Origin: Pseudomonadota bacterium
GTDB lineage: Bacteria > Pseudomonadota > Alphaproteobacteria > Rhizobiales > JAKPQE01
NCBI GenBank assembly: GCA_029572955.1
Contig: JAKPQE010000016.1
Coordinates: 1-49,631 of the forward strand
Direction of reading: 5' to 3'
Length of the DNA: 49,631 nt
Made by a program: the position numbers and the translations under genes. Under the pieces are notes generated by a model. The model was not told the DNA's origin. It made no database searches and saw nothing but the letters and a program-made list of their open reading frames with translations. Below, in pieces: positions 1-49,631 of this stretch (its first letter is position 1; each line of letters begins with the position of its first letter).

Positions 1-1
1 T

Positions 2-409
2 GCCCCGAACCTCACCGTCGAGTGCGCCAGCTTCGAGGAGATCATGGGCAAGCACCGCGACGACTTCCTCTATCTTGACCCGCCCTACTTCCTCGACGCC
101 GACAGCCCCGACAGCAAGACGTTCGTCGGCATGTACCCGCATCGCAATTTCCCCATCCATCACAAGGGCTTCCGCCACGACCTCTTGCGCGATCTCCTCA
201 AGGAGCATCGCGGCGGCTTCGTCCTTTCCTACAACGATTGCTCGGCCGGCCGGTCCTGGTACGCCGAATACGACATGGCAACGCCCGAGTGGCAGTACAC
301 CTTCTCCCAAGGCGACACCCGCATCGGTGAGAACCGGCAGGCCAACAATGGCGGCTCGCACGTCAAGAAGTCGCACGAACTCATCATATGGAGCCCGCCG
401 AAGAACTGA
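2..409 (+). CDS. D12-class DNA adenine methylase, 3' part only
   Basis: The reading frame is open from the window edge, so only the last ~135 codons are present. The fragment carries the catalytic DPPY motif of N6-adenine methyltransferases (preceded by FLYL). In the D12/Dam class this motif sits in the C-terminal part, and the remaining sequence (LSYNDC, a basic patch, then SHELIIW at the end) fits that class. The enzyme would methylate adenine in DNA using S-adenosylmethionine. The N-terminal AdoMet motif and the target-recognition region lie outside the window. The next gene starts inside this one (overlap about 22 bp), a pairing typical of restriction-modification genes. A solitary or phage-type methylase is the alternative. 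Confidence 0.8.
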   Translation, partial: APNLTVECASFEEIMGKHRDDFLYLDPPYFLDADSPDSKTFVGMYPHRNFPIHHKGFRHDLLRDLLKEHRGGFVLSYNDCSAGRSWYAEYDMATPEWQYTFSQGDTRIGENRQANNGGSHVKKSHELIIWSPPKN

Positions 410-1197
410 TCCCGCACAAGAAGCGCGGGCTCTCTTCCGACGCCGCCCGGAAGGTCCGCCAGCAGGGGCATGACGATGCCCTCTATTTCGCCTGGCTGAT
501 CGGTATGGACACCGACTACCTCAACGGACCCCAGGCCAAGAAGGACGTCGTCGATCCCTCGGGCGACACCCATTCGGTGAAGAGCGGTTCGAAAAAATGG
601 CAGATCTTCCTCTACGGCCTCAGCCGCTTCCGCGAGGATGACGGCTTTGCCGTGATGAACGGCATGGGCGAGCTGCTCAAGTCTTGCATCCGGGCTTTCC
701 CGTTGGACTTTGCCACCTACCAGCGCGACAAGCAGTCGGCCAAGGAAGCCCTACGCCCGCACATGCGCGAGATCGCGAACCGCCTGCAGGACAAGCCGCG
801 CGTTCGTGCCTTCTTTCACAAGGCGATGTTCAACGGCGGCGAGGTCGACTACCTCACCATCAAGCACGACGGCCGCTACCACATCTTCTTCAACCGCGAT
901 GTGATCCAGGCCTTCGGTGATCACCTCGCCGTAGAGAACTCCAAGGCCCGCTCCGCCGGCCAGACGCCGGAGCAGAAGGTCATCTTCAAATACCAGGGCA
1001 TCAATCTCGCCGAGCTTGAGATGCGCAACGACAGCGAGGTCCACTATGGCGAAATCCGCTTCAACATGATCAAGCAGCGCGCGCTCGATCTCCTCTTCAC
1101 CCACATCCCCAAGACCGGCGAGTATAGCGGCGAGGTCTGGCTCTATGGTCAGGCCGGCCGGCGCTTCGGCCGCTGGCCGCAGAAGGCGGCGGCGTGA
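388..1197 (+). CDS. Unknown protein overlapping the methylase; candidate restriction endonuclease
   Basis: This is a 269-aa soluble protein with no signal peptide or membrane segment. I do not recognise a named family. It overlaps the methylase gene by 22 bp, so the two are translationally linked, and a cognate restriction endonuclease is the natural guess. Residues near 155-220 alternate predicted strands with acidic residues (EVDYLTIKHDG, later LAELEMRND), which could be a PD-(D/E)XK-like core. That is inference only. No strong ribosome binding site precedes the ATG, consistent with coupled translation. It could instead be a specificity or accessory protein of the methylase. Confidence 0.6.
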   Translation: MEPAEELIPHKKRGLSSDAARKVRQQGHDDALYFAWLIGMDTDYLNGPQAKKDVVDPSGDTHSVKSGSKKWQIFLYGLSRFREDDGFAVMNGMGELLKSCIRAFPLDFATYQRDKQSAKEALRPHMREIANRLQDKPRVRAFFHKAMFNGGEVDYLTIKHDGRYHIFFNRDVIQAFGDHLAVENSKARSAGQTPEQKVIFKYQGINLAELEMRNDSEVHYGEIRFNMIKQRALDLLFTHIPKTGEYSGEVWLYGQAGRRFGRWPQKAAA

Positions 1198-1276
1198 CCA
1201 GATTGTTCGCTTGCGCGCCGTCAGTGCGGACCGTCACCATCGGCAACACCACTGGCGGACACTACCCCTCGCTATC

Positions 1277-2803
1277 ATGAAACTGACCAAGACCGACTTT
1301 CTCATCTATCGCGACTGCGCCCATAACGCATGGATGAAGTTGCATCGGCCGGAGGTCTATCGTGCTTCGCCCCCATCCGCCTTCGATCTCGCGCTCCTGG
1401 AAACCGGCAACGAAGTCGACGAGCTGGCGCGGGGCCTCTTCCCCGGTGGCGTTCTCATCGAGCGCGGCGACGTTGCGACGACGCGGCAGCTGATCACCGA
1501 GCGCACGCCCGTGCTCTACCAGCCGGTGGTCGAGACCGAGCACTTCTCCACCGCCGGCGACATCCTCGTCTGGAACAAGGCCCTCGGCGGCTACGATCTC
1601 TATGAGGTCAAAGCATCAAGCGGCATCAAGGGTGATCGCGCCAAGGCCGGACTCTATACCTACGACATCGCCTTCCAGGTCGAGCTTCTGCGCAATGCCG
1701 GCGTCCCGCTCGGCCGCTTCCATCTCGTGCACCTCGACAGCGACTACCTGCGCGGGGCCGACCTCGACATCTTCTCGCTCTTTGCCATCCGCGACATGTC
1801 CGCCGAGGTCAAGGCGCTACGCGATCAGATCGCCGCGGAAATGGAGACAGCTTTCGAGTTCATGAACCGCGACCAACCGCTCTCCGGTTCTTGCTCCTGC
1901 ATCACCAAGGGACGCAGCAATCACTGCACCACCTTCGCCGTCACTAACCCGCGCGTGCCGGCCTACAGCGTCCACGACATCACCCGCATCGGCGCCTCCA
2001 AGCGAAAACTCGCCGACCTGGTCGATCTGGACATCTTCGCTATCGAGGGCGTGCCCGACGACTTCCCTCTCAGCGAATCCCAAGCGAACCAGGTCCTCGT
2101 CGCCAAGCGCCGCCAGCCAATCATCGACGAGGATGCAATCACCGACTTCCTTGGTCGGCTCTCCTTCCCGCTCGCCTTCCTCGACTACGAGACCAATCCG
2201 GCGGCGATCCCCCGCTTCCCCGGCTACGGTCCCTACCACCACATTCCCTTCCAGTTCTCCCTCGACGTCCTCGCGACCCCCGATGCCGATCTACGTCACC
2301 ACGAGTTCCTGCACACCGACCCGATCTGCCCCGACGCGTCCCTGATAGCAGCCCTCGAAGCGGCGATGCCGGCAACCGGCTCCGTCCTCACTTGGAACCA
2401 GAGCTTCGAGAAAGGCATCAACACCAAGCTCGGCGATCGAAATCCTGCAGCCCGCCAATTCCTCGCGGACCTCAATACCCGCATCGTCGATCTGATGGAC
2501 CCGTTCAAGCAGCAGGCCTATGTCCACCCCGGATTCGAGGGCAGCACCTCGATCAAGTCCGTCCTTCCGGTCCTCGCACCCGACCTCAGCTACAAGGCTC
2601 TCGACATCCAGGAAGGCGCCACCGCCACCACAAAATGGAACGATATCGTCACCGGAAAGGTCGACCCCGCTGAAGCCGCGCGTCTCCGCTCCGCACTGCT
2701 CACCTACTGCGCCCTCGATACCCGAGCGATGATCGAGATTTGGCGGGCGCTGAACGGTGTCAGTAGATCACAGTCTCGGCGGGGTCAACGGGGAAAAGGC
2801 TGA
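1277..2803 (+). CDS. DUF2779 protein: Cas4-like nuclease half plus DEDD-like exonuclease half
   Basis: This is a 508-aa protein. The N-terminal half resembles Cas4/RecB-type PD-(D/E)XK nucleases: Asp95 in AGDIL, then Glu110-Val-Lys112. It has a Cas4/AddB-like cysteine arrangement with Cys14 near the start and Cys206, Cys208 and Cys217 after the nuclease core, suggesting a [4Fe-4S] cluster. The C-terminal half (from about residue 298) is the DUF2779 region with FLDYET (Asp303, Glu305), LTWN, DLMDPF and YCALDTRAM (Asp481), reminiscent of DEDD 3'-5' exonucleases. The ATG at 1277 begins the Cas4-like alignment (MKLTKTDFLIYRDC), so earlier in-frame starts were discarded. It follows the methylase pair by 79 bp, which suggests a defence or DNA-processing cassette. 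The substrate is unknown. Confidence 0.8.
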   Translation: MKLTKTDFLIYRDCAHNAWMKLHRPEVYRASPPSAFDLALLETGNEVDELARGLFPGGVLIERGDVATTRQLITERTPVLYQPVVETEHFSTAGDILVWNKALGGYDLYEVKASSGIKGDRAKAGLYTYDIAFQVELLRNAGVPLGRFHLVHLDSDYLRGADLDIFSLFAIRDMSAEVKALRDQIAAEMETAFEFMNRDQPLSGSCSCITKGRSNHCTTFAVTNPRVPAYSVHDITRIGASKRKLADLVDLDIFAIEGVPDDFPLSESQANQVLVAKRRQPIIDEDAITDFLGRLSFPLAFLDYETNPAAIPRFPGYGPYHHIPFQFSLDVLATPDADLRHHEFLHTDPICPDASLIAALEAAMPATGSVLTWNQSFEKGINTKLGDRNPAARQFLADLNTRIVDLMDPFKQQAYVHPGFEGSTSIKSVLPVLAPDLSYKALDIQEGATATTKWNDIVTGKVDPAEAARLRSALLTYCALDTRAMIEIWRALNGVSRSQSRRGQRGKG

Positions 2804-2941
2804 CGGAGATTTAGGTGCCGCACTTTCCAAAGCGTCCATCGCGCGCGAACTCCGTCATCACTCGCAGTCTGACGCGTTCAGCCGGAGGTATTCAAACACA
2901 CGTCGCATAAATCGCGCGCCAAAACAGTCTGATTCCTCTAG

Positions 2942-3791
2942 GCGGTGTCATCAATTGAGCCATATGACCGAGGCGGCGAGGTGGATTGCACCGAGGAAGG
3001 CGGTTGCGGTTTTGTCGTAGCGTGTGGCTATGGCTCTGTAATGCTTTAGCTTTTCGAAGAAGTTCGAGATCAGGTGTCGGGCCTTGTAAAGCGCCTTGTC
3101 GTAGTCGCGTAGGGCCTTGCGATTGGATTTCGGCGGTATGACTGGCTCGATCTCAGCGGCTTCGAGCCGGTCGAGTACGCGCGCATCGGCGTCATATCCC
3201 TTATCCGCCAGCAGGATTTTGGCCCCGATCTCGTCGATCAGAACATCCGCGCCGTCCAGGTCGCAGGCCTGTCCCGGCGTCAGGTGAAAGCCCAGCGGGT
3301 TGCCCAAAGCGTCGCAGAGCGCGTGGATTTTGGTGCTCAATCTGCCTTTCGATCGCCCGATGCATTCGGCTTTTTGGGGGAGGCCTTTGCCCCCGCCGAA
3401 TGCTGGTGTGCCCGCACGATCGTGCTGTCGATCATCGCGTATTCGTTGTCGGCGTCTTTGGACAACACATTGAAAACACGCTCCCAAACGCCTTTGCGGC
3501 TCCAGCGCATATGGCGCGTGTGGACGACCCGGAAATCGCCGAACCGCTCCGGCAGGTCGCGCCACGGGATGCCCGCCCGATACCGGTAGAGTACCGCTTC
3601 GACAAACAAGCGGTTGTCGCGCGCCGTCACGCCCACATCCGCTGCCTTGCCGGGCAACAGCTGTTCGATCCTCTCCCATTGGTCATCACGAAGGGCGTAT
3701 CGGCGCATCTGGTGTCAACTCCGCTGTCAAAGCTGACACGCCATGAATCACTCAAACGCTGATTTGGGAATCCCCCAATTGATGACACCGC
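2942..3791 (-). mobile_element. IS5-family (IS427-group) insertion sequence, copy A
   Basis: This is an 850-bp element bounded by perfect 16-bp terminal inverted repeats: GCGGTGTCATCAATTG at 2942-2957 and its complement at 3776-3791. CTAG flanks both ends (2938-2941 and 3792-3795), consistent with a short target duplication (CTAG, or the TA within it). It holds one transposase gene on the minus strand, split into two frames as usual for the IS427 group. It is intact by size and ends. Confidence 0.9.
2951..3708 (-). CDS. IS5-family transposase of IS copy A, made by -1 frameshift
   Basis: The upstream frame (ATG at 3708, 123 codons) carries the N-terminal IS5 domain (WERIEQLLPG, WRDLPERFG) and the first catalytic Asp in MIDSTIVRAHQHS. 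The downstream frame (to 2951) carries the second Asp in LLADKGYDAD and the C-terminal DDE region. The frames overlap at a slippery CCCCCAAAAAG (plus-strand 3370-3380), and a -1 slip joins them at GRSKGRLSTKIH. The last motif reads RHLISNFFEKLKHYR. Many relatives have Glu where Ser-Asn stands here, with a Glu four or five residues later in this copy, so catalytic competence is uncertain. It is the only gene in the element. Confidence 0.85.
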
Positions 3792-3795
3792 CTAG

Positions 3796-4640
3796 GACGT
3801 GTGGACACTTATCTGATCCACAAGACGGTAGAAGCGATGGTGACGATTGCGAGGTAGTTTCGTGCGGTTTTCTCGAACCGTGTTGCGACGCGCCTGAACT
3901 GCTTGAGCCTGGAGAAGCAACATTCGATCAGATGACGGCGGGCATAGAGGTGCTTGCCAATCAGGTATTTGCGCGCCCGTGACGGGTTGTTTGGAATGAC
4001 GGCGATTGCGCCCTTTGCGGAGATTTCCTTGCGCAGCGTATCGGCGTCGTAGGCGGCGTCGGCCATAACAACCTTTGCGGGCAATTCTTCGATCAAGGTG
4101 TGGGCTTGAGGGCAGTCGCCGCGCTGACCGGCCGTCAGCGTGAAGCGCACCGGGCACCCCAAGCCTCGAACGGCCATATGGATCTTGGTGCTCAGGCCGC
4201 CGCGCGAACGGCCAAGGGCCTGATCTTCAGACTCCCCTTTTTGGCTCCCGAGGCATGCTGGTGGGCGCGGATGATGGTGGAATCGACAATCAGATACTCA
4301 AAGTCGGGATCATCCGACATCGCCGCGAAGATACGCCACCAGATACCCTTCTGGCTCCACCGGCTGAAACGACGGAAGACGCTGTTCCATTCCCCGAACA
4401 CCTCAGGCAGATCGCGCCAGGGCGAGCCCGTGCGCACGATCCAAAGTACCGCCTCCACGAACATCCGGTTGTCGCGGCCCGACGAACCGCGCGTCCGCTC
4501 GTCGCCGATGATGTGCGCCGACATCCGACCCCACTGTTCGTCGCTCAGTATCAAACGGTCCAGTACACCCATGGCTGCCTCCAAAAGACAGCCTTGAATC
4601 TGATTTGCTCAACTTTGGGAATCCCAAGAGTCCACACTTC
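3796..4640 (-). mobile_element. IS5-family (IS427-group) insertion sequence, copy B
   Basis: This 845-bp element abuts copy A, separated only by CTAG (3792-3795). Its ends are imperfect inverted repeats: GACGTGTGGACAC at 3796-3808 against GAAGTGTGGACTC read from the other end (4628-4640). CTAG follows again at 4641-4644. It is distinct from copy A in sequence, so this is not a simple tandem duplication. One frameshifted transposase gene lies on the minus strand. Confidence 0.87.
3809..4572 (-). CDS. IS5-family transposase of IS copy B, made by -1 frameshift
   Basis: Frame A begins at ATG 4572, preceded by GGAG at the right spacing (a TTG at 4584 is less likely). It contains WRDLPEVFGEWNSV and the first catalytic Asp in LIVDSTIIRAHQHA. 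Frame B continues through GRSRGGLSTKIH to 3809 and contains the second Asp (MADAAYDAD) and the Glu in RHLIECCFSRLKQFRR, so the DDE triad looks complete. The overlap has a slippery AAAAAGGGG (plus-strand 4234-4242), consistent with programmed -1 frameshifting as in related IS427-group elements. No other disruption was seen. Confidence 0.88.
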
Positions 4641-4719
4641 CTAGGGCATAGTATTCGATTCGCTTGCATTTTCCGGATCGCCGAGCGATGCAATCCGGCG
4701 ATGGCCAACGTCTTTGCGT

Positions 4720-5448
4720 CTATGCCAGCCCGGCCAGCCAATCCCGCACGATGCAAGGGGCCGCTGCCCGCAAATCGGCGCCCTTGATTTTGCTGTGCTT
4801 GCGCAGCAGAGGAACGTTGATCTTCGCACTCGTCAGTTCGCAGGTATGCCCGATGAGCCACTGCTCGATCCGCGTGCTGTCGACCTCCGCATGGAACTGC
4901 AGGCCGAGAGCATGTCTGCCGACCGAGAAGGCCTGGTTTTCGTAAAGTTCAGAGCTCGCCAGACGCGCGGCATTTGCCGGCAGGTCGAAGGTATCGCCGT
5001 GCCAGTGCAGCACGGATCGGTTCTCCAGATGCATCAGACAGGAATGCCGCCCCTCGCCGGTCAGCTCTATCTCGCTCCAGCCGATCTCCTTGCGGTCTCC
5101 GGCATAGACGCTCGCGCCCATGGCGGCCGCCATGAGTTGCGCACCCAGACAAACCCCGAGGGTCGGCTTTTCTGCTGCCAGTCGTCGTTCGAGTTCCCGC
5201 AGTTCGGTCTTCAGGAACGGATAGCGACCGGTTTCGTTGACACCGATCGGACCGCCGAGAACGATGACGAGATCGGTTTCCCGGAATGCAGCAACGACGT
5301 CTTCGACGCCGGCCTCGAAGTCGGAGATCCGCCAGCCGGCATCGATGAGCGGCGCTTCGAAAAGGCCGAGATCCTCGAAGGCCAGATGCCTGATGACGGC
5401 GGCGCGACGGCGCCCGTCGGGAGCCCTGGTCGATCCATTCCACGTCAT
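4720..5448 (-). CDS. Class I glutamine amidotransferase-like protein
   Basis: This is a 242-aa cytosolic protein of the GMP-synthase-type glutamine amidotransferase (GATase1) family. Nucleophile Cys100 lies in GVCLGAQ, preceded by the oxyanion strand VLGGPIG, and the His186/Glu188 pair lies in LQFHAEVD, so the triad is complete. Such stand-alone proteins release ammonia from glutamine or act on gamma-glutamyl compounds, and the substrate here is unknown. The ATG at 5448 is supported by GGAGG about 8 nt upstream. It is the last of three minus-strand genes after a 125-bp gap. IS copy B lies just downstream of its stop. Confidence 0.82.
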   Translation of the reverse strand: MTWNGSTRAPDGRRRAAVIRHLAFEDLGLFEAPLIDAGWRISDFEAGVEDVVAAFRETDLVIVLGGPIGVNETGRYPFLKTELRELERRLAAEKPTLGVCLGAQLMAAAMGASVYAGDRKEIGWSEIELTGEGRHSCLMHLENRSVLHWHGDTFDLPANAARLASSELYENQAFSVGRHALGLQFHAEVDSTRIEQWLIGHTCELTSAKINVPLLRKHSKIKGADLRAAAPCIVRDWLAGLA

Positions 5449-5573
5449 GCTTTCGTCCTCCGGCCAATGCGGCCGATCTTCGACGGTCGCCCTGGCGAAA
5501 CGGCGCCTTTAGGTACGGGCGATGCTCGATATCCCGGAGAGCGCCGGGAACGCAAGCCCGGCTAAGTAGATCC

Positions 5574-5939
5574 CTAGCCGGTACTCCAGGCACGCGGCTG
5601 GCGCATGCCGGCGATCTTGCAGGCCTGCTTGACGTAGCCGTAGGGAAAGAGCTCGAAGAAGTGACGGCGGGCCATTGCAGCCGTTTCCCCGCGCCGCTCG
5701 GCCAGAAACGCAAAGACGAAACGGGCATCGGCGGCGATGCTGTGTTCGTCGTAATAGCGGCGCATGAAGTCGAGCACGGCACGATGGTCGTCGGTCAGGA
5801 CGACCGTCTCTTCCTCTGCGAGTTTGGCAGCGACGTCATGGTCCCACAGCTTCGGATCGAGAAGATAGCCTTGCTCGTCGCGCGGTATGTCCCGTCCGTC
5901 GACTTGGAGGAAGGAGATTACGTCCGGCCTGGTGCGCAT
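5574..5939 (-). CDS. TusE/DsrC/DsvC-family sulfur-relay-like protein lacking the penultimate cysteine
   Basis: This 121-aa protein fits the DsrC/TusE family by its N-terminal VDG...DEQGYLLDP...W motif, its size and its C-terminal KQACKIAGM segment. DsrC proteins carry a C-terminal swinging arm with Cys-X10-Cys-X, and TusE keeps the penultimate Cys that carries persulfide. Here only the inner Cys107 is present. The tail ends RAWSTG, with Trp where the outer Cys should be. It therefore cannot form the DsrC-type disulfide and may be regulatory or bind another partner. It starts 24 bp after the hemerythrin gene stop, so the two are probably cotranscribed. It is distinct from the cytoplasmic tRNA-thiolation TusE. 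Confidence 0.85.
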   Translation of the reverse strand: MRTRPDVISFLQVDGRDIPRDEQGYLLDPKLWDHDVAAKLAEEETVVLTDDHRAVLDFMRRYYDEHSIAADARFVFAFLAERRGETAAMARRHFFELFPYGYVKQACKIAGMRQPRAWSTG

Positions 5940-5963
5940 GGGTTGTCTCTCTTTCCGCTTGTG

Positions 5964-6500
5964 TCAGTCGTTTCGATTCTCAAGCAAGGCCAGCAAACGC
6001 GCCACCTCTTCGGCATGTGCGTCGTCGAAGGTGGAGCAGCCCTCGCTGAGCCGGCTCATCTCGGCTGCGGGAACCATGGCGCGAGCCATGACATAGAGGA
6101 CCTCGTCCTCTTTTCGAATATGGTCGCGCAGCAGCCCCGCATACTGGGCGGCGTAGCGCGATAGCTCTGTCGCCGTGCCGTCATCCGCGCCCGGCACGGT
6201 GCCGGCGAATTGCCGCATCGCGGAGAGGAGTTTGCGCCCGCGTTCGTGCTCGGAAAGCATGACCGCGATGGGGCCGGCCTTCTCTGATAGTCCGTACTCG
6301 CAAAGTTTCGGGAACAGCAGGCGCTCTTCCTTGCCGTGGTGAAGGGTGTCGGCAAATTCCGAGAGAAACGTGACCAGGTGCGTCAATCGGGCGCCGGCGT
6401 TTCGGTCCCCGCGGCCAAGACCTTCGGCAACGTCCTCGAGCTCCACGAGCGCCCTCTCGATCTGCCGATGCTCGTTCATGAGGCGGTCGATAGCGTCCAT
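5964..6500 (-). CDS. Hemerythrin HHE-domain protein
   Basis: This is a 178-aa cytosolic protein with all iron ligands expected of a bacterial hemerythrin-like domain visible: His11, His55, Glu59, His85, His127 and Glu131 (motifs NEHRQIE, HHGKEE, SEHERG, DHIRKEDE). Such domains bind a di-iron centre and sense or store O2, NO or peroxide. The ATG at 6498-6500 was chosen because the conserved domain begins there. A longer frame upstream has no support. It heads a minus-strand set with the DsrC-like and amidotransferase genes. An FNR/DNR-type palindrome lies 68 bp before the start, which would fit control by low O2 or NO. Confidence 0.88.
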   Translation of the reverse strand: MDAIDRLMNEHRQIERALVELEDVAEGLGRGDRNAGARLTHLVTFLSEFADTLHHGKEERLLFPKLCEYGLSEKAGPIAVMLSEHERGRKLLSAMRQFAGTVPGADDGTATELSRYAAQYAGLLRDHIRKEDEVLYVMARAMVPAAEMSRLSEGCSTFDDAHAEEVARLLALLENRND

Positions 6501-7092
6501 CGCAAACCCCCTGGGTGCTTCCGGTGTCGAGCGGACGGAACCGTGGCAGAACCTGCGACAATATGTCTTGACGATCGTCAACCGCTGTGTGGATCGAAGC
6601 GCCGACAGCACCTGCATTGTCTACCAACACACTGTTTTGAAATGAAAAAATGATCTGATCAACCGAACATATTTCCCGAATGCCCGACGGCCGCACCCGC
6701 GGCAACCCTTTCCAGGCGAGCTTGCACAACAGGTAGGCGACACTGCCGGTCTGTCGATTTTCGCCTGCGACCGTCGGCGGGCCGCCGAGGACGAGTCGCG
6801 GCCGGTCGGCAGGCGCGGCGCCGGAAAACGATTCCCGTTTTCTCGACCAGCCGCCGCTCGACGATGAGCGGACAAGACTCCCCGCACACATCGCGCCGAA
6901 ACCGCGGCCGACCGATGTGTCCAAACAGATTCGTCAGTCTGTACCTAAGGCGGGCTCGATTCTCAGATTAAAGTGCCGGGAAATCGGAATTATTCGGCGA
7001 TGCGAGCAAGAGTCCCCTCCTTAGCTACAAGGCGGGAGCAAAGTTTATTGCGCGCCCCGATAAGAACTTACCGACATACGGAGGGTGAAACC
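6501..7092. other. Divergent intergenic region, 592 bp
   Basis: This region separates the minus-strand hemerythrin operon from the plus-strand molybdoenzyme gene. It contains the FNR-type box at 6568-6581 and an AT-rich patch near 6620-6675. Open frames through it lack coding character. The GGAGGG ribosome binding site for the molybdoenzyme lies at 7080-7085. Nothing else recognisable was seen. Confidence 0.6.
6568..6581. promoter_or_regulatory. FNR/DNR-type palindromic box
   Basis: TTGACGATCGTCAA is a perfect palindrome with the TTGAC-N4-GTCAA form used by the CRP/FNR family (FNR, DNR, NnrR). Its centre is about 75 bp before the hemerythrin start codon. The box is far (about 510 bp) from the molybdoenzyme gene on the other side, so the hemerythrin operon is the likelier target. 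Confidence 0.6.
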
Positions 7093-9519
7093 ATGACCAT
7101 AACACGCAGGTCTTTCCTCAGAGATTCGGCTGTTCTCGGCGCGTTGACGGCATTGCCGCCGATGGCCAGCGCGCATTCGCTGCTGACCGGGCCGCTGCTC
7201 GATTCGACGACGCGGCTAACCGCGACCCATTGGGGCATCATCCGCGCCTACGTCGAATCCGGGCGGCTGTCGCGGATCGCACCGTTCGAGAAGGACGCCT
7301 TCGCGCCCTCGCCGGTGATCCAGGGATTCATCGACCGGGTCTATTCGTCGACGCGGGTGCGCTACCCGATGGTGCGCAAGGGTTTCCTCAAGGACGGCTT
7401 CAAGAGCGACCGTACCATGCGCGGCAAGGACGAGTTCGTCCGGGTAAGCTGGGACGAGGCGTTCGATCTCGTCGCCAAGGAACTCGAGCGGGTCAAGAAG
7501 ACCTACGGCAACACTGCCATCCATTCCGGCAGCACCGACTGGCATTCGGTCGGCAAGCTGCACAATTCGCCGGTCCTGTTGCGGCGTATGCTCGGCCTGC
7601 ACGGCGGTTTCGTCGACAATACCGGCGATTTCAGCGTTGCGGCCGCGATGGTGATCCTGCCGCACATCGTCGGCGGCACGGATTTCTACTCGCAGCAGAC
7701 CGCATGGGAGTCGGTGCTCACCAACACCGATCTCGTCGTCCTTTGGGGAGCGACGCTCTTCAAGAACAACCAGATCGGCTGGGAGCCGACCGACCATAGC
7801 GGCTACGAGGCGATGCAGAAGCTGAAGGAGAAGGGCACGCCGGTCATCTCCGTCGATCCGCGCATGACCGACACGGCCGAGTATTTCGGCGCCGAGTGGA
7901 TCGCGCCGCGGCCCAACACCGACACGGCGTTGATGCTGGCCCTCGCCCACACGCTCTACACCGAGAAGCTCTACGACGAGACCTTCGTCAACACCTACAC
8001 CGTCGGCTTCAAGAAGTTCCTGCCGTATCTGCTCGGCGAGACCGACAAGACGCCGAAGACGCCGGAATGGGCCGAGGCGATCACCACCGTCAAGGCCGAC
8101 GACATCCGCAATCTGGCGCGGCGCATGGCCAAGGGCCGGACGATGATCATGAGCGGCTGGGCAATCCAGCGCCAGGATCACGGCGAGCAGTCGTACTGGG
8201 CGCTGGTGACCCTTGCCGCGATGGTCGGCCAGATCGGCCTACCGGGCGGCGGCTTCGGCATGAGCTACCACTATGCCAACGGCGGCTCGCTGACTGCAAA
8301 ACACGCCGCCCTCGGCGGCATCGCGGCCGGCGACAATCCGGTCGCCGAGCACGTTCCCTATGCCCGCGGGCTCAGCGACATGCTGCTCAATCCGGGCACG
8401 ACCATCGACTACAACGGCGAGAAGATCACCTATCCGGACATCAAACTGATCTATTGGGCGGGCGGCAACGCCTTCACCCACCAGATGGACCGCAACAAGC
8501 AGATCAAGGCCTGGCAGAAGCCGGAGACGATCATCGTCAACGAGCCCTACTGGACCGCGACCGCGAAGTTCGCGGACATCGTCCTGCCGGTGAATACCAC
8601 CTTCGAGCGCAACGACGTCGTTCAGGCCAGCGAGTATAGCGGCCGCTACGTCGTCGCCATGCCGAAGCTCATCGACTCGCAATTCGAATCGAAGAGCGAC
8701 TTCGAAATCTTCACCGGCATCGCCGACAAGCTGGGCTTCAAGGACAAATACACCGAGGGCAAGGACGAGATGGGCTGGATCCAGTCGATCTACGAAGAGG
8801 CGCTCGCGGCGGCGTCCAAGGACGGTATCGCCATGCCGGCCTTCGCGGACTTCTGGGGCGGCGACGGTTTCTTCGAATTCCCGGTCCCGGACGACGCCAA
8901 GGACTATGTGACCTACGCCGACTTCCGCAAGGATCCGATCGCCAACCCACTCGGCACGCCGTCGGGCAAGATCGAGATCTATTCGCTTGAGATCGAGAAG
9001 TTCGGCTACGACGATTGCCCGCCGCATCCGACCTGGATGGAGCCGATCGAGTGGCTCGGCTCCGACAAGACGAAGAAGCATCCGCTCCATATCGTCTCGC
9101 CGCATCCGAAATACCGGCTGCACTCGCAGATGGACAACACCTGGCTGCGCGACCTCTATGAGGTCGGCGAACGGGAGCCGCTGTGGATCAGTCCCGACGA
9201 TGCCAAGACGCGCGGCATTGAATCCGGCGACATCGTCCGCGTGTTCAACGACCGCGGCGCCCTTCTCGCAGGGGCCATCGTCACCGATCGCATCCGCAAC
9301 GGCGTCGTCATGCTGCAGGAAGGTGCCTGGTACGACCCGGACAAGCCCGGCGAGGCCGGTGCCATGTGCAAGCACGGCAACATCAACCTCGTCACCATCG
9401 ACAAGGGCACATCGAAGCTTGCCCAGGGCAACATCGCCAACACCGCCCTCGTCGATGTCGAGAAGTACAAGGAAGTCCCCCCGCCGGTGACCGCTTTCAT
9501 GCCGCCTGCCGGCGCCTGA
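7093..9519 (+). CDS. Tat-exported TorA/BisC-type molybdopterin S/N-oxide reductase
   Basis: This is an 808-aa DMSO-reductase-family enzyme of the single-subunit type (TMAO, DMSO or biotin sulfoxide reductases). The N-terminus has a Tat signal (RRSFLRD at residues 5-11 with a hydrophobic stretch after it), so it works in the periplasm. There is no N-terminal Cys cluster, as expected. The GSTDWHSVGKLHN segment supplies the Trp and the serine that ligates molybdenum in this class. ATG 7093 has GGAGGG 7 nt upstream, and an earlier in-frame start at 6973 lacks one. A dihaem cytochrome gene with a TorC-like haem domain follows 154 bp later and is the probable electron donor. The true substrate (TMAO, DMSO, methionine sulfoxide or another oxyanion) cannot be read from sequence. 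Confidence 0.9.
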   Translation: MTITRRSFLRDSAVLGALTALPPMASAHSLLTGPLLDSTTRLTATHWGIIRAYVESGRLSRIAPFEKDAFAPSPVIQGFIDRVYSSTRVRYPMVRKGFLKDGFKSDRTMRGKDEFVRVSWDEAFDLVAKELERVKKTYGNTAIHSGSTDWHSVGKLHNSPVLLRRMLGLHGGFVDNTGDFSVAAAMVILPHIVGGTDFYSQQTAWESVLTNTDLVVLWGATLFKNNQIGWEPTDHSGYEAMQKLKEKGTPVISVDPRMTDTAEYFGAEWIAPRPNTDTALMLALAHTLYTEKLYDETFVNTYTVGFKKFLPYLLGETDKTPKTPEWAEAITTVKADDIRNLARRMAKGRTMIMSGWAIQRQDHGEQSYWALVTLAAMVGQIGLPGGGFGMSYHYANGGSLTAKHAALGGIAAGDNPVAEHVPYARGLSDMLLNPGTTIDYNGEKITYPDIKLIYWAGGNAFTHQMDRNKQIKAWQKPETIIVNEPYWTATAKFADIVLPVNTTFERNDVVQASEYSGRYVVAMPKLIDSQFESKSDFEIFTGIADKLGFKDKYTEGKDEMGWIQSIYEEALAAASKDGIAMPAFADFWGGDGFFEFPVPDDAKDYVTYADFRKDPIANPLGTPSGKIEIYSLEIEKFGYDDCPPHPTWMEPIEWLGSDKTKKHPLHIVSPHPKYRLHSQMDNTWLRDLYEVGEREPLWISPDDAKTRGIESGDIVRVFNDRGALLAGAIVTDRIRNGVVMLQEGAWYDPDKPGEAGAMCKHGNINLVTIDKGTSKLAQGNIANTALVDVEKYKEVPPPVTAFMPPAGA

Positions 9520-9529
9520 ACGAGGTGTC

Positions 9530-9547
9530 GCCGGACGGGCGTCCGGC
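9530..9547 (+). other. Hairpin between molybdoenzyme and cytochrome genes
   Basis: GCCGGAC and GTCCGGC form a perfect 7-bp stem with a 4-nt loop, 11 bp after the molybdoenzyme stop. No T-run follows, so it is more likely an mRNA-stabilising or attenuating structure than a full terminator. Confidence 0.35.
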
Positions 9548-9673
9548 CAGCCGGTCCCGGCGGCCGGACGCCCGATAGCACGACACGGACCCGCATGGCC
9601 TGGCAGGGCCGGCGCGACCGTTCTTTCGATGACGCGACGACGACCTCGCGTCGACGCATGAGGAATCCCGAAG

Positions 9674-10648
9674 ATGCCCATTCCCGTTTCGCGGACCGTG
9701 GCGATTGCCGGCGCCCTGGCGATCGAGATCGCGGCCGCCGCGGTCCTACTGTGGTCGCGCCCCATCGCCCCGTCGATGGCGGACGCGGCCGCTGTCAGCT
9801 ACGTCAAGACGCTTGCCGAGCTGCACGCGGGTCCCGGCGGTCCGGTTATTGCGACCGTCCAGCCGGGAACGCCGGTGACGGTCCTTGCGACAAAGGGCAC
9901 CGCAACCGAGATCGAGCTGTCCGGGTGGTCGCCGATGGGCGGCGCCAAATACATCTTCAAGGACGCCGGCGAGCGTATCGGGCGGGCGACCCTGACCGAC
10001 GAGGGCGTCGCCAAGCGCATCGTCGCCGGCACCAAGGACGATGCCTGGGAAAGCACCTGGGAGAATGCCAAGGTCGACGGCTGGATCGATACCGCCGATC
10101 TCGTTCCCGATCTCGGCACCGTCTGGGACGATGCCGGCAGCCTCTACTACTCGCGCTGCTCGCGCTGTCACTCCCTGCGCAAGCCGCGCGAATTCACCGC
10201 CAACCAGTGGCCCTCGGTGCTGAAGATCATGACGGCCCGCGCCGGCTTCACCAAGGATCAGGCGGCGCTGGTCACGGCACTGCTGCAGAACCATGCCCGC
10301 GACCAGAACGTCGACGACAGCTTTGCCGAAACGGTGGCAGCGCGGGCAACGACCCCCGAACAGCCCCAGGTCGCCAAGATCGTCGGCACCCCCAAGATGG
10401 CCGAAGAAGGCAAGGCGGCCTTTGCCGACAACAGCTGCAACGCGTGCCACGGCGACGATGCCAAGACGCCGATCATGCCGGAATATCCGCGGGTTGCCGG
10501 CCAAAGCCCGGAATACCTCGTCAAGCAGATCCTCGACTTCAAGTCCGGCGCCCGCAGCAACGACGCCTTCTCGGCGATGAAGGATGCGGTAACGCCGATT
10601 TCCGAGGATGACGCACGGGCCATCGCCTATTGGCTTTCGACGTTGTGA
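9674..10648 (+). CDS. Membrane-anchored dihaem cytochrome c with TorC-like C-terminal haem domain
   Basis: This is a 324-aa protein. Residues 9-28 form a single N-terminal membrane anchor. Residues 40-145 look like an SH3-like beta domain. Two haem motifs follow: Cys162-Ser-Arg-Cys165-His166 and Cys255-Asn-Ala-Cys258-His259. The region after the first haem (FTANQWPSVLKIM) matches the C-terminal cytochrome domain of TorC, which passes electrons to TorA. The second is an ordinary class I cytochrome c. The usual tetrahaem NapC/NirT domain of TorC is absent, so it cannot by itself be a TorC-type quinol oxidase of known kind. It probably feeds the molybdoenzyme encoded just upstream. A short AGGA lies 9 nt before the ATG. 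Confidence 0.85.
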   Translation: MPIPVSRTVAIAGALAIEIAAAAVLLWSRPIAPSMADAAAVSYVKTLAELHAGPGGPVIATVQPGTPVTVLATKGTATEIELSGWSPMGGAKYIFKDAGERIGRATLTDEGVAKRIVAGTKDDAWESTWENAKVDGWIDTADLVPDLGTVWDDAGSLYYSRCSRCHSLRKPREFTANQWPSVLKIMTARAGFTKDQAALVTALLQNHARDQNVDDSFAETVAARATTPEQPQVAKIVGTPKMAEEGKAAFADNSCNACHGDDAKTPIMPEYPRVAGQSPEYLVKQILDFKSGARSNDAFSAMKDAVTPISEDDARAIAYWLSTL

Positions 10649-10905
10649 AGCCGTCGGGCGGACCGGTGCAGAGTTGCAATGGCGGCACTGACACCGCCGT
10701 CGCCACAACCGGAGAATGAAGCGACGTCAGGCTATTCGTTTTTGTCGTGCTGCCATTCTCGGCGGCCCAGGTGTATTCTCCCGACCGTCAAGACAAGACC
10801 GCAAATGGATGGCAGTTGCGATCGCAGTCGCAAACTGTGGCGCCATGCCGGGGTGCCTTGGCGCAGGATTGCCGCTCGAGAGCGTAGCGCCGTGGGAGGC
10901 ATGCC

Positions 10906-12441
10906 GTGAGCGAGACAGAGTTTCCCGTCCAGATACCGCTCGCGGTATCGAAAACATCGAGCGAGTCGCTGCAGAACCAGATCTGCATTCAACTGCGCGA
11001 GCGGGTCGCCGACGGCCGGCTCAAGCTCGGCACGCGGCTGACGTCCATCCGCGAGATGGCGGCACAGCTCGACGTTTCTCTCAACACCGTGCGGCTCGCC
11101 TATCAGCAACTGATTTCCGAGGGGTATCTCGAGACCTCCGAGGCGAAGGGAACCTATGTGGCAAGGGCGCTGCCCGAGGAAGGCGTCTACTTGCCCGAGG
11201 CGAAGGAGGCCGAACCGAATCCCGACCGGCACACGGCGCGATTTCCGCCGCCGTTCCGCGATCCCGGCCGGATCATCGCGCGCCAGCGGCCGCAGAACGG
11301 CGCGATCGACTTCTGGGCCGGGCGTACGGATCCGCGATCGTTTCCGGTGCGCGAATGGCGTCACCTGACCAACGTCCATCTGCAGGATTCGGACGCCAAT
11401 ATGACCGACTACGGCGATGCGGCCGGGCTTTGGGAACTCCGCGAGGCCATCGCCGACCATCTGGCGCGGGCGCGTAGCTTCCGCCCCGGTCCCGAGCAGA
11501 TCGTCATCACCGCCGGAATCCAGGAAGCGCTCAGCATTGCCGCCCGGCTCTTCCTCAAGCCGGGGGCGACGGCGGTCATGGAAGCGCCGTGCTACAAGGG
11601 AGCGAGCTATGCGTTCCAGAGCGTCGGTGCCGAGCTGCAGCGGGTCGCGGTCGACGAAGAGGGAGTTTGCGTCGAGCGCATCCCCGCAGGACCGGCGGCA
11701 CTCACCTACATCACGCCTTCGCATCAATACCCGATGGGCCACATCCTGTCGATGTCGCGCCGCCACGCGCTTCTCGAATGGGCAGCGCGAAGCGGGGCCT
11801 ACATCCTCGAAGACGACTACGACAGCGACTTTCGCTTCCAGAGTTCGCCGCTGCCGGCGCTTGCCTCGATGGACACATCCGGCTGCGTGATCTACCTCGG
11901 CACGTTCTCCAAGGTCATGGGGGCCGGTCTCAGGCTCGGCTACATGGTGCTGCCGCCGGAACTCGTCGACATGGCGGCGAGTATCAAGACGCTGTTCTCA
12001 TTCAGCCATCCCTGGCTGGTGCAGGTGGTGATGGCCGACTTCATAGACAGCGGCGACTATGCCAAGCGGCTGCGCCGGATGCGGCAGGATCGGATGCAGC
12101 GGCGCGACAGCCTTCACAGGGCGCTACAGCACCATTTCGGCGACGTGACGCTGCGCGGCCTCAGCGGGGGTATGCACGTGGTCTGGCACCTACCGCAGGA
12201 GATGCCGTCCTCATTGGCATTGCAGCAGGCGGCGGAACCCCTTGGTATCTACGTCTACAGCCCGGAAGCGAGCGGTGCCGACGTCTCGGGTTGTGAAGCT
12301 TTGAACGAGCGCCTCCTCGTCTTCGGCTACGCCTCGCTGTCTAACGAGGAAATCTGGAAAGGCATTCGTGGCCTGGCGTCGACCACCACAAGAGCGACAT
12401 CTGATGACCGTCCGCACCAGGAAACCGTCCCTCGATCGTGA
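10906..12441 (+). CDS. MocR-type (GntR N-terminus, aminotransferase fold) transcriptional regulator
   Basis: This is a 511-aa protein. Residues 15-85 form a GntR winged helix-turn-helix (LTSIREMAAQLDVSLNTVR, then YLETSEAKGTYV). The rest is a class I aminotransferase-like fold that binds pyridoxal phosphate through Lys336 in GTFSKVMGAGLRLGY, with ILEDDYDSDFRF upstream. MocR proteins usually sense PLP or amino compounds and control one adjacent gene set. The start is GTG at 10906 with GGGAGG 5-6 nt upstream, and an ATG at 10901 is out of frame. It may regulate the molybdoenzyme/cytochrome genes upstream or an unlinked target. No operator was identified in the 257-bp gap before it. Confidence 0.9.
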   Translation: MSETEFPVQIPLAVSKTSSESLQNQICIQLRERVADGRLKLGTRLTSIREMAAQLDVSLNTVRLAYQQLISEGYLETSEAKGTYVARALPEEGVYLPEAKEAEPNPDRHTARFPPPFRDPGRIIARQRPQNGAIDFWAGRTDPRSFPVREWRHLTNVHLQDSDANMTDYGDAAGLWELREAIADHLARARSFRPGPEQIVITAGIQEALSIAARLFLKPGATAVMEAPCYKGASYAFQSVGAELQRVAVDEEGVCVERIPAGPAALTYITPSHQYPMGHILSMSRRHALLEWAARSGAYILEDDYDSDFRFQSSPLPALASMDTSGCVIYLGTFSKVMGAGLRLGYMVLPPELVDMAASIKTLFSFSHPWLVQVVMADFIDSGDYAKRLRRMRQDRMQRRDSLHRALQHHFGDVTLRGLSGGMHVVWHLPQEMPSSLALQQAAEPLGIYVYSPEASGADVSGCEALNERLLVFGYASLSNEEIWKGIRGLASTTTRATSDDRPHQETVPRS

Positions 12442-12458
12442 TCACCTGAAATGAACAG

Positions 12459-12482
12459 AAGGCCGCCCCGAGGGACGGCCTT
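12459..12482. terminator. Bidirectional hairpin between convergent genes
   Basis: AAGGCCG and CGGCCTT form a 7-bp outer stem closed by a short CCC/GGG inner stem. It lies 17 bp after the MocR stop and 28 bp from the stop of the convergent small regulator gene. AA and TT on the outer edges make it usable in both directions, though there is no long T-run. Confidence 0.55.
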
Positions 12483-12510
12483 CCGGCTCTTTCAAAAGGA
12501 GGAGCCAATC

Positions 12511-12717
12511 TCATGCTACGTCGACAGTCGCGCGCCGTTCCAGGCGCTTGTCTATCCACTCCTCCACCTCAGACAACAACCACGCCACCCGGTTCTGGCC
12601 CAGCCTCAGCCTCTGTGGGAATTGGCCTGCCTTTTCCAGCCGCGCGATGTGCTGCGGCGAGTATTTCACAAGCTTGGTCAGTTCCTTTTTGTCGATCAAC
12701 TGCTTGGGATGCGACAT
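12511..12717 (-). CDS. Small AlpA-like/excisionase-type DNA-binding regulator
   Basis: This 68-aa protein fits the AlpA/MerR-like excisionase fold: an N-terminal LIDKKELTKLVKYSPQHIARLEKAG helix-turn-helix region followed by FPQRLRLGQNRVAWLLSEVEEWID, where the RVAW...EVEEWI end is the family hallmark. Such proteins regulate integrases or act as excision factors of phages and integrative elements. ATG 12715-12717 has GGGAG 8 nt upstream, and a longer frame extending to 12780 is not supported. No integrase is present in the window, so it is an orphan, perhaps a relic of an integrated element or a plasmid-type regulator. Confidence 0.75.
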   Translation of the reverse strand: MSHPKQLIDKKELTKLVKYSPQHIARLEKAGQFPQRLRLGQNRVAWLLSEVEEWIDKRLERRATVDVA

Positions 12718-13212
12718 CGGATATCTCCCTTCAAAAGGAGCATCCGGATGCCCCAGCCTCGGCATGCCAACCGAGCCCAATGGGCAAGTTCGAATCTACG
12801 CTTCTCGCCTTCCGGTAGCAAGATGACCAAGGCTGCACATAGCTGCTCATTTGGCGCGCCGGAGCGTCAACATCCACAGTGCTCATGATGGATATCCATG
12901 CGGGATGGAACCCGATATGATCAAACGACTTTCGGCAGATTTGAGTTGCGACATTGAGCCGCCGATGTCATGTTGATTGTATTTTAGGCATCAAACAACC
13001 GTTCGGTTGAAAATGGGGGTATATTGCGGGGTATTTCTAGCTTGTGGTCGAAGATAAAGTCCAGATATTTCAATATATTACACGGATACATAGATTCCGC
13101 CCCTGGGCACCACTTTTCCCTTCCCATGACTGCACATGGCGGATTGAAAACCGCGCCAATTCAATGAGCTGATTGATGCGCGGGGCGCATCGGCGCTCAT
13201 CGCGCACGCCCT
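12718..13212. other. Non-coding region, 495 bp, AT-richer than its surroundings
   Basis: This lies between the AlpA-like gene start and the stop of the response regulator gene. The segment 12900-13110 is clearly richer in A+T than the rest of the window. No tRNA, repeat array or convincing ORF was found. It may hold the promoter of the AlpA-like gene and an old junction of transferred DNA. Confidence 0.5.
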
Positions 13213-13932
13213 TCAGGAACCACCGGAGATCCCGGAGAACACATATCCGATGCCATGAACGGTTTTGACGTATATCGGATCCGACGGATCATCCTCGATC
13301 TTGCGCCGAAGGCGTGCGACGTGAGCATCGATGGTGCGGTCCGTGACCGCCTGGGCATTGCCTTTCAACCGGTCGAGGAGTTGATTGCGGCTGAATACGA
13401 TGTTCGGCCGCTCGGCGAGTGTCCGCAGGAGATCGAACTCGGTGCTCGTCAGGTGCGCGTCGGCCCCGGCACCGTCGACGACCGTCCGAGCCGAAATGTT
13501 CATCAGCCACTTGCCGAAACGTATGATTCCACTGCCTGTCACCTCGGATCCGTTGATCGTCGATCCGCTGTGATAACGCCTCAGCACCGACTTGATGCGA
13601 GCCACGAGTTCGCGCGGCTCGAAAGGCTTCGTCACATAGTCGTCGGCGCCGACCTCGAGCCCGATAATCCGATCATAGACCTCGTCCCGCGCCGTCAGCA
13701 GGATGATCGGCAACTGGCTCGACCGCCGCAGTTCCTGGGTGAGCTCGAACCCGTCGCAATCCGGAAGGCCGATGTCGAGGACGCAAAGGTCGAAGTCCTG
13801 GCGAGCGAGCGCCAGCTTCATTGCTGCCGCCGACCCGGCCGTCACGACCTTGAAATCCTGCTTGCGCAGATAGCGATCGAGGAATGACGCCAGTTGCGCG
13901 TCATCGTCGACGACTAGTATCCGCGTGCTCAT
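13213..13932 (-). CDS. OmpR/PhoB-family response regulator
   Basis: This is a 239-aa cytosolic DNA-binding regulator. The receiver domain (about 1-120) has the acidic pocket (VVDDDAQ), phospho-acceptor Asp53 in VLDIGLPDCDG and Lys in YVTKPF. The C-terminal winged helix (about 140-235) ends with TIDAHVARLRRKI and VKTVHGIGYVF. ATG at 13932 was preferred to an in-frame GTG at 13941. It is divergent from a hybrid histidine kinase whose gene starts within 275 bp, so the two form a probable sensor-regulator pair. Its intergenic region carries a 13-bp motif that recurs before the cytochrome peroxidase/idr operon, which makes that operon a likely target. OmpR-type proteins bind tandem direct repeats about one helical turn apart, matching what is seen there. 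Confidence 0.92.
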   Translation of the reverse strand: MSTRILVVDDDAQLASFLDRYLRKQDFKVVTAGSAAAMKLALARQDFDLCVLDIGLPDCDGFELTQELRRSSQLPIILLTARDEVYDRIIGLEVGADDYVTKPFEPRELVARIKSVLRRYHSGSTINGSEVTGSGIIRFGKWLMNISARTVVDGAGADAHLTSTEFDLLRTLAERPNIVFSRNQLLDRLKGNAQAVTDRTIDAHVARLRRKIEDDPSDPIYVKTVHGIGYVFSGISGGS

Positions 13933-14070
13933 TCTTGCCACCGCGCCCGACGATCGCTCGCCGATACACGGTCCCTCGCCACAGTTCGCGATGCGACAAT
14001 TGCCATCGAGACCCTAGGGCCATTTCTGCCCCGATCGAAATGCCTCTTGAGTTACATATATTCCTATCAT

Positions 14071-14096
14071 CAATCATTGATTGCGAAATGTGACGG
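14071..14096. promoter_or_regulatory. Palindrome plus shared motif in the regulator/kinase intergenic region
   Basis: CAATCATTGATTG (14071-14083) is a perfect 6-1-6 inverted repeat. It is followed immediately by CGAAATGTGACGG (14084-14096), whose complement CCGTCACATTTCG occurs exactly at 16522-16534 before the idr operon. This position suits autoregulation of the divergent two-component genes. Confidence 0.55.
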
Positions 14097-14206
14097 GCAT
14101 TCGACGCCATCGACGGGGATTTGCCGGCTGTCCGCATTTGTGCGCATGCTTGCGGCGGTCGGTGGACCGGATCAAGGTCCCTCTCAACGATTGGAATGTT
14201 CCGGCG

Positions 14207-16498
14207 ATGCGCCTTCTGCGGGCCACCCTCGACAACCCACGCCCCGTACTGATCAGCGCCGCGGCCGCGGTGCTCCTCGCCGCAACCGTCGTCACCGCGG
14301 TCTATCTCGGCGGCGAGACGCAGACCCGGTTCCGGGAAATCACCACGAGCTGGACACGCTATTCGGAGGATGCCGACCAGAAGGGCGCGCTCATCAGCGA
14401 GATCCGCGGCCTTCTCGGCTATGGCGGCATCATCCACAATTTCAAGAACTACGTGCTGCGCCAGGACGGCAGCTACCTCACCCGCCTGCGCCGGCAGCTC
14501 GCCGACTTCTATGGCGTCGTCGACGGCTTCGAGCGCATGGAACTGGCCGAGGTCGAGCGCAATTCCCTGCGCGAGATCCGCCGGACGATGGAGACCTACG
14601 AGGCGAAGATCCCGATCGCCATTACCGCGGCGGCGGAAGGATGGCCGATCGAGAAGACCGACCAGCTCGTCAAGGTCGACGACACCGCGGCGATCGAGGC
14701 GCTGCGCGCGATCGAGGGCTACTGGCGCCAGCGCCGGCAGGAAAGCACGCGCGAGATCGTCGGCGCAGTGCACGAGGGCGATGCCCTCATCGCTTTCGGC
14801 TATCGCTTTCTGTTCGCTTTCGCCTTCGTCGCGCTGGCGCTCTACGGCCTGTTCTACCTGCTCCTGCGCGAACTCTACTGGACGATCGGGCGCCTCTCGC
14901 GCGAACTGATCGAGCGCATGCGGGCGGAGCGCGCCGAGAACAAGCTGTCGCGCGCGGTCGAGCAGAGCCCGGCGACGATCGTCATCACCGACACCGACGG
15001 GCGGATCGAATATGTCAACCGGCGCTTCGAGCAGGTCACCGGCTACGATCGCGACGAGGTGCTCGGACGCACGCCGAAATTCCTTCAGTCCGGCGGTACC
15101 TCGCCGGAGGAATATGCCGAGCTGCGCCGCCTGACCGGCGGCGGCGAGGAATGGCGCGGCGTTTTTCGCAATGTCGGCCGCAACGGCGAATCCTACTGGG
15201 CCGAGACCACCATCCTGCCGCTGAAGGACGCCGACGGCACGATCCGCAACTTCATCGGCATGGGCGAGGACGTCACCGAAAAGCGCAAGGCGCGCGAGCA
15301 GGTCGTAAAGGCGCAGAAGATGGAGGCGGTCGGCCTCCTGGCGGGCGGAATCGCCCATGATTTCAACAATGTCCTGACGACCATCCTCGGCAACGCCCAC
15401 CTTGCCCATCTCGACGTCGAGCCGGAGAGCGACGTCGCCCTCGCCGTCGAGCAGATCGAGATCGCCGCCAAGCGGGCCCAGGCCCTCGTGCGCCAGCTTC
15501 TCACCTTCGCCCGCCGCAAACCGGCCGAGGCGCGCCGCCTCGATTTGCGCGACGCCATCGACGAGGTGCTGCGACTCCTGCGCGCCTCCGTGCCGCCGAC
15601 CATCGAAATGACCCTCGAGGCACCGTCGCAGCCGGTCGCGGTCTTTGCCGACCCGACCCACCTGCATCAGGTTCTGCTGAACCTGTCGCACAATGCGGTC
15701 GAGGCCATCGGCGGACGCCAGGGCCGGCTCTGTTTCCGCCTTGCCATCGCCGAGGCCCCGTTGCGCGCCGGTCACGAGACGGACGAGCCGCCACGCCTCG
15801 CATCGATTGCCGAGCTCGTCGTCGGCGATACCGGGCCCGGCATGCCGCCGGAGGTGGTCGGCCGGGTCTTCGATCCCTTCTTCACGACGAAACCCGTCGG
15901 CAAGGGCACCGGACTGGGGCTCACCGTTGTCTCGACCCTCGTCGAGGAAATGGGCGGCACGATCGGCCTCGACAGCGCGCCCGGCAAGGGCACCCGGTTC
16001 ACGATCCGTCTGCCGATGGTCGATGCGCCGGACATCGACAAGAAGCAGGTGAGCGAGATCAAGGGCGGGCGCGAGCGCATTCTCGTCGTCGACGACGAGG
16101 TCGATATCGTCTCCGTCTATCGCCGCCTGATGATGCGCCTGGGCTATTTCGTCGAGGCCTATACCGATCCGCACACGGCGCTTGCGGCCTTCCGGTCGGA
16201 CCCCGGCCGCTTCGACATCGTCGTCTCGGATCTCGTCATGCCGGAGATGAACGGCGAGATGATCGCCCGGGAAATCTGGCAGGTCCGGCCCGATTGCCCG
16301 GTGATCATCTGCACCGGCTACCGCACGCGGTCCTTGCGGGAATGGCGACACGGCGCGCTCGCCGTCCTCGACAAGCCGGTCGATCCGTCGAGCCTCGCCG
16401 AAACGATCCGGGCGATGCTCGATGCGCCCCGCAGCTCGGCGGGCGACGCAGACGATGCCGCGCCGGCGCCCGACGCGGCCACCGCCGCCGTCGACTGA
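14207..16498 (+). CDS. Membrane hybrid histidine kinase (sensor, PAS, kinase, receiver)
   Basis: This is a 763-aa protein from ATG 14207. The first membrane segment is at residues 14-35, a periplasmic sensor region at about 36-198 (with IIHNFKNYVLR), and the second membrane segment at about 200-221. A PAS domain follows (about 250-360, EQSPATIVITDTDG). His384 is in the phosphorylation motif GGIAHDFNNVL, and the ATPase boxes are GDTGPGMP and GKGTGLGLTVV. A C-terminal receiver domain has VVDDE, Asp in VVSDLVMPEMNG and Lys in LDKPVD. There is no Hpt domain, so relay to the divergent OmpR-type regulator would be direct or need an outside Hpt. The ligand is unknown. The idr operon begins 221 bp downstream on the same strand. 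An earlier in-frame start (14081) would add a non-conserved extension and no strong ribosome site decides between them. Confidence 0.9.
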   Translation: MRLLRATLDNPRPVLISAAAAVLLAATVVTAVYLGGETQTRFREITTSWTRYSEDADQKGALISEIRGLLGYGGIIHNFKNYVLRQDGSYLTRLRRQLADFYGVVDGFERMELAEVERNSLREIRRTMETYEAKIPIAITAAAEGWPIEKTDQLVKVDDTAAIEALRAIEGYWRQRRQESTREIVGAVHEGDALIAFGYRFLFAFAFVALALYGLFYLLLRELYWTIGRLSRELIERMRAERAENKLSRAVEQSPATIVITDTDGRIEYVNRRFEQVTGYDRDEVLGRTPKFLQSGGTSPEEYAELRRLTGGGEEWRGVFRNVGRNGESYWAETTILPLKDADGTIRNFIGMGEDVTEKRKAREQVVKAQKMEAVGLLAGGIAHDFNNVLTTILGNAHLAHLDVEPESDVALAVEQIEIAAKRAQALVRQLLTFARRKPAEARRLDLRDAIDEVLRLLRASVPPTIEMTLEAPSQPVAVFADPTHLHQVLLNLSHNAVEAIGGRQGRLCFRLAIAEAPLRAGHETDEPPRLASIAELVVGDTGPGMPPEVVGRVFDPFFTTKPVGKGTGLGLTVVSTLVEEMGGTIGLDSAPGKGTRFTIRLPMVDAPDIDKKQVSEIKGGRERILVVDDEVDIVSVYRRLMMRLGYFVEAYTDPHTALAAFRSDPGRFDIVVSDLVMPEMNGEMIAREIWQVRPDCPVIICTGYRTRSLREWRHGALAVLDKPVDPSSLAETIRAMLDAPRSSAGDADDAAPAPDAATAAVD

Positions 16499-16515
16499 GC
16501 GCCCCGCCGCGGCGA

Positions 16516-16566
16516 CGATCGCCGTCACATTTCGTCACAACATTTCAAAAGAAGTCACGGCGATCG
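16516..16566 (+). promoter_or_regulatory. Probable response-regulator operator before the idr operon
   Basis: GTCAC occurs at 16524, 16534 and 16554, all on a strict 10-bp period, with a degenerate TTCAA at 16544 filling the missing register. The array is framed by a perfect 10-bp inverted repeat, CGATCGCCGT (16516-16525) and ACGGCGATCG (16557-16566). The first repeat lies in CCGTCACATTTCG, shared exactly with the regulator/kinase promoter region. Decameric tandem boxes of this kind are bound by OmpR/TorR-type regulators. Confidence 0.6.
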
Positions 16567-16634
16567 CGGGTTCTCAGAACACCGGCATCACATCGCGCTG
16601 ATACCCCCTTCTTCATCGGCCCTTCCGGGGCCGC

Positions 16635-16682
16635 AGCTTCGAGCCCGGGATTTCCCGACAGCGGAACGGCCGGCTCGAAGCT
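16635..16682 (+). other. Stem-loop in the probable 5' leader of the idr operon
   Basis: AGCTTCGAGCC (16635-16645) and GGCTCGAAGCT (16672-16682) form a perfect 11-bp stem. The 26-nt loop contains a second small hairpin, CGGGATTTCCCG. It ends 37 bp before the first start codon. There is no T-run, so it is more likely an mRNA-stability or translational element than a terminator. Confidence 0.5.
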
Positions 16683-16719
16683 CCGAGCAAGCGTCCAACC
16701 GCAAGAAGGGACGTCATCG

Positions 16720-17859
16720 ATGAAGACCAAGCGAACGATCCTCACTCGCGTGCTGCCGCTGGCGGCGCTGGCGACCGCGATCGCGGTGTCCGGCGTCCAC
16801 GCGGCCGACACCGCAAAGGCGGCCGACACCGGCGACAAGCCGGCCTTCGCGCCGCTGCCCGACGCAAAAGAGGTGAAGCAGGCCCGCGCCGACCTCGGCC
16901 GCTACCTGTTCTTCGACACCCGCCTGTCGGGCGATACCGCAACGTCGTGTTCGACGTGCCACGATCCCGCCAAGGGCTGGAGCGATGGCCAGCAACTCTC
17001 CAACGGCTACACAAGCATTTCCTACTTCCGCAACGCCCCGAGCCTGTTCAACGCGGCCTTCAGGAACTTCTACATGTGGGACGGCCGCCTCGACGGCTCC
17101 GACCAGGGCGCCGTCGTGCGCGACATGCTGACCGAGGCGCACACCATGAACATGGATTCGCGCCTCGCCCAGGAGCGCCTGAAGCAAGTGCCCGAATATG
17201 CCGCGATGTTCGAGACGGCCTTCGGCGGCGATCCCTATGGCGGCAAGATCTATGGCGCCATCGGCGAATACATCAAGACGATCCGCACCGAGAACGCGCC
17301 CTTCGACAAGTTCCTCAAGGGCGACAAGAAGGCCCTCGGCGCCGACGCCAAACGCGGCATGGACCTCTTTGCCGGCAAGGCCGGCTGCATCTCCTGCCAC
17401 AACGGCGCCACTCTCTCGGACGGCAAGCGCCACGCCCTCGGCGTGCCGGACAACCCGGAGCTTGCAACCAATGCCGAGCGGCAGATCTCCATGCTGCGGC
17501 ATTTCTCGACGATGGGCACGCCCAACTACATGAACCTGCGCACCGATGTCGGCGCCTATGTCGTCTCCAAGGACAAGGCGGACATCGGCAAGTTCGCGAC
17601 GCCCTCGCTCTGGGATGTCGGCCAGACGGCGCCGTACATGCATTCCGGCGTGTTCGCCTCGCTCGCGGCGGTCGTCGACTTCTACGACGCCGGTGGCGGC
17701 GACGGGCCGAACAAGAGCGGGCTTCTGAAGCCGCTCGGCCTTTCCAAGAAGGAGAAGGCCGACCTCGTCGCCTTCCTCACGAGCCTGACGGGCGACGCCC
17801 CGAAGGAGAAGGCGCCCGAGCTTCCCGCCTACAAGCTCCGTGAACTCGGCAAGAACTGA
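16720..17859 (+). CDS. idrP1: Dihaem cytochrome c peroxidase, first copy, of the iodate reductase cluster
   Basis: This is a 379-aa periplasmic protein. The Sec signal peptide covers about residues 1-28. Two c-type haem motifs fit the bacterial CcpA/MauG-type peroxidase family: Cys77-Ser-Thr-Cys80-His81 and Cys223-Ile-Ser-Cys226-His227. Family motifs include LGRYLFFDTRLSGD, RNAPSLFNAAF, FYMWDGR and FATPSLWDV followed by YMHSG. It would reduce H2O2 to water with electrons from a soluble donor. ATG 16720 has a purine-rich ribosome site (AGAAGGGA). The second peroxidase gene begins 12 bp after its stop. In iodate-respiring bacteria the two idrP products are proposed to remove peroxide produced by IdrAB. 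Assignment as P1 rather than P2 is provisional. Confidence 0.82.
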   Translation: MKTKRTILTRVLPLAALATAIAVSGVHAADTAKAADTGDKPAFAPLPDAKEVKQARADLGRYLFFDTRLSGDTATSCSTCHDPAKGWSDGQQLSNGYTSISYFRNAPSLFNAAFRNFYMWDGRLDGSDQGAVVRDMLTEAHTMNMDSRLAQERLKQVPEYAAMFETAFGGDPYGGKIYGAIGEYIKTIRTENAPFDKFLKGDKKALGADAKRGMDLFAGKAGCISCHNGATLSDGKRHALGVPDNPELATNAERQISMLRHFSTMGTPNYMNLRTDVGAYVVSKDKADIGKFATPSLWDVGQTAPYMHSGVFASLAAVVDFYDAGGGDGPNKSGLLKPLGLSKKEKADLVAFLTSLTGDAPKEKAPELPAYKLRELGKN

Positions 17860-17870
17860 GGGGGGAGAAG

Positions 17871-18992
17871 ATGAAACGGTTCTCTCGCTACCTGCTCGGC
17901 ACCACCGCGGCCGTGCTCATGATGGCACCGCTCGCGGCCTCGGCCGCCGAATACCCGCCGCTGGCGACCCTGCCGCCGGTTCCCGTCCCCGCCGACAACC
18001 AGATGTCGGACGCCAAAGTCGAGCTCGGCAAGAAGCTCTTCTGGGACGGCCGCCTGTCCGGCAACGGCACGATGGGCTGCGTCGCCTGTCACGAGCCGGA
18101 CCTCGGCTGGGGCACCGGCGGGCCGATCTCGTTCGGCTATCCGGGCACCCAGCATTGGCGCAACTCCCAGACCGTGCTGAACAGCGCCTACTACTATCTG
18201 ATGTTCTGGGAAGGCAGCGCCACTTCGCTCGAGGGCCAGGCTCCGGCCGCCGCGGGCGGTGCCGTCGCCGGCAACGGCGATGGCTCGATGATGGAGATGA
18301 AGCTGCGCTTCGTCCCCGAATACGTGAAGGCCTTCAAGGAAGTGTTCGGCACCGAGTGGCCGCACGTCGCCCAGGCCTGGCAGGCGATCGCCGCCTTCGA
18401 GCGCACGATCGTCACCGACGCCACCAAGGTGCCGTTCGACCGCTACCTCGCCGGTGACGCGGCCGCCCTCGGCGACGCCGCCAAGCGCGGCATGGAACTC
18501 TACAACGGCAAGGCCGGCTGCATCTCCTGCCACAACGGCGCGCTCGCCAGCGACCAGCGCTTCTACAACACGGGTGTTCCGAACGCCAAGGAGTTCACGG
18601 AAGACGAACTCTACCAGATCACCCAGCGCTGGGAGCTCTACCAGAAGGGCATGCCCGAGGCCGACTACCGCAACGGCGGTGTCGACTACGGCCTGTTCCA
18701 CAAGACCAAGCGTCCGGACGACAAGGGCAAGTTCCGCACCCCGTCCCTGCGCGAACTGAAGTGGACCGCGCCCTTCATGCACAACGGCTCGCTCGAGACG
18801 CTCGCCGACGTCGTCGATTTCTACGACCGCGGCGGCGGCGAGGGCAACAAGGTGCTGAAGCTGCTCGGCCTCACCGCCGAGGAGAAGGCCGACCTCGTCG
18901 CTTTCCTCGAAAGCCTGTCGATGGACGAGCCGCTCCTGATGGAAGAGCCGAAGCTTCCCGAAACTGCAACCTGGGCGGAGTTTCCGAAATGA
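17871..18992 (+). CDS. idrP2: Dihaem cytochrome c peroxidase, second copy, of the iodate reductase cluster
   Basis: This is a 373-aa periplasmic paralogue of the preceding peroxidase. The signal peptide ends near residue 26 (LAASA/AE). Haem motifs are Cys70-Val-Ala-Cys73-His74 and Cys217-Ile-Ser-Cys220-His221. It shares GKAGCISCHNG, FRTPSLRELKWTAPFMHNGS and VVDFYDRGGGEGN with the family. It differs from the first copy by an insertion rich in Ala/Gly around residues 122-140 (before MMEMKLRFVPEY). The stop codon overlaps the start of the Rieske gene (ATGA), so translation is coupled to the oxidoreductase. P1/P2 naming between the two copies is provisional. Confidence 0.82.
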   Translation: MKRFSRYLLGTTAAVLMMAPLAASAAEYPPLATLPPVPVPADNQMSDAKVELGKKLFWDGRLSGNGTMGCVACHEPDLGWGTGGPISFGYPGTQHWRNSQTVLNSAYYYLMFWEGSATSLEGQAPAAAGGAVAGNGDGSMMEMKLRFVPEYVKAFKEVFGTEWPHVAQAWQAIAAFERTIVTDATKVPFDRYLAGDAAALGDAAKRGMELYNGKAGCISCHNGALASDQRFYNTGVPNAKEFTEDELYQITQRWELYQKGMPEADYRNGGVDYGLFHKTKRPDDKGKFRTPSLRELKWTAPFMHNGSLETLADVVDFYDRGGGEGNKVLKLLGLTAEEKADLVAFLESLSMDEPLLMEEPKLPETATWAEFPK

Positions 18993-19549
18993 CGAACGTT
19001 CTCAGCCATGAAAAGGGCGGACACGCGACGTCGAGCTGCATGAGCCGCCGCAACTTCCTGATCCTCGGCGGTGCGTCGGTCACCGTTCTCGGCCTGCTCG
19101 GCGCGACCGGGACGGCGCTCGCCAACGCGCCCGAGCTGGTCATGAGTTCCTATGCCCGCAAGGTCGTGGGCAAGGTGTCGGCCCTGAAGGCCGGCGAAGC
19201 CGTCGAGTTCTCCTACCCGACCGACGACATCCAGAACATCCTCGTCAAGCTCGGCGAGGAAGCTGGTGGCGGCGTCGGCGAGGAACGCGACATCGTCGCC
19301 TTCAACACGGTGTGCCCGCACATGGGCGGCATCATGGACGCCGGCACCTTCAAGGCCAGCCACAGCGTGCTCGGCCCCTGCCCGCTCCACCTTTCGACCT
19401 TCGACCTGACCAAGCACGGAATGGTGGTTTCCGGCCACTCGACCGAGAGCCTGCCGCAGATCGTCCTCGCGATCGAGGGCGACGACATCGTCGCCACCGG
19501 CGTGATGGGCCTGTTCTACGGCTACAGCCGCAATCCTTCCGGCGCGTGA
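18989..19549 (+). CDS. idrB: Rieske [2Fe-2S] subunit of AioAB/IdrAB-type oxidoreductase
   Basis: This is a 186-aa protein with a Tat signal (Ser19-Arg20-Arg21-Asn-Phe-Leu) and a hydrophobic segment at about 24-46. The Rieske cluster ligands are Cys109-Pro-His111 and Cys131-Pro-Leu-His134, in the pattern of arsenite oxidase small subunits (AioB) and IdrB. It would pass electrons between the molybdenum subunit and a periplasmic cytochrome. The large subunit has no signal of its own, so this protein should carry it through the Tat system. It overlaps the preceding peroxidase gene by 4 bp and is followed after 13 bp by the large subunit. A plain AioB annotation is possible, but the peroxidase neighbours favour IdrB. 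Confidence 0.87.
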   Translation: MTNVLSHEKGGHATSSCMSRRNFLILGGASVTVLGLLGATGTALANAPELVMSSYARKVVGKVSALKAGEAVEFSYPTDDIQNILVKLGEEAGGGVGEERDIVAFNTVCPHMGGIMDAGTFKASHSVLGPCPLHLSTFDLTKHGMVVSGHSTESLPQIVLAIEGDDIVATGVMGLFYGYSRNPSGA

Positions 19550-19562
19550 GAGGGAGAGAGAG

Positions 19563-22235
19563 ATGACAACCCTACCGCTTCCCAATGTCGACTACGTGCC
19601 GCTTCCCCCGCCGGACGCGGACGTGCTGACCACCGCCTGCGCCTACTGCATCGTTGCCTGCGGCTACAAGATCTACCGCTGGCCGGTGGGCACGGAAGGC
19701 GGCGCCAAGGCCGATGAAAACGCCTTCGGCATCGATTTTCCGACCGGCGGGGCGCTGACCCCGTGGGTCTCGCCGTCGCAGCACAACATCGCCATGCACG
19801 AGGGCCGGCCGCATCACGTCGTGGTCGTTCCCGACTACGCCACCGAGGTGGTCAACCCGCAGGGCAACCACTCGATCCGCGGCGGCACCCTCGCCCAGAA
19901 GATCTACAATCCGGACACGCCGACGCGCCAGCGCCTGCAGTATCCGATGGTGCGGATCGGCGGCGTCCTCACCCCGGTCTCCTGGGACCTCGTCACCGAC
20001 GTCATGGCCGAGGTGTCGAAACACGTCCTCGAGAACCACGGCGAGCACGCCTGGGGCATGAAGACGTATTCCTACGAGTACTTCGAGAACACCTACGCCA
20101 TCTCGAAGCTCGTCAACCGGGCGATCGGCACGCCGGTCTATGCCCCGCACGACAAGCCGCAGGCGGCCGAGGACGCCGCCGGCCTCGACGATGCCGGTGT
20201 CAACTCCTTCTCGGCCTCGTTCGAGGACTGGGGCGCCTGCGAGGTCGCCTTTATGTCGGGCGTCGACCCCTATGAGACCAAGACGGTGCTGTTCACCCAC
20301 TGGCTCATGACCGGCGACAACCCGAACAAGAAGCTGATCTTCGTGACGCCGCACAAGACCATGGGCGTCGAATACGGCCTGAAGAACGGCGGACTCTGGC
20401 TGCCGATCGTTCCGGGCACCGACACCGTGCTCCACCTGGCGCTCGCCAAGATCATCATCGACAACGGCTGGCAGGACCAGGAGTTCATCGACAAGTGGGT
20501 GAACACCAAGTGGGAGATCGAATCCGGCTACGGTCGCGGCACCCGCAACACCCGCTGGCAGTGGCGCACGACCTGGGGCCGCTGGCAGAGCGACTGGGAG
20601 GACTTCCAGAAGTTCATCGCCAAGGAAAAGGCGGCCGAACTCGACGAGGCGGCGGCCATCACCGGCCTCGACAGGGACCTCATCCTCGCCACCGCCGAGG
20701 CGATCGCCAAGCCCAGGGCCGACGGCAGCCGGCCGAAGACCTCCTTCATGCTGGAGAAGGGCAACTACTGGTCCAACAACTACATGAACACCGCGTCGCT
20801 GGCGGCGGTCGGGCTCCTGTGCGGTGCCGGCAATCGTCCGGGCCGGGTGATCTCGCGCGGCGGCGGCCACCAGCGTGGCGGCATGGGCGCCGGCGGCGGC
20901 AAGGGCTTCCTCAGCCCCGAGAAGTATCCGGGCCGCCGCAAGAAGGCCCTCAACGTCGACCGCTGGGTGATCGACGGCAATGTCCGCTTCATGTGGCTGA
21001 TGGGTTCGACCTGGTTCCCGGCGATGCTCGCGTCGCAGGAACTCGCCGACCGCGTTGCCGACCTCACGGTGCGCAACGAGCACCATCCGCGCTCGGTCGA
21101 CAAGGAGCACCTCATCCAGACCTACAAGGACCGCGTCGAATCCGGCGGCATGGTCCTCGTCGACAGCGACATCTATCCGGTCGAGCCACTGAACACGCGC
21201 TTCGCCGACATCGTGTTGCCGGCGGCCTGCTGGGGCGAGGTCGACTTCACCCGCTGCAACGCGGAGCGTCGTCTGCGCCTCTACTCGAAGTTCAACGACG
21301 CGCCGGGCGAGGCCAAGCCCGACTGGTGGGCGATCGGCCAGTTCGCCCAGAAGATGGGCTTCGACGGCTTCGACTGGAAGGAATCGAACGACATCTTCGA
21401 GGAAGCGGCGCGGTTCTCGCGCGGCGGCGTGCTCAACTACTATGCGCTCGCCGTCCATGCCAAGCGCGAGGGCAAGAAGGCCCACGAGAAGCTGCGCGAA
21501 CTGGGCACGACCGGCATCCAGACGCCGATCCGTGTCAAGGACGGCGAGCTTGTCGGCACCAAGCGCCTGCACGACCCGGACAACGACTGGGGCGAGGTCG
21601 AGGACGTGACCACCGATCAGAAGTGGCTCTATGCCTTCGGCACGCATACCGGCAAGGCGAACCTGCTGAAGACCCCCTGGGCCAATGACGGCTGGATCGA
21701 CTTCTACGAGGCCATCAAGCCGCGCAAGGACAAGGGCGAGGTCTGGATCACCAACGGTCGCGTCAACGAGACCTGGCAGTCCGGCTTCGACGACCTGCGG
21801 AAACCCTACCTCGCCAAGCGCTGGCCCTGGCCGTTCATCGTCATCCACCCGGACGACGCGGCACCCCAGGGGATCGAATCCGGCGATCTCGTCGAGGGTT
21901 TCAACGACACCGTCTACGTGCAGACCGGCGAGCCGATCGGCGTCAAGGAGAAGGACCTCACCTTCACCAAGCTGATGGAGGGTGGCCACATCAAGACCAC
22001 CACCGGCCAGTTCGTCGCGGTCGCCATCGTCTCCGACGAGATGCGGCCGGGCATTGCCAAGGCGGCGTTCAACTATCCCGGCTCGATGGCGAACTCGGTC
22101 TGCCACGCCGTGCCGGATCCGGTCAGCGGCAACTACCGCTACAAGCTCGGTCGCGGTGTCCTGAGGAAGGTGGGTGAATCCGCCTACAAGAAGAACTTCC
22201 TCGAGATGTCCCTGAAACCGCGCCCGATCGCGTGA
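19563..22235 (+). CDS. idrA: AioA-like molybdopterin subunit, probable iodate reductase IdrA
   Basis: This is an 890-aa DMSO-reductase-family catalytic subunit, closest in layout to arsenite oxidase AioA but longer (AioA is about 825 aa). The N-terminal cluster motif is exactly Cys26-X2-Cys29-X3-Cys33-X70-Ser104, which binds [3Fe-4S] in the Aio/Idr group. After about residue 320 it has an insertion rich in Arg and Trp (GYGRGTRNTRWQWR). AioA contacts arsenite through two residues in a His...Glu segment and an Arg/His pair. Here Arg432 and His436 (RGGGHQRG) are kept, while the region aligned with the His...Glu pair (around 204-216) has neither. It has no signal peptide and relies on the Rieske partner for Tat export. 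Two dihaem peroxidase genes upstream complete the four-gene idr set. Arsenite oxidase is the main alternative. Confidence 0.85.
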   Translation: MTTLPLPNVDYVPLPPPDADVLTTACAYCIVACGYKIYRWPVGTEGGAKADENAFGIDFPTGGALTPWVSPSQHNIAMHEGRPHHVVVVPDYATEVVNPQGNHSIRGGTLAQKIYNPDTPTRQRLQYPMVRIGGVLTPVSWDLVTDVMAEVSKHVLENHGEHAWGMKTYSYEYFENTYAISKLVNRAIGTPVYAPHDKPQAAEDAAGLDDAGVNSFSASFEDWGACEVAFMSGVDPYETKTVLFTHWLMTGDNPNKKLIFVTPHKTMGVEYGLKNGGLWLPIVPGTDTVLHLALAKIIIDNGWQDQEFIDKWVNTKWEIESGYGRGTRNTRWQWRTTWGRWQSDWEDFQKFIAKEKAAELDEAAAITGLDRDLILATAEAIAKPRADGSRPKTSFMLEKGNYWSNNYMNTASLAAVGLLCGAGNRPGRVISRGGGHQRGGMGAGGGKGFLSPEKYPGRRKKALNVDRWVIDGNVRFMWLMGSTWFPAMLASQELADRVADLTVRNEHHPRSVDKEHLIQTYKDRVESGGMVLVDSDIYPVEPLNTRFADIVLPAACWGEVDFTRCNAERRLRLYSKFNDAPGEAKPDWWAIGQFAQKMGFDGFDWKESNDIFEEAARFSRGGVLNYYALAVHAKREGKKAHEKLRELGTTGIQTPIRVKDGELVGTKRLHDPDNDWGEVEDVTTDQKWLYAFGTHTGKANLLKTPWANDGWIDFYEAIKPRKDKGEVWITNGRVNETWQSGFDDLRKPYLAKRWPWPFIVIHPDDAAPQGIESGDLVEGFNDTVYVQTGEPIGVKEKDLTFTKLMEGGHIKTTTGQFVAVAIVSDEMRPGIAKAAFNYPGSMANSVCHAVPDPVSGNYRYKLGRGVLRKVGESAYKKNFLEMSLKPRPIA

Positions 22236-22264
22236 CGCATATCCCCCCTTCACACGCGAAAGGA

Positions 22265-22296
22265 GGCGCCGGCGGCAACGCCGGCGCCTTTCTTTT
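22265..22296 (+). terminator. Strong intrinsic terminator of the idr operon
   Basis: A perfect 10-bp stem (GGCGCCGGCG, complement at 22279-22288) is closed by a GCAA tetraloop and followed by TTTCTTTT. It begins 30 bp after the large-subunit stop. Confidence 0.95.
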
Positions 22297-22403
22297 CGGT
22301 CCCGGCAGGGCCGCCGCGATCCAGCGGCATGTCGGGCAAAAGGCCGGGTCCGGACCCTACCGCGTACCGGACCTGCCCCGTATCGGGTGGATTGTCGACC
22401 GGT

Positions 22404-22760
22404 TCACCACGCCATGACGGCGGCGATTGCCCTGAAGGTCAGCGCGACGACGCTGTAGCCGGTGAACAGGATCGCCGCCCAGATGGCGAGGATGACCGGC
22501 ATCTTGCGCAGCGTGAAGACGGGATGCTCCGAGCGCTCCCGCACCAGGCGTTCGGCGCCGCGCTTCTCGCGCCCCCACAGGATGGTGACGAAGAATCGAC
22601 CGAACGAAAGCCGGATGTCGGACGGCCCGTCCTTGCCCGACTCTTCCTTCTGAAACACCTTCTCGATAGCGGTGCGCTGCTGGCCGCTGAAGCTATCGAG
22701 CACGCCCTTGTCGATCTGCGACCAGAAACGGTCGATCCGGTGAGCGGTGCTGTACGCCAT
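22404..22760 (-). CDS. Hypothetical small membrane protein
   Basis: This is a 118-aa protein I do not recognise. The first 80 residues are hydrophilic and charged (HRIDRFWSQIDKGVLDSFSG, later WGREKRGAERLVRER). The end (about 88-118) is one or two hydrophobic segments (MPVILAIWAAILFTGYSVV). ATG 22758-22760 was chosen because the frame upstream is only the complement of the TadG-like gene. It lies 44 bp after the TadG-like stop on the same strand, so it could be the last gene of that operon. Confidence 0.65.
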   Translation of the reverse strand: MAYSTAHRIDRFWSQIDKGVLDSFSGQQRTAIEKVFQKEESGKDGPSDIRLSFGRFFVTILWGREKRGAERLVRERSEHPVFTLRKMPVILAIWAAILFTGYSVVALTFRAIAAVMAW

Positions 22761-22804
22761 TTTACTGTCCTCGTACTTCTTCTTTGTCGGCGACGGTCTC
22801 GCGA

Positions 22805-24097
22805 TCAGCGCAGGAGGCTGATGAGCCGGGGCGAGACATTGGCGGCCGTGGAGGCGTCGTAGTCGGTGTTGAAGGTGATGCGGGCGTTGGATTCGAGCTG
22901 CAGGCGCTGCGCGATCAGGCTCGTGAAGGCCGAGTCCGCCAGCACTTCGACATTGCTGTCGATCTGCAGCGTGCCGCGCGGCAGATAGATGACGCCCTCG
23001 ATCTTCTTGATGCCGTTGCTGGAGAACTCGTGATCGCGGAACAGCGGCGCGGCGCGATCCTCGAAGATCGCGATCCCGGCGAGCGGACCGCTGGCCGGCG
23101 CGACGAGCTCGACCTCGGAATTGCTGCGGAACCAGATGCGGGACTTGTCCCCGACGAGATAGATCGTGACGTCCTTGCCGGTCAGAACCGTGTTCGACGA
23201 GAGTTCGAACAGCCCGTCCTTGATCACATAGGTGCCCGGATTGAGATGGGCCGTCGTGTCGGGCTTCAGCTTGAGGCCGCCGCAATAGACGCCGGGATCT
23301 AGGACCTTGTCGCCCTTGTTGACGACCATGTTGTTGTGGCTGCAGGCGCCGACGGTCGGCGGCGCGATCGTCCGCAGGGGATCCTGCTTCGGCCGGCAAT
23401 GGGCCTTCGGCGGCATCAGATAGATCGCGTTCCGGTCGACGTCGTGCTCGCCGGCAACGCAGGTCTGGGAGAAATGGATTTCCGAATTGGCAGCGGTCAC
23501 GAGCGCCTTTTCGTCGGTCGAATTGACCCACGCGGCGCAGCCCTGCGCAGTGATGCGCCCGTTGCTGCGCACGTCCATGGCGTTGGAATCCGCCGGATCG
23601 AGGACGAGCACGCAGAGCGGATTGACGCCGCCGGCGACCGCGGCCGACTTCGACGACGAGCCGACCTCGATGGTATCGTATCCGAGCAGCTTGCCGAACA
23701 CCGTCGGCACGGCATTGCCGCGTTCCACCGTCTTGCGCAGGATGACGCTGACCGCCATCGGCGCGCCGGTCTGCGGGATGAAGCTCCGCGTCGCCGCATC
23801 CCAGACGCCGAAGACGACATCTTCCTCTGCCAGCACCATGCCGTGCTCGGCCGCCGGCATGTTCTTTTCCGCGTAGAGCAGGGCCGCCTTTTTCGCCGCC
23901 GCCTGATCGGGAAGATAGGTCGCGGCCGCCAGCGACGCGGCATCGGCCGTGGTCTGCAACTCCGCCTTCTCGAAATAGACGATGCCGAGGTCGATCGACA
24001 ATGCCGCCGATCCGGCCGCAACCGTCACGAGAAGAGCGGCGAGCGGCGCGACGGAACCTTCGCGGCAATGCCACAGCCGGGCAAGATGACTCACCAT
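22805..24097 (-). CDS. TadG-like pilus-assembly/secreted protein
   Basis: This is a 430-aa protein with an N-terminal TadG/TadE-like transmembrane helix (REGSVAPLAALLVTVAAGSAALSIDLG, about residues 12-38) and the family continuation YFEKAELQTTADAASLAAA. The remaining 350 residues are an extracytoplasmic beta-rich region with several cysteines and short repeats of the kind LNPGTYVIKDGLFELSSN. It probably belongs to the Flp/tight-adherence apparatus, but no tadA/B/C or flp gene lies in the window. The start at 24097 has GGAG nearby. It follows a TadE-like frame by 22 bp. Confidence 0.8.
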   Translation of the reverse strand: MVSHLARLWHCREGSVAPLAALLVTVAAGSAALSIDLGIVYFEKAELQTTADAASLAAATYLPDQAAAKKAALLYAEKNMPAAEHGMVLAEEDVVFGVWDAATRSFIPQTGAPMAVSVILRKTVERGNAVPTVFGKLLGYDTIEVGSSSKSAAVAGGVNPLCVLVLDPADSNAMDVRSNGRITAQGCAAWVNSTDEKALVTAANSEIHFSQTCVAGEHDVDRNAIYLMPPKAHCRPKQDPLRTIAPPTVGACSHNNMVVNKGDKVLDPGVYCGGLKLKPDTTAHLNPGTYVIKDGLFELSSNTVLTGKDVTIYLVGDKSRIWFRSNSEVELVAPASGPLAGIAIFEDRAAPLFRDHEFSSNGIKKIEGVIYLPRGTLQIDSNVEVLADSAFTSLIAQRLQLESNARITFNTDYDASTAANVSPRLISLLR

Positions 24098-24119
24098 GTC
24101 GGTGTCTCCGGTCTTGGGA

Positions 24120-24563
24120 TTACATTTTCAGCTTGATCGACGCGACACTCATCGTCCCGCCGAAACCGAACGTGACGAAGTTCGCGAGGGCGGCCTCTTC
24201 CGTCGGAACCGAAATGACCATCTTCACTTCGTCGCTGGTGGGTTCCGAGGCGGTGACGGTGTATTGCACCCCGCCCCATTGCGGCAGCATCGACGTGGCG
24301 CGGGTCTCGGCCTCCGTCAGGCTGAACTGGCCGAGCGCCATGCCGCGCGAGACTTCGTTCGCTACCATGTTCATCTCGTGCCGGAGATAGAACAGCCCGC
24401 CATAGTCCACGATGCCGAGCATGATGCCGACGAAGAGCGGCAGGATCATTGCCGCCTCGACGGCGGCAACCCCGCGCTAGTCCTGGCGAAGGCTGGCCTG
24501 CGGCAGCTGCCCTGTCTTCGCCCCGAGCTTTCGAAATAGGGATTGGGAAACTCTCGTCAGCAT
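24120..24563 (-). pseudogene. TadE-like pseudopilin gene interrupted by an in-frame TAG
   Basis: From ATG 24563 (with GGAGAG 5 nt upstream) the frame reads 28 codons, then TAG at 24477-24479, then RGVAAVEAAMILPLFVGIMLG, which is the typical TadE start (Gly-Val-Ala-Ala-Val-Glu, a prepilin-peptidase site, then the hydrophobic helix). The total would be 147 residues, a normal TadE size. The amber codon sits exactly between the leader and the peptidase site, so translation from 24563 gives a 28-aa peptide. Restart at ATG 24449 would give a 109-aa protein without the processing site. It may be a recent nonsense mutation, a sequencing error, or a naturally shortened protein. It is the first of a minus-strand set with the TadG-like gene. 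Confidence 0.65.
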
Positions 24564-25096
24564 GTCGCTCTCCGAATTCTGCAGAGCAATACACCACAAA
24601 AGTTCTAAACGTCTGTGGATTACTACTAGAAATATTTATTAAAGAGAACATATTTATCGATCATTTCATGACGAAGTCCGTGATATTTGAGTAAAACTTG
24701 ATGAGACTGCCGTTCAATAGCCTGAGACCACACGACCACAGGCAATGGCAGCACGATCGGGCGAAGCGGCAGGTTCGGCTGAACCGCCCCGCGACGGAGA
24801 GCGGCGCCGGGATCGTCGGCCGCGCGAACGGCCGGGCCGGGCGCCGGCAAGACACCCCTGCGCGTGAAGGACCCGGATACCGATGCGAAATGTTCAGTGG
24901 CCGCCGGGCGGTCGGGTTGCGCCCGCTTCCCGGCCGCGCGGCCCCGCCGCCTTTGGAGCAAAATCCGAGAAGGTTGATCGACTTTTTCGACCAGATTTTG
25001 CTTCAGCTATTTGAATCCGGGCCGATTTCTCGCCAACCGAACGAATCGGTTCGGTCGGAAATCGCTCGAGGCGTCGAGGCCCCGGGGCAGGCCGGC
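24564..25096. other. Non-coding region, 533 bp
   Basis: The part near 24590-24700 is AT-rich and probably contains the promoter of the minus-strand TadE/TadG genes. An inverted repeat GCAAAATC (24958-24965)/GATTTTGC (24994-25001) encloses a smaller TCGA-loop-TCGA hairpin, about 95 bp beyond the stop of the DUF2336 gene, and might end that transcript. No supported ORF was found. Confidence 0.5.
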
Positions 25097-26341
25097 TCAG
25101 GACGCCTCGGCGTCGTCGTCGTCGACCTGCAGCAGCATTGCGAAGTTCCATTCCAATGTGCTCGGCGTCACCGGGTAGGTGCCCTCCGACGTCGGCTCGA
25201 GGCAGCGATCGGCGGGAATGTGGGCAACGACCTCCTGCAGCAGCCGGGCGAGTGGCATCGTCAGCCCCGCCTTCCAGCACAGCGCCACGATGCCGTTGGC
25301 ATCGCGCTTGGCGATGGCGCGCCGCACCGCGATCTGGCCGGCGCCCGACAAGAGATCGAGCGCCACCGCGACGACCGTGTGCTTGCCGTTGCGCGCCGCC
25401 TCGGCGATGTAGGCGTCGTTGAGCCGGCCCATCTTGTGGCGCACCATCAGCTCGTCGCGGATTTCCGAGAGAATGGCCGCCTCGTCGCTGATCGTGGCGT
25501 TTTCCGATTCGAGGCGTTCGATGACGTTCTGGGCGACGATCGAGCGGCTTTCCTCGTCGAGGTCGGCACGATCGGCGAGCTGCTTCAGGAGATTGTCGGA
25601 GACGAAGGCGCAGATACGTCGAATGGCGCGGGCCGACAGCGACTCGCGCCCGACCAGCGGTTCGTGCAGTTCCTCGACGAGATGGGCGGTCTCGATGATC
25701 CGTTCCAGCGCCGCCTCCCGGATTTGCGCGTCCGGGTTCCGCAACAGCTCGGAGATGGCATCGATGTCGAGGACGTCGACCAGCTTCTCGGCGACCGACG
25801 GGCTGACCGGGCGGCGTTTGGCGACGGCTTTCAGCGCCGGCGAATGGATGTAGTCGGTGATGATCGAGATCAGGTCTTCGTCGGTCAGCAGCGGCGAATA
25901 TTCGAGCACCGGCGCGCTGACATCGACGGATTCGTCGCGCGCGAGGCGGGTCACGAACTCCTTCGGCACATGCGCCGACGCCTTGACCTCCTCGGCGATC
26001 ACCTGCCGGACCCGCGCCTCCTGGTCGGCGATCAGCCGGGTCAGGATCTGCAGCGCCGCGGTCCGCAGTTTCTCCGAGACCCGTTCCGGCGGGTCGGCGG
26101 CGCGTCTGGCGGCCTTCCGCGCCACCTCGGCGCGGACGACGACGTCCTCGTCCTTCGACAGGAGTTCGTCGGCAATGCCGGGCGTCGCCTGGTTGCGCGC
26201 CACGCTGGCACGGATTTCCGCGCTCAGCGATTGCGACAGCACCACCAGCGCTTCGCCGCTGCAGCTCTCGTCGTCGGCGAGCGCCCGCATGCGCTCGTGG
26301 TCACCGGAAGTCAGGATCTCGACGGTGTTCTCGGTTCGCAT
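25097..26341 (-). CDS. DUF2336 (HEAT-like helical repeat) protein
   Basis: This is a 414-aa, highly charged, all-helical cytosolic protein. Repeated units such as LLSKDEDVVVRAEVARKA and LLRNPDAQIREAALERII resemble HEAT repeats, and the family is the alphaproteobacterial DUF2336. The function is not established. It is divergent from the receiver/zinc-ribbon gene (229-bp gap), so the two might act together in signalling. The C-terminus is acidic (QVDDDDAEAS). Confidence 0.82.
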   Translation of the reverse strand: MRTENTVEILTSGDHERMRALADDESCSGEALVVLSQSLSAEIRASVARNQATPGIADELLSKDEDVVVRAEVARKAARRAADPPERVSEKLRTAALQILTRLIADQEARVRQVIAEEVKASAHVPKEFVTRLARDESVDVSAPVLEYSPLLTDEDLISIITDYIHSPALKAVAKRRPVSPSVAEKLVDVLDIDAISELLRNPDAQIREAALERIIETAHLVEELHEPLVGRESLSARAIRRICAFVSDNLLKQLADRADLDEESRSIVAQNVIERLESENATISDEAAILSEIRDELMVRHKMGRLNDAYIAEAARNGKHTVVAVALDLLSGAGQIAVRRAIAKRDANGIVALCWKAGLTMPLARLLQEVVAHIPADRCLEPTSEGTYPVTPSTLEWNFAMLLQVDDDDAEAS

Positions 26342-26570
26342 TGATCGTATCCAGGACTTTTCCGGCGGCAGGTGGACGAGGCAATTCCGGGCGATCTTCG
26401 CCGCGTTGGCTTAAGGCGTGATAAACGCAGCGCTATCGGTCGGGCGATCGGGTCGCCGATTGGCAAATATTTTACGGCTTTGCCGGACAATCCAGCCTTT
26501 ACGAAGAGGCGGCGAAGCCCGGTGCGCGGGCTTGGCGGACGCCCGGACGGGCTGGTAGTCGGAGGACCCG

Positions 26571-28391
26571 ATGGCGAAGGCGGCAAGCGCAGAGATCGAA
26601 TTCGGCCCGGCCAGCGCCAGTTCCGGCCGCTCGCCTGCGCACAGGAAGATCCTCGTTGCCGAGGACGACCGGGCATCGGCGGACGTGCTGCGCGCGCTCC
26701 TGACCGAGCGCGGCCACACGGTCGATGTCGTCGGCGATGGCGAGGCCGCGATCCATGCCCTGAATTCCGGCGTCTACGACGTCGTGATGGTCGACTTCCA
26801 TCTGGCACGGCTGGACGGCCTCGAGGTCGCCGCCGCCTATCGGGTCAAGCATTCCGGCAAGCACGCGCCGCGCTTCATCGCGATCTCCTCGGACATGCGC
26901 GGCCTCCTCGAACACGCCGCGAGCTGCGAGACCTTCGACGAGGTCGTTGCCAAGCCCTTCGACCTCGAGGATGTCTGCCGCATCGTCGAAGACGAGTATC
27001 AGCCCCAGTTGCGGCGCGCCGAGCCGGTGCCGCCGCGTGCCGGCGCGCCGCGCCCGATGGCACCCGAGCCGACGCCGGCGCGTGCCGGCGCCGCGGCCGG
27101 TGCCGCGGACGGCTTCGATTTCGAACGCCTCAACTGGCCGGAGGATTTTCGCGGCGACCAGCTCTCGGCGCGTGCCATGCGGGCGGCGATCGGCGACGGA
27201 AAGTTCCGCGCCATCGTCGTCAACCAGCCCGCAACCCTCGACGATCTGCGCGCCATCTGGCGGGTCAAGTACCTGCACACCCTGCCGATCGTCGACCGGC
27301 ACGGCGGCCTCGGCGTGCGCGCCGATTTCGACGGCTCGCAATTCGGCTTCCGCGATCGCGAGGAGATCGACAAGCTGGTCGCGGCGTTCGAGAACCGGCG
27401 ATCGCTGCTGCACGCCGACTTCCTCTATGCCGAGAGCCTCGCCGACCGCCTGCTCGCCCGCATCTTCCTGTCCGGCGGCAGCCTCGTCGCGCATCACGAC
27501 CCGCAGAGCCGGCAGTTCATCGCCTACAACTGCGCCCTCGACTGCGACACCGTCGAGCGCGAGACCGCGCGGCTGTGCGACCAGGGGCTTCTGAAGAAGG
27601 TCTTCTTCGACCGCATCCACCGCTGCGACCGGTGCGGCTCGTCGCGGCTGAACATCCGCGAGGAGTGCACCGAATGCCACTCCCCGAACCTCGTCGAGGA
27701 GCCCTACCTGCACCATTTCCGCTGCGCCTATCAGGGGCTGGAATCCGATTTCCGCCAGGGCGACGCGCTCATCTGCCCGAAATGCCGACGCGAGCTGATG
27801 CATTACAGTGTCGACTACGACAAGCCCGGCACGATGATCGTCTGCCGGTCCTGCGGCCACAAGGGCTCGGAACCGGCCGTCGGACTGCTCTGCATGGATT
27901 GCGGGGCGCACACCGACGGCGACCAGGCGAGCGTCGCCGACATCTACAGTTACGAGCTCACCGAGCGTGCCCTCGGCCTCTTGAAGAGCGGTCGCGAGCT
28001 CTTCGGCATCGAGCGCAATGCGCTGTCCTTCGCCGAGCTGCCGCTCGAACTCGTCATCGCCGTCAACAACGAACTCACGCGCTACAAGACGAGCGGCGTC
28101 CCCTTCACCCTGCTCGATATCTCCTACCGGAACGCCCGCAGTCTCGAGGTCGAGCACGGCGCGCGGCAGTTCGACGAGGTCCGCGACCTGTTCCTCGAGA
28201 ACCTGCGAAGCGTGCTGCGCAAGGCCGACCGGGTGGTCAAGGGCCGCTTCTACGATTTCGCGCTGCTCGTCGAGACCGACCCCGACGAAGCGCGCGACCA
28301 TATCGACGAAATCCGCGACGAGGCGGTGAACACCATCCGGCTGAACCTCGGTGTTCGGATCTCGGCCCATGGCGTCGCCTCGTTTCTCTGA
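26571..28391 (+). CDS. Response regulator with TackOD1-like zinc-ribbon domain and degenerate GGDEF-like end
   Basis: This is a 606-aa cytosolic protein. Residues 25-140 are a receiver domain (Asp75 in VVMVDFHLARLDG, Lys128 in VVAKPF). A Pro/Ala-rich linker spans 147-175. Residues 185-450 contain a domain ending in several CXXC zinc ribbons (Cys352-X2-Cys355, then CTEC, CPKC, CRSC, CMDC), the pattern of the TackOD1 output domain. The last ~150 residues are helical and strand-rich and resemble a diguanylate-cyclase fold without a GGDEF signature. GGAGG precedes the ATG. The glycosyltransferase gene follows 10 bp later, so it probably controls polysaccharide synthesis. Cyclic di-GMP synthesis is unlikely without GGDEF. 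Confidence 0.82.
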   Translation: MAKAASAEIEFGPASASSGRSPAHRKILVAEDDRASADVLRALLTERGHTVDVVGDGEAAIHALNSGVYDVVMVDFHLARLDGLEVAAAYRVKHSGKHAPRFIAISSDMRGLLEHAASCETFDEVVAKPFDLEDVCRIVEDEYQPQLRRAEPVPPRAGAPRPMAPEPTPARAGAAAGAADGFDFERLNWPEDFRGDQLSARAMRAAIGDGKFRAIVVNQPATLDDLRAIWRVKYLHTLPIVDRHGGLGVRADFDGSQFGFRDREEIDKLVAAFENRRSLLHADFLYAESLADRLLARIFLSGGSLVAHHDPQSRQFIAYNCALDCDTVERETARLCDQGLLKKVFFDRIHRCDRCGSSRLNIREECTECHSPNLVEEPYLHHFRCAYQGLESDFRQGDALICPKCRRELMHYSVDYDKPGTMIVCRSCGHKGSEPAVGLLCMDCGAHTDGDQASVADIYSYELTERALGLLKSGRELFGIERNALSFAELPLELVIAVNNELTRYKTSGVPFTLLDISYRNARSLEVEHGARQFDEVRDLFLENLRSVLRKADRVVKGRFYDFALLVETDPDEARDHIDEIRDEAVNTIRLNLGVRISAHGVASFL

Positions 28392-28401
28392 ATAGGGCCC
28401 G

Positions 28402-29673
28402 ATGTTTGCGTTGGTGGAAGATACGGTCGGCCTGGCTTCGTCGCTGGATTTGGCGGCGCTTTTCGCCATGTTCTGGCTGACGGTCGTCTTCGACGTGCCG
28501 CGCACGCTGTTCCTGTTCCTCGCCGCCTGCGTCGCGCTCGGCCGGCGCAAGGCGCCGGCGGACGATGCGGCGGGCGATCGCCACAAGGTCAGCATCATCA
28601 TCGCCGGACACAACGAGGCCGACTCGATCGAGCGCTGCGTTGTCTCGCTGCGCGAGCAGAGCCGGCCGCCGGACGAGATCATCGTCGTCAGCGACGGCTC
28701 GACCGACAACATGGCCGCGGTCATCCGCGATCTCGAACGCCGCGGGCTCGTCGACCAGGCCCACGCCACCGACCTCAGGGCCGGCAAATCGGCCGCCATG
28801 AACCTCGCCCGCCGTTGGGTGACGGGCGACATCCTCATCAATGTCGACTGCGACTGCTCCTTCCAGCGCCACGCGATCCGCAACCTGTTGCCGCAGTTCG
28901 ACGACCCCGCCGTCGGCGCGGTCTCCGGCAACATCCTCGTGCGCAACGAGCACGCCAGCCTCATCGCGACGCTGCAGTCTGTCGAGTACCTGATCAGCAT
29001 GTCGCTCGCCAAGACCGCGCAGGAGATGTTCGACCAGGTGACCTGCGTATCGGGCGCCTTCAGCGCCTTCCGCGTTACCGCCCTCGACGAGGTCAGCGGC
29101 GTCGATGCCGGCAGCGGCGAGGACTTCGACCTGACATTGCGGCTGCGCAAGGCCGACTGGCGCATCGGCTTTGCGAGGGATGCGATCTGCTACACCGACG
29201 TCCCGGTGAAGCTGCAGGCACTGACGCGCCAGCGCTTCCGCTGGGAACGCGACGCCTTGCGCCTGCGCTATCGCAAGCACGGCGACCTCATGAACCCGCT
29301 GTCGCGGACGTTCCGCTTCAGCGAACTCGTCCACGAGATCGAGTTCATCGTTTTCCACGTCGTCGCCGCCGCGGCGCTGCCGGTCTATCTCATCTGGCTG
29401 TTCGCCACCTATGGCGACCTCGCGCCCTTGCTGCTGGCGCTGGCCTTCGCGGTCTCGACGCTCCTCGAACTCGCGACCTTCCTGATTGCCGCCTACGTGA
29501 CCCCGGAGGCGCACGGCCTGCGCCTCCTCGCCTACACGCCGGCATTCGGTCTCTATCAAGGCTTCCTGATGCGCTTCGTGCGGCTCGGGGCTTATCTCGA
29601 CGAATGGCTCTTCAATTCCTCGGCCCGGGACAACTACGTCCCCGCCAAGGTCCAGATCTTGAGAAGGTGGTGA
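28402..29673 (+). CDS. Membrane processive GT2 glycosyltransferase (exopolysaccharide synthase)
   Basis: This is a 423-aa inner-membrane protein. N-terminal hydrophobic segments span about 13-50. The GT2 catalytic region has all processive-synthase marks: SIIIAGHNEA, VVSDGSTDN, the Asp-X-Asp site in INVDCDCSF, the catalytic SGEDFDL and the QXXRW-type RQRFRW. Three or four C-terminal membrane segments complete the transport channel. The family includes PgaC, NodC and Alg8-type enzymes that polymerise sugars from nucleotide precursors while exporting the chain. It sits between a signalling protein and an HlyD/Alg44-like protein, which suggests a regulated secreted polysaccharide. The sugar cannot be predicted. 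Confidence 0.88.
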   Translation: MFALVEDTVGLASSLDLAALFAMFWLTVVFDVPRTLFLFLAACVALGRRKAPADDAAGDRHKVSIIIAGHNEADSIERCVVSLREQSRPPDEIIVVSDGSTDNMAAVIRDLERRGLVDQAHATDLRAGKSAAMNLARRWVTGDILINVDCDCSFQRHAIRNLLPQFDDPAVGAVSGNILVRNEHASLIATLQSVEYLISMSLAKTAQEMFDQVTCVSGAFSAFRVTALDEVSGVDAGSGEDFDLTLRLRKADWRIGFARDAICYTDVPVKLQALTRQRFRWERDALRLRYRKHGDLMNPLSRTFRFSELVHEIEFIVFHVVAAAALPVYLIWLFATYGDLAPLLLALAFAVSTLLELATFLIAAYVTPEAHGLRLLAYTPAFGLYQGFLMRFVRLGAYLDEWLFNSSARDNYVPAKVQILRRW

Positions 29674-29674
29674 C

Positions 29675-30682
29675 ATGCGTGCGCTGAGAAAACGGCCGCG
29701 GCCCGACAATCTGGTGTCGCAGCAGCGCAAGGCGACCAACAGTGTCGGCCGGATTGTCTATCTTGGCCTCGTGGCCGCGCTGCTCGTCGCCGTCATGAAC
29801 TTCCTGTTCGGCGACATGGTGTTCCTGCGGGCGGACGGCCTCGTCCTGCGCGACCGGACCTCGCTCGCCGCCACCTATCTCGCCCAGGTGATCGACGTCG
29901 AGGTCAAGGCCGGCGACGCCGTCCGGGAAGGCGAGGTCGTGCTGCGGGTGCAGTCCGGCGACATGCTGGAACGCCTCGCCGAACTCAGCGCCAACCGCGC
30001 CCGCATCGCCTCGCAGCTCGTCGATTTCAAGGTACGCCTCGAAACCTCGCGCCAGCTGGTACCGCTGGCCGGCCGCCGCGAAGCCGAGACCTCGCGCCTG
30101 ATCGCCGATTTCGACAGCCTCAGCGACCGCAGCCTGATCAGCTCGGCGCGCTACGAAGAGGCGCTGCTGGCGCAGTTCGACGCCCAGCACGACTATGTGA
30201 AGCTGTCCACGGAAAGCTCGACCCTCGAGAATGAACTGCGCGTGCTCGAAGCGGCCCAGGCCGACGCCGAAGCGGCGCTCGCCGATCTTCGCTCGCACTA
30301 TCGCGACGGTGTCCTGACCGCCCCCGCCGATGGTTCGGTGGATGCCGACGTGCCCTCGCCGGGCGACGTGTTCCGGCCCGGCGACGAGATCCTGTCGGTC
30401 TATTCGGGCGAGGCCTACGTGCTCGCCTACCTGCCGCGCCGCTACCTCTTCGACCTCGAACCGGGGATGCCGGTCGAGGTCTCGAACGGGCGCCTCACCG
30501 CCGCCGGCGAGATCGAGGCGATATTGCCGGTGACCGGCGCCGCACCGGCGGAATTCCAGAACACCTTCCGCCCCACCGATCGCAATCAGCTGGCGCGCAT
30601 CCGCCTGATCGAGGCCGCGGACTTCCCGCTGCGCGAGAAGGTGACGATCCGCGCCGCGAGCCGCCTGCCGCAGCTCTTCTGA
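29675..30682 (+). CDS. HlyD/Alg44-like periplasmic adaptor protein
   Basis: This is a 335-aa protein with one N-terminal membrane segment (about 25-46, IVYLGLVAALLVAVMNFLFG). A split biotinyl-lipoyl/barrel-sandwich domain follows (EVKAGDAVREGEVVLRVQSG, and DGSVDADVPSPGDVFRPGDEIL), flanking a coiled-coil hairpin of about 150 residues, as in membrane fusion proteins. The ATG is 1 bp past the glycosyltransferase stop, so the two are coupled. The pairing copies the alginate Alg8-Alg44 arrangement, although no PilZ domain is seen. It probably helps move the polymer across the periplasm. Confidence 0.87.
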   Translation: MRALRKRPRPDNLVSQQRKATNSVGRIVYLGLVAALLVAVMNFLFGDMVFLRADGLVLRDRTSLAATYLAQVIDVEVKAGDAVREGEVVLRVQSGDMLERLAELSANRARIASQLVDFKVRLETSRQLVPLAGRREAETSRLIADFDSLSDRSLISSARYEEALLAQFDAQHDYVKLSTESSTLENELRVLEAAQADAEAALADLRSHYRDGVLTAPADGSVDADVPSPGDVFRPGDEILSVYSGEAYVLAYLPRRYLFDLEPGMPVEVSNGRLTAAGEIEAILPVTGAAPAEFQNTFRPTDRNQLARIRLIEAADFPLREKVTIRAASRLPQLF

Positions 30683-30747
30683 AGCGTTCAGAGGCGAAAT
30701 CGCCGCCGGTTCGCCGTCCGGCAACGCGACGCAATAGAGACCCGGAG

Positions 30748-30778
30748 CCGTTCGTCGATCCCGTAAAGGGATGAACGG
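30748..30778. terminator. Hairpin between convergent genes
   Basis: CCGTTC and GAACGG plus ATCCC and GGGAT form an interrupted 11-bp stem (4-nt bulge) with a GTAAA loop, 65 bp after the HlyD-like stop and 80 bp from the convergent DUF4202 stop. No T-run follows. Confidence 0.4.
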
Positions 30779-30858
30779 CCCCAGGCCGAGCGCGAGCCGG
30801 GCTCCCGTCCGGCGCATCCTGCTCGCGTTCAGGCCCTTGCGATGTCAGGCAACGGCGG

Positions 30859-31515
30859 TTAGCCGTTCCGTTCCATCTCGACCTTGGCCATCGCCGCCAG
30901 CTTGTCCTTTTCCCGCTCCACGGCCGCAAGGATGATGCGCTTCGTTTCATCGGGAAGGTCGAGGGCGAGCGCTGCCGCGTGTCCCTTGCTCGACATCTTG
31001 CGCAGGGTCTTGCCGACGATATCGATCAGCTTGTCGTCGTCGTAATGGGCATATTTGGCGACGAAATCGTCCCAGTAATGCTCGATGAAGACGACGTCGA
31101 CGACATTTTCGAGGGCCTGCGAATCCGGCTCCTTCTTCAGCTGTTCCTTCTTCAGGAACTGCCCGACGAGTTCGATATCGTGGTCGGAATAGCTGTTCTC
31201 GCGCATGATGTCGCCGACAAGGCTGGCGTGCAGGTCGCGCAACTCCCGGCGCCACTTGTTGTAGCCCTCGCGGCCCTCCGGATACTTGTCGCGCGGAATG
31301 GCCCAGCGGCGGATGTGCTGGGCACGGGCCGCGATCTGCAGCAGTTCCGACGCGTCCGGATAGATCCTGGCGAGGGTCTCGGTCATGCGCTCGGCATAGA
31401 CGCTCTCGTAGGGACGGCTCTCGCCATCGACCTCGATGGTCCGCGGATCCTCCGCGTTGACCTTGTCAATGGCGGCGATCACGGCACCGAGCCGTTCGTT
31501 TGCCTCGGGTTTCAT
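30859..31515 (-). CDS. DUF4202 protein
   Basis: This is a 218-aa soluble protein of the DUF4202 family (ERLGAVIAAIDKVNAEDP at the start, ARAQHIRRWAIPRDKYPEGR, later FIEHYWDDFVAKY). The motifs with paired His and acidic residues (QHIRRW, EHYWDDF) suggest a metal site, but the function is unknown to me. ATG 31513-31515 has AAGGAG 8 nt upstream. It lies beside the nitrate assimilation cluster but is separated from it by a carboxypeptidase gene, so linkage is only suggestive. Confidence 0.85.
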   Translation of the reverse strand: MKPEANERLGAVIAAIDKVNAEDPRTIEVDGESRPYESVYAERMTETLARIYPDASELLQIAARAQHIRRWAIPRDKYPEGREGYNKWRRELRDLHASLVGDIMRENSYSDHDIELVGQFLKKEQLKKEPDSQALENVVDVVFIEHYWDDFVAKYAHYDDDKLIDIVGKTLRKMSSKGHAAALALDLPDETKRIILAAVEREKDKLAAMAKVEMERNG

Positions 31516-31784
31516 GCTGTCGAACTCCTTCTCCGACCATCGGCGCGGCACGCTCGCAAGGGCTGCACCGCCGGTTCAAATAGGCTTCTGCTAATATGTG
31601 TCCATATCGCGTCGACAATCTGCCAGTTTGGCCGGCGCCCGTCGAACGAATCCGGTCCCCGGCCGACGCTTGGCCGCGCCCTGTTGCCCATTCGCCCCTC
31701 GCTCGCGGCCGCTCCCCGGTTCCGGCGCGAGCGGACCGCCGTCGTCGGCTCGGACGCCCGGCCGAGCGCCCGACTTGTGCCCGG

Positions 31785-32978
31785 CTAAAGACCCTGCTCG
31801 ATGGCGGAGAGCAGGCGGAACCGCAGCTTGCCGGTATCGCCGGAGAGCGCGATCACGAAACGCACCAGCCCGTGCTCGGTGGTGTTGGCGTAACCGGCGA
31901 GCGTGCGCACCCCGTCGATCGTCCCGGTCTTGTAGTAGGAGCCGCCCTTGGTCTTGCGCAGCAGCGCGGCATGCGAGGCGAAGCGATCGAGCAGCGTCGC
32001 AAGGCCCCGGGCGGTGAAACGGTTCTTCGGACTGATGCCGGAGCCCTCCACCAGATGAATGTCGGCGCCAAGGCCCTGTTCGCCGAGAAGCGCGTTCGCC
32101 ACCTGAAGCGATTTCTCGAGGCTGACCGGTCCGCCGAGCCGCTGCGCGCCGATCTCGAGAAACACCTGATTGGCAACGTAGTTGTTCGAGCCGAGCAGCA
32201 ACTGCGTCAGGATCTCCGACAAGGGGCGCGATTGCCGGTGCACATGGACCGGCTCGAGGCCCTCCGGGACACGTCCCGTCGCGATCTCGCCATCGACCTT
32301 GCCGCCGGCCTTTTCGATGAAGGCGGCGAGCAGTTCGCCGGCGTATCTGAGGCCGACCGACGGGTCTTCCTGGGCAAGGCTGATGCGCCCCCGCCCCTTC
32401 GGGCCGCGGGCGCGGAACTGGGCGATCGCCAGGGGCGTGATCGGCGTCTGCTTCTCGCCGGAGACCACCGTCTTGCCGCGCCGCACCGCATGGATCGTGT
32501 TGAAGTTGACCGCGAAGGCGGAGTTCAGCGCGTCATAGGCCTCGTCGGTATCCTCGATGCCGGGAATGCGCAGGCTGGCGGGATAATAGCTGGAATCGAC
32601 TATTACGCCGGCAAATGGTTTGCTGCCGGTGGCGGCGAGCAGTTCCGGCGCCAGCAACGCCAGCTCCTCGGAGACGAGAAAGGGGTCGCCGCCGCCGCGC
32701 ACGTAGAGCATCCGGTCCGTGTCGATGAAGAAGCGGGTCTCGAAGCGGTAGTCGCCGCCGAGGACCTCCATCGCCAGCCAGGCCGTGACGATCTTGGTGA
32801 CCGAGGCCGGCACGAAAGGTTCATCGACATTCCGGGCGACGAGATCGTTGCCCTCCTCGTCGACAACGAGCACCAGCCCCGACGGCGCGAGCGCCGCGAT
32901 CTCCTCCTCGACGCCGGCATGGGCCGCGAACGGCAGGAGGAAGACGGCAAGGACAAGGGCAACGAAACGCGACCGCAT
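31785..32978 (-). CDS. PBP4-type D-alanyl-D-alanine carboxypeptidase/endopeptidase
   Basis: This is a 397-aa periplasmic protein with a Sec signal (residues 1-21, LLPFAAHA). Peptidase S13 motifs are visible: SXXK at Ser59-Val-Thr-Lys62 (PASVTKIVT), SXN in LLLGSNNYVAN and KTG in YYKTGTIDG. It trims or cleaves peptidoglycan cross-links and would be inhibited by beta-lactams. ATG 32976-32978 has GGAGG just upstream and begins the signal peptide, while the longer frame to 33305 runs over the nitrate reductase end and is discarded. The DUF4202 gene follows 269 bp downstream on the same strand. Confidence 0.9.
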   Translation of the reverse strand: MRSRFVALVLAVFLLPFAAHAGVEEEIAALAPSGLVLVVDEEGNDLVARNVDEPFVPASVTKIVTAWLAMEVLGGDYRFETRFFIDTDRMLYVRGGGDPFLVSEELALLAPELLAATGSKPFAGVIVDSSYYPASLRIPGIEDTDEAYDALNSAFAVNFNTIHAVRRGKTVVSGEKQTPITPLAIAQFRARGPKGRGRISLAQEDPSVGLRYAGELLAAFIEKAGGKVDGEIATGRVPEGLEPVHVHRQSRPLSEILTQLLLGSNNYVANQVFLEIGAQRLGGPVSLEKSLQVANALLGEQGLGADIHLVEGSGISPKNRFTARGLATLLDRFASHAALLRKTKGGSYYKTGTIDGVRTLAGYANTTEHGLVRFVIALSGDTGKLRFRLLSAIEQGL

Positions 32979-33123
32979 GACACCTCCGCAGCGAGCAACG
33001 CCTTTTCGGCATCCGGGCAATGCTACCCCCGATACCGGCGCCGCGTCAGTCGGATTTGCAGGTTTCCGCCCTTCGGCCGGCACCATTGAAGCGGCTGGCG
33101 CGTGCGGCTTGCCCCGCCGCGCC

Positions 33124-35838
33124 TCAGGCGACGAGTGCCGGCGCCTCCGCTGCGGCGGGTCGGTCTTCCTCGCTTGCCGCGAGCAAGCGGCCGATCTCGG
33201 CCCGGCAGGAGCCGCAATTGGTGCCGGCCCCGGTCGTCGCGCCGATCGCCTCGACCGTTCGTGCCCCGCCGGCGATGGCCGCGGCGATCTGGTTGACGCC
33301 GACATTCATGCAGGAGCAGAGGATCGCACCGGGATCGTCCTGGGTCGAGGCCCCGACGCCGGCAAGAAGGCTGGCGCGCCCGCGAACGTCCGGCACCGTA
33401 CCGAGCTGCTTTGCCGCCCAGCCCCGCGACAGCGCCACCGGCTCGGGCGCGACGAAGACGAGGGCGGCAAGGGCACCGCTGCCATCGAAGAGGGCGAAGC
33501 GTTCGCGGCCGCGCGCCGCGTCGCTGTAGCGAAGAAGCGTCGCATCGGGCGCGCCGGCACCGGCCGGATCAAGGAGTTCCGAGGCAAAGGCGAGCCAGTC
33601 GGAGGGCGGCGCCTGGCCGGCGAGCTCCACCTTGATGCCGCCGGCGACCGGCGCCGCCGCCCAATAGGCGATGCCCGCGACCGCCGGACGCGCCACCGCC
33701 ACGACGAAGCCGTACCAGGCCGCCGGGAAGGCCGAGAGCGCCGCCGTGCCGTGCTTCGATTCCGGCTGGCCCGACACCGGATCGGTATTGCCGGGAATGA
33801 TCGCGCCGATCCGGGCATTCGAGGCGACCTGATCGGTCCAGTGCATCGGCACGAAGAGCGAGCCCGGCTGCTGGCGCTCGGTGACGAGGGCGCGAAGCAG
33901 CACGGCGCCATGGGCGCCATCGAGGCGGGCGACGGTCGCCGGGGCGATGCCGGCGGCGCGCGCGTCGTCCGGATGGATCTCGACGAAGGGTTCGCCGTAA
34001 TGCGCCGTGAGGCGCGGCGAGGTGCCGGTGCGCGTCATCGTGTGCCACTGGTCGCGCACGCGCCCGGTATTGACGACGAAGGGCCGCTCCGCGTCGGGCA
34101 GGCTCGCCGGCTTGCGATAGGAAATCGGCAGCATCCGCCCGCGCCGGTCGGGGGTATAGAAGCCGCCCTCGGCAAAGAAGCGCTTGTCGCCGTCCTCGGC
34201 GGTCGCGCCCGCCGCCGGCAGCGGCCACTGATAGGGCTCCATCGCATCGTAGCCCGCCTTGGCGAGGCGGGCATGGGCGCCGATGTCGAGGTCGCGCCGG
34301 CCCTCGTTCTCGAAGGCGGTGAGCGCCGCATATTCGCGGTAGATCGCGTCGGGACCGGCATAATTGAAGCCGGCAAAGCCCATGCGCCGGGCAACCTCGG
34401 CGATCGCCTCCCAGTCGTAGCGCACCGCGCCGGGCAGGCGGCGGAACCCGCGCTGGCGCGACACCATGCGTTCCGAATTCGTCACCGTGCCGTCCTTCTC
34501 GCCCCAGGCGGCGGCCGGCAGCAGCACGTCGGCGAAGGCGGCCGTGTCGGTCGCCGCCGTCACGTCGGAGACGACGACGAACGGACAGGCCTCGAGCGCC
34601 GCGCGCACGAGATCGGCCTCCGGCAGGCTGTCGACCGGATTGGTCGCCATGATCCACAGCGCCTTCACCCGCCCGTCGGCGACGGCGCGGAAGAGATCGA
34701 CCGCCTTGAGACCCGGCCGCTCGGCGATTGCGGGGCTCTGCCAGAAACGCTGGACGAGATCGCGGTGACCGGCATTCTCGATGTCCATGTGCGCGGCGAG
34801 CATGTTGGCGAGGCCGCCGACCTCGCGCCCGCCCATGGCGTTCGGCTGGCCGGTGACCGAGAACGGCCCCATGCCCGGCCGGCCGATGCGCCCGGTGAAG
34901 AGATGGGTGTTGACGATGGCGTTGACCTTGTCGGTGCCGGCGCTCGACTGGTTCACCCCTTGCGAATAGACGGTGACGGTCTTCCCGGTCGCCGCGACGA
35001 GATAGTAGAAGGCCGCGACGTCGGCAGGCTTGAGTCCGGTCTCGGCGGCAACGCGCTCGACCGTCCAGCCGCGCGCCTCGCCGAGGGCCGCCTCGGCCCC
35101 GGTCACATGCGCCGAGACGTATGGCTTGTCACAGAGGTTCGCACCCTCGAGATGGGCAAGGAGTCCGAGGAACAGCGCGACGTCGCTGCCCGGCTTCAGC
35201 GCGAGATGCAGGTCGGCGTATTCGGCGCTCGAGGTCCGGCGCGGATCGATCACGACGAGCTTTTGCCGGCGCCGCTTGCGCACCGCCAGCAGGCGCTGGA
35301 ACAGCACCGGATGGCACCAGGCGAGATTGGCGCCGACCAGCACGACGAGGTCGGCGTCCTCGAGATCGCGATAGGTCCCGGGCACCGTGTCGGTGCCGAA
35401 GGCGCGGCGGTGGCCGGCGACCGAAGAGGCCATGCAGAGCCGCGAATTCGTATCGATATTGGCCGAGCCGACGAAGCCCTTCATGAACTTGTTGGCGACG
35501 TAGTAGTCCTCGGTGAGGATCTGGCCGGAGACGTAGAGCGCGACGGCATCGGGCCCGTGCGCGGCGATCGTCTCGGAAAACGTCGAGGCGACGCGGGCGA
35601 GCGCCGTCTCCCAGTCGGCGTCCTTGCCGTCGATGCGCGGCGTGAGCAGGCGATCGTCGAGGGAGAGCGTCTCGGCGAGCGCCGTACCCTTGGAGCAGAG
35701 CCGGCCGAAATTCGCCGGATGCTCGGCATCGCCCGTGACCTGGCAGGAGCCGTCGGGACGCGCGGTGACGAGGACGCCGCAGCCGACCCCGCAATAGGGG
35801 CAGGTGGTTCTCGTTTGAACCGGCATGCTCGCGTCCAT
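33124..35838 (-). CDS. nasA: Assimilatory nitrate reductase, catalytic subunit
   Basis: This is a 904-aa cytosolic Mo-bisMGD enzyme reducing nitrate to nitrite. The [4Fe-4S] motif is at the N-terminus (TCPYCGVGCG). NasA/NapA-type segments follow (SNIDTNSRLCMASS-like region with SRLCMASSVAG, and MGGREVGGLANM). A C-terminal BFD-like [2Fe-2S] domain has CSCMN and NCGSC. No signal peptide, as expected of the assimilatory form. ATG 35838 has GGGAGG 5 nt upstream (an in-frame GTG one codon earlier is too close). It is the last gene of the nirB-nirD-nasA run, 30 bp after nirD. Confidence 0.93.
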   Translation of the reverse strand: MDASMPVQTRTTCPYCGVGCGVLVTARPDGSCQVTGDAEHPANFGRLCSKGTALAETLSLDDRLLTPRIDGKDADWETALARVASTFSETIAAHGPDAVALYVSGQILTEDYYVANKFMKGFVGSANIDTNSRLCMASSVAGHRRAFGTDTVPGTYRDLEDADLVVLVGANLAWCHPVLFQRLLAVRKRRRQKLVVIDPRRTSSAEYADLHLALKPGSDVALFLGLLAHLEGANLCDKPYVSAHVTGAEAALGEARGWTVERVAAETGLKPADVAAFYYLVAATGKTVTVYSQGVNQSSAGTDKVNAIVNTHLFTGRIGRPGMGPFSVTGQPNAMGGREVGGLANMLAAHMDIENAGHRDLVQRFWQSPAIAERPGLKAVDLFRAVADGRVKALWIMATNPVDSLPEADLVRAALEACPFVVVSDVTAATDTAAFADVLLPAAAWGEKDGTVTNSERMVSRQRGFRRLPGAVRYDWEAIAEVARRMGFAGFNYAGPDAIYREYAALTAFENEGRRDLDIGAHARLAKAGYDAMEPYQWPLPAAGATAEDGDKRFFAEGGFYTPDRRGRMLPISYRKPASLPDAERPFVVNTGRVRDQWHTMTRTGTSPRLTAHYGEPFVEIHPDDARAAGIAPATVARLDGAHGAVLLRALVTERQQPGSLFVPMHWTDQVASNARIGAIIPGNTDPVSGQPESKHGTAALSAFPAAWYGFVVAVARPAVAGIAYWAAAPVAGGIKVELAGQAPPSDWLAFASELLDPAGAGAPDATLLRYSDAARGRERFALFDGSGALAALVFVAPEPVALSRGWAAKQLGTVPDVRGRASLLAGVGASTQDDPGAILCSCMNVGVNQIAAAIAGGARTVEAIGATTGAGTNCGSCRAEIGRLLAASEEDRPAAAEAPALVA

Positions 35839-35868
35839 CACCGCCTCCCTTCGTTCCTGCCGCCGCGA

Positions 35869-36213
35869 TCAGGCCGCGTTGCCGGCGAGCGCCGCGCCGT
35901 CGATCAGGATCCGCCCGCCTTCGAGCCGCACCGCGACGCCACGGGCGCAGCCCTCGTCCGGCCCCTGGACCGTGCCGTCCTCGAGGTTGATCACCCAGTT
36001 GTGCAGCGGGCAGGTGACGTTGCGGCCGTGCACGATGCCCTGCGACAGCGGCCCGCCCTTGTGCGGGCAGCGGTCCCAGAGCGCGAACACCTCGTCGTCG
36101 ATGCTGCGGAAGACCGCGAGATCGCCGCGCGGCGTGCGCACCACCCGCGATCCCTGCTTCGGAATGTCGGTGAGCTGGCCGATCTCGACCCAGGACATGT
36201 CGTGCTTGGTCAT
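35869..36213 (-). CDS. nirD: Nitrite reductase small subunit
   Basis: This is a 114-aa Rieske-like protein with CPHKGG and CPLHNW in the usual places, so it may bind [2Fe-2S] (many NirD proteins have lost these ligands). It partners NirB in NADH-dependent reduction of nitrite to ammonium. Its ATG overlaps the nirB stop by 4 bp (ATGA), which shows coupled translation. Confidence 0.93.
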   Translation of the reverse strand: MTKHDMSWVEIGQLTDIPKQGSRVVRTPRGDLAVFRSIDDEVFALWDRCPHKGGPLSQGIVHGRNVTCPLHNWVINLEDGTVQGPDEGCARGVAVRLEGGRILIDGAALAGNAA

Positions 36214-38669
36214 TCTGCTGCCTCCAGCTTGGCGAAGTCGTAGAGCGGTGCGAATTCGTGGGCGTCGGCGCCCCTGGCGCGGGCCGCCCAGGGATCGTCC
36301 TGCGCATGCTTCTGGGAGATGGCGAAGCGCTCGACGAGGGCCCGGCGCTTGTCGAGGTCGTCGACGACGGCCTCCTTGATGCTCTCTTCGCCGACGCGCT
36401 TGGCCCATTTGTAGATGCGCTCGAGATAGCGGCCCTGCTCGCGATAGAGCTGGATGAGCGCGGCGACGATCTCGACCGTCTCTTCCTCGGTCTTTGCATG
36501 GCAAAGAACCTCGGTGCCCTTGATGTCGAGGCCGGCGGCGCCCGCATAGTGGATCTCGTAGCCGCTATCGACGCAGATGATGCCGACGTCCTTGCAGGTC
36601 GACTCCGAGCAGTTGCGCGGGCAGCCGGAGACGGCGAGCTTGACCTTGGCCGGCGTCCACGAGCCCCAGAGGCTTTTTTCGAGCTTGATGCCGAGGCCCA
36701 TGGCGTCCTGCGTGCCGAAGCGGCACCAGGTCGAGCCGACGCAGGTCTTCACGGTTCGCAGCGCCTTGCCGTAGGCGTGGCCGGAAACGAGGCCGACCTT
36801 GGAAAGATCCGCCCAGATCGCCGGCAGGTCCTCCTTCTTCACGCCGACGAGGTCGACGCGCTGGCCGCCGGTCATCTTGACCATCGGGATCGCGAACTTG
36901 TCGGCGACGTCGGCGATGGCCCTCAGCTCGGTCGGGTTGGTCAGGCCGCCCCACATCCGCGGCACCACCGAATAGAGGCCGTTCTTCTGGATGTTGGCGT
37001 GGACGCGCTCGTTGACGAAGCGCGACTGGCCGTCGTCGCGATATTCCTCGGGCCAGGTGGCGAGGAGATAGTAGTTGAGCGCCGGCCGGCACTTGGCGCA
37101 GCCGCCGGAGGAGCGCCACTCGAGCTCCTGCATCAGCGCCGGGATCGACTTCAGTTCCTTGGCGACGATGAGCCGGCGTACATCGTCGTGGCCGAGATCG
37201 GTACAGCCGCAGACCGGCTCGACGGCGCTCTTGGAATAGGCGTCGCCGAGGGTCAGCTGCATCAGCTGCTCGACGAGGCCGGTGCAGGTGCCGCACGAGG
37301 CCGACGCCTTGGTGTGGGCGCGCACCTCGGCGAGCGCCGTCAGGCCCTTCTCCCGGATCGCCTTGACGATCGTGCCCTTCGAAATGCCGTTGCAGCCGCA
37401 GATTTCCGCATCATCCGGCAAGGCTGCAACGGCCGCCATAGGGTCCAGCTGGGCACCCCCCTGATAGGCCTGGCCGAAGATCAGCGTGTCGCGCAGCTCG
37501 GTAACGTCGGTGCCCTTCTTCAGAAGGTCGAAGAACCACGGCCCGTCCGCCGTCTCGCCATAGAGCACGACGCCGATGATGCGGTTGCTTTCCAGGACGA
37601 GGCGCTTGTAGACGCCGGCCGCCGCGTCGCGCAGCACGATCTCCTCGCGCCCCTCGGCCTCGGCGAAATCGCCGGCCGAATAGAGGTCGACGCCGGTCAC
37701 CTTGAGCTTCGTCGCCGTCACCGAGCCGCCATAGGCGGCTTCCTCGCCAATGAGCGTCTTCGCCGCGACCTTGGCCATCTCGTAGAGCGGCGCGACGAGG
37801 CCGTAGCAGATGCCGCGATGCTCGACGCATTCGCCGATCGCCAGGATGTCGGGATCGGAGGTCAGCATCGCGTCGTCGACGAGGACGCCGCGGCCGGCCT
37901 CGATGCCGGCCTCGCGGGCAAGCTCGGCGGCGGGGCGGATGCCGACGGCCATGACGACGAGATCGGCGGGGATTTCGGTGTCGTCGTCGAGGCGCACCGC
38001 CTCGACATGGCTCTCGCCGACGATCGCGTGGGTGTTGGCGCGGGTGATGATGCGGATGCCGCGCGCCTCCATCGAGCGTTCGAGGAGGTAGCCGGCGGCG
38101 GGGTCGAGCTGGCGCTCCATCAGGTGCCCCATGAGATGCAGCACGGTCACTTCCATGCCGCGCATCTTGAGGCCGGCCGCCGCTTCGAGGCCGAGAAGGC
38201 CGCCGCCGATGACGACGGCGTGGCCGCCCTTGCCGGCTGCCGCGAGCATCGCCTCGACATCGTCGAGGTCGCGATAGGCAACGACGCCGGGGAGCTTGTG
38301 GCCGGGCACCGGAATGACGATCGGGCCGGAGCCGGTGGCGACGACGAGCTTGTCGTAGGCGGCGACGGTGCCGTCGGCGGCCGTCACGGTCTTTGCCGAA
38401 CGGTCGATGCCGGTGACGCGGGCGCCCTTCAGCAGGCGGATGCCGTGGCCCTCGTACCAGGCATCGTCGTGGATGACGATGTCCTCATAGGCCTTCTCGC
38501 CCGAGAGCACCGGCGACAGCATGATGCGGTCGTAGTTCACCCGCGGCTCGGCATTGAAGATGGTGATCTCGAAGCGCTCGGGCGCGGCTTCGAGGAGGTG
38601 TTCCAGCATCCGGCCGGGCGCCATGCCGTTGCCGACGATGACGAGCTTCTGCTTGGCGGGAGAGGTCAT
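36210..38669 (-). CDS. nirB: Nitrite reductase [NAD(P)H] large subunit
   Basis: This is an 819-aa cytosolic enzyme that reduces nitrite to ammonium in six-electron steps. The order seen is an N-terminal FAD/NADH oxidoreductase (VGNGMAPGR, VIGGGLLGLEA), BFD-like [2Fe-2S] domains (CGCNG, CGTCTG, later CGCTD, GGCAKC), then the sirohaem/[4Fe-4S] half with VGSTWCRFG and SGCPRNCSES. The start has GGAG 9-10 nt upstream. It lies 24 bp after the transporter ATPase gene, in one operon with transport and nitrate reductase genes. Confidence 0.94.
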   Translation of the reverse strand: MTSPAKQKLVIVGNGMAPGRMLEHLLEAAPERFEITIFNAEPRVNYDRIMLSPVLSGEKAYEDIVIHDDAWYEGHGIRLLKGARVTGIDRSAKTVTAADGTVAAYDKLVVATGSGPIVIPVPGHKLPGVVAYRDLDDVEAMLAAAGKGGHAVVIGGGLLGLEAAAGLKMRGMEVTVLHLMGHLMERQLDPAAGYLLERSMEARGIRIITRANTHAIVGESHVEAVRLDDDTEIPADLVVMAVGIRPAAELAREAGIEAGRGVLVDDAMLTSDPDILAIGECVEHRGICYGLVAPLYEMAKVAAKTLIGEEAAYGGSVTATKLKVTGVDLYSAGDFAEAEGREEIVLRDAAAGVYKRLVLESNRIIGVVLYGETADGPWFFDLLKKGTDVTELRDTLIFGQAYQGGAQLDPMAAVAALPDDAEICGCNGISKGTIVKAIREKGLTALAEVRAHTKASASCGTCTGLVEQLMQLTLGDAYSKSAVEPVCGCTDLGHDDVRRLIVAKELKSIPALMQELEWRSSGGCAKCRPALNYYLLATWPEEYRDDGQSRFVNERVHANIQKNGLYSVVPRMWGGLTNPTELRAIADVADKFAIPMVKMTGGQRVDLVGVKKEDLPAIWADLSKVGLVSGHAYGKALRTVKTCVGSTWCRFGTQDAMGLGIKLEKSLWGSWTPAKVKLAVSGCPRNCSESTCKDVGIICVDSGYEIHYAGAAGLDIKGTEVLCHAKTEEETVEIVAALIQLYREQGRYLERIYKWAKRVGEESIKEAVVDDLDKRRALVERFAISQKHAQDDPWAARARGADAHEFAPLYDFAKLEAAE

Positions 38670-38693
38670 GGGGCGTCTCCTTCGGGGCGGCGA

Positions 38694-40457
38694 CTATTCG
38701 GCGGCGGCGGCGGATCGGCCGATCCGGCGGGCGCGCTTTTCCTTGATCTGTTCGATGAGTTCCGGCGCGGGATTGGCCCCGCCCTCATAGGCCTCGAGGA
38801 AGTCGAGAAGCTCCTCGCGATAGGCGTAGTAGTCGGGGTGGGCGAGCAGGGCCTTGCGCGAGCGCGGCCGCGGCAGGTCGACCTCCATGATGTTGCCGAT
38901 CCGGGCGTTGGGGCCGTTCGACATCATCACCACCCGGTCGGCGAGCAGGATCGCCTCGTCGACGTCGTGGGTGACGCAGATCGCGGTCACCTGAGTGCGC
39001 TTCCAGACGTCCATCAGCACGTCCTGCAGCTCCCAGCGCGTCAGGCTATCGAGCATGCCGAACGGCTCGTCGAGCAGCAGCAGCTTCGGCGACAGGGCGA
39101 AGGCGCGGGCGATGCCGACGCGCTGCTTCATGCCGTTCGAAAGCTCGACCGCCAGCTTGTCCATGCTGTCGGAAAGACCGACGCGGGAAAGGTAGTAGTC
39201 GACGATGTCGCGCCGTTCGGACGGCTTGGCGTTCGGGTAGACCTTGTCGACGCCGAGGGCGACGTTCTGGCGGGCCGTCAGCCAGGGCATCAGCGAAGGC
39301 GCCTGGAAAACGACGGCGCGGTCCGGGCCGGCGGTGTGCACCTCGCGGCCGTCGAGAACGATGCCGCCGCCGCTGATCGCGTTGAGGCCGGCGACCATCG
39401 AGAGGACCGTCGACTTGCCGCAGCCCGAATGGCCGATGAGCGTGACGAACTCGCCCTGCTTCAGCTTCATGTCGAAGCCGTCGACGACGGTCAGCGGGCC
39501 CTTCGGTGTCGGATAGACCTTCTTGACCTCGAAGAACTCGACATAGCCCTCCTCGATCGCCGAGCGCGCCGCCTTGCTATAGGCCTCCGGCACCTTGTCG
39601 GACTTGCGCTTGCCGCCGGGCTCCGACTGGGTGATCGGCACGACGTTCGGCAGCTTGATGTCCTTCTCGACATCGGCGCCGCGCGCCGCGCCGACTTCCA
39701 TCAGGTATTCGGTGATCTCGGCCCGGAGACGGATGAAGGTCTCGTCGTGGTTCATCTCGCCGCGGTCGCGCGGTCGCGGAATGTCGACCGCGAAGGACGG
39801 ACCGAGCGTCGCCTTCGGCCCCGGCGTCAGCGGAATGATCCGGTCGGCGAGAAGGATGGCCTCGTCCACATCGTTGGTGATGAGGATGATGGTCTTCTTC
39901 TCCTTGGCGGAGATCTCGGCGAACTCGTCCTGCAGCTTGGCGCGCGTCAGCGCATCGAGCGCCGACAGCGGCTCGTCGAGCAGCAGGATCTCCGGCTGCA
40001 TGGCGAGCGCCCGGGCGACCGAGACGCGCTGGCGCATGCCGCCAGAGAGTTCGGCCGGCTTGCGGTCGACGGCGTGGGAGAGGCCGACCATGTCGATGTA
40101 GCGCCGGGTCAGGGCCTCGCGCTCGGCCTTCGGCTTGCCCTTGAAGACGGAATCGACGGCGAGCGACACGTTGCCGTGGACCGAGAGCCAGGGCATCAGC
40201 GAATAGGACTGGAAAACGAGGCCGCGGTCGGTGCCGGGACCGTCGATCTGCTTGCCCTTGACGATCACCCCGCCGGCGTCGGCCTCGATGAGGCCGGCGA
40301 CGAGGGAGATGAGCGTCGTCTTGCCCGAGCCGGAGAAGCCGACGATCGCGATGAACTCGCCTTCCTCGACCCGCATGTTGATGTCGGAGAGCACCTCGGT
40401 GCGCTTGGCGCCCTCGCCATAGCCCTTGGAAAGGCCGCTGATTTCGAGAATCGGCAT
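38694..40457 (-). CDS. nrtC: Nitrate ABC transporter, fused double ATPase
   Basis: This is a 587-aa protein with two complete ABC ATPase domains in tandem. Domain 1 (about 1-240) has Walker A GFSGSGKT, signature LSGGMRQR and Walker B ILLLDEP. Domain 2 (about 310-545) has [16 protein letters not shown] and LLLLDEP. The H-loop is normal in domain 2 (VTHDVDEA) but has Asn in place of His in domain 1 (ITNDVDEA). In cyanobacteria nitrate transporters use two separate ATPases, NrtC and NrtD; here both are one polypeptide without a solute-binding extension. The start has GGAGGAG upstream, 13 bp after nrtB. It probably also accepts nitrite. Confidence 0.9.
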
Positions 40458-40470
40458 CGCCCTCTCCTCC

Positions 40471-41550
40471 TTAGCGGTTGGCCGAGAAGGTGAACGCGGA
40501 CTGCAGCGCGTACATCACCCGGTCGAGGAGGAAGCCGATGAGGCCGATCGTCAGCACCGCCACCATGATGCGGGCGAGCGAGGACGAGGAACCGTTCTGG
40601 AACTCGTCCCAGACGAACTTGCCGAGGCCCGGGTTCTGCGCCAGCATCTCGGCCGCGATCAGCACCATCCAGCCGACGCCGAGCGACAGCCGCATGCCGG
40701 TGAAGATCAGCGGCAGGGCCGAGGGCAGCACCAGCTTGCGGATCGTCGTCGCGGTCTTGAGCTGCAGCACCTTGCCGACATTGACGAGGTCCTTGTCGAT
40801 CGAGGAGACGCCGACGCCGGTGTTGATGAGGGTCGGCCACAGCGAGCACAGCGTCACCGTCACCGCCGAGATCAGCAGCGACTTCGGCATCCAGTCCCAC
40901 GGCTCGACGTAGAGCGCCGAGACCACCATCGTGACGATCGGCAGCCAGGCGAGCGGCGAGACCGGCTTGAAGATCTGGATCAGCGGATTGATCGCGCCGT
41001 TGACGGTCTTCGACAGGCCCGAGGCGATGCCGAGCGGCACGGCGATCAGCGTGCCGATCATGAAGCCGAGGCCGACGGTCAGCAGCGAGGTGAAGATCTG
41101 GTCGAAATAGGTCGGCTTGCCGGTATAGGCGCGCACCTTGACCTGATCGGCGTGTCCCTCGGCGGCGAGCTGCGCGTTGCGCGCCTCCTGACGCTCGTAG
41201 AACGCCACCTCCTTGCCGCGCTCGGCGAGATGGTCGTCATAGAGGTTGACCGCCTGTTCCCACACCGCGAGCGGGCCGGGAATGGCGCCGAGCGAGGTCT
41301 GCACCTTCGGGGCGAGTGCCGCCCAGCCGACGAGGAAGATGCCGATGCCGACGAGCGGAATGACGAGGCCGCGCCACAGCTCGCGGAACTGTTCGCGCGG
41401 GTCGTCGCCGGCCGCCATCTTCAGGAGCGGCACGATCCAGCCGAGGCCGAAGATCGACAGCGGCTTTTCCGCCTGGTTGAGGCGCAGGAAGAAGGTGTCT
41501 CGCCAGGGCGTCTTTTCCGCGGCGTCGATGAAGTCGTTGGCGGTCGTCAT
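40471..41550 (-). CDS. nrtB: Nitrate ABC transporter permease
   Basis: This is a 359-aa inner-membrane protein with about six to seven hydrophobic segments. The permease consensus loop (the EAA-like segment near [19 protein letters not shown]) contacts the ATPases. It has an extended N-terminus with a long hydrophilic insertion (about 110-150). It lies between the substrate-binding protein and ATPase genes of the same transporter. Confidence 0.92.
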
Positions 41551-41629
41551 GGCCTCGTTCCCTCTCGCTTGGCATGGAGTCCCTGCCCGACCCGGGGCGA
41601 GCTGCCCGCTCCCCCGGGTCGGCGCGGCG

Positions 41630-43039
41630 TCAGCCGCCGACCTTCTCGTCGCCCTTCAGGCCGATCGAGAACGCATTCAGGTAGTCGTTGGGCTTGCGGC
41701 CGTCATAGGTGACGCCGTCGATGAAGTCGGACACCGGATCGCGGTAGCCGTCGCTGCCGAACGGGAAGTCCTCGGCCTTGGCCTTGCCCTCGTCGACGAG
41801 CAGCTGGGCGGCCTTCAGGTAGAGGTCCGGACGGTAGACCTTGGCCGCCGTCTCGGCGTACCAGCCGTCGTCCTTGGCCTCGGCGATCTGGCCCCAGCGG
41901 CGCATCTGGGTGAGGTACCAGACGGCGTCGGAGTAGTAGGGATAGGTCGCGAAGTAGCGGAAGAAGACGTTGAAGTCGGGAACGTCGCGCTTGTCGCCCT
42001 TCTCGTATTCGAAGGTGCCGGTCATCGAGTTGGCGATGACCTCCTTGTCAGCGCCGACATATTCGGGACGGGACAGGATCTCGACCGCCTTCATGCGGTT
42101 GGCGTTGTTGTTCTCGTCGAGCCACATGGCGGCGCGGATCAGCGCCTTGGTGACGAGCAGCGCGGTCGCCGGGTTGTCCTCGACGAACTTCGACGTCATG
42201 CCGAACACCTTCTCCGGATTGTTCTTCCAGATCTCGTAGTCGGTGATGACGGGCACGCCGATGCCCTTGAACACGGCCGCCTGGTTCCACGGCTCGCCGA
42301 CGCAGTAGCCGTAGATGGTGCCGGCCTCGAGGGTCGCCGGCATCTGCGGCAGCGGCGTCACGGAGAGCAGCGCGTCGGCCTTGATCTGGCCGGAGACGTC
42401 GCTCGGCGAATAGAAGCCGGGGTGGATGCCGCCGGCCGCCAGCCAGTAGCGCAGCTCGTAGTTGTGGGTGGAGACCGGGAACACCATGCCCATGTTGAAG
42501 GGCTTGCCCTCGGCCTTGTACTTGGCGACCACCGGCTTCAGGGCCGCCGCGCTGATCGGATGCACCGGCTTGCCGTCGGCGCCCGTCGGCACGTTCGCCT
42601 TCATCTCCTCCCAAACCGCGTTGGAGACGGTGATGGCGTTGCCGTTGAGGTCCATCGAGAACGGCGTGACGATGTGCGCCTCGGTGCCGAAGCCGATCGT
42701 CGAGGCGAGCGGCTGGCCGGCCAGCATGTGGGCGCCGTCGAGCTCGCCGGTGATCACGCGGTCGAGCAGCACCTTCCAGTTGGCCTGCGGCTCGAGCGTG
42801 ACGTAGAGGCCTTCTTCCTCGAAGTAGCCGAGCTCCTTGGCGACCGCCAGCGGCGCCATGTCGGTCAGCTTGATGAAGCCGAACTTCAGCTCGTCCTTTT
42901 CCGGAACGAGCATCTCGGCGCGGGCCGGCTGCGGCAGGCCCGCGACAACGAGCATCGTCAGCGCGGTGCCGCCGAGCAGCACCTGACGTCGGCTGAGGCC
43001 GGACTTGCCCTTTTCCATCTGCTTCACGTCGTTGGACAT
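41630..43039 (-). CDS. nrtA: Nitrate ABC transporter substrate-binding protein
   Basis: This 469-aa protein belongs to the NrtA/CmpA family. The Tat signal (SRRQVLLGG near residue 17, then a hydrophobic stretch to about 41, AARA-type cleavage) sends it to the periplasm. Family motifs are [50 protein letters not shown] and [12 protein letters not shown] 43037-43039 has AGGAGA 7 nt upstream. It is the first gene of the nrt-nir-nas operon, and its leader carries the sigma-54, NtrC and NasT signals described separately. Confidence 0.94.
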
Positions 43040-43101
43040 TTCTGTCTCCTGATTGCCGTTGCAGAGCGCCGTGGCCGGTCGCGGCCCGCGGCGTGCGCCA
43101 C

Positions 43102-43165
43102 AAAAAAAACGCTGCGCGACAAGTCCCCGCCCTTCGCATCACGAGCGGACCTTGCCGGCAGCGTT
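43102..43165 (-). terminator. Leader terminator/antiterminator region before nrtA (NasT target)
   Basis: Read on the minus strand, AACGCTGC (43158-43165) pairs with GCAGCGTT (43108-43115), with an inner CAAG-TCC/GGACTTG helix. The right arm runs into eight T (43102-43109). This terminator lies in the transcript ahead of nrtA. A preceding hairpin, CGACCC/GGGTCG with a 6-nt loop, and another with GCGGCC/GGCCGC arms are candidates for binding the ANTAR protein NasT. Confidence 0.75.
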
Positions 43166-43228
43166 GCCGAACGACCCCCCATCGGGTCGGAATTCTCATG
43201 CGGCCGCCATGGCCGCTGCGTCAGGATT

Positions 43229-43244
43229 TGCAGACTCCGTGCCA
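43229..43244 (-). promoter_or_regulatory. Sigma-54 promoter of the nrtA operon
   Basis: TGGCACGGAGTCTGCA on the minus strand has GG and GC exactly 10 nt apart and matches the -24/-12 consensus except for one T. It lies 190 bp before the nrtA ATG, upstream of the leader terminator. Confidence 0.75.
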
Positions 43245-43332
43245 GATTGCGAAAGACTGAGAAAACAGTCGAATATTCAAATGATTAGTGAGATTTGCCG
43301 ATGATCCGCCATCGCCTCCGGAGACCGCTCGA

Positions 43333-43349
43333 TGCACAGGGGCGGTGCG
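43333..43349. promoter_or_regulatory. NtrC-type enhancer site (proximal)
   Basis: The 17-bp minus-strand sequence CGCACC-GCCCC-TGTGCA matches the NtrC dyad TGCACC-N5-GGTGCA at all but two positions. It is centred about 105 bp upstream of the sigma-54 -24/-12 element. Confidence 0.65.
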
Positions 43350-43372
43350 CTGCCTGCCCGCGGAATGGGCAG

Positions 43373-43389
43373 TGCACAATTAGAATGCA
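43373..43389. promoter_or_regulatory. NtrC-type enhancer site (distal)
   Basis: TGCATT-CTAAT-TGTGCA on the minus strand keeps the TGCA ends and N5 spacing of the NtrC dyad. It is 40 bp upstream of the proximal site, about four helical turns, so both would lie on one face. Confidence 0.6.
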
Positions 43390-43404
43390 CTAATATGCAG
43401 GAAA

Positions 43405-44580
43405 TCAGATGCGACCCGGATCGACGCCGAACGGCAGCGCCGCGAGGTAGCTCGCGAGCGCGTCCGGCGCGAAGGTGAGGCCGTCGAAAAGCCGGACCGG
43501 CTGCAGGCCGCCATGCCTTGCCGGATCGAGCCCGAGGGCCCTTGCCCGGATGTCCGGCCGCATGGTGGCGCGCACCGTCGCGACCGCATCCTCGCCGAGG
43601 CTTGCCTGGCCCCAGCGCACCATCTGCGAAAAGAGCCAGAGCGCATGATTGACGCGCGGCTCGGTCGCATCGCCGGCGGCGAAGGAATGGAAATCGGCGA
43701 TCCGCTTCGGCGCCGCCGAACCGAGCGCGAGTTCGCCGCCAAGGCCGGCAAGGATCCGGTCCGGCGCGACGTCGAGATAGTCCGGTGCCGCGAGGATGGC
43801 GGCGAGTTCGCCGTGGTTCTCCGGCGCGTCGCACCAGACCGCGGCCGCCTCGAGGGCGACGATCAGGCGGCGTAACGTCTCCTCGTTGGCGCTCGCCCAG
43901 TCGGTGCGCATGCCGAGCACCTTCTCGAGGCTCTTCGGCCAGATCGCCGCCTTGGTGGTGACGATGCGTCCGGCGCCGCTCGATGCTGCCACCGTGTTCC
44001 ACGGCTCGCCGACGCAATAGCCGTCAATCCGCCCGGCCGCCAGCGCGTCGGCCATGAAGGGCGGCGGCACCACCGCGAACTGCACGTCGCGCCAGGGATC
44101 GATGCCGCTCGCCGCCAGCCAGTGGCGCAGTTCGTAATTGTGGCCCGAGAACGCATTGACGACGGCCAGGGTGAGCGGCGCATGGCCCGCCGCGGCGCGG
44201 GCCGAAACGACCGCCGCGAGCGCTGCCCCGGTTGCGGCCGGATCGCCGGTCGAGGGCGCGCCGGCCGCCTCGAGCGCCTCCCAGAGGGCGCGCGACACGG
44301 TGACCGCGTTGCCGCCGAGGCCGAGCGCATAAGGCGCGATCATCGGCACCGGCAGCGGCACGAGGCCGAGCGAGGCGGCGACCGGCAGCGGCGCCAGCAT
44401 GTGCGCGACGTCGAAATGGCCGATCGCCACCCGGTCGCGGATGTTGGCCCAGGAGGTCTCGCGCTGCAGCACGAGCTCCAGCCCCTCCCGCGCGGCAAAG
44501 CCCTTTTCCGCCGCCGCGATCAGCAGCGCCGCGTCGATCAGCGGGATGAAGCCGGCACGGACGGTGACGGAGCCGCTCAT
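43405..44580 (-). CDS. nasS: NasS nitrate/nitrite sensor, cytosolic NrtA-like protein
   Basis: This is a 391-aa protein homologous to NrtA/CmpA substrate-binding proteins but lacking a signal peptide, so it stays in the cytosol. Family motifs are GHFDVAHMLAPLP, SGHNYELRHWLAASGIDP and [11 protein letters not shown]. In the known NasS-NasT system it binds NasT and releases it when nitrate or nitrite is present. Its start overlaps the nasT stop (ATGA), and nasT-nasS lie directly upstream of the operon they would regulate. Confidence 0.93.
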   Translation of the reverse strand: MSGSVTVRAGFIPLIDAALLIAAAEKGFAAREGLELVLQRETSWANIRDRVAIGHFDVAHMLAPLPVAASLGLVPLPVPMIAPYALGLGGNAVTVSRALWEALEAAGAPSTGDPAATGAALAAVVSARAAAGHAPLTLAVVNAFSGHNYELRHWLAASGIDPWRDVQFAVVPPPFMADALAAGRIDGYCVGEPWNTVAASSGAGRIVTTKAAIWPKSLEKVLGMRTDWASANEETLRRLIVALEAAAVWCDAPENHGELAAILAAPDYLDVAPDRILAGLGGELALGSAAPKRIADFHSFAAGDATEPRVNHALWLFSQMVRWGQASLGEDAVATVRATMRPDIRARALGLDPARHGGLQPVRLFDGLTFAPDALASYLAALPFGVDPGRI

Positions 44581-45176
44581 AGGTCCTCCCCCGAGAACAG
44601 CGAGGCGGCGAGGACGACGCTCGCGGCGACCTCGGCGATCCGCCGGTTCTCGTTCATCGCGCTTTTCCTGAGGAGGGCATAGGCCTCGTCCTCGCCGATC
44701 CCGCGCTTCTTCATCAGGATGCCCTTGGCCCGGTCGATGGTCTTGCGCTCCTCGAGCGCCTGGCGCGTCTTGTCGAGTTCGTCGCGCAGCCGCGAAAAGG
44801 CGTTGAAGCGGCTGATCGCCATGTCGAGGATCGACTTCACCCGTTCCTTTCGGAGCCCGTCGACGACATAGGCCGAGACGCCGGCATCGACCGCCGCCTC
44901 GATCATCGCCGCGTCTGAGCGGTCGACGAACATCGCGACGGGCCGGCCGGCGGCGCGCGAGACGTGGAAGAGGCTTTCGAGCGCGTCGCGGCTCGGATTC
45001 TCGAGGTCCATGACGATGACGTCGGGATCGATCTCGACGACGCGGCGCATCAGACCGTCGAGCCGGTCGACGACGGTGACGTCGGCATGGCCGGCCTCGC
45101 GCAGGCCCTCCTCGATGATCGAGGCGCGGAGCCTGTTCTGGTCGACGACGAGGATGCGCAGCGAGCTATCCGGCAT
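44577..45176 (-). CDS. nasT: NasT ANTAR-domain transcription antiterminator
   Basis: This is a 199-aa protein with an N-terminal receiver-like domain (about 6-120, VVDQNRLRASII, VIVMDLENPS) and a C-terminal ANTAR RNA-binding domain (about 135-195, RKTIDRAKGILMKKRGIGEDEAYALLRKSAM). It reads through leader terminators of nitrate genes when NasS lets it go. ATG 45174-45176 was chosen as the receiver start. The longer frame runs into unrelated DNA. Confidence 0.94.
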   Translation of the reverse strand: MPDSSLRILVVDQNRLRASIIEEGLREAGHADVTVVDRLDGLMRRVVEIDPDVIVMDLENPSRDALESLFHVSRAAGRPVAMFVDRSDAAMIEAAVDAGVSAYVVDGLRKERVKSILDMAISRFNAFSRLRDELDKTRQALEERKTIDRAKGILMKKRGIGEDEAYALLRKSAMNENRRIAEVAASVVLAASLFSGEDL

Positions 45177-45253
45177 GGGCGGAGTGTGACGCAGCGGACC
45201 GCTGTTGCAATGCACATAATTCGGGCAGCCCTGCCGCCCGCCCGGCGATGGTC

Positions 45254-45721
45254 TCAGCGTTTCAGCGTCGCGATGGCACTGCGGCTCTCGCGCGCGCCCT
45301 TGTCGGCCGACTCCATGCGGATCGGGCCGGCGAGCGGCGAGGACAGCGCGAAATAGGTCTCGCCCGCCGCGTCCTTGCCGGAAAGCGCAAGGCCCGACGC
45401 GCCGAGCGTCCCCGACGAGGCGCGGCCGCTCTTGCCGTCGACACCCGACAGCCGGCCGTTCGTTGCCGTGATCCGCGTCGAGAAGCTCTGCGAGCCTTCC
45501 GGCGCGGCGCAGCGGCCGTCGACCGTGATCGCGTTGTCGGACTGCGCCGTGATCGAGAGCTTGCAGCTGAGGATGCCTTCGCTGCGGCTCGAGGTGATGC
45601 GCTCGTAGGTGCCCGAGCCCTTCCACACCCCGACATAGTCGGTGAGCTTCAGCTCGGCGCCGAGCGCCGGTGCCGCGGCAAGGCCGAGGGCGAGCGCGAG
45701 GGCGAAACCCGGATTGCGCAT
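45254..45721 (-). CDS. Small exported protein of unknown function
   Basis: This is a 155-aa protein with a Sec signal (about residues 1-20, ALALALGLAAAPALGA). The rest looks like a small beta barrel (DYVGVWKGSGTYERI, then GILSCKLSI with one Cys paired with a later Cys in GRCAAPEG). I do not recognise a family. Three ATG codons in a row (45727, 45724, 45721) follow GGGGAG, and the last has the best spacing. The first overlaps the exporter stop, so it is cotranscribed with it and may be a substrate or helper. Confidence 0.72.
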   Translation of the reverse strand: MRNPGFALALALGLAAAPALGAELKLTDYVGVWKGSGTYERITSSRSEGILSCKLSITAQSDNAITVDGRCAAPEGSQSFSTRITATNGRLSGVDGKSGRASSGTLGASGLALSGKDAAGETYFALSSPLAGPIRMESADKGARESRSAIATLKR

Positions 45722-45723
45722 CA

Positions 45724-47940
45724 TCATCTCCCCTTTCCGGCAAAGGTTACGACGAAGGCCGGCAGGATGAACAGCGAGGCAAGGAGCGCGAGCACCAGCG
45801 CCGCGATCACGAGTTGGCCGAACACCGCCGCCGAGGGCAGGCTGCTCGCCTGCGTCACGCCGAGGCCGGCGACGAGCAGAAGGCTGCTCGCCGCGATCGG
45901 CGGCGCCGTCTCCTCGAGGGCGTTGGCGATCGCCGCGTCGTCGCCGGCGACGCGGCCCTGCTGATAGCGGTTGAGGACGTGGATCGAATTGTCGACGGCG
46001 ATGCCGAAGGCGATGGTCAGCGCCACCGCGGCGGTCATCGACATATGCTGTCCGGTCAGCCACAGCCAGGTCTCGACGCCCATGATCGGCAGGAGGTTCG
46101 GCGCGAGCGAAATGGCGCCGAGCCGCCAGGAGCCGGTGGCATAGACGAGAACGGCGATGACGAGGGCAAGGGCGAGATAGAAGCCGAGGCGCAGATCGTC
46201 GATCATCTGCGGCACGTCGGTCGCCGAGAGCAGCGGCAGGCCGGCGATCGCCGTCGCCGCGCCGAGGCCGGCCGCATCGAGCCGGGCGCGCATCGCCGCG
46301 ACCTTCGCGACGATCCGCCCGGCCGGCAGGGAAAGGTCGACCGGCACCGGCAGGAGGTAGCGGCCGCCGTCGCGGGCGATGAAGCGCCGCAGCATCGGCT
46401 CGCTCTCGGCCGAAAGCTTCTCGAGCTGCTCGGGGGACGGAAAGAGACTGTCGGCGAGCGCCGGATCGGCATCGGGAAAGACCGCCCGGATCGTCGCCGC
46501 GAGGCGGTCGCGATCGGCCGGCGAGACCCCGGCGATGCCGTCCGCATCCGCGACCGTCACATAGATCTGGCCGCTGCCGAGACCCTTGGCGACGAGCCGC
46601 GTCTCGAGCTGGCGCAGCGGCGATGCCGCCTGGAGGTGTTCGGAAAGCGTGAAACCGTTGCGCAGGTTGGCCTGTGCATATGCGAAGCCGGCAAAAAGAA
46701 CGAGGCCGACGACGACCGCCGGCCGCGCCCGCGGCAGGACGGCGAGGGCGGCGCGGACAAGCCCGGAAAAGGCGAAGGGCGGACGGACGATGCGCTCGCC
46801 GCCGCCCAGCGCCAGCGCCAGCAGCGGCTGCATCAGGGCGACCGCGACGAACTGGATGAACATGCCGACGAAGCCGGCCCAGGCGAAATCGTGGAGCGCG
46901 TCGCTCGCGGCAACGCCGATCGCCAGGCAGGCGATCGCCGTCGTCACGCTGGTGAGGAGGCAGGCCGGCGCCGTGCCGGCCATCGCCGCCCGCACCGCGG
47001 CGCGCGGGTCGAGCCCCTCGCCGCGTGCCCGCAGCCAGGCGAAATGCAGGTGCACCGCGTCGGCGAAGCCGACGACGATGAGCAGCGTCGGGATGATGAC
47101 GGTGATCGCGTTGATCGAGATGCCGGCGAGCGCCGCATAGCCGAAGAACCAGCCGGCGCCGACGATCGGCGGGATCGCGGCGATGAGCGCGCCGCGCCAC
47201 GACCGGAAGATGACGAGGGCGAGAACGACGCAAAGGCTGGTCGAGACGCTGGCGACGAGCGACAGGTCGGAGCGCAGCGAGCGCTCGATCTCGCGGTGGA
47301 TCGCCCCCATGCCGGCGAACGAGACCGACATGAGCGGGCGCCGCGCGGCGGCAAGTTCCTCGATCTCGGCAAGCGCCGCTGGTGGCAGCCGCTCCGCCGC
47401 GCCCTCCGTCGCGGCCGTCATGACGAGGACGAGGCTCGCCGAGCGATCCGCCGCCAGCATGTTGGCGGCGAGCGGCTGGCGCTCGAGAAGCGCGTCGAGG
47501 CGGACCGCCGGGGGCAGCGCCCGCGCCTCGTTCGAGGCGAGGAACGGCTCGGCGCCGCCGCCGGCCGCCGGCAGTGCGAAAACCGACATCACCGCCGAGA
47601 CGCCGTCGACGAGCTGGAGTTCGGCAACGAAGCCCTCGAGTGCCGCATAGGTCTCGGGATCGCCGAGATCCTGCGCCTCGACCGCCAGAACCTCGTCGCG
47701 CGAGAAGGGATGGAAGGCCGTCTCGATGTCGCGCAGGGCCCGGTAGCCCGGCGTGTCGCCCTTCAGCAGCGCCGCGAGATCGCCGTTGAAGGCGATGCCG
47801 CCGGAAAGGACGAGCGCCGCGGCGAGCGTGACGACGACGCAGGCGGCGGCAACGAGCCGGGGCCGCGCCGCGATGGCCTGCCCGATCCTTTCCATGCCGA
47901 AACGCCGCATGATCCGCTCCGCGATCCCCCCCGAATGCAA
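45724..47940 (-). CDS. RND/MMPL-family membrane exporter
   Basis: This is a protein of about 738 aa with the RND superfamily layout: one N-terminal membrane segment, a large periplasmic loop, then five more segments (VASVSTSLCVVLALVIF, ISINAITVIIPTLLIVVGFADAVHLHF), and the same repeated in the second half (MSMTAAVALTIAFGIAVDNSIHVLNRYQ). The sterol-sensing-like core with GFADAVH and GIAVDNSIH suits the hydrophobic/lipid exporter group (MMPL/SSD type) rather than AcrB pumps. Starts at 47940 or a few codons later are possible. The cargo is unknown. Confidence 0.87.
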   Translation of the reverse strand: MHSGGIAERIMRRFGMERIGQAIAARPRLVAAACVVVTLAAALVLSGGIAFNGDLAALLKGDTPGYRALRDIETAFHPFSRDEVLAVEAQDLGDPETYAALEGFVAELQLVDGVSAVMSVFALPAAGGGAEPFLASNEARALPPAVRLDALLERQPLAANMLAADRSASLVLVMTAATEGAAERLPPAALAEIEELAAARRPLMSVSFAGMGAIHREIERSLRSDLSLVASVSTSLCVVLALVIFRSWRGALIAAIPPIVGAGWFFGYAALAGISINAITVIIPTLLIVVGFADAVHLHFAWLRARGEGLDPRAAVRAAMAGTAPACLLTSVTTAIACLAIGVAASDALHDFAWAGFVGMFIQFVAVALMQPLLALALGGGERIVRPPFAFSGLVRAALAVLPRARPAVVVGLVLFAGFAYAQANLRNGFTLSEHLQAASPLRQLETRLVAKGLGSGQIYVTVADADGIAGVSPADRDRLAATIRAVFPDADPALADSLFPSPEQLEKLSAESEPMLRRFIARDGGRYLLPVPVDLSLPAGRIVAKVAAMRARLDAAGLGAATAIAGLPLLSATDVPQMIDDLRLGFYLALALVIAVLVYATGSWRLGAISLAPNLLPIMGVETWLWLTGQHMSMTAAVALTIAFGIAVDNSIHVLNRYQQGRVAGDDAAIANALEETAPPIAASSLLLVAGLGVTQASSLPSAAVFGQLVIAALVLALLASLFILPAFVVTFAGKGR

Positions 47941-48080
47941 ACACGCGCGCCGTCCTGGCGCAACGCATCATCGCTTCACGCCCGGCAAGGCCCGAAACTC
48001 GGCTCGCCGGCTGTGTTGATGCGCCTCATTGCGACATGGAAAGGCCGGTTCCTAAATGGCGGGAAAAGGAGGCACGCGCC

Positions 48081-49496
48081 ATGAAACGCCGCACCGGAAC
48101 GTTCGTCGTGGCGGTCGGTGCGATGCTCGCGGTCGCCGGCCCGGCGGGCGCCGACATCCGGATCGACGGCGTCGCCACCGGCCACACGACGCTCGCCGCG
48201 GCGCTCGCCGCCGCACCGGCCGGCGCCACCGTCGAGGTCATCGGCGGCACCTATCGCGAGGCCCTGACGATCATCCGTCCGGTCACGCTGCTCGGCAAGC
48301 CGGCCGACGGCGCCAAGCCCCTGATCGACGGCGGCAACGCGCCGGCGGCGATCTCGATCGAGGCCGAAGGCGTCGTCGTCGACGGCTTCGCGATCACCGC
48401 ATCGGGGTCCCGCGCGCTGCCCTTCGGCGTCTTCTCGTCCTATTCGGAGGAAGCCTGCGTGCTCGTGCGCGGCGCCGGCGCCGTCATCGGCAACAACACC
48501 GTTTCGGGCTGTCACTACGGCATCTACATGCGCGCCGTCGAAAGCGGCGCCATCGAGCTGAACCGCATCGAGAAGAACCGCTTCGGCGGCATCTTCGTCC
48601 TCAACAGCCGCAATGTCGGCATCCGCGAAAACGCGGTCGCGGGCAACGGCTACAACGGCATCGGCGTCGGCTCGGTGGTTTTCCCGCCAGCCATGCTGAA
48701 GGCGCTGAAGCCGCTTGCCGGCGATGTCCGCATCACCGCCGAGGCCCGCGATCTCGCCGCCGTGATGTCGGCCGACATCGAGATCGCCGGCAACGAGGTC
48801 TCCGGCCATGGCCATGGCGGCATCGTCGTCGCCGGCGCAGCGCGCGTCGCGGTCCTTTCCAACACGGCCCACGGCAATGGCGGCGCGCCGGTGCCGCGCA
48901 CCAATCCGCCGGTCACCCTCGGTTCGGCGTCCGACATTCGCGGCTACGGCATCGGCCTCGTCTGCGACACCCGGGACAGCCGCGTCGCCGACAATGTCGC
49001 CCGCGACAACGACGATGTCGGCATTCTCGTCGACACCGCCTATGCCAACGTGGTGAGCGCCAACGAGGCGACGGGCAACGCCGTCGGCATCGGCCTCTTC
49101 GGCGCGACCGGCAACGAGCTGCGCGCCAACACCGTGCACGACAACCACGATTTCGGCATCCGCATCGAGCGTGGCGCGGCGGTCAACCAGCCGCCGGTCG
49201 GCAACCTCATGGTCGGCAACGACCTCGCCGGCAACGACGTCGATGCCTACGACACCTCGGGCAAGGATGTCGCGCCGCCGGCCGGCAAGGGCGTCGCCAA
49301 GGGCGGCCCGGTCGCCGCCGCCGACCGCGCGGCGCCGAACCGCTGGAACGACGAGACCGCCGGCAATCGCCATTCCGGCTTCGACGAGACCGCTGAGGGG
49401 TTCGTCGACGCCGACGGCGACGGCATCGGCGAGCTGCCGCACCCGATCCCGGGCGGCGCGGCGATCGATCGTCTGCCGCTCGCGGCGGCGCGATAG
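48081..49496 (+). CDS. NosD-like right-handed beta-helix periplasmic protein
   Basis: This is a 471-aa protein with a Sec signal (residues 1-24, VAVGAMLAVAGPAGA). Parallel beta-helix repeats follow (N-x-V/A-x-G-N-x-x-G-I/V units such as GNNTVSGCHYGIYM, NRIEKNRFGGIFV, GNEVSGHGHGGIVV). It resembles NosD and other CASH/PbH1 proteins. True NosD works in copper-site maturation of nitrous oxide reductase, but no other nos gene is nearby, so the role is open. ATG 48081 has AAAGGAGG 8-9 nt upstream. It is divergent from the RND exporter. Confidence 0.82.
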   Translation: MKRRTGTFVVAVGAMLAVAGPAGADIRIDGVATGHTTLAAALAAAPAGATVEVIGGTYREALTIIRPVTLLGKPADGAKPLIDGGNAPAAISIEAEGVVVDGFAITASGSRALPFGVFSSYSEEACVLVRGAGAVIGNNTVSGCHYGIYMRAVESGAIELNRIEKNRFGGIFVLNSRNVGIRENAVAGNGYNGIGVGSVVFPPAMLKALKPLAGDVRITAEARDLAAVMSADIEIAGNEVSGHGHGGIVVAGAARVAVLSNTAHGNGGAPVPRTNPPVTLGSASDIRGYGIGLVCDTRDSRVADNVARDNDDVGILVDTAYANVVSANEATGNAVGIGLFGATGNELRANTVHDNHDFGIRIERGAAVNQPPVGNLMVGNDLAGNDVDAYDTSGKDVAPPAGKGVAKGGPVAAADRAAPNRWNDETAGNRHSGFDETAEGFVDADGDGIGELPHPIPGGAAIDRLPLAAAR

Positions 49497-49598
49497 CCGG
49501 CCGCAGCCCCGCATCGGGCGCTTTCCGACCACTCCAGATAGCAGAATTGTCGCTGGCCGGTGTTGCCGTGCCGCCCCCCTCTCCCCTAGTGTTCAGCC

Positions 49599-49631
49599 AT
49601 GATCGAAGCCGCCGGGGCGCTGTTCCGGGGG
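49599..49631 (+). CDS. Possible start of a further gene, cut by the window end
   Basis: An ATG at 49599 opens a frame (Met-Ile-Glu-Ala-Ala-Gly-Ala-Leu-Phe-Arg-Gly) that runs to the end. No clear ribosome binding site precedes it. Too little remains to identify it. Confidence 0.2.
   Translation, partial: MIEAAGALFRG

Follow-up and report, generated by a model that had tools for sequence, protein, structure and literature searches.

Dissimilatory iodate reductase is encoded by idrABP1P2 in Denitromonas iodatirespirans IR-12, Aromatoleum toluclasticum TC-10 and Azoarcus sp. DN11. Deletion of idrA in IR-12 abolishes growth on iodate, and complementation restores it (PMC8692401). The P1-P2-B-A arrangement of these genes is already in print (PMC8801600). 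Aerobic marine Alphaproteobacteria such as Roseovarius azorensis carry the same gene content, and aerobic alphaproteobacterial iodate reducers show no anaerobic growth on iodate (PMC11445184). In one marine species 0.1 µM iodate already suffices to induce idrA. Iodate sensing for idr has been proposed in the literature, where we found no test of it.

Here we analyze an idr locus within the window, by which we mean the whole 49.6-kb stretch of DNA under study (Table 1). The enzyme operon itself is ordinary idr; what is new is a kinase/regulator pair and a decamer array upstream of it.

Table 1. Features of the idr locus and its upstream region (positions in the window).
Feature	Position	Strand	Length	Description
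OmpR/PhoB-type response regulator	13213..13941	-		Divergent from kinase
Hybrid sensor histidine kinase	14207..16498	+		ORF open from 14081, first Met 14207
Candidate regulator-binding array	16524..16560	+		GTCACATTTC-GTCACAACAT-TTCAAAAGAA-GTCACGG, upstream of idrP1
idrP1	16720..17859	+	379 aa	Di-haem cytochrome c peroxidase-like
idrP2	17871..18992	+	373 aa	Di-haem cytochrome c peroxidase-like
idrB	18989..19549	+	186 aa	Rieske [2Fe-2S] subunit with Tat motif
idrA	19563..22235	+	890 aa	Molybdopterin catalytic subunit
Intrinsic terminator	22262..22291	+		13-pair stem, T-rich tail

The initial annotation described two dihaem peroxidases, a Tat Rieske protein and an AioA-like subunit, coupled in one run at 16720-22235 and closed by a strong terminator. 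The coordinates proved exact, the gaps between the coupled genes are 11, -4 and 13 bp, and domains and motifs agree with the assignments. The idrP1 and idrP2 products match Pfam CCP_MauG (1.8e-41 and 5e-40), each with two CxxCH motifs (residues 77 and 223, and 70 and 217, respectively), and are 54% and 63% identical to their counterparts at the IR-12 locus. IdrB (58% to the IR-12 locus) has the Tat motif SRRNFL at residue 19 and a Rieske motif CxH-X19-CxxH, compared with the X18 spacing given for DN11. IdrA contains Rieske_3, Molybdopterin and Molydop_binding domains (Pfam) and the [3Fe-4S] motif CX2CX3CX70S. The four genes thus carry the motif set of Idr and lie together with both peroxidase genes ahead of B and A; genes, order, domains and cofactor motifs are those of IR-12, TC-10 and DN11. 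In contrast to those three, neither moaA nor a cytochrome c551 at curated score was found among the neighbours that were scanned here. The terminator has a folding energy of -34 kcal/mol (z -5.6) and the longest stem among eight terminator-like sites, a scan that overall gave no excess over the 6.7 expected.

The earlier remark that the peroxidases-first order reverses the gene names is correct to the letter but carries no information: among 66 loci with the complete set detected, 65, that of IR-12 included, share P1-P2-B-A, and the order is therefore ruled out as a peculiarity of this locus. The single exception, L027, has P1 last. The survey covered 99 loci (L008-L106, some records entered twice), 33 of which show part of the gene set, many because the contig or available stretch ends. 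One of these loci (L038, the same record as L089) has a peroxidase piece adjoining B whose best match is P1; at another (L025), A alone was found.

The earlier warning that this set is easily misannotated as arsenite oxidase holds, because the NCBI arsenite-oxidase ('azurin') models accept both A (TIGR02693, 445 bits, cut-off 359) and B (TIGR02694, 107.5 bits, cut-off 95.65). An arsenite oxidase variant with incidental peroxidases would also fit the nearest solved structures by sequence, which are AioA, and the pocket His, Arg and His common to the window IdrA and AioA; AioAB shares the family and the [3Fe-4S] and Rieske subunits as well. The window protein is, however, 68% identical to IR-12 IdrA, 81-86% to its four closest relatives and 28-31% to AioA. 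IdrA of Aurantimonas marina matches it at 84% and that of Rhodophyticola porphyridii at 81%. The phylogeny proposed as a check in the initial annotation was run with IdrA-side sequences and AioA references as a quick search of 69 rows. The window IdrA falls in a 17-row clade with IR-12 (100% support), and the five AioA references, together with L106, lie across a 100% branch from the IdrA side. A position within the AioA clade, named in the initial annotation as refuting, was not seen. The pocket also differs at two positions: the window has HQR and Asp where AioA has HQE and Glu, the Glu being Glu203 in A. faecalis numbering. HQR occurs in 62 of 63 IdrA-side rows and in none of the five AioA references, all of which have HQE; Glu203 is present in one of 63 and in five of five, respectively. 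AioA neighbourhoods lack the two peroxidase genes (PMC8692401), which here stand in conserved order, and aioXSR-type genes, present in pSinA, were not found among the neighbours scanned. The absence of aioX/S/R noted earlier fits the genes scanned, but that account left out a two-component system of another type directly upstream and the repeat array. We regard the arsenite oxidase reading as very improbable; comparison with relatives strongly argues that the window holds a complete, ordinary idr operon of a Hyphomicrobiales bacterium whose product would reduce iodate.

The host was correctly called alphaproteobacterial. The taxonomy rests on rpoB, closest to Hyphomicrobiales (29 named genomes compared, four giving no match), because a 16S search of the genome found none. 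Contamination was rejected on 4-mer correlations of 0.79-0.95 between five 10-kb window pieces and eight other stretches of the bin (12 sampled, three of 1-2.5 kb left out). The bin contains a second, divergent rpoB, and its contig correlates with the window pieces at 0.55-0.66. As for a mobile element, the traces are a single IS4/5-type transposase fragment and, likewise upstream, an AlpA-like gene.

By analogy with its relatives, electrons would leave the quinol pool by way of the bc1 complex, reach the Rieske protein IdrB on a c-type cytochrome, and go from there via the [3Fe-4S] cluster to the molybdenum cofactor of IdrA. Iodate would take up four electrons there to give hypoiodous acid, which would disproportionate to iodide and iodate, and IdrP1 and IdrP2 would clear peroxide or some other oxidant formed as a by-product. 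IdrA has no signal peptide on reading, and the periplasmic enzyme may be exported by riding with Tat-tagged IdrB. The genome carries cytochrome c1 of bc1 and NapA; neither a second full-length AioA/IdrA nor a cd1 nitrite reductase was found in it. A Cld-dependent route for hypoiodous acid was rejected, as the genome has no Cld-family match.

Respiration is not assured, because the aerobic alphaproteobacterial iodate reducers failed to grow anaerobically on iodate. A true Idr that serves electron disposal or iodate removal at low oxygen instead of growth, as proposed for marine aerobic Alphaproteobacteria, is a reasonable if tentative alternative; the genome has two haem-copper oxidase genes. 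Against this, the window IdrA belongs to the IR-12 clade and not to the main alphaproteobacterial group (50-52% identity), and the presence of NapA and of a TorA-type reductase points towards anaerobic respiration.

The hybrid kinase upstream of the idr operon contains PAS, HisKA, HATPase and REC domains (Pfam) and a predicted helical periplasmic sensor (model pLDDT 87), and the divergent regulator contains Response_reg and Trans_reg_C, as in the OmpR/PhoB family. The regulator matches OmpR and TorR models below their cut-offs. TorS is a hybrid kinase. The layout recalls TorS-TorR, in which an OmpR-family regulator acts with 10-bp boxes before a molybdoenzyme operon, the tor boxes being decamers CTGTTCATAT that control torCAD (PMC9239176). 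The box core of the window differs from that of the tor box, and the pair scores far below the cut-offs of the TorR model (199 bits, cut-off 275) and the TorS model (111 bits, cut-off 676.5).

Homologues of the kinase occur upstream of idrP1 in other alphaproteobacterial idr loci. Of 57 testable named loci, 13 have the sensor no more than 3.5 kb upstream of idrP1 (13/37 alphaproteobacterial and 0/20 others, classed by record title). Among the 24 testable alphaproteobacterial loci without it in that interval, two (L054, L058) have the kinase further off and one (L062) has kinase pieces only. Each of the 21 other kinase-linked loci also has a regulator homologue, which stands divergent next to the kinase in 15 and about 12 kb away in six Ruegeria. 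Some named alphaproteobacterial idr loci thus share the pair of the window (R. azorensis is outside the loci compared). The same layout is seen in Oricola cellulosilytica, Thalassovita taeanensis and Rhodophyticola porphyridii.

The array consists of tandem decamers GTYACA-N4, which occur before idrP1 where the kinase/regulator pair accompanies idr. None of the 99,212 positions scored in the window surpasses it on a graded consensus, and GTYACAN4GTYACA occurs once in the window (0.01 expected). This consensus was drawn up after inspecting 16 upstream regions, that of the window included, and we therefore used only GTCACA-N4-GTCACA from the window as the query of a two-box test. At a threshold of 9 out of 12 matches, every one of the 21 other loci with the kinase was positive, compared with none of 40 kinase-free idr loci; the threshold was chosen with the scores in view, the top control score being 8. 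A stricter threshold (at least 10 matches) gave 12/21 and 0/40. Fifteen of the 21 loci had been inspected beforehand; the other six, four from Ruegeria and two from Cohaesibacter, have scores of 9 or 10. L062, whose kinase match is broken and which scores 9, was excluded from both groups. The signal is peculiar to 10-bp spacing, and a thinned set of 14 kinase-linked loci and 21 alphaproteobacterial controls still separates (P = 1.8e-7), P values being a guide only because the sequences are related. At one control without the kinase (L044), the best three-box match also lies before idrP1 and is weak (12.3). Across the whole genome, two-box sites with at most one mismatch are not enriched (5, compared with 5 in a reversed control), and the one exact match, at idrP1, is about chance level for 3.76 Mb. 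The association of the repeats with the pair is seen in sequence, and the array is a candidate binding site of the OmpR-type regulator.

The pair probably controls idr. The kinase would phosphorylate the regulator, which would bind the 10-bp repeats and so activate a promoter lying 5′ of idrP1. We give a probability of about 0.5 to the reading that a group of alphaproteobacterial idr operons is switched by a dedicated iodate-responsive hybrid helical-bundle kinase and an OmpR-type regulator acting through GTYACA-N4 decamers upstream of idrP1. As part of this reading, the switch would occur with IdrAs of two different lineages and differ in class from the kinase and sigma-54-type regulator near idr in DN11 and in the Azonexus and Thiothrix plasmid loci. 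That iodate, or a product of iodate, is the signal has roughly even odds. The signal may instead be redox state or another oxyanion, because three genomes of one genus have the pair and array without idr.

In those three genomes, the best array lies directly 3′ of the kinase gene, ahead of another operon, and the genes that follow the pair and array encode a Crp-type regulator and cytochrome c maturation proteins. The window kinase is 54-57% identical to their kinases, compared with 41-52% to idr-linked kinases, and it does not group with the Rhodophyticola kinase, though their IdrAs group. The sensor is predicted to be a helical bundle of a common kind: it has no Foldseek match at E ≤ 0.001, the best match of its profile to PDB sequences has an E of only 0.1, and, with a NarQ/Tar-like four-helix-bundle sensor under consideration, the fold matches listed (Z 10.3-14.0 over 102-221 residues) include unrelated and designed bundles. 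A general respiratory or redox switch captured by idr, and not an iodate sensor, is therefore an explanation we take seriously at somewhat under even odds. The sensor is, however, rare, being found among 385 genomes across the class only in that of the window (E ≤ 1e-30), yet within the order seven of the ten genomes that match the sensor strongly (E < 1e-40) have idrA, compared with 19 of 297 overall (P = 1.4e-7).

Iodate reduction is a source of iodide in surface seawater, through which it affects the chemistry of ozone and aerosols (PMC11445184). In databases that name both proteins arsenite oxidase, IdrA can be told from AioA by the two pocket positions, and the array could serve to recognize those idr clusters that the kinase/regulator pair controls. 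Together, the kinase, the regulator and the candidate operator make iodate sensing directly testable.

The initial annotation had read two di-haem peroxidase genes, a Tat-tagged Rieske protein gene and a gene for an 890-aa molybdopterin subunit as a coupled idrP1, idrP2, idrB and idrA set that is easily misannotated as arsenite oxidase (Aio). The set held up: best-domain E-values range from 1.6e-6 (Rieske) to 1.8e-41 (CCP_MauG), the intergenic gaps are 11, −4 and 13 bp, and a terminator with a 13-pair stem lies 3′ of the genes. The warning was equally justified, as TIGR02693 and TIGR02694 score above their cut-offs on the set, and the idr locus of an Azonexus plasmid is labelled 'arsenate reductase (azurin)' in its annotation.

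A scan of the genome collection gave 592 related stretches; among the best 80 of these, the nearest IdrAs (from a Pseudomonadales MAG, a Kiloniellaceae MAG, Aurantimonas and Rhodophyticola) are 81–86% identical to that of the window, and the majority of alphaproteobacterial relatives are 50–52% identical. Identity is 68% to Denitromonas iodatirespirans IR-12 and 28–31% to plasmid AioAs, including that of Sinorhizobium M14. A tree of 69 rows, built by quick search under LG+G4 with SH-aLRT support, places the window IdrA in a 6-row clade (100%) nested in a 17-row clade (100%) with the 10-row IR-12 group; one long row (L023) leaves the fork uniting the 6-row and 10-row groups unsupported. The subunit is not inside the AioA clade: the five AioA references, with the related stretch L106, lie across a 100% branch. 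As of 2022, confirmed iodate respirers formed a single small IdrA clade, according to PMC8801600. The window enzyme is very probably an Idr-type iodate reductase, a known kind (probability about 0.9).

We aligned IdrA to AioA via structures and sequence rows (63 IdrA-side rows, 5 AioA), with positions in A. faecalis AioA numbering. His195, Arg419 and His423 are common to all 63 IdrA-side rows. The Glu203 position is Glu in 5/5 AioA and 1/63 IdrA-side rows, the latter otherwise carrying Ser (37), Asp (23; the window has Asp) or others (2), and the position two residues after His423 is Glu in 5/5 AioA and Arg in 62/63 IdrA-side rows. A pocket that has lost negative and gained positive charge would fit an anionic substrate. 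Two relatives branch deeply, L102 with an IdrA pocket and L106 with an AioA pocket; peroxidase genes were not found in the short stretches examined at either.

Full-length rpoB, compared among 29 named genomes, matches Hyphomicrobiales (Roseibium, Oricola, Pseudovibrio, Aurantimonas and others) at 78–83% and Rhodobacterales at 71–73%. The bin is 98.7% complete with 3.6% contamination, and window composition agrees with the main bin; a second, divergent rpoB on another contig (C33) has foreign 4-mer composition and is likely a contaminant. The genome encodes cytochrome c1 and two COX1-family proteins, by inspection one cbb3-type and the other adjoining a ctaB-like gene. The CcoN-like frame of a cbb3-type oxidase (stretch L169 of contig C181, about 1207–2890) has one in-frame TGA, real or an assembly error. 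IdrA matches elsewhere in the genome are all short; of four such proteins scanned, two exceed a curated model cut-off, and these are the NapA and formate dehydrogenase found in the genome. Neither a Cld family member nor a cd1 nitrite reductase was found in the genome.

An IR-12 strain deleted for idrA does not grow on iodate unless complemented; in the model proposed there, IdrAB reduces iodate to HIO, which disproportionates abiotically, with detoxification by the peroxidases (PMC8692401). An alternative in print invokes a Cld-like step (PMC10149662). The absence of Cld from the genome favours the IdrAB model with abiotic disproportionation for this host.

Features in and around the idr locus
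Feature	Positions	Strand	Remark
IS4/5-type transposase piece	3337-3708	-	upstream of idr; possible trace of mobility
TorA-type S/N-oxide reductase, then c-type cytochrome	6973-10648		~6 kb upstream of idr; TorC-like C-terminal match
AlpA-like regulator	12511-12780	-	upstream of idr; possible trace of mobility
OmpR-type regulator	13213-13941	-	divergent from kinase
Hybrid sensor kinase	14207-16498	+	
Candidate GTYACA-N4 array	16524-16560		before idrP1
idrP1, idrP2, idrB, idrA	16720-22235		
Receiver + TackOD1-domain protein, glycosyltransferase	26571-30682		by inspection also a membrane-fusion-like protein; the group may be an exopolysaccharide locus
Probable nitrate assimilation set	33124-43039	-	NirB and a nitrate reductase-like protein that scores below model cut-offs; by inspection ABC transporter parts with NrtA-like binding protein

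A TorA homologue (41%) also lies near idr on an Aliiroseovarius contig.

The hybrid kinase and divergent OmpR-type regulator stand immediately 5′ of idr. Of 80 named loci, 57 were testable for this linkage, having P1 plus at least 2.9 kb before it, and 23 were untestable. Thirteen of the 57 have the sensor no more than 3.5 kb 5′ of P1 (by record title, 13/37 alphaproteobacterial and 0/20 others); at L054 and L058 the kinase is about 2 kb farther away, and L062 yields pieces of it only. In seven of these 13 the regulator is divergent beside the kinase, and in the six Ruegeria rows it is about 12 kb off. Across 297 genomes of the order, strong sensor matches (E < 1e-40) occur in 10 (21 at E ≤ 1e-12) and IdrA in 19, after excluding from 20 one 37% identical protein with an AioA-like pocket (G011). 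Seven genomes have both (P = 1.4e-7), always on one contig. Among 385 genomes across the class, none but the window's own has the sensor at E ≤ 1e-30, and with such rarity its position beside idr is unlikely to be chance background. Aurantimonas marina has a related IdrA but gave no kinase match in the 1.37 kb examined; by inspection, a Crp/FNR-like regulator (222–989, minus strand of that contig) diverges from idrP1 in the kinase's place.

Repeats are common to the stretches between kinase and idrP1 across loci. With a graded GTYACA score scanned over whole loci, the best three-box match falls there in 19 of 22 kinase-linked loci (the exceptions being L039, with 17 better places, and L046 and L052, with one each) and in 2/41 controls, L062 (kinase broken) and L044 (weak, 12.3). 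Limiting fitting by querying only the window's GTCACA-N4-GTCACA, we found at least 9/12 matches in 21/21 other kinase-linked loci, all with the regulator, versus 0/40 idr loci lacking the kinase; with a threshold of 10 matches the figures are 12/21 versus 0/40. Mean best match in kinase-linked loci is 10.1 at 10-bp spacing and 7.8–8.2 at 8, 9, 11 and 12; controls give 7.2–7.5 at every spacing tried. The exact two-box site occurs once in the whole genome, at idrP1; allowing one mismatch gives five sites, equal to the reversed control. The array is absent in Aurantimonas marina.

Three genomes of one genus in the same order (L159–L161) carry kinase and regulator with no idrA match, and their best graded match lies at the kinase gene's end, ahead of a Crp-type regulator and ccmF/ccmH for cytochrome c maturation (Pfam for L161, where the opposite strand scores slightly higher; inspection for L159 and L160). 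The candidate array therefore goes with the kinase pair rather than with idr. L159 also has a multihaem cytochrome. TorR binds decamers, CTGTTCATAT, ahead of torCAD (PMC9239176).

The kinase and regulator probably control idr; that iodate is their signal stands at even odds. For the respirers' clade it was already proposed that a two-component system close to idr senses iodate (PMC8801600), and at DN11 idr a sensor kinase is described together with a sigma-54 regulator (PMC10149662). In the passages of open-access papers covered, no OmpR-type pair or operator array at idr was met. Regulation at the window idr would be a variant. The IdrAs of the window and Rhodophyticola are close (81% identity) but their kinases do not group (40–47% over compared parts), so that, from the two trees, the switch would probably have joined idr more than once, or been exchanged.
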